A stretch of DNA of 64,000 nucleotides from Actinomycetes bacterium (GTDB lineage Bacteria > Actinomycetota > Acidimicrobiia > Acidimicrobiales > Microtrichaceae): assembly GCA_024222295.1 (NCBI GenBank), contig JAAEPF010000023.1:62001-126000 (forward strand), read 5' to 3'. The position numbers were made by a program, and so were the translations under genes. Below, piece after piece: positions 1 through 64,000 of this stretch (positions within the stretch are counted from its first letter, which is position 1; every line of letters begins with the position of its first letter). A model generated the notes under the pieces. It searched no databases, had not been told where the DNA came from, and worked only from the letters and a program-made list of their open reading frames with translations.

Positions 1-38
1 TTGCATCCGTGAGGCTACCCGTCGGTAACATACGCACC

Positions 39-893
39 ATGACGATAGAACGTGTGGGAATTCTCGGTTCAGGGATCATGGGGTCAGGCATCGCAGAGGT
101 GGCGGCGAAGGCCGGCATCGACGTAGTCCTGCGGTCCCGAAAGCAGGAAACGGCTGACGCGATGCGCGCCGGGCTGGAGAAGTCGCTGACCAAGCAGGTC
201 GACCGCGGCAAGCTCGACAAGGTCGACGCAGACGCCGTGCTCGATCGGGTGTCGGCAACCGACCACCTCGGCGACCTGGTCGACTGCGACCTCGTAATCG
301 AGTCGGTCGTGGAGGACCTCGATGTGAAGCTGCCGCTGTTCGCGGAACTCGACAGCATCTGCAAGCCCGACGCCGTGCTTGCCACCAACACCTCCACGCT
401 CCCCGTGGTTGACATGGCCATGGCGACGCACCGCCCCGACAAGGTGTGCGGCGTGCACTTCTTCAACCCTGCTCCAGCCATGTCGCTGGTCGAGGTCGTG
501 GAGCCGATCACGGCCTCGGAGGAGACGATAGCCAGGGCTGTGCGCTTCGCGGAGGCCTGCGGCAAGAACCCCGTGACCGTCAAGGACCGGGCGGGATTCA
601 TCGTCAACGCGCTCCTGTTCCCGTACCTGAACAACGCCGTACGCATGCTCGAGAACGGCACCGCGACGGCTGAGGACATCGACGAGGCCATGAAGGGCGG
701 CTGCAACTTCCCCATGGGACCTCTGGCGCTGCTGGACCTGGTCGGCCTCGACACATCGCTGTCCATCCTCGATGCGCTCTACGAGGAGTTCCGCGACCCC
801 AACTACTCCGCGGTTCCGGCCCTGAGGCGCATGGTCTCCGCGGGTCGCCTGGGCCGCAAGACCGGTTCGGGCTTCCACGACTACTCGCGCTGA
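39..893 (+). CDS. 3-hydroxyacyl-CoA (3-hydroxybutyryl-CoA) dehydrogenase
   Basis: This cytoplasmic enzyme most likely interconverts 3-hydroxyacyl-CoA and 3-oxoacyl-CoA with NAD(P), in beta-oxidation or C4-CoA metabolism. A Rossmann fold opens at once with GILGSGIMGSG (residues 7-17). The family signature HFFNPAP lies at about residue 140, and the C-terminal helical domain ends in GRKTGSGFHDY. At 284 residues it has the usual length of stand-alone single-domain enzymes (FadB2/Hbd type). I start it at ATG 39, directly before the Rossmann strand; an in-frame GTG at 9 would add ten residues with no family match. The exact chain-length specificity cannot be read from the sequence. It is probably monocistronic; aat follows after 95 bp. 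Confidence 0.93.
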   Translation: MTIERVGILGSGIMGSGIAEVAAKAGIDVVLRSRKQETADAMRAGLEKSLTKQVDRGKLDKVDADAVLDRVSATDHLGDLVDCDLVIESVVEDLDVKLPLFAELDSICKPDAVLATNTSTLPVVDMAMATHRPDKVCGVHFFNPAPAMSLVEVVEPITASEETIARAVRFAEACGKNPVTVKDRAGFIVNALLFPYLNNAVRMLENGTATAEDIDEAMKGGCNFPMGPLALLDLVGLDTSLSILDALYEEFRDPNYSAVPALRRMVSAGRLGRKTGSGFHDYSR

Positions 894-988
894 GCCGGCC
901 GGCACGGTCCACGCTCCGGCGCCCCTGACCCGAACAACTGAGGCCCTTCGCCTGACAGCGCCTGCGCGCTGGGGCATGCTCGGCACCC

Positions 989-1642
989 GTGGGTTCACAG
1001 CTACCGCCCAGCCGCTGGTCCTTTCCGTCTCCCGAGGACGCCGAGCCGGACGGCCCTGTCGCGCTCGGAGGTGATCTGGAGCCGTCCACCCTCGTGGAGG
1101 CTTACTCGCGTGGTCTGTTCCCGATGCCACTCGGCAGGCGTGGCGAGTTGGGGTGGTTCTCGCCCGACCCGCGCGGGATTCTGCCGGTCGACGGGATGCA
1201 CGTGTCACGGACCCTTCGTCGCTCGGCAAGGCGGCTGGACACAACCGTGGACACCGCGTTCACCGATGTGATGCAGGCCTGTGGTGACCCGTCGAGGCCA
1301 CACGGGTGGATAACCACGCAGTTCGTGGATGCGTACACGCGCCTGTTCGACCTCGGTTGGGCCCACAGTGTCGAGGTGTGGTCAGAAGGCGAGCTGGTCG
1401 GTGGCGTGTACGGGGTGGCCATAGGCGACTTCTTCGCCGGCGAGTCGATGTTCCACACCGCCACCGACGCGTCGAAGGTGGCCCTGTGGAGCCTGGTCAA
1501 CCTGTTGGCCGGTTGTGGGCGGCCCCTTCTCGATGTGCAGTGGCTGACCCCGCACCTCGAGAGCCTCGGCGCGGTGGAGATTCCTCGCTCGGAGTACCTG
1601 CAGCGACTTCGGGAAGCGGCGGGCGGGTCCGGCTGCTGGTAG
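989..1642 (+). CDS. aat: leucyl/phenylalanyl-tRNA--protein transferase
   Basis: Aat transfers Leu or Phe from aminoacyl-tRNA to proteins with N-terminal Arg or Lys, marking them for ClpAP/ClpS degradation (N-end rule). The diagnostic blocks are all present: YSRGLFPMP near residue 36, GWFSPDPRGILP near 53, HSVEVW, GVYGVAIGDFFAGESMF near 142 and DVQWLTPHLESLGA near 185. At 217 residues it is close to the normal length. It starts with GTG at 989; the first ATGs downstream fall inside conserved sequence. It is free-standing, with a VOC gene 115 bp downstream. The assignment is firm from the motifs; the substrate range is inferred from the family. Confidence 0.93.
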   Translation: MGSQLPPSRWSFPSPEDAEPDGPVALGGDLEPSTLVEAYSRGLFPMPLGRRGELGWFSPDPRGILPVDGMHVSRTLRRSARRLDTTVDTAFTDVMQACGDPSRPHGWITTQFVDAYTRLFDLGWAHSVEVWSEGELVGGVYGVAIGDFFAGESMFHTATDASKVALWSLVNLLAGCGRPLLDVQWLTPHLESLGAVEIPRSEYLQRLREAAGGSGCW

Positions 1643-1757
1643 CGGCCCGGACCCTGCGCACCGCGACCAGGCAGTCGGATCAGACCCTCGGCCGTCGACA
1701 TGGCAGGCTTGTGCGTGACCGACCACCCATTGGTCGCCGCAGAGAGGGGACTGGCCC

Positions 1758-2309
1758 ATGAGCTTTCATCACGTGGCGCTCGCCACCAACGACCTGGCAT
1801 CCACCCACGAGTTCTACACATCCGCGATGGGTTTCACGCTCGCGAAGATCGTGGTGAATCCGACCCCGGAGGGTGGCTGGGCCAAGCACGCGTTCTACGA
1901 CACCGACGATGGCTTCGGCGCCGAAGGCGGCCTCATCGCGTTCTGGGAACTGCATGGCGACTACCCGGAGGTACACGGGGCCATGTCGGCTGCGGTGGGG
2001 CTCCCCGACTGGGTCAATCACCTGGCATTCACCGCTACCGACGAGGCGCACTTCGAGTCGGCCATCAAGCGCTGGATGGCCACGGGCCACGACGCCGTGG
2101 AGATCGACCACGGATTCTGTCGGTCCGTCTACACCAACGATCCCAACGGCACGCTGGTCGAATGGTGCCTCGACACCCGGGACCTCGACGAGTCGGACCG
2201 AGAGCGCGCCGAAGAGGCGCTGCTGGCGGCCGAACCCGATATGGACGGCCTACCCGAGGCTTTCATCGCCCACGAGTCCGACGCCGCCGCGACGGCCCGG
2301 CAAGGCTGA
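1758..2309 (+). CDS. VOC (glyoxalase/dioxygenase fold) family protein
   Basis: This is a small cytoplasmic protein of the vicinal-oxygen-chelate superfamily. The N-terminal beta-alpha module begins HHVALATNDLASTHEFY, with a candidate metal-ligand His (HH, residues 4-5), and the second module contains NHLAFTATDEAHFE near residue 88 and DPNGTLVEWCLD near 131, where Glu is a usual metal ligand. The spacing suggests a two-module monomer of the glyoxalase I or extradiol-dioxygenase type. The substrate is not predictable. A GAGAGGGG ribosome-binding site precedes ATG 1758. The roughly 45-residue acidic tail is not part of the fold. Confidence 0.85.
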   Translation: MSFHHVALATNDLASTHEFYTSAMGFTLAKIVVNPTPEGGWAKHAFYDTDDGFGAEGGLIAFWELHGDYPEVHGAMSAAVGLPDWVNHLAFTATDEAHFESAIKRWMATGHDAVEIDHGFCRSVYTNDPNGTLVEWCLDTRDLDESDRERAEEALLAAEPDMDGLPEAFIAHESDAAATARQG

Positions 2310-2518
2310 CAGTTCCCGCTGGCGCGACCAGGGGGCGCATTCGGTCGGCGAGCCGGCGCCAATCTGTTGTGAAATCAAGGTTATTGCACGGTTTCGAACA
2401 CCACACGGAGTGAGATAACTACGCACGGTGGGACTACCGGGACTTTTGCCGAATTTCCGCGACCGACCATTGACCTCGAGCGAATTTTCCTATTCAGTGC
2501 TCCGAGTAATCACAAGGC

Positions 2519-2735
2519 ACCAGGGGATGCGTCGAACCGTTGGCACGGGTTGAATCCGCTCAGTATGCGGGAACTCGAAGTGTGGTCGCTCAATAGCCAA
2601 CTGGGGAGCAAGTAGCGAAACCGACCCCCTGCGGTGGCGGGCAGGGCGAAGCCTTCCGCCGCAGCTGCCACCGGGATCCGTCCCGGTGACCTGGAGAGTT
2701 ACGACGAGGGGACCCCCGAGGGTCCCCTCGTCGGC
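2519..2735 (+). ncRNA. candidate structured RNA or orphan riboswitch-like leader (no gene)
   Basis: The 458-bp interval 2310-2767 between the VOC gene and the convergent dnaB holds no credible ORF, but its right half is structured. GGGTTGAATCC (2547-2557) and AGGGCGAAGCCTTCCGCC (2643-2660) resemble blocks of the ydaO-type c-di-AMP riboswitch, but the highly conserved GAACCCG...CAGCTAACC stretch is not intact. An 8-bp hairpin (2669-2688) competes with an alternative pairing of 2633-2638 with 2667-2672, and a strong terminator follows. No plus-strand gene lies downstream. The class assignment is a weak resemblance; structure is what I can see. The left half (2310-2518) shows nothing recognisable. 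Confidence 0.25.
2703..2732. terminator. 13-bp perfect hairpin, bidirectional terminator between VOC side and dnaB
   Basis: GACGAGGGGACCC pairs perfectly with GGGTCCCCTCGTC around a 4-nt loop. There is no T-tract on either side, as is common in high-GC actinobacteria. It lies 35 bp beyond the dnaB stop codon, so it can end dnaB transcription, and on the plus strand it would end the putative orphan RNA. Confidence 0.7.
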
Positions 2736-2767
2736 ATTCTGCCCACCCTCGGTGAGGTACCCATCGC

Positions 2768-5227
2768 TCAATCGGTGGCCATGTTGGCGAAGAGCGTGCA
2801 GTAGTCGAGGAACACGAGACGACACACGCCCGATGGGCCCGCACGGTGCTTGGCGACTATCACCTCCGCCGTGTCCTTCTCGGCGCTGTCCGGGTTGTAC
2901 TTCTCGTCGCGGTACAGGAACATCACCACGTCCGCGTCCTGCTCGATCGAGTTGTGAGCGACTACCCCGTTGGCCACGAAGTTGTGGGTACCAGACACAG
3001 TGGCGTCGTAGGTGGGCTTCTCACCGAGCGCCTCGACTTCGAGGACCTCGTCCCACAACACGTCGGAGTCGGCGAGCTCGGCCAGCTCCTTGCTGCCGAG
3101 TACGTCGGCGATCCGCGCCAGCCGCTCCCGACTCGACGCCCTCGGGCGCGATTCGGTGCCCAGGAGGTAGCCACCGCAGTACTGCTCGCCGAGGGCCCCG
3201 GCGAGGTCGCGCTGGGTCATCTCCGCTTCACGCAGCTTCTCGACCACGAGGTCGCGGACCTCACACGGAATGGTGTCGACGTTGGGATTGCCGTCCACAG
3301 TCGACAGCACCGCGATCGCTTCAGGAACCTGGGTCGCACGTTCACCGGAGAAGCCGATCCGCTCGAGCAGCAGGCGCTGCTGACGGGCACCATGCACCCA
3401 CAGTCGCCAGCGTGGCCGGCTGGACCCGATGTCGTTCATCCGGGCCTGGATGCCGAAGCGCAACAGCAGTGTCTGGAGATCATCGGCGAGACGACGCGAC
3501 CCGGTGGTGGCGGCGAGCCGCACATGTGGCCTGCCACGCAGTTCTGTGACCGACAGGTAGCCGATGCGGCCCAGCACTCCGTGCAGCACTGCTGCCAGCT
3601 GGTCCTCGGGCAAGCGGTGCACTGCGGCGGGCGCCGCTCCTTCGGCAACCATGTCGGCTGCGAGCTGTGGCAGGTCCTCGGGGGCAACGGGAACGATATG
3701 TTCGGGTGAGCCCAGGGTCCGCGGCACCGCTATGCGACTGCCCGGCTCCAGCTCATCGAGGCGTCGCCATCCCGACACCGTGCGAAACGGGTGGTTGGCG
3801 CTCGCCTCGACCCGCCGCCCGGAGGAGAGGTGCAGGCGGAACACCTCCTTGGTGCCACTCGGAAACGCATGGCTGAGTGTTGCCGGCACCATGCGCCAGT
3901 GCTCGTCAAGACTCCACACCGGCACGTCGTGGGCGCCCGATTCGACCAACTCACCGAAGGTGACCTCGGTGTTGTCGTCGGCCCGCCGCACGCGGGTGTC
4001 GGCGGTCAGGCATCCCGACTCTCGCAGGTCGGCCAGCATCGGTCGCTTGTCCGAGCGCTGCTCGAGCTGGCGCGAGAGCTGCGACAGCGCAAGCACCGGG
4101 GCATCGAGCTCGCGGGCCAGCACCTTGAGCCCCCGGCTGATCTCCGCCACCTCGACCTGGCGACTCTCGGCTGCTCCACGGCCCTGCATGAGCTGGAGGT
4201 AGTCCACCACCACGAGGCCCAGCTTCTGGCCCAGGCGGTCCTGCAGGCGCCGCGCCTTGGAGCGGATCTCCATCAAGCTCACGGCGGGGTTGTCGTCGAT
4301 CCACATCGTGCCCTCGCCGAGCCGGCCGATCGCCTTGGTGATCTTGGACCAGTCGTTGGAGCGCAGCTGGCCACTTCGCATCTTCGAGGAATCCACCCTC
4401 GCCTCGGACGCGATCAGGCGCTGGGTGATCTCGAGGTGGCCCATCTCGAGCGAGAAGAACAACACGGGCAGCCGCTCGCGCACCGCTGCATGGGAGGCCA
4501 GCCCCAGCGCGAACGCCGTCTTGCCCATGCCCGGGCGGGCCCCCACCACGATCAGTGCACCTGGCTGCAGGCCGGCAAGCATCTTGTCGAGCTCGGTGTA
4601 TCCGGTGGGGGTGCCGGTGACCGCCTCACCGCGCTCCTCGATCTCCTCGATGTTGGTGAGACCGGCCTCGAGCAACGGCGCGAGGTCCTTCATCGTGTCG
4701 GTGGTGCGTCGTTGCGCAATGGCGAAGATCGCGCTCTCCGCATCGTCCATCGTGCGGTCGATGTCGTCGCGCGGTGAGTAGCCGAGTTCGGCGATGTCGT
4801 TGGCTGCACCGATGAGCCGGCGCAGCAAGGCCTTCTCCTCCACGATGCGGGCGTAGTACTCGGCGTTGGTGATGGCCGGTGTGCGCGTCTGCAGCGTCAC
4901 CAGAGCCGCGGTACCGCCGCAGGCCTCGAGCAACTCCACCCGATCGAGTTCCTCTGCGACCGTCACGGGATCGATCCCCTGGCCGGCCACGGCCAGGGCC
5001 TGCATGGTATCGAAGATGTGGCGGTGGGCGGGCTTGTAGAAGTCGTCGGCGCCCACGATCGGCGAGACCATCGAAACCGCGTGTTCGGACAGCAGCATTG
5101 CCCCCAGCAGCGACTCCTCGGCCTCGATCGAGTGTGGCGGCACCCTGGCGCTGATCACCTGCGGCGGCCGACCCTCGCTTCTTGTGTCTTCCCCTGCGCG
5201 GAGCGGCGCTCCGATGGCGTCATTCAT
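2768..5227 (-). CDS. dnaB: replicative DNA helicase DnaB with in-frame intein
   Basis: The hexameric 5'-3' helicase of the replisome. The N-terminal domain starts with RVPPHSIEAEESLLGAML (from residue 28). The RecA-like domain has Walker A GARPGMGKT (229-237) and Walker B VVDYLQLM (340-347). Residues 406-759 are an intein inserted after DLRESG; the C-extein resumes with SIEQDADVVMFLYRDE. Without the intein the protein is 465 residues, a normal DnaB length. The motif after splicing, DLRESGSIEQDADVV, is exactly the conserved DnaB H4 region, so splicing is required for function. The gene stands downstream of rplI, separated by a terminator, as in mycobacteria. Start ATG 5227. Confidence 0.96.
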   Translation of the reverse strand: MNDAIGAPLRAGEDTRSEGRPPQVISARVPPHSIEAEESLLGAMLLSEHAVSMVSPIVGADDFYKPAHRHIFDTMQALAVAGQGIDPVTVAEELDRVELLEACGGTAALVTLQTRTPAITNAEYYARIVEEKALLRRLIGAANDIAELGYSPRDDIDRTMDDAESAIFAIAQRRTTDTMKDLAPLLEAGLTNIEEIEERGEAVTGTPTGYTELDKMLAGLQPGALIVVGARPGMGKTAFALGLASHAAVRERLPVLFFSLEMGHLEITQRLIASEARVDSSKMRSGQLRSNDWSKITKAIGRLGEGTMWIDDNPAVSLMEIRSKARRLQDRLGQKLGLVVVDYLQLMQGRGAAESRQVEVAEISRGLKVLARELDAPVLALSQLSRQLEQRSDKRPMLADLRESGCLTADTRVRRADDNTEVTFGELVESGAHDVPVWSLDEHWRMVPATLSHAFPSGTKEVFRLHLSSGRRVEASANHPFRTVSGWRRLDELEPGSRIAVPRTLGSPEHIVPVAPEDLPQLAADMVAEGAAPAAVHRLPEDQLAAVLHGVLGRIGYLSVTELRGRPHVRLAATTGSRRLADDLQTLLLRFGIQARMNDIGSSRPRWRLWVHGARQQRLLLERIGFSGERATQVPEAIAVLSTVDGNPNVDTIPCEVRDLVVEKLREAEMTQRDLAGALGEQYCGGYLLGTESRPRASSRERLARIADVLGSKELAELADSDVLWDEVLEVEALGEKPTYDATVSGTHNFVANGVVAHNSIEQDADVVMFLYRDEKYNPDSAEKDTAEVIVAKHRAGPSGVCRLVFLDYCTLFANMATD
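2951..4012 (-). mobile_element. DnaB intein with degenerate LAGLIDADG endonuclease
   Basis: This 354-residue intein occupies DnaB residues 406-759, between RESG and SIEQDAD, the same site as the Synechocystis DnaB intein. Splicing block A is CLTADTRV with nucleophile Cys406. Block B contains SANHPF (His479, with Ser instead of the usual Thr three residues before). Block F/G is THNFVANGVVAHN ending in His758-Asn759, and Ser760 is the +1 nucleophile. All splicing residues are therefore in place. The region between the splicing blocks corresponds to a LAGLIDADG endonuclease, but the two helices read LAADMVAEG and LHGVLGRIG: the second acidic residue is lost, so homing activity is probably dead. 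Confidence 0.93.
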
Positions 5228-5314
5228 TGCATTGATCCTCCAACGATCCGCCTGTGGGCATCCAGAGGATGTCCCTGCGAATTACCTGCGAATATCCTGT
5301 GCATCGATGGGTGG

Positions 5315-5338
5315 AGTCCTGTGGAGGACTGTGGACAG
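5315..5338 (-). promoter_or_regulatory. dnaB leader palindrome with overlapping DnaA-box-like site
   Basis: AGTCCT-gtgg-AGGACT (5315-5330) is a perfect 6-bp inverted repeat about 90 bp upstream of the dnaB start. It overlaps TGTGGACAG (5330-5338), whose complement CTGTCCACA differs from the actinobacterial DnaA box TTGTCCACA at one base. DnaA control of dnaB is an inference only. Confidence 0.3.
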
Positions 5339-5383
5339 CCCAGGATCAACCGGGGCCTGGCTGTGGGGGAAGCGCGGGGAAGC

Positions 5384-5415
5384 AAGGGGGCGCCGACCGA
5401 AACCGGTGCCCCCTT
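5384..5415 (-). terminator. terminator of the rpsF-ssb-rpsR-rplI operon
   Basis: AAGGGGGCGCCG pairs with CGGTGCCCCCTT (12 bp, one G-U wobble) around an 8-nt loop, 60 bp beyond the rplI stop codon. No T-tract follows. It separates rplI from dnaB, which is transcribed in the same direction and therefore probably has its own promoter. Confidence 0.65.
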
Positions 5416-5475
5416 GGCATCCGCGTGTTGTGCGCGACGCCCCCGGCCCTTGCGGCAACGGGGTGCGTCGGGCGG

Positions 5476-5931
5476 TCAGTCCGCCACCACCTGCAGGTGA
5501 ATCGGGAACTCGACGTCGGAGTGCAGCCGGGTCATCACGTGGTACTGGCCGGCTTCCTTGATGTGATCCTCGAGGCGCAACGCCTTGCGGTCGATCTCGA
5601 TACCGGTCTGCTCCATCACAGCGCCAACGATCTCGGCAGCGGTGACGGAGCCGAAGAGGCGGCCGCCCTCACCTGCGCGGGCCTGCACCAGGATCTCCTT
5701 GGAAACGATCACCTTGGCGATCTCCTCGGCTGCCTCGCGGGCGGCGGCATCGCGGGTATCGCGGGCCTTGCGCATGGACTGCGCCTGCTCCTCGGCACCG
5801 GAGGTGGCCGGAATGGCCAGTGAACGGGGCTCGAGAAAGTTGCGGGCGTAGCCCTTGGACACCTCGACGACATCGCCGCGGTTGCCCAGACCCTGTACGT
5901 CGTCACGCAGGACGACCTTGACGTTGCTCAC
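5476..5931 (-). CDS. rplI: 50S ribosomal protein L9
   Basis: L9 binds 23S rRNA at the base of the L1 stalk and helps maintain the reading frame. The N-terminal domain [20 protein letters not shown] followed by [13 protein letters not shown] is the L9 signature. A long central helix rich in Ala and Glu (about residues 45-80) leads to the C-terminal domain with LFGSVT. At 151 residues it has full length. The start overlaps the rpsR stop codon (ATGA), so the two are translationally coupled. It is the last gene of the rpsF operon. Confidence 0.97.
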
Positions 5932-6377
5932 TGTGCACCCTCCTCGCTCGCTGCGGGTGAGTCAGCGGCCGGCGCTGCTGCTGGCGCGTCACCGCGATCC
6001 TCATCGGCCGGCGCCTCCCTGCGCGGTCGACGATCGTCGTCGCGCGGTGGACGGTCATCGTCACGCGGTGGCCGGTCGCGACGCCCACGGCGGTCACCAC
6101 GGCCTCCGCGCTGGGTGGTCACCCGGCTGGAGTAGGGCAACAGAGCCATCTCGCGGGCGTTCTTGATCGCGTTGGAGACCTCGCGCTGCTGTTGCTCACT
6201 GTTGCCGTTGACCCGTCGAGCGCGGATCTTTGCCCGGTCGGACATGAACCTGCGCAGCAGGTCGACGTCTTTCCAGTCGACGTAGTCGATCTGCTCGGAA
6301 TCGAGGATCGATGTCTTCTTCTTGAACTTGCGGCCCTGGTCCTTGACCTTGGGGCCACGCTTCGTGGACTTGCCCAT
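5928..6377 (-). CDS. rpsR: 30S ribosomal protein S18 with long C-terminal extension
   Basis: S18 pairs with S6 on the 30S platform. Residues 1-90 hold the conserved domain, including [19 protein letters not shown] and the helix ending [13 protein letters not shown]. Ordinary S18 ends near residue 80-90, but here a tail of about 60 residues follows. It is rich in Arg, Asp, Pro and Ala, with DRPPRDDD-type repeats and then an acidic Ala-rich end. The tail is probably disordered. The start codon overlaps the ssb stop (TGATG) and the stop overlaps rplI (ATGA), giving a tightly coupled operon. Unlike many S18 proteins, the core has no Cys residues. Confidence 0.95.
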
Positions 6378-6820
6378 CAGAACGGCTCCTCGTCGCTGTT
6401 GTACTCACGCGCCGGCGGTGTGTTCTGTGCAGCGGAGTCATATCCCCCGTCGCCACCACGGCGCTCGTTCTTCGATATGGATGCGGTTGCCCAGCGGAGG
6501 CTCGGTCCGACCTCGTCGGCGACGACCTCGACCTTCGAGCGCTTCTCGCCCTCCTGGTTCTCCCAGGAACGCTGCTCGAGGCGGCCCACGACCATCACGC
6601 GGGTGCCGCGGTCGAGCGACTCGGCCACGTTTTCAGCCAGGTCGCGCCAGCACACCACGTCGAAGAAGGAGGTCTGCTCCTCCCACTCGTTGCTCTGCTG
6701 GTTTCGCCAGCGCCGGTTCACCGCCAGGCCGAAGTTGGCGACCGCTGCACCATTGGGGGTGAAACGGAGCTCGGGGGCCCGGGTCAGGTTGCCGACCAGT
6801 TCAACTGTGTTTCCTGCCAT
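6377..6820 (-). CDS. ssb: single-stranded DNA-binding protein
   Basis: SSB coats single-stranded DNA and recruits repair and replication proteins through its C-terminal tip. The OB fold runs from [21 protein letters not shown] to about residue 112, including [16 protein letters not shown] and [21 protein letters not shown]. The tail is short and ends in SDEEPF, the acidic protein-interaction tip in its canonical form. At 147 residues it is the essential housekeeping SSB. It lies between rpsF (13 bp away) and rpsR (1-bp overlap). Confidence 0.97.
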
Positions 6821-6833
6821 TGCAGTCCTCCTG

Positions 6834-7163
6834 TCAGCCGGCAGCCAGAAGGCCGCGGCGGTTGGCCTCGGCGTCCGGCAACCGGATCAGCTTGTGGCGG
6901 ACGACATCGTCCGCGAGTCGGAGGAAGCGGTCGAGGTCGTCGAGATTGGTCGCCTCCGTGCTGATCTCGAACACGGTGTAGACACCCTCGGTCTTGTGGT
7001 TGATCTCGTAGGCGAACCTGCGACGACCCCACTTGTCGACGGTGGGTACAAGACCTCCGCCTGCCTCGACCATCTCGGTGACCTTCTCGATGACGGCGGT
7101 GTTGGCCGCATCATCGGCATCGGCGTCGACGATGACCATCAATTCATACGCGCGTGACGGCAC
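6834..7163 (-). CDS. rpsF: 30S ribosomal protein S6
   Basis: S6 forms a dimer with S18 on the 30S platform. The protein is 109 residues: AYELMVIVDADADD at the N-terminus, KWGRRRFAYEINHKTEGVYTVFEI in the middle and the final helix DVVRHKLIRLP. I start it at GTG 7163, giving PSRAYELMV, because GGGAGG (7171-7176) stands 7 nt upstream; the frame stays open far upstream but has no family similarity there. It is the first gene of the rpsF-ssb-rpsR-rplI operon. Confidence 0.95.
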   Translation of the reverse strand: MPSRAYELMVIVDADADDAANTAVIEKVTEMVEAGGGLVPTVDKWGRRRFAYEINHKTEGVYTVFEISTEATNLDDLDRFLRLADDVVRHKLIRLPDAEANRRGLLAAG

Positions 7164-7202
7164 GTTGTGACCTCCCTGTGGTCCTGGCTCTGTGGCCGTA
7201 GG

Positions 7203-7221
7203 GTCCTGTCGGATACAGGAC
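7203..7221 (-). promoter_or_regulatory. rpsF leader hairpin, candidate S6:S18 autoregulatory element
   Basis: GTCCTGT and ACAGGAC form a perfect 7-bp stem about 40 nt upstream of the rpsF start; on the transcribed (minus) strand the loop is ATCCG. rpsF leaders in many bacteria carry a hairpin with an unpaired CCG that mimics the S6:S18 site of 16S rRNA. The unpaired CCG here fits, but no conserved surrounding helix can be confirmed by eye. A TACAGT hexamer (7242-7247, minus) could be the promoter -10. Confidence 0.35.
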
Positions 7222-7368
7222 AGGGGCTTGGTTGACCTCTCCACTGTAGGGCGTGGCGGGTCCGCGGTCACTTCCGCAGCTGGTTGGTTCCTCCATGCCG
7301 CACATGTTGGCAGCGGGGTGTGACAGCCAACCGCCGCACCACAGCGCGCTGCCGCCGCGTTCCAGCCG

Positions 7369-8226
7369 CTACTTGCTGCCGTAGAGGGAGAGCGCCTCGG
7401 CCTCGTCGGCATCGAGGTGGTATGTCTCCTCGGGGCCCGGGAAGGCTCCGTTGCGCACGTCGACTGCAAACGCCGTGATGGCGTCAACCGCATCGGTTCG
7501 CTGGTCGGCGTAGCGACGCACGAACTTGGCGGCCTTGCGGTCCTCGACGCCCAGCAGGTCGTGGTACACGAGTACCTGGCCGTCGCAGTCGGGGCCGGCG
7601 CCGATACCGACGGTGGGGATGTCCAGGGCGTCGGTCACCATCGATGCCACGGCATCCGGGACACCCTCGAGCACGATCGCGAAGCAGCCGGCGTGCTGAA
7701 GGGCCTTGGCATCCGCCACGAGGGCCAGTGCGGCCTGGGACTGCTTGGCCTGCACCCGGAAACCGCCCATGGCGTGCATCGACTGGGGGGTGAGCCCGAG
7801 ATGGCCCATCACTGGGATCTCCGCATCCACCAGGGCCTCGATCATCGGCACCCGCTTGGCGCCACCCTCGAGCTTCACGCACTGGGCTCCGGCGCGGACC
7901 AGTTCGGCTGCATTGCGCACTGTGTCCTCAACACTCACGTGGTAGCTCATCCACGGCATGTCGCCCACGACGAGTGCGGCGGGCCTGGCACGTGCCACCG
8001 CAGCGGTGTGATGCGCCATGTCGGCCACGGTCACCGACAGCGTGTCGTCGTAGCCGAGCACAACCATCGCGAGCGAATCGCCCACGAGGATCATGTCGAC
8101 CCCGGCAGCATCCGCGATGGCGGCGCCCGGAGCGTCGTACGCGGTGACCATCACCAATGGATCGGAGCCGTTGGTGACCTTGCGGGCCGAAACGGCGGGA
8201 ACAGTGGTCTTTGCGGATGGAGCCAT
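7369..8226 (-). CDS. panB: 3-methyl-2-oxobutanoate hydroxymethyltransferase
   Basis: PanB makes ketopantoate from 2-oxoisovalerate and methylenetetrahydrofolate, the first committed step of pantothenate (coenzyme A) synthesis. The (beta/alpha)8 barrel shows MVTAYDAPGA near residue 26, the metal-binding VGDSLAMVVLGYDDT near 48, VKLEGGA near 118, GHLGLTPQ near 141 and VYHDLLG near 220. At 285 residues it is full length. It starts with ATG 8226 and is transcribed away from the small zinc-ribbon gene at 8352. No panC is next to it. The gap 7222-7368 to the rpsF leader shows nothing else. Confidence 0.95.
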   Translation of the reverse strand: MAPSAKTTVPAVSARKVTNGSDPLVMVTAYDAPGAAIADAAGVDMILVGDSLAMVVLGYDDTLSVTVADMAHHTAAVARARPAALVVGDMPWMSYHVSVEDTVRNAAELVRAGAQCVKLEGGAKRVPMIEALVDAEIPVMGHLGLTPQSMHAMGGFRVQAKQSQAALALVADAKALQHAGCFAIVLEGVPDAVASMVTDALDIPTVGIGAGPDCDGQVLVYHDLLGVEDRKAAKFVRRYADQRTDAVDAITAFAVDVRNGAFPGPEETYHLDADEAEALSLYGSK

Positions 8227-8351
8227 GGCTCGCCTCCTCGTGTGGTCCAGCGCCCCTTGGCTGCCGGCCTTGGTACAAGGTTAGGTCACCCGGCTGTCCG
8301 GACCAAGCGCCGCGGCCCCCGGCGACTTCACGCCACGGGTAGGTTGCACCC

Positions 8352-8555
8352 ATGCCGATCTGTGAGAGCTGCGGGCGCGAGGAGCGCGAAGTCACCAAGG
8401 TGCAGCGCGTCTACCTGGTCGCCGATGACAGCGCCGAAGCCGACGCCAGCCCCGCCGGGATCGAAGCCGGCGCGAGCCCCACCGCCGGCGACATCGAGAT
8501 GTGGTGTGCCTCGTGCTGCGCAACCTTCCCGCACTCGGTCATCGACGCCGAATAG
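8352..8555 (+). CDS. small zinc-ribbon-like protein of unknown function
   Basis: A 67-residue protein with CESC at residues 4-7 and a second knuckle, CASCC, near residue 52; such paired CxxC motifs usually bind zinc. The middle is an acidic Ala-rich stretch. The ends look like zinc ribbons that bridge proteins or nucleic acids, but I recognise no named family. Coding potential is supported by an ATG start, the two CxxC pairs at the expected separation, and its fit between panB (divergent) and ponA (convergent). Confidence 0.6.
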   Translation: MPICESCGREEREVTKVQRVYLVADDSAEADASPAGIEAGASPTAGDIEMWCASCCATFPHSVIDAE

Positions 8556-8626
8556 CAGCCACCCTCGGCTGGACCCGCTGACGGCCGAACAACCGGGCCG
8601 GGCGGATGGACCGCCTGACTGACCGC

Positions 8627-10801
8627 CTACGGGGGTGCGGGAGCCGGAGCAGCCGTGGTCGTGGGCGCTGCTGTCGTGGTGGTCGTGGGCGCGGCCGTGG
8701 TTGTGGTTTCGGGTGCGGCCGTCGTGGTCGTGGCCTCGGGATCGACCGTGGTGGTTGTCTCGTCCGCGGGCACCGTGCTGCTGGTCGACGGCGTCGTCGT
8801 CGTCTGGCTGGCCGGCACCCTGTTGCTGTTGAGCACCTTGTCGCCTGAGTCGACCCCGTCGAAGTCGCAGGAATCCTCGTCGGCCACGGCCTTGCGCATG
8901 AACCGACTCCAAGTGCGCGCAGGCAGGCCGCCGCCGGTGAGGTTCGGGCCGGCGTAGGTGGCCGGATCCTCCTGGCCGAACCACACCGCAGCGGTCATGT
9001 CACAGGTGTAGCCGGCGAACCAAGCGTCGCGGTTGTTCTGGGTGGTGCCGGTCTTGCCCACCGCCGGCGCCCCGATCGGCGCCTGCCTCGAGCCCGTTCC
9101 CTTGGTGATCACCCCGCGCAGCGTCGCGCTGACCGTGTCGGCCACGTCCTCGCTGATCACCTGCTCGGAGGTGATGTCCGTCGAGGCGTCGAACAACACG
9201 TTGCCCTCGGCGTCCTCGACCCGTCGGATCACGTAGGGGTCGGTGCGCCTGCCGTGGGCCGCGAGCGTCGAGTAGCCGGCCGCCATGTCCAGCACCGACA
9301 CCTCACCCGATCCCAGCACGAGCGAGTAGTTGGGCTCGAGCGGGCTGCGCACCCCCAGGCGCTGTGCCATGTCCACGAGCTGTTCCGGGCCGATCGTGTC
9401 GACGATCCCCGCATACACGGTGTTGGTCGACTTCCACGTCGCTTCCTCGACCGTCACCACTGCACCACCAGCACCGCCCGAGGGCTTCCACAGCTCGCCC
9501 TGGCTCGCGTAGACCCCAGGGAAGCTGGTCGTCTGGGGCGCCGAGAAACGCGACTTCGTTGAGTAGCCATCCTCCACGAACGCTGTGAGGGCGAAGGTCT
9601 TGAAGGTCGAACCGGCCTGGCGGCCCGAGCCACCACCCTCGAGGCCCAGCGCCAGGTTGACCTGGCTCGCATTGAAGTCCGTGCCGCCCACCATTGCGCG
9701 CACCCTGCCGATGTCGTCCACCGCCACGAGGGAACCGAGCAGACCGTCGACGTCCTCGACCGTCTCCTGGACCGCCTCCTGGGCGTAGCCCTGCATCTCC
9801 GGGTCGAAGGTCGTGTACACCCGCAGGCCCTGGGTCTCCGCACCGCTGCCGTAGGTCTCGCGCACCTGGCTGCGCACGTACTCGAGCCAGTACTCCGAAC
9901 CGAGCTCCTCGTACCTGACATCGTTGAAGTCGGCCTGCTTCTCCTCGCGGGGGCGGATCGTCTGGACCTGTGCGGAACCATCGGGGGCAACAGATCCGCT
10001 CACCCACGGCACGCCAGCCGCAGCATCGGCTTCGGCCTGGGTGATGTAGCCCTCCTCGACCATCGCGTCGAGGGTCGTCTGGCGGCGCCGCGACGCTTCC
10101 TCGGGGTCCCTGCTGGCGTCAGCGCTCTCGGGCGAGCGGATGAGGCCCGCCAGGTATGCGGCCTGGTACAGCTGCAGGTCCTGAACTCCGATCCCGAAGT
10201 ACTCGCGCGAGGCAGCCTCGACGCCATAGGCCCCACGGCCGAAGTACACCTGGTTGAGGTAGCGGTTGAGGATCTCGCGCTTGTCGAGCTGTTGTTCGAG
10301 CTTCACCGCGAGCACCGCTTCACGCAGCTTGCGGTCGAGCGTGCGTTCCGGGCTCAGGTACACGGTCTTGACGTACTGCTGGGTGATCGTGGACCCGCCC
10401 TGCTGGGACTGGCTTTCGCCGAGCACATCACGCACGACCGCACGCGTGATGCCGATCGGGTCGATCCCACCGTGGTCGAAGAAGTTGCGGTCCTCGGTCG
10501 ACAGCACCGCCTGCACCAGCACAGGCGGCAGGTCGTCATAGGAGACGAGGACCCGTTCCTCCGCCGCGGTGAGCGACGCCATCGCGCTGTCGAATCCGCA
10601 CTCACCGGGCCCGACGTTGATGTCACACACGAACGTGGTCTCGATGGGCTGCTGTTCGGCGGGCAGCTCGATGGTGTTGAGCACCAGCCACGCACCACCG
10701 ACAGCCACGACCGCGAGCACCGCGAACGCATAGAAGACGCGGCGAAGGCTCCAGAGGATCCTGCGCTTGGGCCGCGTCGGGGTGGTGGGTTCGTCAGCCA
10801 T
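8627..10801 (-). CDS. ponA: class A penicillin-binding protein (transglycosylase/transpeptidase)
   Basis: This bifunctional PBP polymerises lipid II and cross-links peptidoglycan at the outer membrane face. After a basic cytoplasmic start there is one membrane segment (YAFAVLAVVAVGGAWLVL, about residues 18-36). The GT51 domain has STEDRNFFDHGG with the catalytic Glu and QGGSTITQQYVK. The transpeptidase domain has STFK, STN and KTGTTQNN. The last 60 residues are a Thr/Ala/Pro-rich tail. I prefer ATG 10801; an in-frame TTG at 10831 would add ten residues. The neighbouring DUF5318 gene repeats the mycobacterial Rv0049-ponA1 pairing. Confidence 0.94.
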   Translation of the reverse strand: MADEPTTPTRPKRRILWSLRRVFYAFAVLAVVAVGGAWLVLNTIELPAEQQPIETTFVCDINVGPGECGFDSAMASLTAAEERVLVSYDDLPPVLVQAVLSTEDRNFFDHGGIDPIGITRAVVRDVLGESQSQQGGSTITQQYVKTVYLSPERTLDRKLREAVLAVKLEQQLDKREILNRYLNQVYFGRGAYGVEAASREYFGIGVQDLQLYQAAYLAGLIRSPESADASRDPEEASRRRQTTLDAMVEEGYITQAEADAAAGVPWVSGSVAPDGSAQVQTIRPREEKQADFNDVRYEELGSEYWLEYVRSQVRETYGSGAETQGLRVYTTFDPEMQGYAQEAVQETVEDVDGLLGSLVAVDDIGRVRAMVGGTDFNASQVNLALGLEGGGSGRQAGSTFKTFALTAFVEDGYSTKSRFSAPQTTSFPGVYASQGELWKPSGGAGGAVVTVEEATWKSTNTVYAGIVDTIGPEQLVDMAQRLGVRSPLEPNYSLVLGSGEVSVLDMAAGYSTLAAHGRRTDPYVIRRVEDAEGNVLFDASTDITSEQVISEDVADTVSATLRGVITKGTGSRQAPIGAPAVGKTGTTQNNRDAWFAGYTCDMTAAVWFGQEDPATYAGPNLTGGGLPARTWSRFMRKAVADEDSCDFDGVDSGDKVLNSNRVPASQTTTTPSTSSTVPADETTTTVDPEATTTTAAPETTTTAAPTTTTTAAPTTTAAPAPAPP

Positions 10802-10914
10802 GGGGGTCGGGGCACGCAAAGCGGCCTGCAAAGAGTTTGGTCGGTGCGGGCAGCCTGCGGGTAGCTGTGCCGTAGCCGGTTCTCAGGATTGGGGCGCGTG
10901 CTGTCGCCGACGAC

Positions 10915-11331
10915 TCAGCGTCGACGCAGGGCCTCTGAGAGCGGAACGACCTCGATCAGGTGGTTCCAGCGGCATTCGAGGCACACCTCGACGGTGTAGG
11001 TGCGGGCCTGGGGGCGGCTGCCATAGCGTTCCACGAGCTTCCTCAGCGAGGCCCGGTCCTCGACGATCCTCCCGCCTGCGGGCAGGCGGGGGGCGAACAC
11101 GTACTGGACCAGCCGCAGGCTCGAATCACCACAGACCGGGCACGGCGCGGTGGCCTTCCGCGAGCAGTTCTCACCGACTCGAAGCAGCTCGGGCTGGGCA
11201 TCGCAGACCTCGTTGCGGGCCACCTCGCCGGAACGCACCCGCCTGAGCAACTGCCGGCGCGCGAGCCGGTAATCAATGCTGCCGGGGACAGCGCCTTCGC
11301 GTCCCTCGGTGTCCGGCTGAAGGTACGGCAC
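10915..11331 (-). CDS. DUF5318 family zinc-ribbon protein
   Basis: An actinobacterial protein of unknown function, homologous in sequence and position to mycobacterial Rv0049, which also lies upstream of ponA1. The conserved part begins IDYRLARRQLLRRVRSGEVARNEVCDAQPELLR, followed by CPVCG, QYVFAPRLP and CLECRWNH; the two CxxC pairs suggest zinc binding. Although the frame is open much further upstream, similarity starts here. The best start codon is GTG 11331, giving 138 residues, close to the family length. No strong ribosome-binding site is visible, so the start is uncertain. Confidence 0.75.
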   Translation of the reverse strand: MPYLQPDTEGREGAVPGSIDYRLARRQLLRRVRSGEVARNEVCDAQPELLRVGENCSRKATAPCPVCGDSSLRLVQYVFAPRLPAGGRIVEDRASLRKLVERYGSRPQARTYTVEVCLECRWNHLIEVVPLSEALRRR

Positions 11332-11449
11332 GGCCCGAAAGGGTACCGCCAGATCGACCCCTCGGTGCCGCCAGATGGTGCATGCCCGACCGTCGTGGGC
11401 CACCGGCGGGGTCCGCGAACCCCTCGGGGTGGTCCGCGAGACTGCGGGC

Positions 11450-12259
11450 ATGGCCGGATCCCGAACCACTCCCCGGCGGCACCCCTCGGCGGGCAACCTG
11501 TCCTCCCGCCCCACCCTCGTTGGCGACGAAGGCAGTCCCGGTCCGCTGGTTCCCGCGAGCTTCCCCCATGGCGACGAGGGTGCGGCGCCGGCCGTGCGCC
11601 TCGGCCCGGACCTCGACAACGAGACACTCGCCAAGCTGCTCGGCCCGCTGGAAGGTGCGCGGGTGCTCGACCTCGGCTGTGGATCGGGGTCGGCTTCGGT
11701 TGCCATGGCGCGTGCGGGCGCACGGGTGATCGCCGTGGACTCATCCACCGCCCGGTTGACGAGGGCCCGCACCGCAGCCGAAGTCGCCGAGGTGCGTGTG
11801 GAGTTCCACCACAGCGACCTCGCAGACCTCGCGTTCGTCCGCGCCGACAGCATCGACGCCGTGCTGGCCGTCTACTCGCTCGCCCAGGTCCAGGACCTGT
11901 CCAGGGTGTTCCGCCAGTTGCACCGCGTGCTCTCCCCCGACGCACCTGTGGTCCTGTCGGTTCCGCACCCGATGTCGTTGATGCTCGAGTGGGACCCCGA
12001 GGAGCAGTCGAGCCCGTGGCTCGCGCGCACCGCCTGGAGCGACGCCGCGCTGGCATGGCGCGTCGGTGGTGACGAAGGGGCCACCCACGTGCACCAGGTC
12101 TCCGAGCTGTTCACCTCGCTGCAACGCAGCAACTTCGCTGTCGACACGCTCATGGAGCCGGTCCCGGAGACCGACGCGGTCGGCTCCCCGCACCGCGGCC
12201 CGCTCGATGACTGGGTGCCGTCGACGCTGGTGATGCGCGCCCGCAAGCAGGGAATCTGA
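11450..12259 (+). CDS. class I SAM-dependent methyltransferase
   Basis: A cytoplasmic Rossmann-fold methyltransferase. Motif I is VLDLGCGSGSASVAMA (about residues 70-85), the acidic motif II is VIAVDSS and motif III follows in IDAVLAVYSLAQVQD. The acceptor is unknown; the fold is shared by small-molecule, lipid and tRNA methyltransferases, and HPMSLMLEW near residue 170 is typical of small-molecule members. I start it at ATG 11450 because the roughly 25 residues before it are unrelated sequence; even so, the first 45 residues after this start are low in complexity. It diverges from DUF5318 and converges with the usp gene, 17 bp away. Confidence 0.85.
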   Translation: MAGSRTTPRRHPSAGNLSSRPTLVGDEGSPGPLVPASFPHGDEGAAPAVRLGPDLDNETLAKLLGPLEGARVLDLGCGSGSASVAMARAGARVIAVDSSTARLTRARTAAEVAEVRVEFHHSDLADLAFVRADSIDAVLAVYSLAQVQDLSRVFRQLHRVLSPDAPVVLSVPHPMSLMLEWDPEEQSSPWLARTAWSDAALAWRVGGDEGATHVHQVSELFTSLQRSNFAVDTLMEPVPETDAVGSPHRGPLDDWVPSTLVMRARKQGI

Positions 12260-12276
12260 CGGGGGCGCCGCAGGGC

Positions 12277-12747
12277 TCAGTCGGCCGGACGCACGACCAC
12301 GACCGGGCACGCGGAGTGGTTGACCACATAGGTGGTCACCGAGCCGAGCAACAGGCCCATGAAGCCACCGTGGCCCCGTGATCCGACGACCAGCATCTCG
12401 GCGGTCTCGGACAACTCGATGAGACGCTCGCCCGCGTGTCCGTCGAGCGCGGCGGTGTCAACCTCCACGCCTTCGAGACCACCCTCATCGCGCACGGTCG
12501 CGACGGCCGCGCCGAGGGTCTGGCTGGCGGCCGCGTCAAGGTCGGCCGGGTCCGGAACCGCCAGTTCGTAGCCAGTGCTCATGATCGGGGTCGTGTAGGT
12601 GCCCACCGCGTGCAGCCGGCAACCACGCAACCGCGCTTCGTCGGCAGCCCACCGGAGGGCATCGAGGGAGTTCTCGGACCCATCCACGCCCACGACGATG
12701 CCGTCGAAACCCTCACTCGGTGCCGCTCTGGAGCCTGCTTCGTTCAT
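12277..12747 (-). CDS. universal stress protein (UspA family)
   Basis: A single-domain, 156-residue Usp protein. The N-terminal strand is IVVGVDGSENSLDALRWA, and the C-terminal ATP-binding signature G-x2-G-x9-GS is present as GSRGHGGFMGLLLGS followed by the usual VTTYVVNHSACPVVVV. It therefore belongs to the nucleotide-binding Usp class, which responds to stress and growth arrest; in mycobacteria such proteins bind ATP or cAMP. It starts at ATG 12747, 11 bp after the end of the CCA-transferase-like gene, so both are probably co-transcribed. Confidence 0.9.
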   Translation of the reverse strand: MNEAGSRAAPSEGFDGIVVGVDGSENSLDALRWAADEARLRGCRLHAVGTYTTPIMSTGYELAVPDPADLDAAASQTLGAAVATVRDEGGLEGVEVDTAALDGHAGERLIELSETAEMLVVGSRGHGGFMGLLLGSVTTYVVNHSACPVVVVRPAD

Positions 12748-12758
12748 GAGCGAACAAC

Positions 12759-14168
12759 CTACCCGTCGGACGCGCCGTCGGCCCGGGCAGCCCACCATGC
12801 GTCGAGTTCCTCGATTGCCCGCTCGGTTCCAAGGGGACCGTGTTCGAGTCGCAGCTCGAGCAGGTGTGCCAGGGCTTCGCCCACCACGGGCCCACCGGGT
12901 ATCCCCAGGTGCTCCATCACATCCACTCCGTCGATGTCGGGGCGGATCGCAGCCAGCTCCTCTTTCTGGCGGAGTTCGTCGATGCGCTCCTCCAGCTCGT
13001 CGATGCGTGCTTCGAGCGCCTCGGCCTTGCGCTTGTTGCGGGTGGTGCAGTCCGACCTGGTCAGTGCCAGCAGCTCGTCGAGCAGGTCGCCTGCGTCGCG
13101 CACGAACCGACGGACCGCCGAGTCCGACCAACCCAGCTGGTAGGTGTGCATGCGCAGGTGGAGGTACACGAGTTTGGTGACATCGTCGGTGAGCTCGTTG
13201 CTGAACCGCAGCGCCTTCATACGCTTGCGGGTCATGCGCGCACCCACCACCTCGTGATGGTGAAACGACACGCCGTTGTCGCCGATCGCCCGTGTGGCTG
13301 GCTTGCCCACGTCGTGGAAGAGCGCCGCCAGGCGAACCTCGCGCTGCGGGGGAGACTTGGCGACCACGGCAATGGTGTGGGTGAGCACGTCCTTGTGGCG
13401 GTGGATCGGGTCCTGCTCGACGCGCATGGCGGGCAGCTCGGGCAGCACCACGTCCGCGAGGGCCGTGTCGCTGAGGAACCAGAGCCCGGCGGACGGATCC
13501 GGCACGACGACGAGCTTGCACAGCTCGTCACGCACCCGCTCCGCGGACACTATGCCGAGGCGATCGGCGCCCCTCTTGACAGCCTCGACCAGTTCGGGCC
13601 CCGAGCGGAGGTCGAATCGGGCCACGAACCTCGCAGCACGCATCATCCGCAACGGGTCGTCACTGAAGGAGACGTCGGGATCGAGCGGTGTCCGCAACCG
13701 CTTGGCCAGCAGGTCTTCGAGACCATCGAAGGGGTCGATGAGCGACGGCTCCGAGCCGGTCACCTCGAGTGCCATCGCGTTGATGGTGAAGTCCCGGCGC
13801 TCGAGGTCGGTGCGAAGGTCGGTGCCGTGAAACGCAACCTCGGGCTTGCGGCTGTCGGAGCGGTAGACCTCTTCGCGGTGGGTCGTGACCTCGAAATCCT
13901 CACCACCGATCGATGCTCCGATGGTCCCGAAACGTTCCCCCTGGGACCAGACCGCGTCGGCGAGTGGTGCAACCAGTTCCTTGATGCGCTCGGGGGTGGC
14001 ATCGGTCGTGAGGTCGATGTCGTCATGGCGCGGGCCGTCCTCACCGGGTGGCAACAGGAGATCCCGGACCACGCCGCCGACGAGGTAGAGCCTGTGGCCG
14101 CCCTGTTCGAACCGCTCGGCAAGCGGCCTGACGCGCTCGAGCAGGGGGCGTGCGCGTTCGGGGATCAC
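12759..14168 (-). CDS. pcnA: tRNA nucleotidyltransferase / poly(A) polymerase family protein with HD domain
   Basis: A class II nucleotidyltransferase that probably adds or repairs the tRNA 3'-CCA end. The head domain has LYLVGGVVRDLLL near residue 28 and the catalytic DDIDLTTDA near 49; GEDFEVTTHREEVYRSD and the RRDFTINAMAL motif follow. An HD domain (ALFHDVGKPATRAI, about residue 285) adds possible phosphodiesterase activity. At 469 residues it matches mycobacterial PcnA (Rv3907c), which occupies the same chromosomal position. The single tRNA gene in the window lacks an encoded CCA, consistent with a need for this enzyme. Confidence 0.92.
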   Translation of the reverse strand: MIPERARPLLERVRPLAERFEQGGHRLYLVGGVVRDLLLPPGEDGPRHDDIDLTTDATPERIKELVAPLADAVWSQGERFGTIGASIGGEDFEVTTHREEVYRSDSRKPEVAFHGTDLRTDLERRDFTINAMALEVTGSEPSLIDPFDGLEDLLAKRLRTPLDPDVSFSDDPLRMMRAARFVARFDLRSGPELVEAVKRGADRLGIVSAERVRDELCKLVVVPDPSAGLWFLSDTALADVVLPELPAMRVEQDPIHRHKDVLTHTIAVVAKSPPQREVRLAALFHDVGKPATRAIGDNGVSFHHHEVVGARMTRKRMKALRFSNELTDDVTKLVYLHLRMHTYQLGWSDSAVRRFVRDAGDLLDELLALTRSDCTTRNKRKAEALEARIDELEERIDELRQKEELAAIRPDIDGVDVMEHLGIPGGPVVGEALAHLLELRLEHGPLGTERAIEELDAWWAARADGASDG

Positions 14169-14210
14169 GCGGGCGATCGTACCGGCAAGTGAGGATGGCC
14201 ACGAAGGCGT

Positions 14211-14265
14211 TGCGGGGCCACCTCAGTGTGTGGGGCCACCTCAGTGTTGCGGGGCCACCTCAGTG
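14211..14265. repeat. three tandem copies of an 18-bp repeat
   Basis: The unit GGGGCCACCTCAGTG with a variable TGC/TGT lead occurs three times in a row between the HDAC-like gene and pcnA, the last copy running over the HDAC stop codon. It is a minisatellite of unknown role. Confidence 0.85.
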
Positions 14266-15270
14266 CAGTGCCCGGCGCCGTGCCTCCATGGCACTGTCGA
14301 CGAACTGGTCACCCGGGCCTCCCGAGGTGGGCGACTCGGGATGCAGCTTCATCCCCGCCATCGCCGCCACGGTGGCAGCTGCGCTGTCTGCGATTGCGCG
14401 CAGGTCATAGCCACCCTCCAGCAACGCAGCCGCCCGCCCCCGGTCGACCAGGGAAAACAGGTCCGAGCACAGGTCTGCGTAGTCACCCGAGGTGAGCCCG
14501 AGGTCGCAGAGCGGATCCGCCCGATGGGCGTCATAGCCTGCGGACAGAAGCATCCAGTCCGCGCCGAACTCCTCCACCGCCGGCGCCACCAGCTCCTCGA
14601 CGCTTCGGCGGTACACGTCTCCTGTTGCCCCTGCCGGTACGGGCACGTTGAGCGTGGAGCCGGCACCCGGTCCGCCACCGGTCTCATCCGCGTGGCCGCT
14701 GTAGGGATAGTGCGGACTCTGGTGCCAGGAGACATACAACACGTCGGGATCGTCCCAGAAGATGTCCTGGGTGCCGTTGCCGTGGTGTGCATCGATGTCC
14801 ACCACGACCACCCGGCTACCCGCATCGCGCAACGCCGCTGCGGCCACGGCGATGTGGTTGTAGAGGCAGAACCCCATCGCACGATCAGCGGTCGCATGGT
14901 GACCAGGGGGTCGGACTGCCACGAACGCCGCGGACGCAGTGCCGTTGCCCAGCTCCTCGACCGCAGACAGGAGGGTGCCCGACCCGAGGCGTGCGAGCCG
15001 GGCGGACGACTCACCCACGTGCGTATCGGAGTCGAGGTAGCCGCCACCCAGCTCACAGAACCGGTCGACCCTCGCCACGTGGGTCTCCGAGTGCACTGCG
15101 GTGAGCTCCGAATCCGTGGCAGGCCTGCCCGAGATCGGCAGCAGTGCATCGCTGAGGCCGTGCAGCTCGATGCCCCGCGAAACCGCGCTGATCCGCTCCG
15201 GTCGTTCGGGATGTCCGGGGCCGCTGTCATGGTCCTCGAAGACCGCGTCACTGCAGAAGAGCACGTTCAC
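14260..15270 (-). CDS. histone-deacetylase-family (acetoin utilization / acetylpolyamine) amidohydrolase
   Basis: A zinc-dependent deacetylase of the arginase/HDAC fold; in bacteria these act on acetylpolyamines, acetyl-lysine proteins or related amides. The active site is complete: RPPGHHA (tandem His), VVVDIDAHHGNGTQ with the zinc Asp and His, and GYDAHRADPL with the second zinc Asp. At 336 residues it has a normal length. The start is GTG 15270, giving NVLFCSDAVFEDHD, with GGGGAA 5 nt upstream; the frame is open far beyond but without similarity. The substrate cannot be inferred. Confidence 0.9.
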   Translation of the reverse strand: MNVLFCSDAVFEDHDSGPGHPERPERISAVSRGIELHGLSDALLPISGRPATDSELTAVHSETHVARVDRFCELGGGYLDSDTHVGESSARLARLGSGTLLSAVEELGNGTASAAFVAVRPPGHHATADRAMGFCLYNHIAVAAAALRDAGSRVVVVDIDAHHGNGTQDIFWDDPDVLYVSWHQSPHYPYSGHADETGGGPGAGSTLNVPVPAGATGDVYRRSVEELVAPAVEEFGADWMLLSAGYDAHRADPLCDLGLTSGDYADLCSDLFSLVDRGRAAALLEGGYDLRAIADSAAATVAAMAGMKLHPESPTSGGPGDQFVDSAMEARRRALH

Positions 15271-15411
15271 TGTTCCCCACGCTACGTGTGACCGCAGCGC
15301 AGCGCCGCACACGGCATGCAGATACCCCGCTGCGGTATCCGCCGTCGCGGTGCAGGACGGTATCCTCGGCAATGGGCCGTGCGATCCGGCCGCCAGGAGG
15401 CTGCACACCCA

Positions 15412-16128
15412 ATGTTGACGCGCGAGACCATCACGGTGGGCAGCCAGCGGTTCCGGGTCGGCCCATGGCAGGCGGACAGCGGCGTGGCGCACCTCTCGCT
15501 TCCACCACGGGCAACGCGGCCGACCACGCAAGACCTGCGCGCCGCGCTCGAGGCGGTCACCGCAAGGGGTTACACGTCGGTCCTGACATCTGCGCTCGAA
15601 GAGACCGAAACTGCCCCATTCACGCTGCTGGGCTTCAGTGAACACGACCGGCTCAACGTGCTCGTGCACCGACTCGCCAACGTCGAGCAGATCGGGCCCA
15701 CCCCACGTCGCGTGAGGCTCCGCCGGGGTCGACGAGGCGACCGTTCGGACGCGCTGGCGGTCGACGCAGCCGCCTTCCCCGACTTCTGGCGACTGGATGC
15801 CGAAGGCCTGGCTGACGCAGAAGCGGCTACCCCCACGAGCAGGTTCCGTGTGGCCATCGCCGACGGCCGGGTCGTCGGCTACGCCATCACGGGCCGCGGG
15901 GGCGACTCGGGCTTCCTGCAGCGCCTGGCGACCGACCCGGCTGTGCAACGCCTCGGCATCGGGTCCGCATTGGTCGGCGACGCCCTGCGGTGGAGCATCA
16001 AGCGGCGCTGCCGCCAGGTGTACGTCAACACTCAGGTGGGCAACGCGGCAGCCCTGTCGCTCTACCGGCGGCTCGGGTTCGAGTCAACGGGGAACGACCT
16101 CGTCGTTCTCTCGTGGACCCCGGAGTGA
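15412..16128 (+). CDS. GNAT family N-acetyltransferase
   Basis: A 238-residue protein with an uncharacterised N-terminal half and a C-terminal GNAT domain. The acetyl-CoA pocket is the conserved sequence LQRLATDPAVQRLGIGSALVGDAL (motif A, Q/R-x2-G-x-G) followed by VYVNTQVGNAAALSLYRRLGFE (motif B). The substrate is unknown. AGGAGG (15395-15400) precedes ATG 15412. The stop codon overlaps the GTG start of the DUF6049 gene, so the two are coupled. It stands where mutT4 stands in M. tuberculosis, but it is not a Nudix protein. Confidence 0.85.
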   Translation: MLTRETITVGSQRFRVGPWQADSGVAHLSLPPRATRPTTQDLRAALEAVTARGYTSVLTSALEETETAPFTLLGFSEHDRLNVLVHRLANVEQIGPTPRRVRLRRGRRGDRSDALAVDAAAFPDFWRLDAEGLADAEAATPTSRFRVAIADGRVVGYAITGRGGDSGFLQRLATDPAVQRLGIGSALVGDALRWSIKRRCRQVYVNTQVGNAAALSLYRRLGFESTGNDLVVLSWTPE

Positions 16129-18314
16129 GCCGCATCCGTCCGCGGCGCCGCACCCTGCCGGGGGCTGTGCTGGCGCTGGCGGCGGTGCTCATGGTCGCAG
16201 TCGGCGCACCGGCTGGCGCCGCCGCAGGGTCGGCGGTCCACTCCACCGAACGACAGGGTGAGGCCGACGACGCCGAGCAGCTCGCCACCGTCGAGGCGGC
16301 CAGTGCCTGGGTCGAGCCCGATGGCACATTCTCGGTCACCCTCGCTGCATCGAACGCCGCGCCACCCGGGAGCACACTCACCTGGACCGTCGGCCAACGG
16401 ATATCACCGGGCAGCGACGGCCTGAGGGCCGCCACCGAGGACGTGATCGCCGGCAACGGGATCCGTCGCACGCTGCAGGCACCGCGCAGCATCGCCTTCG
16501 ACGAGTTGGCCCCGGCCGATCCACCCGCCGGGTCCACAGCCGGCAACTGGCGTGTACTCGACGTGCCGATCCGTTCGGGACCCGGTGATTCCGAGAGCCT
16601 GTTCGTGCCCAACGCCGGCATCCACCCCGTGCGCCTGGAACTCGCCGACCCCGCGGGCGAACAGTGGTGGGAAACGACCGTGTTCCTCAACCGGCTGCCC
16701 GAGGAACTACCCACCACACCCGAGGGCACCGCCGCGACAACGGCTGTGCAGCTCCTGGCGAGCCTCGACAGTGGCCCCACGCTCTCACCCGATGGCACGG
16801 CATCGGTGCCCACTGACGAACAGCCCACGCTCAGTTCGATCCAGTCGTTGCTCACCGAGTCGCTGGACCTACCGCTCACCGTGGCACTTCGACCCAACAC
16901 GATGCTCGGGTTGCAGCGCAGTGCCAGCCCGGCCGACCAGGCATTCGTGGCCTCGGTCGCCGAGTCCGCATGGAACGTCGTGCCGCAGACCTACGTCCGG
17001 GTCGATGCCGCTGCGCTCGGGCAGGCGCCCGATGACGAATTCACACGCCAGGTCGAGGTCGGCGCCGCCATCAATGGCGCGTTCACCGGCCGCGACCCGG
17101 TTCCGCTGTGGATGCTGGATGACACTCTCGACGAGGAGGCCGCACGGATACTCAGCCTCTTCGGTGTGTCGCACCTGATGGTGTCAGAGGACAGGTTGGT
17201 CCTTGTCGGGGACGACGCTGACGACTCGCGTGATCTCGACGACTCGATCATGCGGAATCGCTCGGTCGCCCTCGAAGGCTTCGACTCCGTTGCCGTGTCG
17301 ACCTATGACGCGGAACTGACGCGCCTGATGGTGGAGCCGGGAACCGAGGCCGCCCTGGCTGCACACCGCGTGGTCACCGCCCTGATGAGCGAGTGGTTCG
17401 CAGCTGCGTCCGAGGCTGCCGAGGGCGAGTTCCCGCCGCTTTCCGCAGCGGTGTTGCTGACTCCCGGCGTGTCCGCCGAGACCGTCGCCGCACTGACCGC
17501 GCCGCTGCTCGGCGACGGACCACTACGAGTCGGTGCTCCTCCCCCGCCCGAGACGGGTGACGACGCTCCCCTGGCCCGACTCGGCCCGCTCGACCCACCC
17601 GACTTCGGTGCCATGGTCCGTCGCACGACGCAGGTGGGAGCCCACATCCAGGGATGGCGGTCGATGGCGGGCAGCACAGACCCGACCGCCGGCGAACTCG
17701 ACCTGATCAACGACCAGACGGTGGAGATCTCACTCGACCAGGCCGCACGTACCGCCCTGTGGAACGGTGTGCTGGTCCGTGTCGACGCAAAGGTCGCCCA
17801 GATATCGGTGCCGCCACCGCGCACGATCGTGCTCACGTCACGCACCGGGTCGATCCCGCTGCGGTTCGGCAACGCAACGGGCCAGGCGGTGCGCCTGCTC
17901 ATGCGCACGCGTTCGCCCCGCCTCGACTTCCCCGACGGGCCAGTCCGCGAGATCGTGCTGGTGCCCGGCGAGAACCGGGTGGACATCCCGGTGGAGGTCC
18001 AGGCTCCGGGCTCGTCGGTACTGCGAATAGAGCTGAGTTCGCCCGACACTGCCATCACGCTGCCCGACACATCGGTGACGGTGCGCTCATCGTCGATCTC
18101 CGGAGTCGGAGCCGCACTCTCGGGCCTGTCGATCCTCGTACTGGCCGTGTGGTGGATCCGCACCCACAGGTCCCGGCGCAACGGCGGGTCGGACCCGGGC
18201 GGCGAGAACCCAACGCAGGACACAGCAGACGCACCCGACGGCGGCGCAGGCGCAGCCGATGACACAGCTAGCGTGTCGCCACGACACGAGGGCGATCAAT
18301 CGGAGCAGGAGTGA
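16125..18314 (+). CDS. DUF6049-type secreted, membrane-anchored protein
   Basis: A 729-residue exported protein of unknown function corresponding in position to Rv3909. It has a basic start plus a hydrophobic signal (LPGAVLALAAVLMVAVGAPAGA, about residues 11-32), a long extracellular region, and one C-terminal membrane helix (ISGVGAALSGLSILVLAVWW) followed by a short charged, acidic cytoplasmic tail. It starts at GTG 16125, overlapping the GNAT stop as GTGA, and its own stop overlaps the kinase start in the same way. This coupling to a membrane kinase and, in relatives, to MurJ suggests a role in cell-wall synthesis. Confidence 0.82.
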   Translation: MSRIRPRRRTLPGAVLALAAVLMVAVGAPAGAAAGSAVHSTERQGEADDAEQLATVEAASAWVEPDGTFSVTLAASNAAPPGSTLTWTVGQRISPGSDGLRAATEDVIAGNGIRRTLQAPRSIAFDELAPADPPAGSTAGNWRVLDVPIRSGPGDSESLFVPNAGIHPVRLELADPAGEQWWETTVFLNRLPEELPTTPEGTAATTAVQLLASLDSGPTLSPDGTASVPTDEQPTLSSIQSLLTESLDLPLTVALRPNTMLGLQRSASPADQAFVASVAESAWNVVPQTYVRVDAAALGQAPDDEFTRQVEVGAAINGAFTGRDPVPLWMLDDTLDEEAARILSLFGVSHLMVSEDRLVLVGDDADDSRDLDDSIMRNRSVALEGFDSVAVSTYDAELTRLMVEPGTEAALAAHRVVTALMSEWFAAASEAAEGEFPPLSAAVLLTPGVSAETVAALTAPLLGDGPLRVGAPPPPETGDDAPLARLGPLDPPDFGAMVRRTTQVGAHIQGWRSMAGSTDPTAGELDLINDQTVEISLDQAARTALWNGVLVRVDAKVAQISVPPPRTIVLTSRTGSIPLRFGNATGQAVRLLMRTRSPRLDFPDGPVREIVLVPGENRVDIPVEVQAPGSSVLRIELSSPDTAITLPDTSVTVRSSSISGVGAALSGLSILVLAVWWIRTHRSRRNGGSDPGGENPTQDTADAPDGGAGAADDTASVSPRHEGDQSEQE

Positions 18315-19846
18315 CCGACGAGCCGACCAACCAGGGCGTGGCCGAGGGCATCACGTTGGTCGGTGCGGGAACAGTCATTGCCGGGCGCTACCACCTCGAG
18401 TCGCTTCTCGGCTCCGGTGGGATGGCCCAGGTGTGGGAGGCCAGCGACCAGACCCTCGGGAGGCGGGTGGCGGTCAAGGTGCTGCACCCGCACCTGGCCG
18501 GCGACGACACCTTCGTGCGCCGGTTCCGCCAGGAGGCCATAGCCGCGGCACGCCTCACGCATCCCGGAATCGTCGGGGTGTACGACACCTGCTCCGACGG
18601 CACCTACAAAGCAATCGTGATGGAGCTGCTGGACGCCCGCACTCTGCGCGAGGTCCTCGACGAGCGGGGCACACTCGACGCCGAGAGTGTCCGCCGCATC
18701 GGACTCCGTCTGCTCGACGCCCTCGAAGCAGCCCACCAGGCCGGTCTGGTGCACCGCGACATCAAGCCCTCCAACATCCTGCTGTGCACCGACGGACGGG
18801 TGAAGATCGCCGACTTCGGGATCGCCAAGGCTGAGGACCACACCGAGCTCACGCGTGACGGCTCGTTGATGGGAACCGCTTCCTACCTCGCGCCCGAACA
18901 GCTGGAAGGCGAGAGCGTGGACGGCCGCAGCGATCTCTATGCGCTCGGCATCGTGCTCTATGAATGCCTGGTGGGTCGCATCCCCTTCCAGGGTGACTCG
19001 GGCGCAGCAGTGGCACTGGCCCGGCTCCACACCGACCCTGTCGACCCGCGGCGCTACCGCGCGGATGTGCCCGCTGCGTTGGCCGCCACGATCATGTCGG
19101 CGCTCGAGCGGGTACCTGCTGACCGCTTCGCAGACGCGGCCGAGTTCCGCGCCGACCTGCTGTTCCTCACCGACGAGACCCACCCCCAGCCAGTGCCCGC
19201 GCCGGCGTCGAGCGCACCGGAGGCACCGGCTGCACCGGCACAGCCACAGGGGTTCGGGCGCTCCGAACGCCGCTGGCTTCTTCCAGCGCTCGGCGTCGCC
19301 CTGGTCGGCACTGCACTGGTGGTTGCAGGGCTCCTGCTCAGTCAGGGCACGCAGAGCCGCGTGACTCCACCTTCGACTCTGCCGCCGGAACTCGCAGGTG
19401 CAGCATTCAGCGAGGTGAGCACCTTCGACCCGTCGGGCACGGGTCAACCCGGTGAGAACGACAGCCTGGCGCCACTGATCATCGACGGGGATCCCGCGAC
19501 GCTCTGGCGCACCGAGCAGTACGAGCGCTCCGACTTCTTCGACGGCAAGGACGGCGTGGGTTTGATCCTCGAGTTGGCTACGACGTCGACCCTGGACCGC
19601 CTCGACATCGCCGGGTCGACCAATGGCTGGTCCGGTGAGGTCCACTTGTTGCGCGACGACGAAGGACCCGATCCCGACTCGCCCCCATCGGCGACGCTCA
19701 CCGACGTGCGGGCTCCCCTCTCGGTGGCGCTCGGCGGAGAGCGGGCCGACTCCGTGCTGATCTGGATCACGGACCTGGGTGACGGCGACGGGAGCCATCG
19801 CGTCGAGATCAGCGAGGTCAGCGCCACGGGAACTGCCGTCGGATGA
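18311..19846 (+). CDS. membrane Ser/Thr protein kinase with extracellular discoidin-like domain
   Basis: A PknB-like kinase: P-loop GSGGMAQVW (34-42), VAVK with Lys56, HRDIKPSN with catalytic Asp150, DFG at 168-170, and TASYLAPE in the activation segment. All catalytic residues are present, so it should be active. One membrane helix (about 322-344) leads to an extracellular domain that reads DGDPATLW ... GVGLILEL, resembling the F5/8-type C-terminal domain of actinobacterial MviN/MurJ fusions such as Rv3910. Here the MurJ transmembrane part is missing, and no separate MurJ gene lies nearby. The start overlaps DUF6049 (GTGA). Confidence 0.9.
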   Translation: MTDEPTNQGVAEGITLVGAGTVIAGRYHLESLLGSGGMAQVWEASDQTLGRRVAVKVLHPHLAGDDTFVRRFRQEAIAAARLTHPGIVGVYDTCSDGTYKAIVMELLDARTLREVLDERGTLDAESVRRIGLRLLDALEAAHQAGLVHRDIKPSNILLCTDGRVKIADFGIAKAEDHTELTRDGSLMGTASYLAPEQLEGESVDGRSDLYALGIVLYECLVGRIPFQGDSGAAVALARLHTDPVDPRRYRADVPAALAATIMSALERVPADRFADAAEFRADLLFLTDETHPQPVPAPASSAPEAPAAPAQPQGFGRSERRWLLPALGVALVGTALVVAGLLLSQGTQSRVTPPSTLPPELAGAAFSEVSTFDPSGTGQPGENDSLAPLIIDGDPATLWRTEQYERSDFFDGKDGVGLILELATTSTLDRLDIAGSTNGWSGEVHLLRDDEGPDPDSPPSATLTDVRAPLSVALGGERADSVLIWITDLGDGDGSHRVEISEVSATGTAVG

Positions 19847-19871
19847 ATGCCGGCCGCCGACGCCTGCTCCC

Positions 19872-20483
19872 GTGACAGACCCACATGTTCTCAGCGCCGC
19901 CCGCGCCGGTGATCGCGATGCCGTCGCCCAGGTGCTGTCCGAGCACCTTCCTGCGATGCATGCCGTGTGCCGACGGCTGTGCCGGGATCGTGGTGATGCG
20001 CAGGACGCCGCCCAGGAGGCCGCAATCGCTGTGGTCAGGGGGCTCGCGCGATTCGATGGCCGCAGCAGCTTGTCGACCTGGATCTACCGCGTCACCACCA
20101 ATGCATGCATGGACGAGTTGCGACGGCGCAGGCGGCGACCTGACCCGGCCGACGAGGCCGTCCGCGCGGACCCTGCTCCGCTGTGGTCAGCCGGCGCCAC
20201 GACCGACCCCGGCGACGACGCGGTGCGGGGGGAGCTCCGAGACCACCTGCTCGAGAGGCTCAGCCAGCTGGGCGAGGACTACCGCGTCGCTGTGGTGCTG
20301 CGTGATGTCGCCGACCTCGACTACTCCGCCATCGCCGAGATCACCGGCGTGCCCATCGGCACTGTGCGTTCACGTATCGCCCGCGGACGGGCGCGGCTGG
20401 CCGATGCGCTCGGCGGGGTGGATCCATCGGCCATGGGAACCGAAACAGATCCTGCTGCGTCTGAAGGGGTGGAGGACCGATGA
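19872..20483 (+). CDS. sigM: ECF RNA polymerase sigma factor (SigM-like)
   Basis: A 203-residue group IV sigma factor. Region 2 is AVCRRLCRDRGDAQDAAQEAAIAVVRGLARFDGR with the -10 recognition sequence STWIYRVTTNACMDELRRR; region 4 is YRVAVVLRDVADLDYSAIAEITGVPIGTVRSRIARGRARL with a clear helix-turn-helix. It starts at GTG 19872, giving TDPHVLSAARAGDRDAV. Its place between kinase and trxB, and the following anti-sigma gene with ATGA overlap, match mycobacterial sigM-rsmA. The gene symbol rests on synteny. Its own promoter targets are not known. Confidence 0.9.
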   Translation: MTDPHVLSAARAGDRDAVAQVLSEHLPAMHAVCRRLCRDRGDAQDAAQEAAIAVVRGLARFDGRSSLSTWIYRVTTNACMDELRRRRRRPDPADEAVRADPAPLWSAGATTDPGDDAVRGELRDHLLERLSQLGEDYRVAVVLRDVADLDYSAIAEITGVPIGTVRSRIARGRARLADALGGVDPSAMGTETDPAASEGVEDR

Positions 20484-21121
20484 ACGACGACAAGCAGTTC
20501 GAGCCGCAGGCCGATCCCACCGACTGGTCGGCCTCTGACGCGCTCGACCAGTCGCTCACCGGCGTCACCCCCGACGAGCTCACAGAGAAGGCACGCGTGC
20601 GCTTCGAACTGATGGCTGCCAGCCGTGACCTGTTGGCGGACCGCTCCGATGAGCCGGCCGCCGGCGAACTCGATGCCCTCGTCGCACAAGCGGTGGGCAC
20701 GACGCACCCGCGCGCACAAGGCGGCCCGGCGGACCAACCTGCGCGGCTCGCACGCGTGCCCGGCTTGCGCCGTGACGGCGGAAGCCGCAACCGGATCCTT
20801 GCAGTGGCGGCAGCAGTGCTGGTCGTCGTGGTGGGGGTGGCGACCCTCGCAGTCATGTCCGCCAGGTCCGACCTGGGCAGCGACTTCGAATCCGCAGGCC
20901 AGGTCATCGATGAGGGCGCACCGCGTGCGGGCGGCGATGCGCAGGATGCAGCCGGCTCGTCCGCGGATGCAACGTCAGGAGCGCCGGCGGCGAACAGTGC
21001 GGAAGGACTGCAGGAATCCACTGCGGAATCGGTCGGCAACGACATTGACGACGTGCCCACCAGAGCGCCCGTTGATGTGTTCGCGGGGCTGAAGCTCACC
21101 ATCACAGTGCGCATCCGCTGA
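20480..21121 (+). CDS. putative membrane anti-sigma factor
   Basis: A 213-residue protein with an acidic N-terminal half, one membrane helix (ILAVAAAVLVVVVGVATLAVM, about residues 105-125) and an extracellular Ala/Ser-rich part. Its start overlaps the sigma gene as ATGA and it occupies the position of the SigM anti-sigma gene. It contains no Cys residue at all, so it is not a redox-sensing zinc anti-sigma of the RsrA type. Function is inferred from position and topology only. Confidence 0.65.
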   Translation: MNDDKQFEPQADPTDWSASDALDQSLTGVTPDELTEKARVRFELMAASRDLLADRSDEPAAGELDALVAQAVGTTHPRAQGGPADQPARLARVPGLRRDGGSRNRILAVAAAVLVVVVGVATLAVMSARSDLGSDFESAGQVIDEGAPRAGGDAQDAAGSSADATSGAPAANSAEGLQESTAESVGNDIDDVPTRAPVDVFAGLKLTITVRIR

Positions 21122-21164
21122 GCCAAGGTCGCGGCGGGCACGCCAGCAACTATGGTTTGCCCCC

Positions 21165-21527
21165 ATGGCATTCAGCGATCCCCCCACCGAGGGCACGGCG
21201 TCCACGGAGTCGCCGACCGGTGAGGCCCCTGCCGAGCCCGCCTGGACGGACCAGGTCACCGACCTGGTCGTCGACACCGTGGGAAAGGTTCGCTCCAGGA
21301 CCACCGGGCCGGTGCTCAACGTGGCGCACGCCTCGGTGTACGGGATCGTGGCGGCGATCATCGTCATCCCGATCGTGATCGCCTTCTTTGCCGGGCTCAT
21401 CAAGGGGCTCAACTGGCTGATCCCCGGCGACATCTGGATCGTCTACACGATCATCGCCGCGATGATGTGGCTGCTCGGGTGGGCTCTGTGGCTGCAACGC
21501 GACCGCTCTGGCAACGACGCCGGTTGA
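21165..21527 (+). CDS. small two-helix membrane protein
   Basis: A 120-residue protein: a Pro/Glu/Thr-rich soluble start, then VYGIVAAIIVIPIVIAFFAGLI (about 58-79) and IWIVYTIIAAMMWLLGWALWL (about 90-110) as two membrane helices with a short charged tail. I do not recognise the family. It follows the anti-sigma gene after 43 bp and precedes the trxB promoter, so it may be the last gene of the sigma operon. Confidence 0.72.
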   Translation: MAFSDPPTEGTASTESPTGEAPAEPAWTDQVTDLVVDTVGKVRSRTTGPVLNVAHASVYGIVAAIIVIPIVIAFFAGLIKGLNWLIPGDIWIVYTIIAAMMWLLGWALWLQRDRSGNDAG

Positions 21528-21557
21528 GGGTCCACCCGCGCGGCGTGGGTCCCGATG

Positions 21558-21583
21558 GGAATACCACGTGTCCGCAGCGAGTT
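21558..21583 (+). promoter_or_regulatory. sigma-R/SigH-type promoter of trxB
   Basis: GGAAT (21558-21562), exactly 18 bp, then GTT (21581-21583): the consensus reported for thiol-oxidative-stress sigma factors of the SigR/SigH family, which drive trxBA in Streptomyces. Transcription would begin near 21593, leaving a leader of about 40 nt before the TTG start. Confidence 0.62.
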
Positions 21584-21594
21584 CGATGAACAAA

Positions 21595-21614
21595 CCCCCG
21601 GGGGTATACCGGGG
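21595..21614. promoter_or_regulatory. GC-rich palindrome at the trxB leader
   Basis: CCCCCGGGGG directly followed by TATACCGGGG forms overlapping palindromes 17 bp before the trxB start codon, near the predicted transcription start. It could be an operator or a leader hairpin. It faintly recalls copper-regulator (CsoR) boxes, but spacing and flanks do not match well. Confidence 0.25.
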
Positions 21615-21631
21615 CGACCGCTGGAGAAACC

Positions 21632-22591
21632 TTGAGCGAAGCAAGAAACGTCGTGATCATCGGATCCGGTCCCGCAGGGCTGACCGCCGCCATCTACACA
21701 GCACGCGCGAACCTCGAGCCGCTGATGATCGAGGGTGAGCCGTCGTCGACCAGCGACCAGCCGGGTGGCCAGCTCATGCTCACAACCGATGTGGAGAACT
21801 ACCCGGGCTTTCCGGACGGAGTACAGGGCCCCGAGCTGATGGCCGGATTCCGTGCGCAGGCCGAGCGCTTCGGCGCCGAGATCGTGACCGCGAAGGTGTC
21901 CAGGGTCGACTTCTCGGAGCGACCCTTCAAGATCTGGGTAGGTGACACCTCCGCTGAGCCCACGCACCTGGCGCACTCGGTCATTGTCGCCACCGGTGCC
22001 CAGGCCCTGATGCTCGGGCTCGAGTCGGAGAGTCGGCTGCTCGGCCACGGCGTGTCCACCTGCGCCACCTGCGACGGGTTCTTCTTCCGCGGCCAGGACA
22101 TCTGCGTGGTCGGCGGTGGCGACACAGCCATGGAGGAAGCGAGTTTCCTCAGCCGATTCGCTGACTCCGTGACCGTGATCCACCGCCGTGACGAACTGCG
22201 CGCCTCGAAGATCATGGCCGACCGAGCCCGGGCCAATCCCAAGATCAAGTTCCTGTGGAACTCGACGGTCGAGGACATCAAGGGCGACCAGAAGGTCGAG
22301 ACCGTGTCCGTGCGCGACACCCAGACAGGCGAGGTCAGCGAGCACGCCTTCACCGGTGTGTTCGTGGCCATCGGGCACCGGCCCAACACCGACCTGTTCG
22401 CCGACGAGCTGGACCTGAAGGACAACGGCTACGTGGTCACCGAGGCGTTCCGCAGTTCCACCAGCGTGGAAGGCGTCTTTGCCTGCGGGGACGTCCAGGA
22501 CGACTGGTACCGCCAGGCGATCACTGCAGCGGGTTCTGGTTGCGCTGCCGCCATAGACGCCGAGCGCTGGCTCGAGGAACAGGGCCACTAG
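21632..22591 (+). CDS. trxB: thioredoxin reductase
   Basis: TrxB passes electrons from NADPH through FAD to thioredoxin. The FAD motif is VVIIGSGPAGLTAAIYTAR (residues 7-25). The redox-active pair is CATC (Cys144, Cys147). The NADPH motif is VVGGGDTAMEEA, and the C-terminal FAD motif is EGVFACGDVQDDWYRQA. At 319 residues it is full length. It starts with TTG at 21632, preceded by GGAG 5 nt away; the next in-frame ATG is far inside. A SigR-type promoter lies upstream and trxA follows, so the pair forms the main disulfide-reducing system. Confidence 0.97.
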   Translation: MSEARNVVIIGSGPAGLTAAIYTARANLEPLMIEGEPSSTSDQPGGQLMLTTDVENYPGFPDGVQGPELMAGFRAQAERFGAEIVTAKVSRVDFSERPFKIWVGDTSAEPTHLAHSVIVATGAQALMLGLESESRLLGHGVSTCATCDGFFFRGQDICVVGGGDTAMEEASFLSRFADSVTVIHRRDELRASKIMADRARANPKIKFLWNSTVEDIKGDQKVETVSVRDTQTGEVSEHAFTGVFVAIGHRPNTDLFADELDLKDNGYVVTEAFRSSTSVEGVFACGDVQDDWYRQAITAAGSGCAAAIDAERWLEEQGH

Positions 22592-22667
22592 CCTTCACCG
22601 ACGGCCCGCCGCACGACGGGCGGACCCCCGAACGGTTTCGCGGTGACACCTTTGACACTGCAAGCTG

Positions 22668-22693
22668 GGAATGTCCCACCAGCGCGTGTGGTT
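22668..22693 (+). promoter_or_regulatory. sigma-R/SigH-type promoter of trxA
   Basis: GGAAT (22668-22672), 18 bp, GTT (22691-22693): the same element as before trxB, with unrelated spacer sequence. The predicted start is near 22703, about 27 nt before the trxA ATG. A separate TTGACA (22652-22657) just upstream could add a housekeeping promoter. Confidence 0.6.
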
Positions 22694-22729
22694 CAGTCGA
22701 TTAGCCGAGAACAAGGATGGTCAACAGCG

Positions 22730-23053
22730 ATGTCAGCGATTTCAGCCCTCACCGAGGCAACGTTCGCCGAGGAGATCAACGCAGCCAGCGAGGCAGTGGT
22801 GGTCGACTTCTGGGCCGAATGGTGCGGCCCGTGCAAGATGGTCGCCCCGGTGCTCGAGGAGATCGCGTCCGAGAACGAGGGCAAGCTTCGCATTGCCAAG
22901 GTCAACGTGGATGACAACCCGGGCCTGGCCCAGCAGTTCAACGTGATGAGCATCCCCACCCTGATCGTGTTCAAGGATGGGTCCGAGGTCCAGCGGGTCG
23001 TGGGAGCAAAGGGCAAAGCACAACTGCTCGAGGATTTCGCTCCCGTACTCTGA
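22730..23053 (+). CDS. trxA: thioredoxin
   Basis: A 107-residue canonical thioredoxin: [24 protein letters not shown] with the WCGPC active site (Cys35, Cys38), the cis-proline loop [11 protein letters not shown] near residue 77 and [12 protein letters not shown] at the end. It reduces protein disulfides and is recharged by TrxB. I start it at ATG 22730; the frame is open upstream to 22643 but that part contains the promoter. The gene follows trxB after 138 bp with its own promoter. Confidence 0.96.
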
Positions 23054-23183
23054 GCGACAGCCCGCGCAGCATTATCCTGCGTGGGACCAGACGAAGCGGT
23101 CGGCCCGTGAAGCGGGCCGACCCGCCGTTTTGGCCCATGATCCGGGGGCCACGCCCCGCCGGGACTGCCAGGCACTTGCCCAC

Positions 23184-24182
23184 ATGAACGACCCGACACA
23201 CGACCGACAGACCTTCGACCGCCGCGTCGATGCCCTGTCGCCCGGCGACGCCGGGCCGTTGGTGGGCGAACTGCGGCGCAGGTTGGCGTTGCTCGACCAT
23301 CCGAGCACGGGTGACCCGGTGGATGAGTACGGCGATGCGACCACCACCGCGGTGGCCGAGTTCCAGTCCACCCGCGGCCTGGAACCCACCGGCGAGTGCG
23401 ACCTGAACACATGGGCGGTGCTGTTGGAGTCCGAGCACCGCCTCGGTGACCGCCTGCTGTGTCTTCGCTCGCCCATGCTGCGAGGCGAGGACGTGGCCGA
23501 CCTGCAACTGAGACTGGGCACGCTCGGCTTCGACTCCGGTCGGGTCGACGGCATCTTCGGTTCTGCGACCCAGGACGCCGTCGGGGAGTTCCAGAAGAAC
23601 GCCGGCATCATCTCCGATGAGGTATGCGGGCCGGACACCGTGTCGGCGCTCGTTCGCCTGGCCGGGCGCGCAGGCACAGCTACCCTTGCCTCTGTCAGGG
23701 AGCGCGTGAGACTCCAACGTGATTCGACGGATCTAGGTAGCCTTCGAGTGGCTCTGGGAGCGGCCGACCCGGCCGATCAGGTCATTAGCGGCCTGGCCGC
23801 ACTGCTCATGCCGCAATGTGCCGACGTAGCCATACTCGACGGTGACTGGTCCGATCAGGCCTCCACTGCCAACGACTTCGACGCCGACGTCTACATCGGG
23901 GTTGAGTACACCGACAGCGATGCAATAGAGGCCCACTACTTCTCGGTCACCGGGTTCGAGTCGGTGGGAGGTCGGGCACTGGCCGAGATCGTGGTGCGCG
24001 AACTGCCTGCAACCGGCCTGGGAGTCGTGCGCGGCATGAGGTTGCCGATCCTGCGGGAAACCCGTGCCCCGGCCGTGCTGGTGAAGCTGGGTCATGGCCT
24101 CGGCGACATTCATCAGCGCGATCTGGTCGTCAATGCCCTTCAGAGGGCCTTGACCTCCTGGAGATCCTCGACCTCCACTTGA
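23184..24182 (+). CDS. cwlM: CwlM-like cytoplasmic pseudo-amidase with two peptidoglycan-binding domains
   Basis: A 332-residue protein without a signal peptide. Residues 15-75 and 95-157 are two PG_binding_1 repeats (DAGPLVGELRRRL...; EDVADLQLRLGTLGFDSGRVDGIFG). The rest aligns with the Amidase_3 fold, but the zinc ligands are missing: the DPGHGG position reads GAADPADQV, and the SIHAN position reads IGVEYTDSD. Mycobacterial CwlM, in the same place after trxC, is not an active amidase but a phosphorylation-dependent activator of MurA. The same role is likely here, possibly under the kinase at 18.3 kb. The C-terminus is Ser/Thr-rich (SSTST). Confidence 0.83.
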   Translation: MNDPTHDRQTFDRRVDALSPGDAGPLVGELRRRLALLDHPSTGDPVDEYGDATTTAVAEFQSTRGLEPTGECDLNTWAVLLESEHRLGDRLLCLRSPMLRGEDVADLQLRLGTLGFDSGRVDGIFGSATQDAVGEFQKNAGIISDEVCGPDTVSALVRLAGRAGTATLASVRERVRLQRDSTDLGSLRVALGAADPADQVISGLAALLMPQCADVAILDGDWSDQASTANDFDADVYIGVEYTDSDAIEAHYFSVTGFESVGGRALAEIVVRELPATGLGVVRGMRLPILRETRAPAVLVKLGHGLGDIHQRDLVVNALQRALTSWRSSTST

Positions 24183-24201
24183 GGTTCCGGTTGCCCACAG
24201 G

Positions 24202-24223
24202 GTTATCCCCCACTGTGGATAAC
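24202..24223. promoter_or_regulatory. consensus DnaA box inside a 22-bp inverted repeat
   Basis: GTTATCC (24202-24208) and GGATAAC (24217-24223) form an inverted repeat between the convergent ends of cwlM and parB. TGTGGATAA (24214-24222) is a perfect TTATCCACA DnaA box on the minus strand, and TTGCCCACA stands 12 bp before the repeat. It could also act as a weak terminator. Confidence 0.5.
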
Positions 24224-24275
24224 ACGGTGAACCCTGGATTCACCGCTCAGGTACCGGTCCTGTGGCCATTGAGGG

Positions 24276-25193
24276 TCATGCGTCAGCGATCATCCGACGG
24301 TAGATGCGCTCCAGGTCCTCAAGGTCGGCGAACTCGATGGTCACCTTGCCACGACGTGCCGTCATGGCAATGCTGACCCTCGTGTCGAGGTGGTCGGCCA
24401 GGAGCTCCTCGAGTTCTATCAACCCGGGCTGGCGGAGCTTCGGCTTTGAGGGATCGTCGTCCGCGTGGGAGTCGACCTCGGGCTCCGCCGTACCTGCGCC
24501 ATCGGTCTGCGACTCGAGCTTCATGCGTTCCTTGACGAGGTCCTCGACCGCGCGAACAGTCAACTCGTCACGGACAGCCCTCTTCGCCAGGGACTCCTGG
24601 TAGCTGCGATCTGGATGGCTCAGCAAGGCCTTCGCATGCCCCGCCGAGAGCAGACCGTCGCCAACCAGGCGCTGAACCGCCGGCGTGAGCTGGAACAGTC
24701 TGAGCAGATTGGCAACTGCGCTGCGGCTGCGTCCCACTCGCTCGGCCACCTGCTCCTGTGTGTAATCGAACTCCTCGATCAGCCGCTGGTAGGCGGCTGC
24801 CTCTTCGAGAGGGTTCAGGTCCTGTCGGTGCAGATTCTCCACCAGGGCCTGCTCGAGACTGGCAACCCCCTCGGCTTCACGCACCACGACCGGAACGGTC
24901 TCGAATCCGGCGCGACGAGCCGCCCGGAGCCTGCGCTCGCCTGCTATCAGTTCGTAGCCGTCCTCGACCTGGCGCACCAGCAGGGGCTGGAGCACTCCCA
25001 GCTCCTTCATGCTGGCGGATAGGTCCGAAAGGCTGTCTTCCTCGAAGTTCCTCCGCGGCTGGTTGGGGTTCGGACTGACCTGGTCAATCGGTACCTCACG
25101 CAGGCCGTCGCCCGCGTCCAGTACCTCCACATCCTCGGCCGACGGTGGGATGAGCGAAGTCAGTCCCCGACCGAGTCCACCTTTACGCGCCAT
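24276..25193 (-). CDS. parB: chromosome partitioning protein ParB
   Basis: ParB binds parS, clamps and slides along DNA as a CTPase, and loads SMC. The N-terminal ARKGGLGRGLTSLIP is the ParA-stimulating segment. The CTP-binding domain has NPNQPRR, ELIAGERRLRAARRAG and ENLHRQDLNPLEEA; the helix-turn-helix is TQEQVAERVGRSRSAVANLLRL. The C-terminal dimerisation domain ends EFADLEDLERIYRRM. At 305 residues it is full length. Its start lies inside the last 11 bp of parA, so the two form an operon. Confidence 0.97.
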   Translation of the reverse strand: MARKGGLGRGLTSLIPPSAEDVEVLDAGDGLREVPIDQVSPNPNQPRRNFEEDSLSDLSASMKELGVLQPLLVRQVEDGYELIAGERRLRAARRAGFETVPVVVREAEGVASLEQALVENLHRQDLNPLEEAAAYQRLIEEFDYTQEQVAERVGRSRSAVANLLRLFQLTPAVQRLVGDGLLSAGHAKALLSHPDRSYQESLAKRAVRDELTVRAVEDLVKERMKLESQTDGAGTAEPEVDSHADDDPSKPKLRQPGLIELEELLADHLDTRVSIAMTARRGKVTIEFADLEDLERIYRRMIADA

Positions 25194-26124
25194 TGCTCAC
25201 CTCCCGAGCGAGTTCACGGTATGCAACGGCCCCCCTGGAGCTCGAGGCGTAGGTCGTTATCGGCTGTCCGAACGACGGTGCCTCGGACAGCTTGATGTTG
25301 CGCGGAATCATGTTTCGACAGACGAGATCCCCGAAGTGGTCCCGTACCTCCTGGACGACCTGCTCGCCCAGATTCGTCCGGGTGTCGTACATCACCATCA
25401 CGATGTTGCTGATCCGCAAGAGCGGATTCAGGTTGTCCCTCACGAGGTCCACATTTCGAGCCAGCTGCGCCAGGCCCTCGAGGGCGTAGTACTCGCACTG
25501 GATCGGCACCATGACCTCCGTGGACGCCACCAGACCGTTCACGGTCAGCAGACCGAGCGAAGGCGGGCAGTCGATGAGGATGTACTCGTACTGGTCGGCC
25601 ACCTCCTCCAGGGCCCTCTTGAGCTTCGATTCCCGGTTGAAGGCTGGAACGAGTTCGATCTCGGCTCCTGCAAGATCGAGGCTCGCCGGGGCCACGAACA
25701 GGCCCTTGACCTCGGTCGGTTCGATGCAGTCGTCGATCGGAAGCCCGCCGAGAAGTACGTCGTACATGGTGTGGTCGAGAACCCGGTAGTTGATTCCGAG
25801 ACCGGTCGTTGCGTTGCCCTGCGGATCCAGATCCACGATCAGGACGCGATGACCGAGCTCGGCCAGCGCAGCCCCCATGTTGACCGTGGTGGTGGTCTTG
25901 CCGACGCCGCCCTTCTGGTTGGCCACCGACATGATCCGTGTGTGGACCGTCGGATCCTCACTAGCCGTCGCGGGAGCCGGGGTGGCTACTTCAGCGGTCC
26001 GCTCGTCGACCGCTACCGGCGTGGACTTCGCGCTGGCGTCCCCGGCCCCGGCGACCGGATCCCGAAGGTCTGGTGGCTGCTCCACACTGTGTTCGGAGCG
26101 GCCTTGCTCATCGTTGTCCGGCAT
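25183..26124 (-). CDS. parA: chromosome partitioning ATPase ParA (Soj)
   Basis: ParA is a deviant Walker ATPase that pulls the ParB-parS complex apart along the nucleoid. Deviant Walker A is NQKGGVGKTTTTVNMG (near residue 67), followed by VLIVDLDPQGNATTGLG, and CPPSLGLLTVNGL as Walker B. About 60 residues of Pro/Ala-rich sequence precede the ATPase domain. I start it at ATG 26124 because AGGGAG stands a few bases upstream; further upstream the frame is open but holds no similarity. The TAA stop lies within parB. Confidence 0.96.
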   Translation of the reverse strand: MPDNDEQGRSEHSVEQPPDLRDPVAGAGDASAKSTPVAVDERTAEVATPAPATASEDPTVHTRIMSVANQKGGVGKTTTTVNMGAALAELGHRVLIVDLDPQGNATTGLGINYRVLDHTMYDVLLGGLPIDDCIEPTEVKGLFVAPASLDLAGAEIELVPAFNRESKLKRALEEVADQYEYILIDCPPSLGLLTVNGLVASTEVMVPIQCEYYALEGLAQLARNVDLVRDNLNPLLRISNIVMVMYDTRTNLGEQVVQEVRDHFGDLVCRNMIPRNIKLSEAPSFGQPITTYASSSRGAVAYRELAREVSNGA

Positions 26125-26311
26125 GGGTCTCCCTCGTTGCCTGGGGTCCAAGACCAGTCGTTGGGGTTGGATCTGCTGCCTACCTACCGGCTCTGGAGTC
26201 CTCTTGAAGAGAAACCGACGCCGCACGAGACGAGCCTCGCGACCCAACTCCCGACTGGGGAACGGCGCCCATCCTTTCGTCTATGGCCCACACGGTCAAG
26301 CCTTTCCGGGC

Positions 26312-26327
26312 TGTTCCACGTGAAACA
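26312..26327. promoter_or_regulatory. parS site 1
   Basis: TGTTCCACGTGAAACA matches the near-universal parS TGTTTCACGTGAAACA at 15 of 16 positions. It lies in the 327-bp interval upstream of parA, about 5.6 kb from oriC. Outside the two parS sites this interval shows no gene. Confidence 0.92.
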
Positions 26328-26382
26328 TCGCAACCGCGCCTTCGAGAACGAATCGGAGCAGGTCACCACGAGTCGCTGACGA

Positions 26383-26398
26383 TGTTCCACGTGGAACA
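26383..26398. promoter_or_regulatory. parS site 2
   Basis: TGTTCCACGTGGAACA is a perfect 16-bp palindrome and the actinobacterial parS variant, 71 bp from site 1. I found no further copy in the window. Confidence 0.92.
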
Positions 26399-26451
26399 GC
26401 CTGCACCCGGGCACAGTCCTGCAACCCGACCCAGGACTCGGGCGAACAGGG

Positions 26452-27144
26452 TCAGAACGCAGGGCGCTTGGCAGGCATGCCCTCGCGCCTGGGGAGCCTG
26501 GCTGGACAGGCCCCGGCTGCAACCAGTTCCACGAACATCGAACCCGATCTGCGCACATGGCTCGCTGGCCGATAGCCCAGCGCTGCCAACCCGGTGTCGG
26601 GCCAGCGCACCTGGCCAGCCCGAGGATCCGCATCTCGAGTGGGATCCTCCGACCCGGCACTGCCTGGCGGCTCGCTCACTACCAGCGATCCACCGTCGGC
26701 CAGCAAAGGGCGGGCGCACTCAGCAGTGACTGCTGGGGGGCCGAACGACCTCGAGACCACGTGCGCGTAGCGCTCCCGCATCCCGGGCTTGTTGCCGGCC
26801 GACTCCGCACGCGACCACACGGCATCGACGCGGTCACCGACGCCAAGTTGGTCGATTGCCCACTCCAGGAACCTCACCCGACGGCGGGCGGCGTCGAGCA
26901 GTGTCATCTGGATGTCCGGTCTGCCGACCGCCAGAACGAGTCCCGGAAGGCCCCCGCCGCTACCGAGGTCCAGCACGTCACATCCCGGCTCGAGGAACGC
27001 CTCGAAGCCGGCCGAATGGACCACCTGGGCGTCGAGGTCCACGCCACCGATGAGGCTGCGGTCCTGCGCAGCCTGCAACACCGCGCGCAAAAGCACCGGG
27101 GTTGGGGGCCCCGCCAACCACCTGGAAGGGTCGTCCCTCAACAA
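26452..27144 (-). CDS. rsmG: 16S rRNA (guanine-527-N7)-methyltransferase
   Basis: RsmG (GidB) methylates G527 of 16S rRNA; loss gives low-level streptomycin resistance in other bacteria. The SAM motif is DVLDLGSGGGLPGLVLAVGRPD, followed by LLDAARRRVRFLEWAI. YAHVVSRSFGPPAVTAECARPLL and the family ending RREGMPAKRPAF confirm the assignment. At 230 residues it is full length. It lies between jag and the parS-parA region, the usual actinobacterial order. Confidence 0.95.
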   Translation of the reverse strand: MLRDDPSRWLAGPPTPVLLRAVLQAAQDRSLIGGVDLDAQVVHSAGFEAFLEPGCDVLDLGSGGGLPGLVLAVGRPDIQMTLLDAARRRVRFLEWAIDQLGVGDRVDAVWSRAESAGNKPGMRERYAHVVSRSFGPPAVTAECARPLLADGGSLVVSEPPGSAGSEDPTRDADPRAGQVRWPDTGLAALGYRPASHVRRSGSMFVELVAAGACPARLPRREGMPAKRPAF

Positions 27145-27187
27145 GTGGTCGAACCCGCTCAGGTACAGGCCGTGCCGGCGTGACTGG

Positions 27188-28078
27188 TCAGGCTGTCTTC
27201 AGCACGACCCGACGGCGCGGGTCTTCACCGACCGACTCTGTCTCGAGGCCGTCGAACTCCCCAACCACGTCGTGCACGATCTTGCGGTCTGCGCGTGACA
27301 TCACCTCGAAGATGACCTCTTCGTCGGTATCGAGAACCTGCTCGGCCTCGGCACGAACGAACGCTTCCAGCGATGCCGTACGGTCAGCGCGGGCCCCCGA
27401 CACGTCCAGGGTCACCTTTCCGTAGGTGCGGCCATCCGCCTGACGCTGGATCGCGTTGCGGCAGACCTCCTGCACAGCATCGAGGGCATTGAGCCCCGGG
27501 CCTATGAGCAAACCGAGGCCCTCGCCGGTCACCTCGAAGCTGAGCACGCCCTCGTCATCGAGGGAACTGCTGACACTGCCCTCGTATCCGATGGCCCCGA
27601 GCAGTCCGGTGAGAAACTGTTCGCCTGCTTCACGCTGTTCGCTCTCGGGCATCATCTCTCGCTCCTTGGCCGGCTTCTGGCGACTCTCGCCGTCACGTCG
27701 ATCGTTGCCCCGCTTGGCGGAGCCGCCGCCGTCCGAGCCCCTGGAGGCCTTGGTGGACCCACCATCTCCGGAACCACCCTTGCCCGAACCGCCCTTGCGC
27801 GAGCCAGCCCTGTCCGAGCGGTCTCCGCCCTTGGCGCCCTGGCTCTTCTGGCCCGACCGGCCACGGCCGTTGCGCCGCTTGCGCTCCTGCTTGGGCGGGG
27901 GAGCACTCGGTGCAACGCGGGCACGAACTCGCGCTGCGCCTCGGGTACGACCGAACAGACCAGGCCTTGGCTCCTCGACCACGTCGAACTCGGCGTCCTC
28001 ATCGAGGACCCCCAGTTGGTCCAGGGCAAGCTCCTTGGCCTCCTCGATCGTCTTTGCAGTTGTCTCGACCCACTCCAT
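27188..28078 (-). CDS. jag: Jag/KhpB-type RNA-binding protein (Jag_N-KH-R3H)
   Basis: An RNA-binding partner in cell-envelope control, usually paired with YidC. The N-terminal Jag domain (ETTAKTIEEAKELALDQLGV...RPGLFGRTRGAARVRA, residues 4-55) is followed by a long Gly/Ser/Lys/Arg-rich linker (about 60-140). The KH domain (about 165-225) reads GLLIGPGLNALDAVQ where a GKRG-type GxxG loop is expected. The R3H motif is intact as RKIVH near residue 268. The gene is 36 bp downstream of yidC in the same operon. Weaker RNA binding by the KH domain is possible. Confidence 0.92.
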   Translation of the reverse strand: MEWVETTAKTIEEAKELALDQLGVLDEDAEFDVVEEPRPGLFGRTRGAARVRARVAPSAPPPKQERKRRNGRGRSGQKSQGAKGGDRSDRAGSRKGGSGKGGSGDGGSTKASRGSDGGGSAKRGNDRRDGESRQKPAKEREMMPESEQREAGEQFLTGLLGAIGYEGSVSSSLDDEGVLSFEVTGEGLGLLIGPGLNALDAVQEVCRNAIQRQADGRTYGKVTLDVSGARADRTASLEAFVRAEAEQVLDTDEEVIFEVMSRADRKIVHDVVGEFDGLETESVGEDPRRRVVLKTA

Positions 28079-28114
28079 GTGAATCCCTCCTGGTCGGCGC
28101 CTGTGCGGCGCTGC

Positions 28115-29314
28115 CTACTTGGAGCCCTTGCGGCGGTCGCCGGATTTCCGGCCTCCGCCGCTGCCCTTATTGGAGCCACCGGATCCCGACGTACGTTGCC
28201 CGGTGGACTTCTCGTGGGCTTTCTGGCTCTTGATGCTCTTGCCGGGCCCCTTGTCCTGGTTGCCCGATCCCTTCTTCGATCCGTTGGACGACCCGGAGCC
28301 GCCCTTGCCCGCGCCCTTGGCCTTATCCGCGCCCTTGGCCTTATCCGCGCCCTTGGCCTTATCCGCGCCCTTGGCCTTGCCCGCGCCGTTGCCCGCGCCC
28401 TTGCCCACGGCCTTGGCGTCACCCTTCGACGCTCCCTTCGCTCCGCCCTTCTCTCCACCCTTCTCCTTGGCGGTGGCCTCGATGGCCTCGCCCTTCGGGT
28501 GTTCCTTGTTGTAGATGCTGCGGTTTATGTAAGCGTTGGTGCCGATACGGCACAGGTTCTGGGTGCACCAGTACAGCGCCAGGCCGGCCGGGAACCCGAA
28601 GGAGATCACCGGCAGGAAGAACGGCATGAACTTCATGATCGCCTGCTGCTGTGGATTGACGCTGGCGTTGCTGTTGCGGCTCTGCAGCTGGCGGTTCTGG
28701 ATGATGCCGGTGGCCAGCATGATGCCGAGCAGTATGAAGTAGGGGATGGCGATCCACAGGCTGATGCTCAGGGCGTCGCTGGCCGAAAGGCTGAGGTCGA
28801 CCCCCAGGAAATTCATGGTGCTGGTCGTGCTCAGCGCGTCGTACAGGTCAGTGCCCGGGTTCAGGTGTGAGGGGTCGAAGTTCTGGTCCGTGAACACGTA
28901 GGGGGTCAACGGAAGCCCCTGGATCTCCTGGCCCGATATCTGGCCGAGCCCTGTACCCAGGCCACCCGGGCGCACCGTGAGGCCTCTCATCAGCTGGTAC
29001 ATGATGATGAACACAGGCATCTGGGCGATCAGCGGCAGGCAGCCACCCAGCGGGTTGATCTTGTTCTCCTTGTAGAACGCCATCAACTCCGCATTGAGCT
29101 TCTCGCGGTCGTTCTTGTACTTCTCCTGGATCCGCTTCATCTCCGGCTGCAGGCGCTGCATCTGCATCATGGAGCGCGTGCTCTTGACCGTGAGGGGCGT
29201 GATGACAACCATCACCAACACCGTGAGCGCCATGATCGCGATGCCGTAGCTCGGGATGATGGTGTAGAAGAAGTTCATTACGGCGCCGAGGGCGTCGAAG
29301 AGCGGCTCGAACAT
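28115..29314 (-). CDS. yidC: membrane protein insertase YidC/Oxa1
   Basis: YidC inserts membrane proteins with or without Sec. The conserved core has FFYTIIPSYGIAIMALTVLVMVVITPLT, the cytoplasmic hairpin PEMKRIQEKYKNDREKLNAELMAFYKE, then NPLGGCLPLIAQMPVFIIMYQLMRGL, and two last helices with MKFMPFFLPVISFGFPAGLALYWCTQNL. After residue 275 a basic tail of about 125 residues follows, rich in Lys, Gly, Ala and Ser with repeated GADKAK units; such tails bind ribosomes in some YidC proteins. It overlaps the yidD stop by one base. Confidence 0.96.
   Translation of the reverse strand: MFEPLFDALGAVMNFFYTIIPSYGIAIMALTVLVMVVITPLTVKSTRSMMQMQRLQPEMKRIQEKYKNDREKLNAELMAFYKENKINPLGGCLPLIAQMPVFIIMYQLMRGLTVRPGGLGTGLGQISGQEIQGLPLTPYVFTDQNFDPSHLNPGTDLYDALSTTSTMNFLGVDLSLSASDALSISLWIAIPYFILLGIMLATGIIQNRQLQSRNSNASVNPQQQAIMKFMPFFLPVISFGFPAGLALYWCTQNLCRIGTNAYINRSIYNKEHPKGEAIEATAKEKGGEKGGAKGASKGDAKAVGKGAGNGAGKAKGADKAKGADKAKGADKAKGAGKGGSGSSNGSKKGSGNQDKGPGKSIKSQKAHEKSTGQRTSGSGGSNKGSGGGRKSGDRRKGSK
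28311..28382 (-). repeat. four tandem 18-bp repeats in the yidC tail
   Basis: The 18-bp unit GCGCCCTTGGCCTTATCC is repeated in phase (28311-28328, 28329-28346, 28347-28364, and a variant at 28365-28382). It encodes a six-residue GADKAK repeat and keeps the frame. Confidence 0.9.
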
Positions 29315-29592
29315 CAGTTCGCCTTCCGTTCCGGTACGGGGTCATACCCGGAGGTTCCCCATGGATTGCAGCGGATGATCCGCCGGGCTCCCAGCCACAG
29401 GCCCCGCAGGGGGCCGTGCATCTCCACGGCTTCGATTGCATAGGTCGAACAACTGGGCACGTGACGGCACGGTGAGGGACGATCGGCCCTGGCCATCTGG
29501 TACCAACGCACCGGCGCGATGAACACCCGCCTCGCCAACGTCGGTCGTGGCTGCGCGTCCTGGGTCGGGTCGGCAGCTGCGGGCACGGTCAC
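29314..29592 (-). CDS. yidD: membrane protein insertion efficiency factor YidD
   Basis: A 92-residue YidD/haemolysin-like protein that assists YidC. The signature is complete: PVRWYQMARADRPSPCRHVPSCSTYAIEAVEMHG with three conserved Cys, and RIIRCNPWGTSGYDPVPE. It starts at GTG 29592, overlapping the rnpA stop, and ends on the yidC start codon, within the rpmH-rnpA-yidD-yidC operon. Confidence 0.95.
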   Translation of the reverse strand: MTVPAAADPTQDAQPRPTLARRVFIAPVRWYQMARADRPSPCRHVPSCSTYAIEAVEMHGPLRGLWLGARRIIRCNPWGTSGYDPVPERKAN

Positions 29593-29954
29593 AGCCCTGT
29601 TCCCGGTGCTGCCAGGCGCTCGAAGATCATGCTGAGCGCTGCCGACGCCCAGCTGTCGAGCTGGGCGTAGGCCGGTTCCTCACTCGACGGTAGGACTGTC
29701 ACGAGGTACCACCCTTCGTGAAGCCGTCCGTCATGCTCTGCGTTCGCGAACACGGCCCTGAGGCGCCTGCGTAAACGGTTGCGGCGCACCGCGGTGCCTG
29801 CACCGCGGCCGATCGAGTAGGCGACTGCCGGCCCGGTACCGACAGCGTCCTCCGGAAGCCTTGCGGCACGGATACGCAGTCCACCGTCACGCACAGTGAA
29901 CCCGTGCGCGCGCAAATGGCTGAACTGCTCTCGTCGGCCGATCCGCCCGACCAC
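29589..29954 (-). CDS. rnpA: ribonuclease P protein component
   Basis: RnpA assists the RNase P RNA in tRNA 5' maturation. The core has GRREQFSHLRAHGF, VAYSIGRGAGTAVRRNRLRRRLRAVF (the RNR-type RNA-binding helix) and GWYLVTVLPSS. I start it at GTG 29954, giving 121 residues; the frame is open upstream, but that part overlaps rpmH in another frame. It begins 14 bp after rpmH and overlaps yidD. Confidence 0.93.
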   Translation of the reverse strand: MVGRIGRREQFSHLRAHGFTVRDGGLRIRAARLPEDAVGTGPAVAYSIGRGAGTAVRRNRLRRRLRAVFANAEHDGRLHEGWYLVTVLPSSEEPAYAQLDSWASAALSMIFERLAAPGTGL

Positions 29955-29968
29955 ATGGCGTCCCGACT

Positions 29969-30103
29969 TCAGGCCGAGAGCCGCTGGCGACCCTTGCGGC
30001 GCCGGTTCTTGACGATCGACCGCCCGGCGCGGTTCGACATCCGGTGTCGGAACCCATGCTTGCGGGCCCGGCGACGTTTGTTGGGCTGGTAGGTACGCTT
30101 CAC
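29969..30103 (-). CDS. rpmH: 50S ribosomal protein L34
   Basis: The full 44-residue L34: [17 protein letters not shown], then [19 protein letters not shown] and RLSA. It starts with GTG 30103, with GGAGAG just upstream; the longer open frame before it is not coding. It is the first gene of the rpmH-rnpA-yidD-yidC-jag-rsmG set and diverges from dnaA. Confidence 0.96.
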
Positions 30104-30473
30104 GATCTCTCCGGCTTCTGGGCGGGGGCTGCCCGCGGACGTCCCCGTCGGCGGTACACCGCTTGGCCCCGGTGCCAGGGTTCTGCCGGTGGCCACGGCG
30201 GCGGCCGCAGACCGCCCTTGTGGCAGGTTGCGGCACAACGTGGGCCGGCAGGGAGGAACCCGCCGATCGGGTTCAAACATGTCAAGCTAGATGAGTCGCG
30301 CCCCTGGCGCCAACCCTGTGCCACACGACGGCCCTCACAGAGCCGGTTGCCACGACCGAGGAGAGTGGCTAGGTTCGGCCGGATCCAGTCGTGAGCCAAG
30401 GCGGGTACCTGACAGATGGCGGGTTGTCCTTGTTTTCCACAGAATGTGGACGCCCCTGTGGAGGAATAGGGAT
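30104..30473. other. divergent rpmH-dnaA control region
   Basis: This 370-bp interval holds no gene. Near its dnaA end are TTTTCCACA and TGTGGA motifs (30433-30449), close to the DnaA box, suggesting autoregulation by DnaA. GGAGGA (30460-30465) is the dnaA ribosome-binding site. On the minus strand a lone TTGACA (30280-30285) faces rpmH, but no -10 hexamer is seen at the right distance. Confidence 0.6.
30347..30375 (+). promoter_or_regulatory. candidate dnaA promoter
   Basis: TTGCCA (30347-30352), 17 bp, TAGGTT (30370-30375), about 95 bp before the dnaA start. Spacing is ideal and TAGGTT is a usual actinobacterial -10 sequence. Confidence 0.4.
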
Positions 30474-31868
30474 ATGGGAGATGCGCAGCTCCAGACCGGT
30501 GCGGAATCCGTTTGGCATTCCGCATCCAGCGCGCTGCAGGAGCAGGTGACCGACACTGTCTGGGGATCCACCTTCCAGGAAGTCAGTGCGTCGGACCTCG
30601 ACGACGACGTGCTCACGCTCACCGTCCCGAGCCAGCTGCTGCGCCAACGCATCGAGCAGCGCTACCTGGGGCTGATCGAGGCCGTCCTCGACGACGTGGG
30701 CCATAACGGAATGAGTGTTGTGCTCGAAGTCGACGTGGAACCCGCACCGATCGAAGTCGGCCCCGACCCCGCTGCGGATCCTGCCCTCCGCGACACGATC
30801 GACATCACCGAGGGATCGCCGGAGCCGGACGACGCCAAGACTCCGCCTCCGGGGCGGCGCTACACCTTCGACACCTTCGTGACCGGCCCCTCCAACCGGT
30901 TCGCCCACGCAGCCGCACTGTCTGTCGCCGAAACCCCCGCCCGCAGCTACAACCCGCTGTTCGTATACGGCGGTGCCGGACTCGGAAAGACCCACCTGCT
31001 GCAGGCCATTGCCAGCTACGTGCGTGAGAACTACCCCTCGTTCCGGGTGCGGTACATCTCCACCGAGACGATGCTCAACGAGTTCGTCGAAGCGATCCGC
31101 CGCAATACCCAGCCCGAATTCAAGCAGCGCTACCGCGAGATCGACGTGCTGCTGGTGGACGACATCCAGTTCATGGAAGGCAAGGAACAGCTCCAGGAGG
31201 AGTTCTTCCACACCTTCAACACCCTGCATGACGCGCAGCGCCAGATCGTGCTGTCGTCGGACCGGCCACCGGATGCCATCGCGACGTTGGAGGACCGCCT
31301 TCGAAGCCGGTTCAAGATGGGCTTGATCACGGACATCCAACCGCCCGACTTCGAGACCCGACTGGCGATCCTGCGCAAGAAGGGCGACCAGGCCGGCTCG
31401 AGGGTGCCGTCGGAGGTGCTCGAGTTCATCGCCACGAACATCACCTACAACATCCGCGAACTCGAAGGCGCCCTCATCCGCGTCAACGCCTACGCAGCGC
31501 TGAATGACACCGAGCTGACCGTGCCGCTCACACAGGAGATCCTCGCCGACATCCTCAATGCCACCAAGCCGCGCCAGATCACCCCGTCGGTGATCCTCGA
31601 TGCCACAGCCGAGCAGTTCGGTCTCGAGGTTGCTCAGCTGCAGGGCAAGAGCCGCACACGGGACCTTGTGCACGCACGCCAGGTCGGCATGTACGTGTGC
31701 CGTGAGCTGACCGACCTGTCATACCCACAGATCGGTAAGGAGTTCGGCGGGCGTGACCACACCACGGTCATCTACGCGTACGAGAAGGTCTCCAAGCTCA
31801 TGAAGGAGCGGCGCAAGACCTACGAAGACGTCACGAGCCTCGTGCAGCACCTGCTCGCGGGTGGCTGA
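30474..31868 (+). CDS. dnaA: chromosomal replication initiator DnaA
   Basis: DnaA opens oriC and loads the helicase. Domain I begins [24 protein letters not shown]; an acidic Pro-rich linker follows (about 95-135). The AAA+ domain has [11 protein letters not shown] (166-176), [12 protein letters not shown] and the arginine-finger region [10 protein letters not shown]. Domain IV ends with [35 protein letters not shown], the DNA-binding signature. At 464 residues it is full length. I start it at ATG 30474, 8 nt after GGAGGA; the open frame further upstream is not similar. Confidence 0.97.
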
Positions 31869-32176
31869 TCGTGCGGGCTCGGCCCGCGGGATGGGGATCG
31901 CGACCGCATTGGGATGGGGGCTGCACATGGATGACCGCCCCATCCGCTGTGCAAGGGAGCGCGGTCGCGATGTTGAGGGCCACTCCCCTCGCGACACCGC
32001 ATGCACAGACATCGATGTAATTACTCCGATGCCCTGTGCACACCGGGGGAAGCCTGTGAATCAGCGAACCCGCAGCACAACGGCCTGCGCTAGTTTCTCC
32101 ACAATCCACAACCCCTCCTACTACTGCTACCGGATTACAGACAGATTCGCCGGTGTGGTGGGGAAAGCGAGAAACA
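31869..32176. other. replication origin oriC (dnaA-dnaN intergenic region)
   Basis: The 308-bp dnaA-dnaN interval has the features of an origin. A 6-bp hairpin (31873-31887) follows the dnaA stop. ATCGCGACCGC (31897-31907) and GCGGTCGCGAT (31961-31971) form an 11-bp inverted repeat enclosing GGATGGGG/CCCCATCC. TGTGCACA lies near 32035. TTCTCCACA (32095-32103) and CAATCCACA (32102-32110) are DnaA-box-like. They are followed by a short C-rich spacer and the triplets CTA-CTA-CTG-CTA (32118-32129), in the geometry of DnaA-trios, then an AT-richer stretch. Start of unwinding is inferred at the triplets. Confidence 0.8.
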
Positions 32177-33268
32177 GTGAAGTTCCGATGTGAGCGAGAC
32201 GTGCTGGTTGATGCGCTGGGCACCGCAGGCCGCGCCTCGACCACGCGCAACGTCCTGCCTGTCCTTTCCGGCCTGCGCCTCGCGTTGGAGGGCAACCGAC
32301 TGCAGATAACGGGCAGTGACCTGGACCTCACCATCACAGTCGCCATAGAGGTCGCGGGTGCGGCCGATGGTGTCGTCGTGTTGCCGGCCAAGCTCGCAGC
32401 AGACATCGTGCGGCACTTCGAACCCGGGGCCATCGAGGTGGATGCCTCCGGTGATCGACCCCGTGTCTCCGGTGGCCGCTCGGAGTTCTTCATCAATGCG
32501 ATGCCTGCCGATGAGTACCCGAGCCGGGCCGAGCCGACGGGTGAGTCGGTGACCCTCGCCGCGGGGGATCTTGCAGAGGGGCTCCGCCAGGTCGTCAAGG
32601 CAGCGTCGCGCGACGATTCCCGCCCGGTGCTCACCGGTGTGCTCATGACCGCGGAGGACGACGGTCTGCGACTCGTGTCGACCGACTCCTACCGGCTCGC
32701 GGTGCGTGACCTCCCCGGAGCAGCGGTGCTCAGGCCGGGCCAGCAGGTCCTGGTGCCCTCGCGTGCGCTGGACGAGGTCAGCCGGCTGCTCGAGGACGAC
32801 GCCGAGGTCACCATCGTGCTGGGCGAAAGCGACGTCACGTTCGAGATCGGCGAGCTGCACATCTCCACGAAGCTGATCATGGGTGACTTCCCCGACTACC
32901 GGAAGCTGATCCCTGCAACGACGCCCCAGGCCTTGATCATCGGTCGTCAGGCCCTGATGGATGCCCTGCGGCGTGTGAAGTTGATGGCCGCTGAGCACAC
33001 GCCGGTGCGGCTCAGCATGCGACCCGATCTCCTGGAGCTGCGTACGGTCAACACCGACCTCGGCGAGGCGGTGGAAGAACTGGATGCCAAGTACGACGGC
33101 GAGGAGTTGGCGGTCGCATTCAACCCGGAGTACCTGCTGCAGGGCCTCGAGGTGACCGTTGGCGACGAGGTCTCGATCGAGAGCACCGATGGCTCCAAGC
33201 CGGCCACGATGCGTTCCGTTGAGTCGGGCGAGTTCCTCTACCTGCTGATGCCCGTGCGGGTGTCCTGA
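32177..33268 (+). CDS. dnaN: DNA polymerase III beta subunit (sliding clamp)
   Basis: The ring-shaped clamp that gives polymerase processivity. Three clamp folds are visible in 363 residues: KFRCERDVLVDALGTAGRASTTRNVLPVLSGL at the start, SRDDSRPVLTGVLM in the second domain and FNPEYLLQGLEV near the end, finishing YLLMPVRVS as usual. It starts at GTG 32177; an in-frame ATG at 32153 would add eight residues without support. The oriC region lies directly before it, recF 16 bp after it. Confidence 0.97.
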   Translation: MKFRCERDVLVDALGTAGRASTTRNVLPVLSGLRLALEGNRLQITGSDLDLTITVAIEVAGAADGVVVLPAKLAADIVRHFEPGAIEVDASGDRPRVSGGRSEFFINAMPADEYPSRAEPTGESVTLAAGDLAEGLRQVVKAASRDDSRPVLTGVLMTAEDDGLRLVSTDSYRLAVRDLPGAAVLRPGQQVLVPSRALDEVSRLLEDDAEVTIVLGESDVTFEIGELHISTKLIMGDFPDYRKLIPATTPQALIIGRQALMDALRRVKLMAAEHTPVRLSMRPDLLELRTVNTDLGEAVEELDAKYDGEELAVAFNPEYLLQGLEVTVGDEVSIESTDGSKPATMRSVESGEFLYLLMPVRVS

Positions 33269-33284
33269 GCCGTAGCTGCACGGG

Positions 33285-34367
33285 GTGCTCGTACGCGAGC
33301 TCTGGTTGACAGACTTCCGCAGCTACGCCACCGCGCACCTGCTCGCTGCGGAGGGCACCTGTGTGATCCGCGGGCGCAATGGCGTAGGGAAGACCAACCT
33401 GCTCGAGGCGATCGGTTACCTGGCCACCCTGTCATCGTTTCGCGGTGCTCCCAACGAAGCACTGATCCGCGCGGGCGCCGACTCGGCGGTTGTGCGAGCA
33501 GAAGTGGAGGTGGAAGGCCGGGTGCAGCTGCTCGAGGCGGAGATCTCGCGCAACGGACGCAACCGGGTGCAGGTGAACCGCCAACGCCTTCGCCGAGCGT
33601 CGGACCTGCTCGGAACCCTGCGCGTGAGCGTGTTCTCGCCCGATGACCTGGAGTTGGTCAAGGGCGGGCCGTCGGGACGACGCAACCTGCTCGATGACCT
33701 CCTGGTGGCACTGCACCCTCGCAATCAGTCGGTCCGTTCGGACTGGGAGAAGGCCCTGCGGCAACGCAACGCCCTGCTGAAACAGGTCGGGGGTCGTCTC
33801 GACGAGTCAGCGGAGCTGACCCTCGAGGTATGGGATGACAAGGCTGCAGCAGCGGGGGAGGAACTCGCATCGCTGCGTAGCGCACTCGTGGAGAGACTCG
33901 CTCCCGCGGTGACCAGTGCTTATCGCGACATCGCTGGGGAGGAAGTCCCGGTGGAACTGGTCCGCGTAGCGGGCTGGAGCGGATCGTTGGCCGACGCTCT
34001 GCGGGCCGCTCGCAAGGACGACCTGCGCAGGGGCGTGACGACGGTCGGTCCCCACCGTGACGAGCTGAGTGTGCTGCTGGAGGCGATGCCGGCGCGAACG
34101 CATGCGTCACAGGGCGAGCAACGCTGCCTGGCCCTGGCGCTGAGACTCGCTTCGCACCGCGAGGTGGCGGAGGAGACGGGCACCCCTCCGGTTCTACTGC
34201 TCGACGACGTGTTCAGCGAACTGGATCCGAAACGCTGTGAAGCGCTGGTCGGGTCGTTGCCGGCCGGGCAGGCCTTCCTGTCGACCGCGGCGGTACTGCC
34301 CGAGGCCGTCAAGGCAGACCAGGAAGTGGAAGTGACGCCCGGGGAGCTCTCGCGGGTCTCCGACTAG
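33285..34367 (+). CDS. recF: DNA replication and repair protein RecF
   Basis: RecF is an SMC-like ATPase that loads RecA at gaps. Walker A is GRNGVGKTNLLEAI (residues 30-43); the ABC signature is SQGEQRCLALALRLA and Walker B is LLLDDVFSELD. DFRSYATAHL near the start is the RecF family signature. At 360 residues it is full length. Start GTG 33285, stop TAG 34367. It lies in the dnaA-dnaN-recF-DUF721-gyrB order. Confidence 0.95.
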   Translation: MLVRELWLTDFRSYATAHLLAAEGTCVIRGRNGVGKTNLLEAIGYLATLSSFRGAPNEALIRAGADSAVVRAEVEVEGRVQLLEAEISRNGRNRVQVNRQRLRRASDLLGTLRVSVFSPDDLELVKGGPSGRRNLLDDLLVALHPRNQSVRSDWEKALRQRNALLKQVGGRLDESAELTLEVWDDKAAAAGEELASLRSALVERLAPAVTSAYRDIAGEEVPVELVRVAGWSGSLADALRAARKDDLRRGVTTVGPHRDELSVLLEAMPARTHASQGEQRCLALALRLASHREVAEETGTPPVLLLDDVFSELDPKRCEALVGSLPAGQAFLSTAAVLPEAVKADQEVEVTPGELSRVSD

Positions 34368-34377
34368 CGTTGTGTCG

Positions 34378-34698
34378 ATGAGCCCGGAACCACTGCCGGG
34401 ACATCGTCCACCGGTGGGCCTGGGCGAGTCCCTCGGCCGACTGCAGCGCCTGATCGGCACAGCTCGGCCGGACAGCCTCGCGGTACTCGAGGAGCACTGG
34501 GAGCAGGTCATCGGCGCCCGTCTGGCGCGTCACTGCCGGCTGCATTCCCTTCAGCACGGAACGCTCGTGGTCACCACGGCGGAAGGCGCGGTAGCTGAGC
34601 AGTTGCGGTGGATGCAGAGCGATCTGGTGGCCGCTGCCAACGCGGTGCTGGGATCCAGCGAGATCAGCGACGTGCAGGTGCGTTCCAAGCCTGCCTGA
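34378..34698 (+). CDS. DUF721 (DciA-like) protein
   Basis: A 106-residue protein of the DUF721 family, which includes DciA, the loader of DnaB in many bacteria without DnaC. The domain reads WEQVIGARLARHCRLHSLQHGTLVVTTAEGAVAEQLRWMQSDLVAAAN, the usual KH-like core. No dnaC is seen, so a helicase-loading role is plausible. A GTG at 34372 could be an alternative start. It follows recF after 10 bp, the actinobacterial position. Confidence 0.88.
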   Translation: MSPEPLPGHRPPVGLGESLGRLQRLIGTARPDSLAVLEEHWEQVIGARLARHCRLHSLQHGTLVVTTAEGAVAEQLRWMQSDLVAAANAVLGSSEISDVQVRSKPA

Positions 34699-34798
34699 AC
34701 GCGGTTTGGAGCACTGGTCGGTGGCCCCTGGACGGACTGCCGCGCGGACGGTCGGCCGATGGTGTGCAGGCCGGTCGCGGCAGCCGCTTGTGGCACTG

Positions 34799-34826
34799 CC
34801 GGACCGGGTCGCGCGACCCGGTCCGG
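34799..34826. terminator. 28-bp perfect GC palindrome between DUF721 and gyrB
   Basis: CCGGACCGGGTC, GCGC and GACCCGGTCCGG form a perfect 12-bp stem with a self-complementary loop. It lies 100 bp after the DUF721 stop and about 30 bp before a likely gyrB -10 sequence (TACGAT, 34854-34859), so it can end the dnaN-recF transcript or act as a gyrB operator. Confidence 0.6.
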
Positions 34827-34837
34827 ATGCCGGTTGA

Positions 34838-36886
<2,049 letters not shown>

Positions 36887-36994
36887 GCCGCGATCGCGGA
36901 CGAGGTCTTCTCCATCCTGATGGGCGACGACGTCGACAGCCGAAAGCACTTCATCCAGTCCAACGCCGCAGATGTGCGCTTCCTCGACATCTGA
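36887..36994 (+). pseudogene. gyrB: detached in-frame C-terminal end of gyrB
   Basis: In the frame of gyrB and directly after the TAG, 35 codons translate to [20 protein letters not shown] then [15 protein letters not shown] and end at TGA 36992-36994. This matches the usual GyrB C-terminus. Its perfect preservation suggests recent origin of the stop, a sequencing error, or readthrough. Confidence 0.85.
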
Positions 36995-37040
36995 CGCCGG
37001 CATCCAGAAGCGACATCCCTGACCCGGAGCCCCCACACCG

Positions 37041-39590
37041 ATGAGTGACGAAAGCCCCAACGACGACGCCGAGCAGCCCGGCGAGGCAGCCGATGCGGTG
37101 CTCGGTTCCATCGACTCCATCGAGATCCAACAGGAGATGGAGCAGTCGTTCCTCGACTATGCGATGTCAGTCATCGTGTCGCGTGCCCTGCCCGACGCGC
37201 GCGACGGGCTGAAGCCGGTGCACCGCCGGATCCTGTGGGCAATGCATGACGCGGGGCTCCGTCCGGACCGCAACCACAAGAAGTCCGCGACCGTCGTCGG
37301 TGACGTGATCGGGAAGTACCACCCCCACGGCGACCAGGCCGTGTACGACGCACTCGTGAGGATGGGTCAGAGCTTCTCGCTGCGCCATCCACTCGTGGAT
37401 CCCCACGGCAACTTCGGTTCACCATCGGATCCCCCGGCGGCCTACCGCTACACCGAGTGTCGCCTGTCCAACATCGCCATGCAGATGCTCGCGGACATCG
37501 ACGAGGACACCGTTGACTTCGTGGCCACCTTCGACGGCTCCAACGAGGAGCCCGATGTACTGCCAGCGAGGTTCCCCAACCTCCTGGTCAACGGCAGCCA
37601 GGGCATCGCTGTGGGCATGGCCACCAACATCCCGACTCACAACCTCGGCGAAGTGATCGACGCCACCGTGCACCTTCTTTCGAATCCGGATGCCACCACC
37701 GATGACCTGATGGAGTTCGTCAAGGGTCCCGACTTCCCCACGGGGGGCCAGATCATGGGCCGCGCCGGACTGGTCTCGGCGTTCCGCACCGGCCGGGGTT
37801 CGGTCAAGGTGCGCGCCCGCGCCGAGATCGAGGAGGCGAAGAACAACGAGCGCATCGTCGTCAGCGAGATTCCGTACCAGACCTCGGTGGAGGGCATCTC
37901 GGAAAAGATCGCCGAGTTGGCCAACAGTGGCGTGATCGAGGGCATCCGCGAGATCCGTGACGAGCGCACCCGCGGTGAGACCCGTCTCGTCATCGAGTTG
38001 AAGCGCGACGCTCCGGGCAACGTGATCCTCAACAACCTGTTCAAGCACACTCCGCTTCAGACCACTTTCGCGGTGAACATGGTTGCCCTCGTTGATGGCG
38101 TGCCCCGCACACTCACCTTGCGCGATGCGCTCGTGCACTACGTCGCGCATCAGGTCGAGGTCGTCACCCGGCGTTCGGAGTTCCGCCTCGCCAAGGCACG
38201 GCGCAGGGCCCACATAGTCGAGGGATTCCTGAAGGCCCTCGACCTGATCGAGGAGATCATTGCCGCGATCCGCGCCTCGGCGGACCGCGCTGCGGCCATC
38301 GAGGCACTTCAGGTGGACGCGTTCGGGTTCTCCGAGATCCAGGCAACCGAAATCGTGGACATGCGGCTGTCCACCCTCACGAGGCTCGGGAGGGAGCGTC
38401 TCGAGGAGGAGCTGGAGGAACTGCGGGCAACCATTGCCGAGCTCGAGGCGATTCTGTCCGACGACGCCAAGCTTCGCTCGACCATCACCGAGGAACTGCA
38501 GGCCGTACGCGAGGAGTTCGCCACGCCGCGCAAGTCGTCACTGGAGCACGACGACGGCGACCTCGACGTGGAAGACCTCATCGACGACGAGGATGTCGTG
38601 GTGCTGATGACCGACCGCGGTTACCTCAAGCGCGTGTCGGCTGACGCGTTCCGCACGCAGGGCCGCGGTGGCCGCGGTGTTGCGGGCGCGAAGCTGGCCG
38701 ATGAAGACGTCATCACACACCTGATCTCCACCTCCGCGCATGCCTACCTGTTGTTCTTCTCCAACCGGGGCAAGGTCTACAGGCTCAAGGCACACCGGAT
38801 ACCCCAGCGTGACCGCACAGCAAAGGGCCAGGCGATCGTCAACCTGCTCAATCTGCATCCCGACGAGCGCATCGAAGCGATCATCGACACCCGTGACTAC
38901 GAGACGCAACGCTTCCTGTTCTTCGTGACGCGTAACGGTGTGGTCAAGAAGACCGCCTTCAACGCCTACGACAGCTCCCGTTCCGACGGTCTGATCGCGA
39001 TCAACCTGCGCGACGGCGACGAACTCGTGAGAGTGCTGCCGACATCGGGTGAGAACGACCTGCTGATCGTGACCAGAGGTGGGCGGGGGATCCGTTTCTC
39101 CGAAGGTGATGTGAGGCCCATGGGTCGAACGGCCAGTGGTGTGCGCGGAATCAAGCTGCGGGGCGATGACCATGTGGTCGGCGCCGACGCCGTGACCTCG
39201 CCCGAGGACGTGCTGCTGACCATCACCGATCAGGGCTTCGGTAAGCGTACGGACGTGTCCAACTTCAACGTTCAGGGCCGCGGCGGCCAGGGCGTGAGGG
39301 CTCATCGACTCCCCGAGGCACGAGGTGAGCTGCTCAATGGCTTTCTGGTCAACTCCGACGACGAGGTGTTGTTGATCACCGACACCGGGGTCGTCATCCG
39401 TACTGCCGTCACGGACATCTCCACCCAGGGGCGTGACGCTTCGGGTGTGCGGGTGATGTCCACCGGTGAGGACAGCCGCGTCGCCGCTGTCGCTCGGGTA
39501 CTCGCCACCGACGACGAGGGTGACGACGAAGGTGCAGTCGACGACGAGCCCGTCGTCGGGGATGAAGCCGGCGCCGACTCCGACGGCTGA
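37041..39590 (+). CDS. gyrA: DNA gyrase subunit A
   Basis: GyrA cuts and rejoins DNA. The breakage domain has [16 protein letters not shown] and the catalytic Tyr137 in YRYTE. The quinolone region reads [17 protein letters not shown], so Gln99 stands where E. coli has Ser83, while Asp103 (E. coli Asp87) is kept. The C-terminal beta-pinwheel has the GyrA box QGRGGRG, needed for negative supercoiling, and ends in an acidic Asp/Glu-rich tail. At 849 residues it is full length. It follows gyrB after 46 bp. Confidence 0.97.
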
Positions 39591-39598
39591 GGACCGGC

Positions 39599-39946
39599 GT
39601 GCAGGGGTCAGGTGATCGGTCTGCTGTAACCGTCCTGTCGGCTGTCGTGCTGGTCCTGGCCACTCTCGTGGTGCTGGCAGCGGCAACCCTCGGGGGAGGC
39701 TCCCTGCAGGTCGAGCGGGCACAGGCCGTGGCTGACGTGGCGGCACTTGCCGGCGCAGTCGGCGGGCAAGGCGCCGCCGAGGCTGTCGTGCTTGCCAACG
39801 ACGCAAACGTCGAGTCCTTCGACCGCATCGGCGCAACGGTCGTGATCGAAGTGGTCCATGGCAGGGCCGCCGCGGTTGCAGCGGCCCGACCCGAGCCTGG
39901 GTGGTCGCACCAGCGAGCAGGTGCCGCTGTAGGCTCGCACGGGTGA
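39599..39946 (+). CDS. short TadE/TadG-like membrane protein
   Basis: A 115-residue protein with one N-terminal helix (TVLSAVVLVLATLVVLAAATL) followed by QVERAQAVADVAALAGA and VLANDANVESFDRIGATVVIEV. This layout is that of the short TadE-like proteins of actinobacterial secretion clusters, although no other tad gene is near. It starts at GTG 39599, 8 bp after gyrA, and its stop overlaps the next start (GTGA), so it belongs to the gyrA transcript. Confidence 0.65.
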   Translation: MQGSGDRSAVTVLSAVVLVLATLVVLAAATLGGGSLQVERAQAVADVAALAGAVGGQGAAEAVVLANDANVESFDRIGATVVIEVVHGRAAAVAAARPEPGWSHQRAGAAVGSHG

Positions 39947-40524
39947 CCATGACCTCTGACAAGGGTGTTGACGACACACCGGAGCGCAGCGGCAAGAGCG
40001 GGACCGGCAATGAAGGTGGGCCTGCGAATCGTTCGCGTCCCGCTCCCGAGGACTCCGCACGTCGGCAGGCCGACAGTGGTGGGCGCCGCATTCTCGGATA
40101 CCGACGCCAGCGATTCGAGGCGCGCAAGGTCCGGCGCCTCGTGCGCCACATCGACCCGTGGTCCGTGCTCAAGCTGTCGCTTCTGGTGGCATTGTGCATG
40201 TGGGTCGTCGCACTGATCGCCTCGGTGATCATCTGGTCGGTGGCCAACAACACGGGTGCGTTGGCCAGTCTCGAGCGGTTCTTCAACGAGAACCTCCAGC
40301 TCGAGGACTTCGAGCTCACCGGTGACGTGCTGTTCCGACAGTTCGGGCTGATCAGCCTGTTGTTCTCACTCGGCTTCGCGGCGACGATGGTCGTGGCCTC
40401 GCTGGTGTTCAACCTCATCTCCGACATCATCGGTGGCGTGTGGGTGTCTGTCATCGAAGAGGAAACCGCCCGACCGATCGTGGACTTCGAGCCGGCGGCG
40501 CTGCCTTCCGAGGGCCGAAGCTGA
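39943..40524 (+). CDS. DUF3566 membrane protein
   Basis: A 193-residue protein like mycobacterial Rv0007, which also follows gyrA. A hydrophilic start of about 65 residues precedes the domain VRRLVRHIDPWSVLKLSLLVALCMWVVALIASVIIW, which holds the first membrane helix; the second is FGLISLLFSLGFAATMVVASLVFNLIS. GGVWVSVIEEE ends the domain. The role is unknown; a link to cell division has been proposed for relatives. Start GTG 39943 overlaps the TadE-like stop. Confidence 0.88.
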   Translation: MTMTSDKGVDDTPERSGKSGTGNEGGPANRSRPAPEDSARRQADSGGRRILGYRRQRFEARKVRRLVRHIDPWSVLKLSLLVALCMWVVALIASVIIWSVANNTGALASLERFFNENLQLEDFELTGDVLFRQFGLISLLFSLGFAATMVVASLVFNLISDIIGGVWVSVIEEETARPIVDFEPAALPSEGRS

Positions 40525-40600
40525 CTTCGTTGCCTACAGCCTGATTCGCTACGCTGGCGGACCGCCGCAAGGGTCAGGACATGATGGCCCGAGGCACTGC

Positions 40601-40674
<74 letters not shown>

Positions 40675-40705
40675 CGAACGCAACTCACCGCGAAGGGTGC
40701 TGATC

Positions 40706-40873
40706 GTGCGAGGACTGCCATGGGCCGCAGCTGCCATCGGAATCGGTGCCGTGATGGCCGTGGTGGCGAGGTTGCGGGGTAGCTCACCCGAGGCACCTGC
40801 GGTGGGTGGCTGGCGTGACCTCGAGCTCTCGACCGGTCCCGCATCGAGCCGGCCGGCGAGTGTGGAGCCCTGA
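40706..40873 (+). CDS. small membrane-anchored protein coupled to the next gene
   Basis: A 55-residue ORF starting at GTG 40706, nine bases after AAGGG. It has a short hydrophobic N-terminus (LPWAAAAIGIGAVMAVVARL) and a hydrophilic Ser/Pro-rich tail with GWRDLEL. Its TGA overlaps the ATG of the next gene (TGATG), which supports translation. Small proteins with a similar layout (DLW-39 type) follow gyrA/tRNA-Ile in other actinobacteria, but I cannot confirm homology. Confidence 0.5.
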   Translation: MRGLPWAAAAIGIGAVMAVVARLRGSSPEAPAVGGWRDLELSTGPASSRPASVEP

Positions 40874-41898
40874 TGGGAACCAGTGCCCGCGTTGCGATCC
40901 TTGGTGCCGGCGTAGTCGGTGGGCGGATGGCCCGCGAGATCCTGTCACCGGATCCGGCGATGTCGGTCGAACTCCACTCCAACGACCCGGATCGGCGCAA
41001 GGAACTGCGCAAGGTGTTCGGTGACCAGGTGACGGTCGGGGAATCAGCCGGTGACGTTGGCCCGGCTGTCGAGGTGGTTGTGCTCGCCGGCCACCAGGAA
41101 GGCCAGCCGGCAGCAGCACGGCGGCACGTCGAGGCCGGTCGGCATGTGATAGCGGTGGCTGATCGGCCCGACACCGTCGAGGCGCTCCTCGGCCTTGACG
41201 AAGTCGCTCGTGACCGGGCCAGGAGCCTGGTGGTGGGCGCCGCCTTCTCGCCCGGGCTGTCCTGCCTGTTGGCCAGGTTCGCTGCCGCCGGGCTCGACAC
41301 CGTCGATGAGGTTCACTTCGCGCGTCACGGCGCTGCGGGCCCGCTCTGTGCGGCCGATCGGCTGGCTGCGCTGCGGCGTCCGGTCCGCGAGTGGCGCGAC
41401 GGCACGTGGACGGTTCACCGGGCAGGATCGGGTCGCGAGCTGTGCTGGTTTCCGGATCCGGTGGGCGGCGCGGATGCGTACCGTGCTGCCACGGCCGAGC
41501 CGTTGCTCGCCGTGGAGTCCTTCGTCGACATCAACAGATCATCGGCCCGGGTCGTGCTGTCGCGATGGGACCGGATGACCCAGTATCTGCCTGTGTTGCT
41601 CCCTGCACCGCCAGAGGGCGGGATGGGAGCCATCCGAGTGGAGGTGAGGGGTTCCGAAGGCGGTAGCCGCGCGTCGCGGGTGCTGGGCGTGCTCGACCGA
41701 CCAGGGGTGGCGGCAGCTGCTCTCGGCGCCGAGGTGGTCAAGGACCTACTTGCAGGCCTGGCGCCCGTGGGAGCACACGGCCTTTCCTCCTGGCCCGACG
41801 TGGCCGGCATGCTGGCGCGCCTGCGGGTGAGGGGCGTGCGAGTGGCGGTGCTCCAGGGCAGCGAGGGCGGGTCCTGGGTCGGCACGGCTGGGAGCTGA
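40873..41898 (+). CDS. saccharopine-dehydrogenase-like NAD(P)-binding protein
   Basis: A 341-residue oxidoreductase-like protein. The Rossmann fold is VAILGAGVVGGRMAREIL (residues 6-23), followed by VVVLAGHQEGQPAAARRHVEAGRHVI and VVGAAFSPGLSCLLARFAAAG, the typical run of saccharopine-dehydrogenase-like proteins. Beyond residue 150 it has no motif I can name. It may use a cofactor without being a true lysine-pathway enzyme. It is translationally coupled to the 55-residue ORF. Confidence 0.78.
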   Translation: MGTSARVAILGAGVVGGRMAREILSPDPAMSVELHSNDPDRRKELRKVFGDQVTVGESAGDVGPAVEVVVLAGHQEGQPAAARRHVEAGRHVIAVADRPDTVEALLGLDEVARDRARSLVVGAAFSPGLSCLLARFAAAGLDTVDEVHFARHGAAGPLCAADRLAALRRPVREWRDGTWTVHRAGSGRELCWFPDPVGGADAYRAATAEPLLAVESFVDINRSSARVVLSRWDRMTQYLPVLLPAPPEGGMGAIRVEVRGSEGGSRASRVLGVLDRPGVAAAALGAEVVKDLLAGLAPVGAHGLSSWPDVAGMLARLRVRGVRVAVLQGSEGGSWVGTAGS

Positions 41899-42114
41899 GC
41901 TGGCAGTTCAGCACCTGACCATTGCCTTCTGGCAGCACCGATCATCACTGTCAGTGGGCAGTTCGCGATATTCCGCTCAAGATCTGGGACGGGCGGTCCG
42001 AAGCTACTCACAGAGAGTGAGCGATGGCTTTGGCGCGAAAAAACTCGGGAAATCGCTAAAGGAGTCAGGTCGCGCGCGCCGATGACTGCTGCATCGAGTC
42101 CCAAAGGGGTCGTC

Positions 42115-43014
42115 ATGCCAGTGAAGTCGCCAGTACGCACCGAAGCCGAGATCTCCCGGTTGATCGAGGAGAACCTCTCACTCGTCAACCACGTGGTCTT
42201 CCAGGTCGCAGTTCACTTTCCTCGACACGTGGATCGCAATGAGTTGATCAACGCCGGTGCCATCGGTCTGGTCGAAGCCGCCAAGCGCTATGACGAAGCA
42301 CGCGGCGTGCCATTCAACCGTTTCGCCGCCCAACGCATCCGCGGTGCAATCATCGACGCCGTGCGGTCCGCTGACTGGGCACCTCGATCGGTTCGCAAGC
42401 TCGCCCGCCGCCTCGCCGCCGCAGAACAGTCGCTGTCGGGCCGACTCGGCCGCCCGCCGAGCCTCGGCGAGACCGCTGGTGAGCTCGACATGACACCGGA
42501 GGAGCTACACGCCCTACGCGACCGCATCTTCCGTTCCGTCGTCCTCGCATTCGAACACGTCGTCGGTGACCCCGACGATGACGACCTGACGCTTGTCGAC
42601 GTTCTGGCCGACGACGGGCGCGAGCCCGACGCCGAGCTCGAGGAACGCGAACTCAAGGCCTACCTGCGAGAGGCGATTGCCCACCTGCCCGAGCGCCACC
42701 GCCTCATCATCCTCGGCTACTTCATCCAAGATCGCACCAGCGCCGACCTCGCCCGCTTCCTTGGTGTGACCGAGTCGAGGGTCTCGCAGATGCGCAGCGA
42801 GGCACTGGGCATGCTCAAGCGTGGCATCGAAGCTCAGTACGAAGGCACCATGACCTCCGAGCCGGAGGGCCTGGTCGAGCGTCGTCGGGTCGCCTACGCC
42901 CGCCGGATCGAGGCCACGTCGCAGCCGGGCGAGCGTATCTCGGAGCGCCAGGATCCCGACAGCGACGATGCATTCTGCGAGGAAATCGACCGTCTCCTCG
43001 AAGTGGTCGGCTGA
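42115..43014 (+). CDS. WhiG/FliA-type RNA polymerase sigma factor
   Basis: A group III sigma factor of the WhiG/FliA branch. Region 2 is ENLSLVNHVVFQVAVHFPRHVDRNELINAGAIGLVEAAKRYD with FNRFAAQRIRGAIIDAVRSADWAPRSVRKLAR; region 3 includes LGRPPSLGETAGELDM and region 4 LPERHRLIILGYFIQDRTSADLARFLGVTESRVSQMRSEAL. About 50 extra residues, charged, follow region 4. ATG 42115 is preceded by AAAGGGG at 5 nt; ATG 42082 in frame would add 11 residues. Its upstream region (41899-42081) has a small CTCAC/GTGAG hairpin near 42007-42021. No flagellar or sporulation genes are near. Confidence 0.9.
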   Translation: MPVKSPVRTEAEISRLIEENLSLVNHVVFQVAVHFPRHVDRNELINAGAIGLVEAAKRYDEARGVPFNRFAAQRIRGAIIDAVRSADWAPRSVRKLARRLAAAEQSLSGRLGRPPSLGETAGELDMTPEELHALRDRIFRSVVLAFEHVVGDPDDDDLTLVDVLADDGREPDAELEERELKAYLREAIAHLPERHRLIILGYFIQDRTSADLARFLGVTESRVSQMRSEALGMLKRGIEAQYEGTMTSEPEGLVERRRVAYARRIEATSQPGERISERQDPDSDDAFCEEIDRLLEVVG

Positions 43015-43075
43015 GCGACCTACAGCGATCTCACGTGCGCCGGCCCGACGGTCGGCCGCCCGGCCTCGGTCAGCT

Positions 43076-43873
43076 TCAGCCCAGCAGGTCCAGCCAGTTC
43101 TGGTGGTCGGTGCCTGTCGAGGCGATGGCCGAATACCCGTAGGCCCCCGAGCGTTCCGGCTCCACGACGTCGGCGCCGTCTCGACGGGTGATCCGGCCAC
43201 CGGCTTCCTGGATCACGAGCGCAGGTGCCGCAAGGTCCCACCACTCGAGCGTCGGGTCGAACATCGCCTGGGCCCGGCCGGTGGCCACCAGCGCGTAGCC
43301 GTAGCCGTCGCCCCATGTGCGTACCACGACCCCGGCTTCGGCCACCCGGCCGAAGAGATCCGGATCCCACTCGTGGAAGCCCGACACGCACAGCACCGAT
43401 CCCTCGAGTCCGGCACCCGGCCTGTCCAGCGCCGGCACCGGGTCGTCGTCGAGGAACGCCCCGTGACCGCGCGCGGCCCACACGCACTCACCGAACGCCG
43501 GCAGGTTGATCACGCCCACAGCCGGTCCGTGCTCGTCGGCGAACGCCAGCAGGTTCGAATAGGTGCCGACACCGTGTGAGAAGGCCTTGGTGCCATCGAT
43601 CGGGTCGATCACCCACGTGCGGCCCGAGGAACCGGTGCGATCCGCATGCTCTTCGCCCAGCACGGAGTCGTCGGGGAAGGCCTCGGTGATTCGCTCGCGC
43701 AGTAGTGCCTCAGCGTCGCGGTCGGCCCTGGTGACCGGGGTGCCGTCTTGTTTGTGTTCGACTTCCAACTCCGCCCGGCGGAACCAGCCGAGCGTGAGGT
43801 CTCCAGCCTCGACCGCCCACCCGCGCGCGAGACGGGCGATGTCCAGGTCGGCGGGGGGAATCGGGGAGTCCAT
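43076..43873 (-). CDS. inositol monophosphatase family phosphatase (possibly HisN)
   Basis: A Mg-dependent phosphatase of the IMPase fold. The metal site is complete: GEEHA (Glu74-Glu75), VIDPIDGTKAF (Asp90, Asp93) and the C-terminal WWDLAAPALVIQEAGG (Asp213). The IDGTKAF variant, rather than IDGTTNF, is common in histidinol-phosphate phosphatases (HisN), so histidine synthesis is the leading guess. I start it at ATG 43873 (265 residues). It is transcribed away from the LLM gene and has no his genes nearby. Confidence 0.85.
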   Translation of the reverse strand: MDSPIPPADLDIARLARGWAVEAGDLTLGWFRRAELEVEHKQDGTPVTRADRDAEALLRERITEAFPDDSVLGEEHADRTGSSGRTWVIDPIDGTKAFSHGVGTYSNLLAFADEHGPAVGVINLPAFGECVWAARGHGAFLDDDPVPALDRPGAGLEGSVLCVSGFHEWDPDLFGRVAEAGVVVRTWGDGYGYALVATGRAQAMFDPTLEWWDLAAPALVIQEAGGRITRRDGADVVEPERSGAYGYSAIASTGTDHQNWLDLLG

Positions 43874-43940
43874 CGGCGCATTCTCGCACCTGCGCGGGTC
43901 CACACCCAGTGGCACAGCCCGACTCTGGTAGGAACCTGCC

Positions 43941-45008
43941 ATGCATGTCGAAGCAATGATGACCCCGGCCGACCTCAACCGCACCGCCAGCGAAGCCCAG
44001 TTGGTGCAGCGGTCCGGATTCGGGGGCCTGGTGCTCACCGAGACCTCGCGATCTGCGTATCTGGCAGGCACCGCCGTGGCGATGAGCGCCCCGCGCCTTC
44101 GTGTGTCCACCGGGGTGGCGGTGGCATTTGCGCGCAGCCCGATGGTCACCGCCGGTGCAGCATGGGAACTCCAGGAAGCCACGGGCGGTCGGTTCCGGCT
44201 GGGCCTCGGCACACAGGTACGCGCCCACATCGAGCGCCGCTATGGCATGGAGTTCAGTCCTCCGGGTCCCCGTATGGCCGAGTACGTGCGGGCCGTGCGG
44301 GCGGCGTTCGCCGGATTCCGTGGAGAGCCGCTCGACTTCGAAGGGCAGTGGTGGTCGATGTCGCTGCTTCCCCGTGCCTGGTCGCCCGGTCCGATTGACC
44401 ACCCGGACCCGCCTGTCGACGTGGCCGCTGTCAACCCATGGATGCTTCGCATGGCGGGGGAGTTGGCCGACGGGGTGCACGTGCACCCGCTCAACCATCC
44501 GAAGTACCTCCGGGAGACGGTCGTGGCCGAGGTGGCCGCCGGTGCCGCCCGGGCCGGCCGGGACAGTTCAGATGTGGACCTGCTGGTGCCCGTGTTCACG
44601 GTGGCGGGGGACGACGAGCAGGAGCGGTCCCAATGGCGTGAACTCGCCAGGATGCAGGTCGCGTTCTACGGCTCGACGCCCAACTACGCGTTCATTTTCG
44701 ACATGCTGGGGGCCGAAGGGACCACGGCGGCGTTGCGTGAGCGTCAGAAAGCAGGCGACATGGCCGGGATGTCCGCAGTCATCACCGACGAACTGCTGGC
44801 CGACTTCGTCGTGGAGGGCACGTGGGACGAAATGCCCGACGCGCTACTGGCCCGGTACGGGGGTTCGGCAGAGACGCTCGTGTTCTATTTCGCCAACCCG
44901 ACGTTTGCCGACCCAGCCAGCATGGAGCGCTTCGGCGAAGTGGCGCGGCGGGTGGAGGCGGCCACGACCCCTGCCCCCGGCTCGGAGCCCGGGAAGGCCG
45001 TCGGCTAG
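43941..45008 (+). CDS. F420-dependent LLM class oxidoreductase (TIGR03617 type)
   Basis: A luciferase-like TIM-barrel oxidoreductase that probably uses coenzyme F420. Typical blocks are GFGGLVLTETSRSAYL, TGVAVAFARSPMVTAGAAWELQEATGGRFRLGLGTQVRAHIERRYG, and VAAVNPWMLRMAGELADGVHVHPLNHP. At 355 residues it fits the actinobacterial TIGR03617 group. The substrate is unknown. It diverges from the phosphatase gene across 67 bp, and TAG ends it. Confidence 0.9.
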   Translation: MHVEAMMTPADLNRTASEAQLVQRSGFGGLVLTETSRSAYLAGTAVAMSAPRLRVSTGVAVAFARSPMVTAGAAWELQEATGGRFRLGLGTQVRAHIERRYGMEFSPPGPRMAEYVRAVRAAFAGFRGEPLDFEGQWWSMSLLPRAWSPGPIDHPDPPVDVAAVNPWMLRMAGELADGVHVHPLNHPKYLRETVVAEVAAGAARAGRDSSDVDLLVPVFTVAGDDEQERSQWRELARMQVAFYGSTPNYAFIFDMLGAEGTTAALRERQKAGDMAGMSAVITDELLADFVVEGTWDEMPDALLARYGGSAETLVFYFANPTFADPASMERFGEVARRVEAATTPAPGSEPGKAVG

Positions 45009-45077
45009 ATTTCTGTTGCGCACACAGTGGTGTGCGACGGCCCCGAAGCCGTTCCAAGAGACCCGGAGTCCCCCCAG

Positions 45078-45464
45078 ATGTCACCCAGCCCCAGCGACCC
45101 CGTCGAGCGCCTGGTGTCCGGCCCGATCGTCGAGGCGCACACCGATGACACGCTCAACCGCCTCGCCGAGCTGATGGTCGAGGACTCCATCGGCCTCGTC
45201 GTGATCCGCGACCAGAACCCGGTCCTGGGCGTTGTGTCCGAGCGCGACATCGTGCGTGCCGTGGCTGAGGGACTCGACTTCGAGTCCGACCGCGCAGCCG
45301 ACGTGATGGCCCTCGAAACCGTGAGCATCGACGCCTCGGCGTCGATTGCGCAGGCCGCATCCATGATGATCGATGGTGGGATGCGCCACCTTCCGGTGAT
45401 GAAGGGTGAGAAGGTCGTCGGCGTGGTGTCCATCAGGGACCTGCTGGCAGCCCACACCGACTGA
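45078..45464 (+). CDS. CBS-domain pair protein
   Basis: A 128-residue protein made of two CBS repeats: VEAHTDDTLNRLAELMVEDSIGLVVI...GVVSERDIVRAVAEG and IDASASIAQAASMMIDGGMRHLPVM...GVVSIRDLLAAHTD. CBS pairs bind adenine nucleotides and usually regulate; a stand-alone pair acts as a sensor for a partner. I start it at ATG 45078 (GGAG upstream) although the frame is open from 45027. TesB follows within 6 bp, so they are probably co-transcribed. Confidence 0.88.
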   Translation: MSPSPSDPVERLVSGPIVEAHTDDTLNRLAELMVEDSIGLVVIRDQNPVLGVVSERDIVRAVAEGLDFESDRAADVMALETVSIDASASIAQAASMMIDGGMRHLPVMKGEKVVGVVSIRDLLAAHTD

Positions 45465-45470
45465 GTCCGG

Positions 45471-46280
45471 GTGGACCTGGAGGAGATCCTCACCCTCTCC
45501 CCGCACGGCTCCGACGTGTGGGTGGGAACGGGACCCACGTATCCATGGGGCGGGCTCTACGGCGGACAGATCGTGGCCCAGGCCCTGCTGGCCGCGGGCC
45601 ACAGCGCCGATGACGACTACGTCGTGCACAGTGTGCGCGCCTACTTCATCCGGCGCGGCGTGCAGGCCGAACCCGTGCGCTACGAGGTCGACCGGATCCG
45701 CAACGGCCGAAGCTTCCAGACTCGACGTGTGGTGGCCCGACAGGACGGTGTTGCGATCCTCAACCTCGAGGCCTCCTTCCAGCGGCCGGAGCAGTCAGCC
45801 GATGTGGAGACCGTCGGCGCTGACCGGTCGGTGCCCCGTCCCGGTGACCTCGAGGTCGGGTCATGGTCGCCGTCGTTCGAACGGGCCTTCGTGCCCGGCG
45901 CACCCGACAGCTTCGGTGGTGGCCGTGCGGTGGCCTGGCTCAAGGCGGCCGGAAGCCTCGGCGACGACCCCGTCGTGCAGGCCGCCGGATTCGCATTTCT
46001 CTCTGATGACCTGCCGACCGATGCGGTCGTGCGGGCCCACCCGGTGGCGGCTGAACCCGAGGAAGTGCGCCATGAGGTGTTGTTCAGCGCCAGCCTTGAC
46101 CACACGATCTGGTTCCACCGCCCCGGCCGCAGCGATGAATGGCACCTGCACGACTTCAGCTGCCACAGCTTCGTCGGCGGCCGCGGGCTAGCGCTCGGGC
46201 ACATTCATTCCGCCGGGGGTGACCACATTGCGACGGTGGCCCAGGAGGTCCTGCTGCGCGATACCCGCGAAAGACCCTGA
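45471..46280 (+). CDS. tesB: acyl-CoA thioesterase II (TesB type)
   Basis: A double-hotdog thioesterase that releases fatty acids from acyl-CoA. The N-terminal hotdog has GGLYGGQIVAQALLAA and HSVRAYFIRRGVQAEPVRYEVDRIRNGRSFQTRRVVARQDG. The second has SLDHTIWFHRPGRSDEWHLHDFSC and GHIHSAGGDHIATVAQEVLLR. At 269 residues it has the family length. It starts at GTG 45471, 6 bp after the CBS gene. Confidence 0.9.
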   Translation: MDLEEILTLSPHGSDVWVGTGPTYPWGGLYGGQIVAQALLAAGHSADDDYVVHSVRAYFIRRGVQAEPVRYEVDRIRNGRSFQTRRVVARQDGVAILNLEASFQRPEQSADVETVGADRSVPRPGDLEVGSWSPSFERAFVPGAPDSFGGGRAVAWLKAAGSLGDDPVVQAAGFAFLSDDLPTDAVVRAHPVAAEPEEVRHEVLFSASLDHTIWFHRPGRSDEWHLHDFSCHSFVGGRGLALGHIHSAGGDHIATVAQEVLLRDTRERP

Positions 46281-46389
46281 CAAATCCGACTGAGCGCTAC
46301 ATCGGTCGCTGATCCTGCCGATTGGACAGGGGGGCCGGTCGGCTCCCGGGCCTTGATGGCCGATCCAACGAGCGGAGGTCACCAGCAGC

Positions 46390-48342
46390 ATGCGGGTCGT
46401 GGACGTGCACACGGAGGGCGACGGGGCTCTCGACGCGGTGCTGCACCCGCGCCTGACCGTGCTGACCGGCTTGCAGGCCGAGTGCCAGGAACTTGCGCAG
46501 GCGCTGGCCCAGGCGTTCGTACTGGCGGGCAACGGGCTCACGGGCACTGTCGAGTACTCGGGCTTCCACATGCCGCTGGACCAGACGACGGTGGTGTCAC
46601 TGGACCTGCAGGGCGAGGGGTTCAGGGTCGTGACTGCCGGCGAACTGCCGGAGCCCGACCATGCGACTACCGAGGATGCCGCCGGCGATCTCGAGGAGCG
46701 ACGGGCGGGCTGGAAGCGCAGGCTCGACGCTGCGAGCCAGCAGGTCGGATCCCTGATGCCACGTGTCGAGGCAACCAGGGCCGCGGTCGAGGTGGGTCGG
46801 GCAGAACTCGACGCGGAAGGCGTCGCCCGGGCGGAACTGCTCCAGCAGTCCGAACAGGCAGCCAACCACCCAGCGGAACTCGCCCGGAAGGTCGAGGCGG
46901 TACAAGCAGAGCTGTCGGCGGCGGATGCGCACGTAGCGCTGCTCACCCAGCTCGCCCCTGTTGTCGCGGCCGCGTTCCACGCCGACAGCGAAGTAATGCG
47001 AAGGGTACGCATCGGCACGGAGCCCGCTGAACTGCGCGACCTGTTGGGCCGGGCAGCCGCGTCGGGACTGCTCTCCGAGGGCCGGGTCGCCGAGCTGACC
47101 GACTGGCTGGACTCGGTGGCCGCCGGAACGGCCCGCCCCAATGAGGCGCTCGCCGAGATGCTCTCGGAGGTGGACCAGCTGGAACGACGCTGGGCCGAAG
47201 TGTCGGCCGTCGGGGTGGAGGACGAGCCCCCGGTCGTGCAGGCGCGCGAACGCCTCGACGTCTTGACCGTCCGGCTGAGCGCACTCGAGGAGCTCGCCGG
47301 CAGCGGGATCCTGGCCGACCGGGCACGAAGTGAGATCGACGCCGCCCACAATGAGCGTGCGCGTATCGAAGGCGAGCGCCATCTGCGTTCAGGTGGTCTC
47401 GAGGAAGCAGTCGAAGCCGAGCAGCGGGTGCTGTCGACCTATGGGTTCGACTCCTACCTCGACTACACCATTGCCCTTTCGACCCGCTCGGTCGGTGACG
47501 CGGTCGAGTCGACTCTCCAGCGGGTTCGTACCGAACAGGTTGGTTCCGCCGATGCACTGGAGGCGGCCAGGGGTGCCGCCGCAGCCGATCGGACTGCCCT
47601 CACCGACCAGCGCAAGGCACTGCGCGAGCGCATCCAGCAGAACTCGGGCGTGGATGCGGATTCGCTCACCGTTGACCTGCTCGCGACCGTGCCCGCACTA
47701 CCCGGCTCGTTGCACCTGCTTGGCGACGAAGTGCAGGCGGGGATGAACGCGCACGTGCAGCACCGCGGGGAGCTCGTGGCGTACCTCGAATCGATCGAAG
47801 CCGAGCAGCAATCGGGTGTCGACCGTCCGGCAGCGCTGGCAGCGCGTGCCGAGGAGCACGCGAGCCGCGCCGCGGCACTAGCTCCGTTGGTGGATCGTGC
47901 AGCCCAGGAGCACGAGTCGGCCGCGGTGGAACTTGTCGAGGCTCAGCGGATCGTCGATGAGGCCAACGAGCGCCTCGCCGCCATCGAGCGGCAGTTCGCA
48001 TCGCTCGCGCTACCCGACGGCGAGGGCTACAGCGCGGCCGACGTGGCCGCGATCGTGACCGGTCTCACGCCAACGCTGGATCCGCACGGCTCCGATCCCG
48101 TGCCGGTTCTGATGGTGGACACGTTCTCGCCGCTCGGCTCGTTGGCCACCCAGGCGCTCGAGGCGACCCTCGTGGCCGCCGTGCGGGTGCAGCTCGTCTA
48201 CATAACCGACGACGAGGCGGTGATCGACTGGGCGGAACGGCTCTCACCGAGTGCCGGCCAACTCGTCCGGCTCGGCAAACCCAACTGGTTCCAGCGCCGC
48301 CTCGCCCGGCGGGCGCAGAGGCGTGAGCACAGTCAAACGTGA
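46390..48342 (+). CDS. SMC/Rad50-like coiled-coil protein lacking a P-loop
   Basis: A 650-residue protein with two small globular ends and a long Ala/Glu/Arg-rich coiled-coil middle (about residues 90-540, broken near 340-420). The N-terminal strand HPRLTVLTGLQAECQELAQAL stands where SMC/Rad50 proteins have a GxxxxGK[ST] P-loop, but the motif is missing. The C-terminal end keeps a Walker-B-like VPVLMVDTF (571-579), then QLVYITDDEAVIDWAERL, the usual ABC-type ending. It therefore looks like a relative of SMC-like ATPases that lost ATP binding. GGAGG precedes ATG 46390. Function unknown. Confidence 0.8.
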   Translation: MRVVDVHTEGDGALDAVLHPRLTVLTGLQAECQELAQALAQAFVLAGNGLTGTVEYSGFHMPLDQTTVVSLDLQGEGFRVVTAGELPEPDHATTEDAAGDLEERRAGWKRRLDAASQQVGSLMPRVEATRAAVEVGRAELDAEGVARAELLQQSEQAANHPAELARKVEAVQAELSAADAHVALLTQLAPVVAAAFHADSEVMRRVRIGTEPAELRDLLGRAAASGLLSEGRVAELTDWLDSVAAGTARPNEALAEMLSEVDQLERRWAEVSAVGVEDEPPVVQARERLDVLTVRLSALEELAGSGILADRARSEIDAAHNERARIEGERHLRSGGLEEAVEAEQRVLSTYGFDSYLDYTIALSTRSVGDAVESTLQRVRTEQVGSADALEAARGAAAADRTALTDQRKALRERIQQNSGVDADSLTVDLLATVPALPGSLHLLGDEVQAGMNAHVQHRGELVAYLESIEAEQQSGVDRPAALAARAEEHASRAAALAPLVDRAAQEHESAAVELVEAQRIVDEANERLAAIERQFASLALPDGEGYSAADVAAIVTGLTPTLDPHGSDPVPVLMVDTFSPLGSLATQALEATLVAAVRVQLVYITDDEAVIDWAERLSPSAGQLVRLGKPNWFQRRLARRAQRREHSQT

Positions 48343-48522
48343 GGACGGTCAACCCGGAGGTTCCTAACGATCCTTGACCGCAGTGGCGTTCACGCTGCCG
48401 GCTCGACCCGGCCGGCCTGCTTCTGCCGGCTGATTGGCCGCTGCGCTGTCGCAGTCGGTCGTTTCTCTGGTTGAATCGGCTTCGGCCTGGACCAGTTGTT
48501 CCGGAGCCGAACTGGAGGAGTT

Positions 48523-50244
48523 GTGCACGATCTCGTGATCAGGGGCGCCACCGTCATCGACGGCACGGGCGCCGAGGCGCGCCATGCCGAGGTTGCGGTC
48601 GACGACGGAGTCATAACCGCTGTCGAGGACTCCGTCGGAAACGCGAGGCGCGTGATCGACGGCGACGGCGCCCTGTTGACGCCGGGATTCGTCGACATCC
48701 ACACCCACTACGACGGCCAGGCCACATGGGATCCGATGTTGTCGCCCTCGTGCTGGCACGGTGTGACGACGATCGTGATGGGCAATTGCGGGGTCGGCTT
48801 TGCTCCTGTGGCAGAGGGCCGCCAGGAATGGCTCATCGGGCTCATGGAAGGCGTCGAGGACATCCCGGGCTCAGCGTTGTCGGTCGGCATCGACTGGCGG
48901 TGGGAGAGCTTCGGTGAGTACCTCGACGCACTCGAGGGGACTCCGCGCACGATGGACATCGGCACACAGGTCCCCCACGGAGCGGTGCGCGCGTACGTGA
49001 TGGGCGAAAGGGGAGCGGCGAACGAGGCCGCAACACCCGAAGACATCACCGCGATGGCCGACATCGTGCGCGACGGAATCCGGGCGGGTGCGCTCGGGTT
49101 CTCCACCAGCCGTACCCTCGCCCACCGCGCAATCGACGGCGAGCCGGTTCCGGGCACGTTCGCGGCCGAGGACGAGCTCTTCGGCATCGGCGAGGTGCTG
49201 GGCGAACTCGGCACCGGCGTGTTCGAGTTGGCGCCCGCAGGTGCCCTCGGCGAGGACCTGGCTGCTCCTGAGAAGGAAGTCGACTGGATGGTGCGGCTGT
49301 CGGAGTCGATCAACCGACCCGTGAGCTTCGCCCTCACACAGAACAACGAGGATCCCGTGCAGTGGCGACACCTCCTCGACCTCGTGGGAAGGGCAAATGC
49401 CGGCGGCGCCAGGGTGAGGCCCCAGGTGCACGGGCGCACCGTGTCGTTGCTCCTCGGCTTCCAGACCTTCCATGCCGCGCAGTTCTGCCCGTCCTGGGCG
49501 GAGCTCGGACTCGGACTCATGGACTGGCAGCAGCAGGTTGCCGAGGTGTCGCGCCCCGAGGTCCGCGAGCGACTGGTCCGTGAACTGCAGTCCATGGAGG
49601 ACGACCCGATCGTGATGGGCTTCATGAACCCCGCGAGCACGTACCTGCTCGGCGACCCTCCTGTGTACGAGCCCGGGCCCCAGCGGTGCGTGGCCGAGAT
49701 CGCGAAGTCCGAGGGCCGCTCGATGTGGGAGACCCTCCTCGACGCGATGCTGGCTGACGGCGGCAGGGAGCTGCTCAACTCGCCGGTGCTCAACTACAGC
49801 GACGGCAATCTCGACGCGGTGCACTCCATGCTGTCGGATCCCAACTCGGCATTCGGTCTGGGTGACGGGGGAGCGCATGCCGGGCAGACCTGTGATGCGT
49901 CCACCACTACGTTCCTGATGACCCACTGGGCCCGTGATCGCCAGGGCGACAAGCTTCCGCTCGAACAGGCGATCCACAAGATGACCGGCGCAACGGCGGA
50001 CCTCTACGAGCTCGGTGACCGGGGCCGACTACAGCCCGGCAAGGTGGCCGACCTGAACCTGATCGACTTCGACTCGCTGGCGCTCAGGCGCCCGCAGTGG
50101 GTGACCGATCTGCCGGGCGGCGCAGGCCGGCTGGTGCAGCGCTCCGAGGGCTACCTGGCCACGATCAAGTCGGGCGAGGTCACGATGGAGGGCGGCGAGC
50201 CCACGGGCGCTCGCCCGGGCGGGCTGCTTCGGGGGTCGCGGTGA
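48523..50244 (+). CDS. N-acyl-D-amino-acid deacylase-like amidohydrolase
   Basis: A 573-residue zinc-dependent metal hydrolase of the amidohydrolase superfamily. DLVIRGATVIDGTGAEARHAEVAV is the N-terminal beta-sandwich, GFVDIHTHYDGQATWDP holds the HxH metal motif, and GLGDGGAHAGQTCDA with the second metal Asp comes late, before QPGKVADLNLIDF. The layout fits D-aminoacylases and related hydrolases. The natural substrate is unknown. The start is GTG 48523 with GGAGGAG upstream. Its stop overlaps the NTF2-like gene (GTGA), so they are one unit. The 180-bp gap before it holds only imperfect GC-rich repeats. Confidence 0.88.
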   Translation: MHDLVIRGATVIDGTGAEARHAEVAVDDGVITAVEDSVGNARRVIDGDGALLTPGFVDIHTHYDGQATWDPMLSPSCWHGVTTIVMGNCGVGFAPVAEGRQEWLIGLMEGVEDIPGSALSVGIDWRWESFGEYLDALEGTPRTMDIGTQVPHGAVRAYVMGERGAANEAATPEDITAMADIVRDGIRAGALGFSTSRTLAHRAIDGEPVPGTFAAEDELFGIGEVLGELGTGVFELAPAGALGEDLAAPEKEVDWMVRLSESINRPVSFALTQNNEDPVQWRHLLDLVGRANAGGARVRPQVHGRTVSLLLGFQTFHAAQFCPSWAELGLGLMDWQQQVAEVSRPEVRERLVRELQSMEDDPIVMGFMNPASTYLLGDPPVYEPGPQRCVAEIAKSEGRSMWETLLDAMLADGGRELLNSPVLNYSDGNLDAVHSMLSDPNSAFGLGDGGAHAGQTCDASTTTFLMTHWARDRQGDKLPLEQAIHKMTGATADLYELGDRGRLQPGKVADLNLIDFDSLALRRPQWVTDLPGGAGRLVQRSEGYLATIKSGEVTMEGGEPTGARPGGLLRGSR

Positions 50245-50717
50245 CCGACGCGGACCGCACCTCGATGGACCCGGTCGACGTGACCCGGCAGTTCTGGCAG
50301 GCCCTCTACGCGCACGACTGGGATGCAGTTGGGTCGTTCTTCGGCCCTGAGTCGGTCTACTTCGACGTGCCGACCGGGCCCTCGACGGCGGCGAAGGGCC
50401 CCGACGACATCGTGCATCGTCTGCGCCTGGGTCTCGACCCGGTCTCGGGGCACGATCACGGTCCCAGCACGGTGGTGGTGGCGGACCCGCCTGTCGTGAT
50501 GACCGAGCACACCGAGATCTGGCACTGGCCCACTGGCGAAACCGCCACCCTGCCGTTCGTGTCGGTGATGTACGTCGAAGCCGGCGTGATCACCATGTGG
50601 AAGGACTACTGGGACTACAACACGCTGCTGGATGCTGCACCCGCGGACTGGCAGGAGAGGCTCTTTTCAGCCGACCTGCACTGGATCCACGACGCGACGG
50701 GCCATCCACGGGCCTGA
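50241..50717 (+). CDS. NTF2-like protein (limonene-epoxide-hydrolase/SnoaL fold)
   Basis: A 158-residue alpha+beta barrel protein. VTRQFWQALYAHDWDAVGSFFGPESVYFDVPTG is the typical N-terminal helix pair and first strand, followed by GPDDIVHRLRLGLDP and FVSVMYVEAGVITMWKDYWDYNTLL, the pattern of limonene-1,2-epoxide hydrolase-like proteins. It may act on the same compound as the amidohydrolase upstream, to which it is translationally coupled (start GTG 50241). The substrate is unknown. Confidence 0.82.
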   Translation: MTDADRTSMDPVDVTRQFWQALYAHDWDAVGSFFGPESVYFDVPTGPSTAAKGPDDIVHRLRLGLDPVSGHDHGPSTVVVADPPVVMTEHTEIWHWPTGETATLPFVSVMYVEAGVITMWKDYWDYNTLLDAAPADWQERLFSADLHWIHDATGHPRA

Positions 50718-50799
50718 CGGGTCGCACGGATCCACCTTGCAAGTGGCATCGGTGTCACGATCGACGTACACACCAGCGTGTCGGGCTGACGAACGCCGA

Positions 50800-51216
50800 T
50801 CAACCGGTGATGGCGTTCCATATGACCGCCAACGACGGCACGATGCTGACCACGAGCATCCCGGCGAGGGCCAGCCATGATCCGACGCGGATCCAGGTCC
50901 GGGCGGGTCGGAGTCCCGGCAGGGCCTCAGGGTCCTCGCCGGGCTCGGGGTGGCCTAGGTCGTCGATTGGCCGGGCAGCGCCCGACGAATCGCTGGCAGG
51001 CCGGGATTCCTCGAGCAGCAACAACTCGAACTCCGCCTCGAGGCGCTGTTCGGCCGGCACCACGACAGTGGCCCCACCGAGACCTGCATATGCCGAGCGG
51101 TCGAGGTTGGTGCGGGTGGTCGCTTCTATGCCCTGGGTACGCAGATAGGAAACCAGCAGGTCGGCCTGGGTGGCCGATGAGGTCCTCGATACGACGACCG
51201 CCGATCGCATCGGCAC
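50800..51216 (-). CDS. DUF2007-like protein with C-terminal membrane helix
   Basis: A 138-residue protein. The first half (ATQADLLVSYLRTQGIEATTRTNLD...ATVVVPAEQRLEAEFELLL) resembles the DUF2007 'putative signal transducing' fold. A Pro/Glu-rich linker and one membrane helix (VGSWLALAGMLVVSIVPSLAVIW) follow. The start is GTG 51216. It stands 3 bp after the PGA-hydrolase-like gene, so they are probably co-transcribed. Function unknown. Confidence 0.7.
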   Translation of the reverse strand: MPMRSAVVVSRTSSATQADLLVSYLRTQGIEATTRTNLDRSAYAGLGGATVVVPAEQRLEAEFELLLLEESRPASDSSGAARPIDDLGHPEPGEDPEALPGLRPARTWIRVGSWLALAGMLVVSIVPSLAVIWNAITG

Positions 51217-51219
51217 ATC

Positions 51220-51846
51220 CTAGGTTGGCCCGGAAGCCGGGTGTAGCAGGGCGGCGGCTTCCACGAGCGCCTCGACCAGCGAAAGCGTGTGGGGCACGAA
51301 CGGCGACGACCCGAAGTCATGGTCGGACCAGACCGGACTCGTGCCCCTGACACGCGGGGGCAGTTCCACCTGCACGCCTGCGCCGCGCACGAGGTTGACC
51401 GGATTCGCCGGGTGCACCCCCCGGTACTGCGGGGGGATCTCGTCCAGCTCGTCGATCACCTCGTAGCCGTCGAGGTGATCGCGAAGTGTGCGGCCCACGA
51501 CGCCGGCATGGGCCCGACCACCGCCCCCCACGGCGATGGTCAGCCAACGATTCGGGTGTTCGCGGACTCCGCCATAGCCGTGCACCGAGATCGCCACCTC
51601 CACGTGGTCACAGAACGCGGCCAGCCGCTCCGATTCGGCCGGGTCGAACCGGTGTGACGGAACATGCCAGGTGAGGTCGTCGGGTTGCACCACGGCGTAC
51701 AGCGACGAATCGCTGCGCCGGGAGGCTTCGTGTGCGATCTCGTACGTCGTCGCCTCGAGACCGCCGTGAAGCGCCATGAACCCCACAGGCGAGCGCAACT
51801 CGAGGTGTTCCTCGACACCCCTTGACCCGAGAAGCTCGCCGAGCAT
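51220..51846 (-). CDS. poly-gamma-glutamate hydrolase family protein
   Basis: A 208-residue hydrolase-like protein of the zinc-dependent phage-type poly-gamma-glutamate hydrolase family. The motifs HGGLEATTYEIAHEA, HVPSHRFDPAESERLAAFCDHVEVAISVHGY, VGGGGRAHAGVVGRTL and GAGVQVELPPRVRG follow the family order; His and Glu in the first and His in the second are the expected metal ligands. Substrates could be D- or L-glutamate polymers or other amides. It starts with ATG 51846. Confidence 0.78.
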   Translation of the reverse strand: MLGELLGSRGVEEHLELRSPVGFMALHGGLEATTYEIAHEASRRSDSSLYAVVQPDDLTWHVPSHRFDPAESERLAAFCDHVEVAISVHGYGGVREHPNRWLTIAVGGGGRAHAGVVGRTLRDHLDGYEVIDELDEIPPQYRGVHPANPVNLVRGAGVQVELPPRVRGTSPVWSDHDFGSSPFVPHTLSLVEALVEAAALLHPASGPT

Positions 51847-51894
51847 CTGCGCAGGGTACGTGAGGGAGCCGTGGCGGGCAGCGCGCCGGCGGCT

Positions 51895-52491
51895 TCAGGA
51901 ACCGCCGGCGACCGGAGCGATTCCCAGGTCGCGGTAGGTGAACACGGGCAGGTACGGCACCCCGTGCTCCTCGAAGAACCTAGCGGCCACGTCGCCGCGG
52001 TCGATGAGGGTTGACGCAGCCACCACGGTTGCACCCGTGTCTGTCACGTGGTGGAACGCCTTCTGGATCGATCCGCCGGTGGTAACGGCGTCATCGACCA
52101 GGAACACGCGCTTGTCGGCGCCCAGCTCGGCTCCTTCCACGAGCTGGTCGGTGCCGCGACCCTTCGGCTTCTTGCGCACGACGAACCACTCGGTGTCGTC
52201 GTCGAGCCAGGCCGCCACCCCATGGGCGAACTGGTCCGCGCCGAGGGTGAGTCCACCCACCGCGTCGAAGGCAATGCCCGCCGCGCCGACGGACTCCGCC
52301 ATCACTTGGCAGGCGAGCCGCAGGTGGCGCCCGGCGGCGAGTGCCCGCTTGCCGTCCACGAAGTCGTGGCTCATCTCGCCCGAAGACAGCTCGCGCGGCT
52401 CCTCGAAGTGGATCAGCCCGCGTTCGCGTACCACCTCGAGCAGCTCGCCTCGCCGGGCCTCATGGTCGGTGTCGGTGCCTTGCGGTGCCAT
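51895..52491 (-). CDS. pyrE: orotate phosphoribosyltransferase-like protein
   Basis: A type I phosphoribosyltransferase, most likely PyrE, which makes orotidine 5'-phosphate from orotate and PRPP. RELSSGEMSHDFVDGKRAL is the OPRT start, VVRKKPKGRGTDQLVEG is the flexible loop and VFLVDDAVTTGGSIQKA the PRPP motif. At 198 residues it is of normal length. No other pyr gene is near, so a salvage role is not excluded. Start ATG 52491. Confidence 0.85.
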   Translation of the reverse strand: MAPQGTDTDHEARRGELLEVVRERGLIHFEEPRELSSGEMSHDFVDGKRALAAGRHLRLACQVMAESVGAAGIAFDAVGGLTLGADQFAHGVAAWLDDDTEWFVVRKKPKGRGTDQLVEGAELGADKRVFLVDDAVTTGGSIQKAFHHVTDTGATVVAASTLIDRGDVAARFFEEHGVPYLPVFTYRDLGIAPVAGGS

Positions 52492-52527
52492 GGGCCCATT
52501 CTGGCCCAGCTCCGTGGCGGTGACGGT

Positions 52528-54231
52528 ATGGTCTCGCCGGTGCCCGCCGATTCACGCGCCGCGGACGGTCCGGTCCTCGACGAGGCCCAGACTGTCGCCG
52601 ACCTTGTGGTTGCACGGGCGGACGATGCCCACACGGCCATCGTGTCCGAGCACGGTTCGTGCACCTGGTCAGAGCTCGTTGAGGCGGCGGGCCGACGCGC
52701 CGCCCTGCTCACCTCGCTGAGGGTCGATGGCCCGTTCAACGTTGGAGTGCTCCTCGACAACTCGCCGGAGTACATCGAGCTCCTGTGTGGCGCGGCGCTC
52801 AGTGGGGCGACGCTCGTGTGCCTCAACTCCACCCGGCGCGGCGACGAGCTGGCGGCGGACATCAACCACACCGACTGCCAGCTGTTGGTGACCGATGGTG
52901 CGCACGCAGCGCTTCTCGATGGTCTGGACACGAGCCTGTCCAACGATCGCGTGCTGCTGTGTGACAGCACCGCCTACGCGGCCGCGCTCGACTCGGTGGC
53001 CCCGGCCGCCTCGTCGCCGGTGGCTCCCGATGACCTCTACCTGCTGATCTTCACGTCGGGCAGCTCGGGTGCACCCAAGGCCGTGCGGATGACCCACGGG
53101 CGTGCTGTACGAGCGGCCGACTCGCTGTTGTGTGGCCGCGACGATGTGCCCTACTGCGCGATGCCGTTGTTCCACGGCAACGCCCTCAATGCCTGCTTCT
53201 TTCCCGCCCTGGGTGTCGGCGCCACGATCGCGCTGCGCCGGAGGTTCTCCGCATCGGCATTCCTCGATGACGTCCGGCGCCACGGCTGCACCTACTTCAG
53301 CTCGATCGGCCGGGTACTCAACTACGTGCTCGCCACACCGGAGCGCCATGACGACGCCGACAACCCCCTCAAGCTCGTGCTGGCGCCAGAGGCGTCGGCG
53401 AGAGACATGGCTGACTTCGAGCGACGGTTCGGCTGCCCAGTCCTTGCCGGCTATGGATCGTCGGAGAACGCGGTCATCCTGTTGCCGGCACCCCGGTCGG
53501 CCGCCGGGGCCCTTGGCGTGGCACCGCAAGGGGAGGACATCGCGGTTGTGGACCCCGATACGGGCCAGGAGTGCCCCCCGGCGGAATTCGACTCCAACGG
53601 CAGACTGCTCAACGCGGAGCAGGCCACCGGCGAGCTGGTGGGGCGCAACGCGCTGGGCCGCTTCGAGGGCTACTGGAACAACCCGGACGCGAGCACTGAA
53701 CGAAGCCGCGACGGCTGGTACTGGTCAGGCGACCTCGCCTACCGCGATCGCGACGGTGTGTTCTGGTTCGCCGGTCGCACGTCTGATTGGATCCGCGTCG
53801 ACGGTGAGAACTTCCCGACCGCTCCTGTGGAGCGCATACTCGAGCAGTTCCACGGGGTGCGCACCGCAGTGGTTTACGGCGTGCCCGACGTGCGCAACGC
53901 CGAGGACCAGGTGATGGCGGCGCTGCAACTCCACGATCCGGCGCAGTTCGATCCCGGGGAGTTCCGCACGTTCCTGGCCGGGCGTGCCGATATGGGCACC
54001 AAGTGGGCTCCGGGCTTCGTGAGGGTTGCGGCTGACCTTCCGGTCACGGGAACCAACAAGGTCGACAAGCGCGCGATGCGATCGGCCGCGTGGTGCACCA
54101 GTGATCCCGTGTGGTGGCGCCCCGACCGTCGCGCCGAGACCTATGTAGAACTCGTCGATGCAGACGTGGAGGGCTTGTTGGAACAGCTGCGGTCGAATCG
54201 GCCCGGGGTGGAACTGCAGCCCGAGCCCTGA
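52528..54231 (+). CDS. acyl-CoA synthetase (AMP-binding family)
   Basis: A 567-residue adenylate-forming enzyme that activates a carboxylic acid as acyl-AMP and then acyl-CoA. The P-loop-like motif is LIFTSGSSGAPKAVRMTH, followed by AGYGSSENAV, GWYWSGDLAYRDRDGVFWFAGR and TNKVDKR with the catalytic Lys. The chain length or type of acid is not clear. ATG 52528 is the best start, as the frame is open far upstream but overlaps pyrE antisense. It diverges from pyrE. Confidence 0.9.
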   Translation: MVSPVPADSRAADGPVLDEAQTVADLVVARADDAHTAIVSEHGSCTWSELVEAAGRRAALLTSLRVDGPFNVGVLLDNSPEYIELLCGAALSGATLVCLNSTRRGDELAADINHTDCQLLVTDGAHAALLDGLDTSLSNDRVLLCDSTAYAAALDSVAPAASSPVAPDDLYLLIFTSGSSGAPKAVRMTHGRAVRAADSLLCGRDDVPYCAMPLFHGNALNACFFPALGVGATIALRRRFSASAFLDDVRRHGCTYFSSIGRVLNYVLATPERHDDADNPLKLVLAPEASARDMADFERRFGCPVLAGYGSSENAVILLPAPRSAAGALGVAPQGEDIAVVDPDTGQECPPAEFDSNGRLLNAEQATGELVGRNALGRFEGYWNNPDASTERSRDGWYWSGDLAYRDRDGVFWFAGRTSDWIRVDGENFPTAPVERILEQFHGVRTAVVYGVPDVRNAEDQVMAALQLHDPAQFDPGEFRTFLAGRADMGTKWAPGFVRVAADLPVTGTNKVDKRAMRSAAWCTSDPVWWRPDRRAETYVELVDADVEGLLEQLRSNRPGVELQPEP

Positions 54232-54259
54232 CCCCGGGGAAGCGCTCCGGCGCCTGCTG

Positions 54260-55072
54260 CTAGGTCTGCGGGGTGGTTGAGACCAGGTCCCAGGTGCCGT
54301 CCTCGGTGTAGGTGACGGTGCCGACTGGTGAGTCCGAGTCGATGTTGGACGAACGGATTCCCCGCAAGGGAAGCCCGTCAGAGGCGCGGAACCAGTACTC
54401 GTTGCGGTTGGTGCCGGACTGGGCACCCGAGATCTCGTGGTCCTGGGTGATGTGGATTGCCTCGAGCTCCTCGTCGCCGACCGTGAGGGTCACGCGACCG
54501 ACGTGCGTGTCGATTCCCGAGGTGATCGTCGTGCCCTCGACCGCGTCGTTGGTGCCTGCACAGCTTCTCTGTTCGGCGTGGCCGGCATCCTTGTCGAAGT
54601 CGAGGAACAGGATCGGCGGGTCACACACGAACGTGGACAGGTTCTCCACCTGCGCCGCGCCCAGGTCCCACTGCTGGTAGGTGTGCCCCCCGTGTTCCAT
54701 GATGCGATCACCGTCGCGACAGAGGTTCCAGTCCTGCCAGTGCGCCTCGTTGTAGTCGATCCGCACCGAGTAGCAGTCGGACTCGTCAGCAGCTGAGACG
54801 GTCATCGGCATTGTTGCGCCGTCGGCCTGCTCCACCGGCGGGAACGAGATTGCCTCGCGGCCTTCACCGGCCAACTCGTACACCCCCGGGGCGGGTGTCG
54901 CAGCGGCATCGGCGGTCGCGCCGGAGTCCTCGTCCTCGGAGCGGAAGTCCTCCAGGGCGTCGTCGACCGAGCGCGCCTCCGGTTCTTCGCGCATGGCGAA
55001 CAGCACGGCCACCACACCCACGGCCACGACGATCACGGCCCCGATCACGGCGAACGGCATCCACCAGCGCAT
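54260..55072 (-). CDS. membrane-anchored extracellular protein of unknown function
   Basis: A 270-residue protein with one N-terminal membrane helix (MPFAVIGAVIVVAVGVVAVLFAM), an acidic Asp/Glu/Ala-rich linker and an extracellular beta-rich domain with four Cys (DCYSV, NLCRD, VCDPP, RSCAG) that may form two disulfides. I do not recognise the family. I start it at ATG 55072; the frame is open to 55288 but that part overlaps the start of the next gene. It diverges from the beta-rich lipoprotein. Confidence 0.7.
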   Translation of the reverse strand: MRWWMPFAVIGAVIVVAVGVVAVLFAMREEPEARSVDDALEDFRSEDEDSGATADAAATPAPGVYELAGEGREAISFPPVEQADGATMPMTVSAADESDCYSVRIDYNEAHWQDWNLCRDGDRIMEHGGHTYQQWDLGAAQVENLSTFVCDPPILFLDFDKDAGHAEQRSCAGTNDAVEGTTITSGIDTHVGRVTLTVGDEELEAIHITQDHEISGAQSGTNRNEYWFRASDGLPLRGIRSSNIDSDSPVGTVTYTEDGTWDLVSTTPQT

Positions 55073-55279
55073 GACACCAAGGTAGCGACGCAGGGGCGGC
55101 GGGCCGGAGTCGACCCGCTCCGAGACCGGGACCAGCCCGGCTGTACGGCCGGATCGGCCACAGGAAGTAGGTGCGGTGCCTCGAGGCTGGATCGCGGTCG
55201 GAAACTGAAGCTGGTTCACAACGGGCAAGAACTGATACGGTCCCGAAGGGCAGTTCGGCGACCATCCCCGGGGGGATCG

Positions 55280-57301
55280 ATGAAGCACCGATCGGTTAGG
55301 CGATCAGTTGGCGCGCGACTGGCGGCCGTAGCGGCCGTGCTGGCGGTTGTGGGCGCTTCCTGCACGACCACGCCCGGAGGCGGCGGCACACCGCCGTCCG
55401 CCCAGCAGTTCTGCGAGTTCTTCGAAGAGGTTTCGGTCGACCCACCCGAGCCCGATGAGACGGTGCTGGTCAAGGACGATGTCGTCGCGATGGCCGAGGA
55501 CACCAATGTCACCGGCAACGACTGCGACGACTCCAATGCCGAGGTCGAGCTCGACGGCGCGCTGCTGGCAGAAGGCGAAGAGGTGCCCTCCGAGCTCGGA
55601 GAGCCTGGAGCCGAGCCCATCGCTGCGATAACCGGCGACGAGATCTCCGCCGGTGAGCCGGTGCTGGACAACGTGAGCGTCCACGCGCTCTCGGCCTCCA
55701 TCAGCCAGGCGGGAATCGTCCTCACGGGCAACGTGCGCGTGACGATCTCCGGGGTCACCTCGACCATCGGGTTCCAGGGCACGTTCCTGAACCTCGACAA
55801 CTGGTCGGTCAGCCTTTCCTCCAGCGCCCTCACCATCCCGGGTATCACCACCGGCCCGGTGGTGTTCTCCGGCACGCTTGCCTACAGCTACGGGGTTCCT
55901 TCGCTGAACCTCTCGGCGAACGCCTCTGAAGTGCAGATCGGCGACATCAAGGTCACCGGGGCGTCCATCAACCTTTCTGCTTCGCAGGCCACAGGGGTCG
56001 AGGCCTCGGTCGCGGGCAGCCTGAAGGTGGGTCCGAGCACGGCCACCGGCACCGTGCACGTCGAGTTCGACCGTGCCGGTGCCCTCGTGTCAGCCAACGC
56101 GGACATCTCGGCACACCTCGTCGGCTACCAGGCCGGCGGCGACATGATCGACCTGCAGGGAACCGTGAAGCTCGAGGGCAACGCGGACGAGACCACAGTG
56201 TCGTTCAGTGGTAGCGGGATCGTGGGCGACCTCCAGGTCAACGCCGCCAACGGCTCGCTCACGCTTGCCACCAACAAGGCCACCTTCGTCGGCAATCTCG
56301 ACGTGCAACAGGGCGGCAGCTGGGTGCGCTTCAACGGCTCGATCGTGTGGGACGGGATCACCGCCTACACGCCATTCCTCACCCTCGAGGGCGGCGGCGA
56401 GTACTCCGGCACGCTGGCCGACGGCCAGGCCGTACGCGCGGCCGGCACCATCGAGACAACGGTGATCGGCAACCAGCTCCGCACCGTGCTCACCGGCGAA
56501 TTCGAGGTGGGCACGCTTGCCGCCAGCGGCGAGGCGATCATCGAGGTCAACGGTGCGAGCACCGCCCTCTACATCGACGCCGACCTGGTCGGGGCAGGGT
56601 TCGACGCCGGGCTCGACGGCGCCGTGGTGATCACCGACGGGCTCGCCGAACAGGTCCAGCTCACCGCCGCGGTGAACGGCGAAGTGGTACTGGGCGACAC
56701 CACACTCACGGGAGCGACGCTCGCAATCGAGAGTTCCTACGGCAGTCCGCTCGACATCAGCTTCTCGGGTGGTATCGAGGTCGGCAACGAGACCAACCTC
56801 ACCGGCAGTGTGGATGCGAGCTTCGGTCCGACCGGAACACTGCTGAGCCTCGTCGGCCAGGTGGACGGGACCCTCACGCTCGATTCATGGGGACTGCTCA
56901 ACTTCTCGGGTTCGATCGTCGCGAGCCCCGAACAGGTGACCATCACCGGCTCGGGCGGCGTCTCCACGATCAACTTCCCGTTGGGGATCAACTTCAGCGG
57001 CTCGCTCACTTCGTCGCTGACCACGCCGAGTTGGTCGCTCAACGGTTCGGCACAGTTCCGCATCGGTTCTCTGGACATTGCAAACGCCAGGGTGAAGCTC
57101 ACCCAGGGCGCAGGGGCCAGGGTCACCCGCGGCGGTTTCTACTTCTCGATCCTGTTCATCCCGACCTACTTTGAAGCCGACTTCCACCTCTTGCCGGGTG
57201 GCGGTTGCTCGAAGGTGGACATCACCGGCGGTTCACTGCTCGCGAGGCCTCTGCTGGCCCTTGCACTGCCCAGCGTGGTGGGCTGCCCGGTCAACATCTG
57301 A
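55280..57301 (+). CDS. large beta-rich secreted (lipo)protein with internal repeats
   Basis: A 673-residue exported protein. A basic start and a hydrophobic segment end in VVGASC (Cys28), a weak lipoprotein signal, followed by TTTPGGGG. After an acidic stretch with three Cys (45-82) comes a long region of alternating beta strands rich in Gly, Ser, Thr and Val (about 130-600). Two copies of a 60-residue repeat are evident: GDIKVTGASI... (221-280) and GDTTLTGATL... (472-531). The C-terminal part holds FYFSILFIPTYFEADFHLLPGG and the last two Cys. No known family; a cell-surface repeat structure is likely. Confidence 0.78.
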   Translation: MKHRSVRRSVGARLAAVAAVLAVVGASCTTTPGGGGTPPSAQQFCEFFEEVSVDPPEPDETVLVKDDVVAMAEDTNVTGNDCDDSNAEVELDGALLAEGEEVPSELGEPGAEPIAAITGDEISAGEPVLDNVSVHALSASISQAGIVLTGNVRVTISGVTSTIGFQGTFLNLDNWSVSLSSSALTIPGITTGPVVFSGTLAYSYGVPSLNLSANASEVQIGDIKVTGASINLSASQATGVEASVAGSLKVGPSTATGTVHVEFDRAGALVSANADISAHLVGYQAGGDMIDLQGTVKLEGNADETTVSFSGSGIVGDLQVNAANGSLTLATNKATFVGNLDVQQGGSWVRFNGSIVWDGITAYTPFLTLEGGGEYSGTLADGQAVRAAGTIETTVIGNQLRTVLTGEFEVGTLAASGEAIIEVNGASTALYIDADLVGAGFDAGLDGAVVITDGLAEQVQLTAAVNGEVVLGDTTLTGATLAIESSYGSPLDISFSGGIEVGNETNLTGSVDASFGPTGTLLSLVGQVDGTLTLDSWGLLNFSGSIVASPEQVTITGSGGVSTINFPLGINFSGSLTSSLTTPSWSLNGSAQFRIGSLDIANARVKLTQGAGARVTRGGFYFSILFIPTYFEADFHLLPGGGCSKVDITGGSLLARPLLALALPSVVGCPVNI

Positions 57302-57366
57302 GCGGTACGGACTGACCCGGTGGGTCCGGCAGGCGGACCCGGACACCGAAAATCGAATGACGTTCA

Positions 57367-57396
57367 TTGACACGTAATCAAGTGATTTGGTAGCAA
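57367..57396 (+). promoter_or_regulatory. candidate promoter of the PKD surface protein gene
   Basis: TTGACA (57367-57372), 18 bp, TAGCAA (57391-57396) in a locally AT-rich stretch, about 40 bp before the start. The gap 57302-57445 holds nothing else. Confidence 0.4.
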
Positions 57397-57445
57397 TTGT
57401 GAAGTGTCAGCTGGCTGCTGACGGCGATTCCTTTTTGGGGGGAAC

Positions 57446-59440
57446 ATGAAAGCACGGCGCGTTCTGGTGTCCGTGGTGGGGGCTGTGGCGCTTGTCGCTC
57501 TTGCCTGCACCACGCCGGGAAGTGGGGGAGGCCCCACCACTACGACGGTCCCGACCGGGCCACCCGATGCCGTGGCCGGTGCGTCTCCCACCGTTGGCAA
57601 CGCGCCGCTCAACGTGAGCTTCGACTCGAGTGGGTCCAATCCCGGCACTGGCACCGGCCTCACCTACGAGTGGGACTTCGGGGATGGAAGCCCGGTGTCC
57701 AGCGCCGCCAACCCGTCACACGTGTATGACACGCCGGGTAGCTACGACGCTGTGCTGCTGATGACCAACTCGTTGGGCGGATCGTTCTCGGCACCCGTGA
57801 CGATCACCGTCAACGTCGACCCCGACCCCAAGTTCTATGCGCGCACCGACGGCAGCAGCGGCGCCGCGTGCGGGCCACTCGCGGATCCGTGCTCGACCAT
57901 CTCCGAGGCCCAGAGCAACGCGGTCGCCAACGGCATCTCCAAGGTCCGCGTTGCGGGCGGCTCCTACACCGACCCGATCTCGCTCGCTTCGGGCATCGAC
58001 ATCACCGGCGGCTGGGAACAGGACTTCAGCGACTTCGGTCCCTCCGAGGTCACAACGATCTTCGGCACCGGCACCGCGACTCCGGTGACGATCGACGGTG
58101 TCAGCAACTCCAGCATCAGCGGTGTCAGCGTCCAGGGTGTCGCGCGGACCTCCGGCAACGCAGTCGGTATCGAGGTGACCGGTGGTGCGACCGGCATCAA
58201 GATCGGTGACATCAACAGCCCCGACACGCTTGTGGCCGGTGGCACAGGTCCCAACGCCACCGGCGTGCTCGTGTCGGGCGGCTCGCTGGTCAGCGTCGAG
58301 AATGCCGACATCAACAGCGGCACCACAACCGGGGCCGGGTCGAGCGCCTATGGCCTGCGGGCACTGGGGCTCTCGGTCGTCAACGTGACCCTCTCCGAGG
58401 TGACCGGCCAACCGGGCATCGACGGTGTCGACGCCCCAGGCGGTACCCCGGCGCAGGCAACCTCCGGCAATGGCGGCGGCGGTGGCAGCGATGCCAGCGG
58501 CCCCAGCAGCCCCGGCAACGGTGGTGGCGGCGGTGGCGGCACCACGTACGGCGGCGGCGGTGGCGGTCGCGGCGGCCAGTACAGCGGTAGTGGCAACAGC
58601 GGCAGCGGCGGCTCCGGTCCTGGTGCCGGCAGTGGCGGCGGCGGTGGCTGCGGCTCGCTGTTCGGCTGCGGTGGTGAGGCCGGTGGCGGCAGTGAGGGCA
58701 CCGCGGGCGCTGCAGGAACGGCTGGGGCTGCGGGTTCCAATACGCCGACTGCGGGCGATCTCTGGAGCTCCACCAACGGCACAGCCGGCACAGCTGGTAG
58801 CGCGGGCAGCGGCGGCGGCGGCGGTGGTGGCGGCAAGTCCGCCAGTGCTTCCGGCGGTGGCGGTGGCGGTGGCGGCGCCGGTGGCAACGGTGGAGCAGCC
58901 GGGTCTGTGGCCGGCACCTCCGGCGGCGGCTCGTTCGGTATCTACGCCAATGACGCCAGCGTCAACGTCTCGTCCTCGACCGCCACGTCCTCTGCCGGCG
59001 GAGTCGGCGGCGACGGGGCGGCGGCCGGTCGCGGTGGCAACGGTGGCAACGGTGGCGACGGCGGCAACAAGTCCTGCTGTGAGGCCGGCGGTGGCGGCGG
59101 TGGCGGTGGCGGCGGTGCCGGTGGCGGCGGTGGCGGTGCCGGTGGCGGTGCCGGTGGTCCGTCGATCGGGATCTACCACATCGGTGTCGGCACCCTGACG
59201 CTCACCGCAAGTGCCCAGTTCCGCCCTGTGTTCCCCTCCTCGGGTGGAACCGGTGGCGCATTTGCAGCGCCGGCGACCGGCGGCGTCGGCGGCATACGCG
59301 GCAACTGTGCCCTGATCGGTGGCTGCGGCGGTGGTGCCGACGGCGGCACGTCCGGACCGGGCAACACCGGCCCGGCCGGCGGCCAGGGGCCCAACGGCCA
59401 GCTGTTCAGGGTCTGGGACAACGGCACCACGACCAGCTGA
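57446..59440 (+). CDS. secreted PKD / beta-helix / Gly-rich surface protein
   Basis: A 664-residue exported protein. The signal ends in VALAC (Cys21), followed by TTPGSGGGPTTTT, like the previous gene product. Residues 37-128 form a PKD domain with YEWDFGDGSP and HVYDTPGSYDAVLL. A right-handed beta-helix-like region with GVSVQG, GIEVTG and GVLVSG repeats follows (about 150-330). Residues 335-580 are extremely Gly-rich (GGGGG, GNGG runs), similar in composition to mycobacterial PE_PGRS tails but unrelated in domain order. GGGGGG precedes ATG 57446. Probably a cell-surface or matrix protein. Confidence 0.85.
   Translation: MKARRVLVSVVGAVALVALACTTPGSGGGPTTTTVPTGPPDAVAGASPTVGNAPLNVSFDSSGSNPGTGTGLTYEWDFGDGSPVSSAANPSHVYDTPGSYDAVLLMTNSLGGSFSAPVTITVNVDPDPKFYARTDGSSGAACGPLADPCSTISEAQSNAVANGISKVRVAGGSYTDPISLASGIDITGGWEQDFSDFGPSEVTTIFGTGTATPVTIDGVSNSSISGVSVQGVARTSGNAVGIEVTGGATGIKIGDINSPDTLVAGGTGPNATGVLVSGGSLVSVENADINSGTTTGAGSSAYGLRALGLSVVNVTLSEVTGQPGIDGVDAPGGTPAQATSGNGGGGGSDASGPSSPGNGGGGGGGTTYGGGGGGRGGQYSGSGNSGSGGSGPGAGSGGGGGCGSLFGCGGEAGGGSEGTAGAAGTAGAAGSNTPTAGDLWSSTNGTAGTAGSAGSGGGGGGGGKSASASGGGGGGGGAGGNGGAAGSVAGTSGGGSFGIYANDASVNVSSSTATSSAGGVGGDGAAAGRGGNGGNGGDGGNKSCCEAGGGGGGGGGGAGGGGGGAGGGAGGPSIGIYHIGVGTLTLTASAQFRPVFPSSGGTGGAFAAPATGGVGGIRGNCALIGGCGGGADGGTSGPGNTGPAGGQGPNGQLFRVWDNGTTTS
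58465..59160 (+). repeat. low-complexity GGC/GGT-rich coding repeat
   Basis: About 700 bp of imperfect GGCGGC/GGTGGC triplets coding for polyglycine with Ala and Ser. It is in frame throughout the PKD gene. Such tracts slip easily, so copy number may vary or be misassembled. Confidence 0.9.
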
Positions 59441-59468
59441 TCCAGCGCCTGCGGCAGCGGGCTCTCAA

Positions 59469-59511
59469 CGACGACAGACGGGGCCGCCTGTGTGGGGTGG
59501 TCCCGTCGTCG
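59469..59511 (+). terminator. terminator of the PKD surface protein gene
   Basis: CGACGAC (59469-59475) pairs with GTCGTCG (59505-59511), and GGGGCC/GGTCCC pair inside. It lies 28 bp after the stop codon. The rest of the 273-bp interval to the response regulator shows no gene. Confidence 0.55.
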
Positions 59512-59713
59512 TGTCCGAGCCCCGCCGCACCATGGCCCGGTTGATCCCCGAGCGGTTTCGGTGGTGCTCAATCATGTCTGGCGCTATCGGGCACCAACAG
59601 AGCCAGTCAGGATCCAGGCACCAGCCTCCCAACTCGGGATCCTGTGCTGGAGTCGGGCGACCGTTTTCGCCTGAGGCATGTGCTTGCGTGTGGACGGTCT
59701 CGGGGAGCGCGAT

Positions 59714-60619
59714 CTAGGTGTCGCTGATCTCGCCCGAAGCCTGGCCGTTTTTGCAGCTCTTGTCGCGGTACATGTCGCGATCCGCAGCGTCCAACAGGCC
59801 TTCCGGGGTCTGGGCGTCTGTGGGGAAGCGCGCACGGCCCAGCGAGACGCTCGGGTAGATCACACCGGCGTCAGTCGTTATGGGTGACTCGAGGTTGCTG
59901 GTGAGTCTCCGGTAGATGGCCTCAAGGTCCCATTCGTCTTCGGCCTCTTCGGCCAGTACCACGAACTCGTCGCCGCCAATCCGGCCGGCCTCATCGGTGG
60001 AGCGCATGGACTCACTCAGTCGTTCACCGATTTGGCAGAGCACGGCGTCGCCGATTGCGTGGCCGTACTCGTCGTTGATGGACTTGAAGCGGTCAACATC
60101 GATGTAGATCACCGTTACTTTCCGGTTGTAGCGCTTTGACCGCTCCACCATCTTGTTGAGGCTCTCGAACAGCGAGCGACGGTTGGGCAGTCCAGTCAGT
60201 GAATCGGTGGCTGCTGCCTGCACGAGTTTCTGGTTCAGATCAAACCGCTCGATCGAGTGACGAATGGTCCTCCGCAAGGCCTTGACCGACACCTCGTCCT
60301 TGCTCAGATAGTCCTGGGCGCCCAGTGAGAGGCAGGTCGAGTCCAGCTCCGCGTCGTCGGAACCAGTCAGAACCACCGTAGGAATGGAACCAACTTGCTC
60401 CAGCCATGTGCGCAGGGTGTCGAGACCGGCACTGTCATCGAGATTCAGGTCGAGAAGGCAGATGTCGAATGCGGAGTCCGAGGCGGAGTCCACAGCCTCT
60501 GTCAAGGAACTGCACTCAGTGGCGATCATATTGGGAATAGCGTTGTTCAACGCTCGCATCAGAAGTCGGCGGTCAACAGTGGAGTCCTCGACGACCAGCA
60601 CCCGGCGCTCGATGCTCAC
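59714..60619 (-). CDS. response regulator diguanylate cyclase (REC-GGDEF)
   Basis: A PleD-like protein that makes c-di-GMP when phosphorylated. The receiver domain (VLVVEDSTVDRRLL, phospho-acceptor in LLDLNL, TGSD, LSKDE, residues 6-125) precedes the GGDEF domain: DSLTGLPNRRSL, VIYIDVDRFKSINDEYGHAIGD and RIGGDEFVVLAEEA. The inhibitory I-site RSTD stands five residues before GGDEF, so product inhibition is expected. The start is GTG 60619 (301 residues), overlapping the stop of the upstream receiver gene (GTGA). The two are coupled. Confidence 0.92.
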   Translation of the reverse strand: MSIERRVLVVEDSTVDRRLLMRALNNAIPNMIATECSSLTEAVDSASDSAFDICLLDLNLDDSAGLDTLRTWLEQVGSIPTVVLTGSDDAELDSTCLSLGAQDYLSKDEVSVKALRRTIRHSIERFDLNQKLVQAAATDSLTGLPNRRSLFESLNKMVERSKRYNRKVTVIYIDVDRFKSINDEYGHAIGDAVLCQIGERLSESMRSTDEAGRIGGDEFVVLAEEAEDEWDLEAIYRRLTSNLESPITTDAGVIYPSVSLGRARFPTDAQTPEGLLDAADRDMYRDKSCKNGQASGEISDT

Positions 60620-61071
60620 GTTCGCACGCCCAACGGTGTGGGTGCCTCCGCGAACCTTGCCCAGATGACGCAGATTGCGTCGATCAAGCAGGTCCAGTCC
60701 TGCAGATGGTGTGGCTTGCCGACGTGTGCAACTGCACCGAGATCGTACGAGCGCCGAACGTCCTCGGTGGTGGAAGAAGTGCTCAGAACGAGCATTGGGA
60801 GGTGCTCGCGCAAGTGACCCGCAGAAGCTGCCTCGAGCAGATGATGCCCGCTGAGCCCGGGGAGATGAAGGTCGACGATTGCCAGTGAGGGCCACGGGTC
60901 GGTGGGCTCGAGCGATGACAGATACTCCAGGGCTGCCTCAACGCTGCTTTCGACATGGAGTTCCGGAATCCAGCTGGCTTGCCCCAGGGCTCTGCACAGG
61001 ACTCGCACGTCGGTAGGGTCGTCCTCGATCAAGAGAAAGACGGGAGTGCCAACGCGAGCAGGGATGACCAC
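60616..61071 (-). CDS. Rcp1-like single-domain response regulator
   Basis: A 151-residue CheY-like receiver with IEDDPTDVRVLCRAL (acid pocket), VDLHLPGLSG (phospho-Asp), STSSTTEDV and the conserved Lys in VGKPHH. The long loop after strand 2 is that of Rcp1-type regulators, which partner CHASE- or phytochrome-type kinases with the SHDLQAPLR H-box; one such kinase starts 107 bp away in the other direction. Start GTG 61071. It is coupled to the GGDEF gene. Confidence 0.9.
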   Translation of the reverse strand: MVIPARVGTPVFLLIEDDPTDVRVLCRALGQASWIPELHVESSVEAALEYLSSLEPTDPWPSLAIVDLHLPGLSGHHLLEAASAGHLREHLPMLVLSTSSTTEDVRRSYDLGAVAHVGKPHHLQDWTCLIDAICVIWARFAEAPTPLGVRT

Positions 61072-61177
61072 GCCTCAAGGCTACCGAGCCTCCGTCGCAA
61101 TCGCGCCTCCGACTTGGCTGCACACTCGAAGTGCAAGGCGGGTCCGGAGGGTTCAGCTGAGACACGCTGTAGCCTTG

Positions 61178-62944
61178 ATGATCATGAGCTCGCGACGCCG
61201 TCTCGTGACTCCACAGCGCCTCACCCTCGCGTTCCTGCTGGTTGTCGGACTCGCGTTTTCGGCTGCAGCGTATTCCGTAGCCAGAAGCATGCTGAGGTCG
61301 TCTTCTGAGGCAGAGACCGCAGACGCGTTGGGGTCAGCGGAGGACGCCATGGTGCTTGCCTTCGAGCATGTGAGGAAGGAGATGATGGCTCTCGGTGCTC
61401 TGCACTACTCCTCGGAGGAGGTGACGCGGCCCGAGTTCACCTCATTTGTGGTGCAAGACGAAATGCTGCGAAATGGCGTCATCGCCATTGAGTGGGCGCC
61501 ACTGATCCGGCCTCACCAGAGAACCGAGTTTGAGCTCGACCTAGGTCAATTCATGCATGGTCTCGGGCCATCCTCGCCGAGTGTCGCAGTCCATCCGGCA
61601 ACGACGAACGACCAAGCCCTGCCGGTCGACTTCGTGGAGCCCTTGACGGGGAACGAGCCTGCCCTGGGCTATGACCTCCTCAGTGAGCCGATACGCCGAG
61701 CAGCTGCAGAAAGCGCACGCGACTCGGGACTCATCACGGCGACCAAGGCGATTTCTCTCGTTCAGCGGCAGCCTCCAGACGATGCCGGGATCCTTCTATT
61801 CAAACCCATCTACGGGACCGGTGATACTCCTGCCACGGTTGACGATCGAAGAGAGGCGTTCATCGGTGCCTATGTAGCGGTCTACGCCCTTGACGACCTG
61901 TTCGAAACTCTGAGGCAGGAGTCGCCTACTGACTTCTGGGTGAGCGAAGAAGCTGGGGACTCCATTCCGGAGGACGGTGCGCAACCATCCGACAGGCTCC
62001 TCTATGGCTCCGATGACCTTTCCAGCCAACCCAATACGCGATCAGCCACCATCGACTTTTTCGACCGGACATGGGCAGTCGGCGTAGCACAAGTACCAGT
62101 TGCGTATGAGGCCCTTCCCTGGCTCGCACTACTGCTTGCGCTCACGGTTGTCGGTCTGTCGTTGCTGTACCTGGCCAACCTCTACAAAGTGCGTGATCAG
62201 GCGGAAGCCAAGAGTCGCATACTGGCCAAGAGCGAGAGCAACCTAAGTCGATCGAATCAGGATCTCCGGGACTTTGTATACGGAGTCTCGCATGATCTGC
62301 AGGCACCGCTCCGCCACGTCTCCGGCTCATTGGATCTCTTGGTAGAGGACCTACCCGAGCCCGCAATGGATGAGGAGGTCTCAACGTCGATATCGCACAT
62401 GCAAACAGCGGTTGACTCCATGGCAGCGCAACTCAAGGGCCTTCTGGAGTATTCACGCCTCGACTCAGTAGCCACGTCGGGAGTACAGGTAGACCTCAAC
62501 GAGGTCCTCGCCGACGCTCTAATACTGCTATCGGCTGAGATCGAGCAGCTTGGTGCGGAGGTGACGGTTCGTGAGTTGCCGCGGGTTACTGGGAATCGGG
62601 AGGCTCTGACAAGCCTCTTCTCCAACCTTGTGAAGAACTCACTGGATTACCGGGACCCGAGTAGGACTCCGAGCATCGAGATACTACAAACCGAGCCCAC
62701 GCAGTCACATGTAGTCATTCTCGTAATCGACAATGGGCTCGGTATCAAGCCCGCGTTTAGAGTCGAAGTCTTCAAGATGTTCAGACACTTCGGCACCCGT
62801 CAGGGTGGTGACGGCTCGGGGATGGGTCTAGCCATCTGCCGGCGCGTTGTCGATCGACATGGAGGTCATATCTATGTCGCCGATCCGCCGACTACGGGTG
62901 GTAACACCATGCGAATCGAGTTGCCGAAAGCCGGTGCGGGATGA
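61178..62944 (+). CDS. CHASE-domain sensor histidine kinase
   Basis: A 588-residue membrane kinase. TM1 (RLTLAFLLVVGLAFSAAAYSVA) is followed by a CHASE sensor (about residues 60-290, with GVIAIEWAPLIRP, GYDLLSEPIRRAAAESARDSG and ILLFKPIYG) and TM2 (LPWLALLLALTVVGLSLLYLANLY). The H-box is VYGVSHDLQAPLR with His372; the ATPase domain has LVKNSLDYRD (N-box), DNGLGI and GDGSGMGLAICRRVVDRHGG. Ligands of CHASE are small molecules such as cytokinins, but the ligand here is unknown. I start at ATG 61178; a second ATG at 61184 is equally possible. Its likely partner is the divergent receiver at 60616. Confidence 0.9.
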   Translation: MIMSSRRRLVTPQRLTLAFLLVVGLAFSAAAYSVARSMLRSSSEAETADALGSAEDAMVLAFEHVRKEMMALGALHYSSEEVTRPEFTSFVVQDEMLRNGVIAIEWAPLIRPHQRTEFELDLGQFMHGLGPSSPSVAVHPATTNDQALPVDFVEPLTGNEPALGYDLLSEPIRRAAAESARDSGLITATKAISLVQRQPPDDAGILLFKPIYGTGDTPATVDDRREAFIGAYVAVYALDDLFETLRQESPTDFWVSEEAGDSIPEDGAQPSDRLLYGSDDLSSQPNTRSATIDFFDRTWAVGVAQVPVAYEALPWLALLLALTVVGLSLLYLANLYKVRDQAEAKSRILAKSESNLSRSNQDLRDFVYGVSHDLQAPLRHVSGSLDLLVEDLPEPAMDEEVSTSISHMQTAVDSMAAQLKGLLEYSRLDSVATSGVQVDLNEVLADALILLSAEIEQLGAEVTVRELPRVTGNREALTSLFSNLVKNSLDYRDPSRTPSIEILQTEPTQSHVVILVIDNGLGIKPAFRVEVFKMFRHFGTRQGGDGSGMGLAICRRVVDRHGGHIYVADPPTTGGNTMRIELPKAGAG

Positions 62945-62978
62945 TTCGCGGGACGCCACCACCAACTGCTCCGGGGCG

Positions 62979-64000
62979 TCAGTATGTCACTGAGCTTTCG
63001 ATCGGGACTTCCACCGCAGGGGAAAATAGATAGCCTTGGCCGAAATGCCAGCCAGCATCCAATACCGCGCGGGCTTCGTTTTCGGTCTCTACTCCTTCAG
63101 CGATTAGGAAGCATCCAAGCGCATTGCCAAGCTGGGCGAGACCAGCCACAAGTTCCATAGCTTGGATCCCCTGTGCGGCGGCTGATGTGAATGAGCGGTC
63201 CAGCTTGATACCGGAGATCGGATGCTCTGCAAGCGAGGAGATCGACGAGTAGCCCGTTCCAAAGTCATCCAAGACGAGCTGGACCCCCTCTTTGGAGAGG
63301 TCCCAGAGCGCTGACTTGGCGTGACCCTGAAGTACGAATAGACCAGCTTCGGTTATCTCCAACCTCACCCTTTGAGGATCAATCTGGGCGGAGTCCATCT
63401 GGGTCTTCAGGAGTTGAGCAAAGCGTGGATCCGATAGCTCGTCGGGCGATGCGTTGATTGACATGTGAGTCAGTGGCTCTAGTTGTGCGAGCTGTAAGAA
63501 GGCTGCAGTGATGACCGACTCCGCCACTTTGACCATGACGCCTGCTTCTGCTGCGCCGGCCAGGAAGTCTGCCGCAGAAACCACACTCCTGTCTGCGTTG
63601 GTCATCCTGGCGAGTGCCTCGTGCCCAACGATCGTTCGCCTACGCAGGTCGACAATCGGCTGGTACCAGGCTGTGACCCGCTCCTCATCCACCGCCCGTC
63701 GAGCGTTCGTAACCGCTCGGAGTCTCTCTGCTGCGGATGAGCCAATGGCCGAGTCGTAGGCAACTACGACGCTGTTCGTCCCTGCCCTCGACTCAAGCTT
63801 GGCCGTGTGAAGGGCGGCAGCCGCCCTGTGAAGCACCTCCTCGGCCGATAGGGAGGCCGAACTTGCGGCACCCACGGAACTCGTCACTGTCAATCGGAAT
63901 CCATCAATATCCATTGGGGCAGTTGTCGCTGTAGCAACGAGGCGTTCAGCGAGACTTCGCACTTCAGCCGCGCTCGAAGACTCAGTGCGAAGCGCGACGA
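62979..64000 (-). CDS. GGDEF-EAL protein, cut by window edge
   Basis: This reading frame continues past the window at its N-terminal end. The visible part is the second half of a GGDEF domain (about 85 residues, with VTSSVGAAS and LHRAAAALHTAK) and a full EAL phosphodiesterase domain: AWYQPIVDLRRRTIVGHEALARM, INASPDEL, RLEITEAGLFV, LVLDDFGTGYSS, IKLDRSF, and AEGVETENEARAVLDAGWHFGQGYLF. The metal residues Glu (EAL), Asn, Glu and DD are present, so it should break down c-di-GMP. It converges with the histidine kinase and probably opposes the GGDEF regulator. Confidence 0.92.
   Translation of the reverse strand, partial: VALRTESSSAAEVRSLAERLVATATTAPMDIDGFRLTVTSSVGAASSASLSAEEVLHRAAAALHTAKLESRAGTNSVVVAYDSAIGSSAAERLRAVTNARRAVDEERVTAWYQPIVDLRRRTIVGHEALARMTNADRSVVSAADFLAGAAEAGVMVKVAESVITAAFLQLAQLEPLTHMSINASPDELSDPRFAQLLKTQMDSAQIDPQRVRLEITEAGLFVLQGHAKSALWDLSKEGVQLVLDDFGTGYSSISSLAEHPISGIKLDRSFTSAAAQGIQAMELVAGLAQLGNALGCFLIAEGVETENEARAVLDAGWHFGQGYLFSPAVEVPIESSVTY

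Follow-up and report, generated by a model that had tools for sequence, protein, structure and literature searches.

Two adjacent genes, P1 and P2, in the window (the whole 64,000-nucleotide stretch of DNA that was analysed) were found to be a linked pair: in related genomes they lie side by side and are usually both present or both missing. We put at roughly 40% the probability that they make up a lineage-specific envelope module, in which P1 would be a lipid-anchored groove and P2 its wall-embedded beta-helix partner.

P1 (55280..57301, + strand) is an open reading frame for a 673-aa predicted lipoprotein, a long beta-meander in its AlphaFold2 model, and belongs to a single-copy family with orthologues of 57-70% identity. 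P2 (57446..59440, + strand) encodes a 664-aa predicted lipoprotein with orthologues of 54-76% identity, some of them partial. As a first-pass annotation had noted, both begin with a basic N-terminus and a hydrophobic stretch leading to a lipobox and Cys. The signal peptide of P1 (55280..55363) ends at Cys28 (codon 55361-55363), reading VVGAS before the Cys and CTTTPGGGG from it onwards, and that of P2 (57446..57508) ends at Cys21 (codon 57506-57508), with LVALA and then CTTPGSGGG. With the window sequence counted, the Cys is invariant in all 16 alignment rows of P1 and in all 13 rows of P2 that reach the position. Bacterial lipoproteins (Sec/Lgt/Lsp) have this arrangement, in which a lipobox with an invariant Cys closes the signal peptide. 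The description of the two proteins as otherwise unlike also stood: BLASTP found no similarity between them (best E 1.2, in a single comparison), and they have no Pfam family in common.

Among 33 genomes of Microthrixaceae relatives, P1 orthologues were found in 21 (22 if a 28% relative is included), and none were found in 28 genomes that sample 28 other families of the order. P1 was single-copy in every genome bearing it except one (G015), whose second copy is 31% identical. P2 orthologues, taken as copies whose beta-helix part is 53% identical or more (identities measured on the loci whose sequence was retrieved), were present in 19 of the 21 genomes with P1 and in none of the 12 without it, where the best copies reached at most 43% (Fisher 2.6e-7, the genomes not being independent). 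The two genes were neighbours in 17 of 18 resolvable genomes, with gaps of 24-397 bp. Eleven of these 17 pairs were divergent, three ran P1>P2 and three P2>P1; none was convergent, which is suggestive and not significant. Within genera that otherwise have them, P1 and P2 were jointly missing from G016 (g2), five g9 genomes and G012 (g13), most of these assemblies being incomplete. One genome that is 95% complete (G011) carried P1 with neither an adjacent P2 nor any P2 orthologue, and no P2 was found in the P1-bearing G018 (78% complete). Distant relatives of P1 in another family had neither a neighbouring P2 nor a clear lipobox. The pair is real, and its coupling is well supported by these genome comparisons. 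The first-pass annotation had suggested that the two may be exported and anchored together, with co-occurrence in relatives as a check; as far as sequence allows, the conserved lipoboxes, the adjacency and the co-occurrence bear this out.

The same annotation had based a joint role on the shared C-TT(T)PG start, and this did not hold up, as neither the relatives of P1 nor those of P2 keep the motif. The residues after the lipobox Cys vary (CAPPAPSG, CTPGPST, CVPPTPPG and others). CTTTPG was seen in 0 of 18 P1 relatives, the nearest being CTTAPG (G011) and CTTPPT (G024). For 17 P2 relatives, the lipobox was found by script in 13 and by eye in a 14th (L081), the N-terminus being absent or the frame wrong at the site in the other three; none of the lipobox-bearing ones has CTTPG, and one P2 paralogue starts with CTTPSGGGG. 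Genome-wide, a DNA pattern for CTTPG, which excludes the CTTTPG of P1, occurred 11 times compared with 16 for a reversed control pattern, and a lipoprotein-like start was seen at the P2 site only. In a crude lipobox scan of 464 kb, made up of the window and a 400-kb sample and equal to about 12% of the genome, 22 starts resembled a lipobox; P1 and P2 were among them, several of the others were plainly non-lipoprotein, and only P1 and P2 had C-T(T)P. The motif is neither common in the sampled sequence nor conserved, and its TT(T)PG part does not exceed chance. Because TT(T)PG varies in relatives of P1 and P2, the common start is a coincidental resemblance between two Thr/Pro/Gly-rich tethers, a short shared start of this kind being ordinary, and C-TTPG was rejected as a sorting or pairing signal.

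The beta-meander of P1 (aa 62-651, 55463..57232) comprises 43 predicted strands, 35 of them of at least 8 residues, and is followed in the model by a hydrophobic C-terminal helix (aa 655-667, 57242..57280). The AlphaFold2 model is almost all-beta, with a pLDDT of 70.2 (mostly 80-90 mid-protein) and a pTM of 0.47. Two pairs of cysteines are invariant. The strands are amphipathic: the hydropathy contrast between strand faces was 2.77 compared with 1.40 +/- 0.17 for shuffled sequences, and five of the 35 strands fell below 1, near none, four of them before residue 240. The hydrophobic face is better conserved than the polar face (0.82 vs 0.68). Conserved Gly is also more frequent on it (27/200 vs 9/207 on the polar face) and sits in the strand interior in 20 of the 35 strands; such mid-strand glycines would fit a fold, the model being of medium confidence. 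Model-free hydropathy alternation gave a z of 6.2 for P1, compared with 8.4 for TamB, 4.7 for YhdP, 1.9 for TamA, 1.2 for P2, and -0.1 and -1.1 for two soluble proteins of the window. This amphipathic meander points to a hydrophobic groove more than to a subunit of a layer, and a lipid function may be inferred from the sequence together with a medium-confidence model.

The best structural match of P1 was the lipid belt of ApoB100 (E 5.1e-6; Z 14.6, rmsd 11.6 over 314 residues), an amphipathic beta-sheet with one side towards lipid. ApoB100 is a eukaryotic lipoprotein-particle protein that superposes poorly on P1 (TM 0.22), and homology is not claimed. A teneurin was third and LptD was among the matches after ApoB100; the Foldseek superpositions were poor (best TM 0.22, rmsd above 20 A), and most VIA-align rows were ordinary beta-barrels. 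In its long beta-meander and strong two-residue hydropathy alternation P1 resembles TamB/YhdP (AsmA-like, with a repeating beta-groove) and LptA/LptD, and prediction and sequence both give it the long amphipathic meander of AsmA-like proteins. It differs from these systems in its invariant Cys pairs, in its regular neighbour P2 and in coming from a genome that gave no Omp85 hit, and it has a lipobox and Cys where TamB has an N-terminal inner-membrane signal anchor. Membership of the AsmA/TamB/DUF748 proteins was unsupported by sequence, with no clear match by hhalign (probability 1.6% for TamB and 0.7% for YhdP as single-sequence templates; 0.1% for the TamA control), in Pfam or in genome searches. 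Sub-threshold Pfam matches in the P1 family were Calycin_like, the best (3 of 16 members, E 0.00027), DUF748, which we take to be AsmA-like (4 of 16, 0.0014), and LptD_N (1 of 16, 0.003; 18.2 bits, below the cut-off of 20.4); the NCBIfam LptA model gave P1 14.7 bits against a cut-off of 71.7. DUF748 had no match in the genome, in a search whose controls were weak (4 of 14, none over the cut-off), and no sequence relative of P1 was found in the PDB. Omp85 was not found in a search of the genome in which 7 of 14 controls matched, so an outer-membrane barrel is unlikely; the lipobox also disfavours it, and the fold-comparison list, full of barrels, does not oppose it. No relative of P1 was found in viral_contigs, and a viral or phage origin was not retained.

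P2 consists of a PKD domain (aa 39-122, 57560..57811; Pfam PKD_4 E 4.1e-17, with matches to collagenase PKD structures), a right-handed beta-helix part (aa 126-332, 57821..58441) continued by later rungs, and a Gly-rich part (aa 333-652, 58442..59401; 141 Gly in 320 residues) that, judging from relatives and the model, loops out of the beta-helix. The predicted helix (pLDDT mostly 85-96) has the parallel beta-helix fold of pectate-lyase-type proteins (Z up to 19.6, rmsd 2.8 over 241 residues), to which P2 adds the PKD domain, the lipobox and three polyglycine excursions that carry Cys motifs and interrupt the helix. Pfam and NCBIfam searches matched no enzyme family. The motifs CGSLFGCG, KSCCEA and CALIGGC recur in most relatives spanning them. 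With its PKD, beta-helix and Gly-rich parts, P2 would fit a role in the wall or in a matrix. A long glycine-rich part is shared with the PE_PGRS proteins of mycobacteria, whose PGRS is described with GGA-GGX repeats (PMC11939664). P2 differs in its lipobox, PKD domain and predicted beta-helix, and no PE domain was found in it by a Pfam scan, which gave PKD families only.

We propose that the two genes P1 and P2 form an envelope module particular to the lineage of Microthrixaceae-type actinobacteria. Both products would be Sec substrates held at the cytoplasmic membrane by a lipidated Cys, as the conserved lipoboxes suggest. P1 would be a rod-like beta-meander with one hydrophobic face per strand, often with a central glycine, most likely folded into a groove of taco shape that two disulfides and the C-terminal helix would pin in place. 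The groove may hold or conduct lipids or other hydrophobic molecules between membrane and wall, while P2 beside it most likely attaches to polysaccharide of the wall or cell surface and keeps the outer end of the assembly in place. Selection would maintain the two together despite the apparent promoter of P2's own. A more specific version is doubtful: P1 would be a lipid-anchored, bridge-like lipid conduit whose groove of roughly 17-20 nm (35-43 strands at 0.48 nm per strand) carries lipids or hydrophobic polymers out of the membrane and across the wall, P2 being its dedicated wall-side partner, in a bacterium where no outer-membrane assembly system was detected. Bridge-like lipid transport is best studied in diderm bacteria and eukaryotes. 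If this version is true, a groove-type lipid bridge arose, or persisted, outside the known AsmA/TamB setting. A conserved lipoprotein with beta-groove features and a beta-helix/polyglycine partner, in an actinobacterial genome that gave no Omp85 hit, would also offer an entry to the question of how a thick wall is crossed by lipids or hydrophobic polymers, and a role would be suggested for two proteins that, PKD aside, match no specific model in Pfam or NCBIfam. Among the papers listed by literature searches (lipoproteins of Microtrichaceae/Acidimicrobiia, AsmA/TamB, PGRS and ApoB/LptD, with subscription journals thinly covered), none concerned the pair by title or abstract start.

It is possible, if rather improbable, that P1 and P2 are instead coat or matrix subunits, the idea of the first-pass annotation, the beta-helix and polyglycine sheets of P2 packing as a protective layer and P1 serving as a lipid-anchored strut without lipid transport. 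The PKD domain of P2 matches an archaeal surface-layer protein (1l0q), among others, its Gly-rich excursions are kept in relatives, and it has larger paralogues bearing several PKD domains, as coat proteins would predict. However, a strut exposed to solvent would have no use for the strongly hydrophobic strand face of P1, which is single-copy outside G015, and no S-layer anchoring domain is among the Pfam matches of either protein. We consider it unlikely that P2 is a polysaccharide-active beta-helix of the lyase or esterase type, with P1 as its partner, either a chaperone or a substrate-binding protein, for an amphiphilic glycolipid of the wall; in structural comparison P2 best matches rhamnogalacturonan, alginate and pectate lyases and pectin methylesterases, but phage tailspikes, among other proteins, match the fold too, and the polyglycine excursions break the helix. 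Least likely is a phylogenetic accident coupling two unrelated lipoproteins: all pair-bearing genomes found are from one family and are non-independent samples, but such inheritance would preserve orientation and flanks, yet the order or strand of the pair changed at least four times on the P1 tree (its outgroup being too distant to root it, only the change count was taken), few flanking genes are common between genera (by a crude gene caller), the adjacency is kept, and joint absence is seen within three genera, if mostly in incomplete assemblies. A pair that remains adjacent through such changes is a useful example of functional linkage inferred from genomes alone.

We also analyzed the DNA around the pair. 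A consensus scan found no terminator between P1 and P2, and positions 50000-64000 had no Rfam match to an RNA element. The region 54200-60900 contains 45 inverted repeats, the longest 25 of which are short and imperfect, none seeming to bracket a gene, and an invertible switch around the pair was rejected for the window. Upstream of P2 lies a promoter-like element, TTGACA-N18-TAGCAA (57367..57396, + strand), with counterparts upstream of P2 in the aligned relatives. The pattern, chosen post hoc from the same alignment, was found in 13 of 17 P2 upstreams compared with 0.45 expected and in 0 of 19 P1 upstreams; a stricter consensus scan missed the element of the window. P2 thus seems to carry its own promoter, which argues that the adjacency of P1 and P2 is not simply that of an operon.

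P1 (673 aa, 55280-57301) and P2 (664 aa, 57446-59440) are encoded by intact, neighbouring ORFs on the + strand, separated by 144 bp, in a host genome of 3.76 Mb that is 97% complete. Both predicted lipoproteins open with basic residues, followed by a hydrophobic stretch that leads to the lipobox cysteine, residue 28 (Cys28) of P1 and 21 (Cys21) of P2. BLASTP of P1 against P2 gave nothing further, in agreement with the first-pass annotation that the two share no likeness beyond the start. A Pfam scan identified a PKD domain in P2 and no domain over the cut-off in P1. The 16 named records with P1 relatives came from Microthrixaceae (assigned to Acidimicrobiia by NCBI), uncultured actinobacteria, Actinomycetota and Actinobacteria bacterium IMCC26207.

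The first-pass annotation had emphasized a common C-TTPG start, of which the lipobox cysteine was found to be conserved and the residues after it were not. The cysteine is kept in 18 P1 relatives and, of 17 P2 relatives examined, in the 14 where a lipobox can be seen. It is followed by a freely variable tether rich in Pro, Thr, Ser and Gly in relatives of P1 (CSPAAPSG, CTPGPSTP, CTPTNPGG) and P2 (CVTPPTDP, CTPSTGSG, CAPMPTPG) alike. The CTTPG codon pattern had 11 matches in the genome versus 16 for a reversed control, with a lipoprotein-like start at P2 only. Among 22 lipobox-like starts in 464 kb, C-T(T)P occurred in none besides P1 and P2. C-TTPG is thus neither conserved nor, in the sampled sequence, common to unrelated secreted proteins.

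P1 matches were found in 22 of 61 related genomes, all within the window's family (33 genomes), comprising 21 orthologues and one 28% relative (G013); those in G017 and G018 are partial, at contig ends. There was no match in 28 genomes from 28 other families of the order, and a class-wide draw of 296 genomes yielded just two P1 relatives beyond the family; these have a Sec-type start in which no clear lipobox is seen, and neither has P2 next to it. P2-like proteins are multi-copy within the family. We delimited the P2 orthologue group on the beta-helix part, with at least 53% identity to the window's P2 versus at most 43% for the best copies in P1-less genomes, as measured on the retrieved loci. 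The pair co-occurs in relatives: this group was present in 19 of 21 P1-bearing genomes, the exceptions being G011 and G018, but in none of the 12 genomes without P1, three of which had no P2-like match of any kind above threshold. Joint absence of both genes, inside genera otherwise having them, was seen in G016, five g9 genomes and G012; these assemblies are mostly 62-84% complete, while G016 is 94% complete. In a class-wide draw, the P2 beta-helix part had strong matches in the family only and two weak matches outside.

P1 and P2 were adjacent in 17 of the 18 genomes where both could be placed, with G010, G017 and G018 left out of the count because of contig ends. The adjacent genes, separated by 24 to 397 bp, were divergent in 11 cases, P1>P2 in 3 (window included), P2>P1 in 3 and convergent in none. 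In the exception, G011, neither the 883 bp on one side of P1 nor the 6.0 kb on the other contains P2. The P1 tree requires at least four changes of arrangement, and flanking genes mostly differ between genera (the crude gene caller used for flanks failed to call P2 in many cases, so P2 positions come from tblastn). Adjacency thus outlasts rearrangement. A promoter-like element, TTGACN-(15-18)-TA, picked after viewing the alignment of P2 upstreams, was present upstream of P2 in 13 of 17 cases (0.45 expected) and upstream of P1 in 0 of 19. It lies 67-99 bp from the P2 start in 10 of the 13 and 139-164 bp in 3; in the window it occupies 57367-57396. P2 is thus probably expressed from a promoter of its own, in which case co-transcription does not fully explain the linkage. 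We consider a functional link between P1 and P2 very likely.

In the AlphaFold2 model of P1 (alignment of 16 sequences; mean pLDDT 70.2, pTM 0.47), 43 strands lie between an N-terminal helix (40-53) and a C-terminal one (655-667). Across strands 8 residues or longer (35 in all), the hydropathy difference between faces was 2.77 versus 1.40 +/- 0.17 in shuffled sequences, and the hydrophobic face was more conserved (0.82 versus 0.68). Five of these strands show hardly any contrast; four lie before residue 240, so the N-terminal part fits the amphipathic pattern worst. On a model-free alternation score, expressed in sd above shuffles, P1 reached 6.2, TamB 8.4, YhdP 4.7, TamA (a barrel with soluble domains) 1.9 and P2 1.2; two soluble window proteins scored about zero or less. 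Conserved glycines favour the hydrophobic face (27 of 200 positions versus 9 of 207, p 0.0014), where they are strand-interior in 20 of 35 strands, a placement that may reflect the need for a sharply bent, taco-like sheet. Besides the lipobox cysteine, Cys 45, 82, 643 and 669 are invariant (16/16), which suggests one disulfide at either end.

Structural searches ranked ApoB100 first, followed by teneurin and LptD in Foldseek, with poor superposition for all, and by many barrels in VIA-align (Z 14.6 for ApoB100). Sub-threshold Pfam matches among the 16 members were scattered over Calycin_like (3/16), DUF748 (4/16) and LptD_N (1/16). An outer-membrane barrel is disfavoured, since no Omp85 was found in a genome search. 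TamB has been described as AsmA-like and as one of the repeating beta-groove proteins; it has a signal anchor and a hydrophobic groove and is predicted to form a 17.8-nm rod (PMC11014939). P1 resembles this layout on paper but does not have the signal anchor, and hhalign found no relation of P1 to TamB or YhdP. That P1 forms a groove is about an even bet.

In the P2 model, the PKD domain (39-122) is followed from about residue 126 by a confidently modelled right-handed beta-helix. Its structural matches (Z up to 19.6; rmsd 2.8 over 241 residues) include polysaccharide lyases, methylesterases and tailspikes. Three glycine-rich excursions, much of them in low-confidence model, exit and rejoin the helix; the Gly-rich part has 141 Gly and 15 charged among 320 residues. 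The Cys motifs of these excursions are shared by most relatives whose sequence covers the region, and by a paralogue encoded at another site of the genome. PGRS repeats and PGII stacking are described for mycobacterial proteins (PMC11939664); P2 has no PE domain match and is not classed with them.

Taking as shown the conserved lipoboxes, the gene coupling, the amphipathic strands of P1 and the predicted fold of P2, we tentatively propose (probability about 0.4) that both proteins would be lipid-anchored, with P1 as a hydrophobic groove spanning part of the wall and P2 beside it as a partner that binds polysaccharide or the wall, the two jointly handling lipid or a hydrophobic polymer. In the literature searches, none of the listed titles or openings of abstracts concerned the pair.

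Multi-PKD P2-like forms are numerous in the family, with 60 P2 matches in G008, and a larger relative in L147 (G000:C21:16001-36000) has a 1149-aa open frame that includes several stretches resembling PKD and a Gly-rich end like that of P2. In genus g11 (L082 and L111 of G020, L097 of G010), P2 is adjoined by a second copy that shares about 47-50% identity with the window's P2 across the beta-helix part. The contig ends inside P2 in 8 of the 17 neighbouring P1-P2 pairs (L086, L087, L089, L091-L094, L096), and for 6 of these the break falls within the Gly-rich part; counts of P2-like genes from such assemblies are therefore probably too low. Apparent frameshifts in P1 (near the end) and P2 of L084 (G024) are perhaps sequencing errors.

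Immediately downstream of the pair in the window (59717-63962) are genes for a response regulator-GGDEF protein, a CHASE-domain histidine kinase and an EAL protein, for which the crude gene caller found no counterpart beside the pair in relatives' loci. A poly-gamma-glutamate hydrolase family protein is encoded at 51223-51846 (- strand). At L098 (G000:C34:198001-212000), positions 4831-10675 hold genes of the short-chain dehydrogenase and enoyl-CoA hydratase families, bordered by a P2 paralogue that starts CTTPSGGGG and by a lipoprotein with multiple PKD domains. Relatives of the dehydrogenase and hydratase genes directly adjoin P1/P2 in G001 (L087), as if L098 were an old site of the pair retaining just a P2-like gene.
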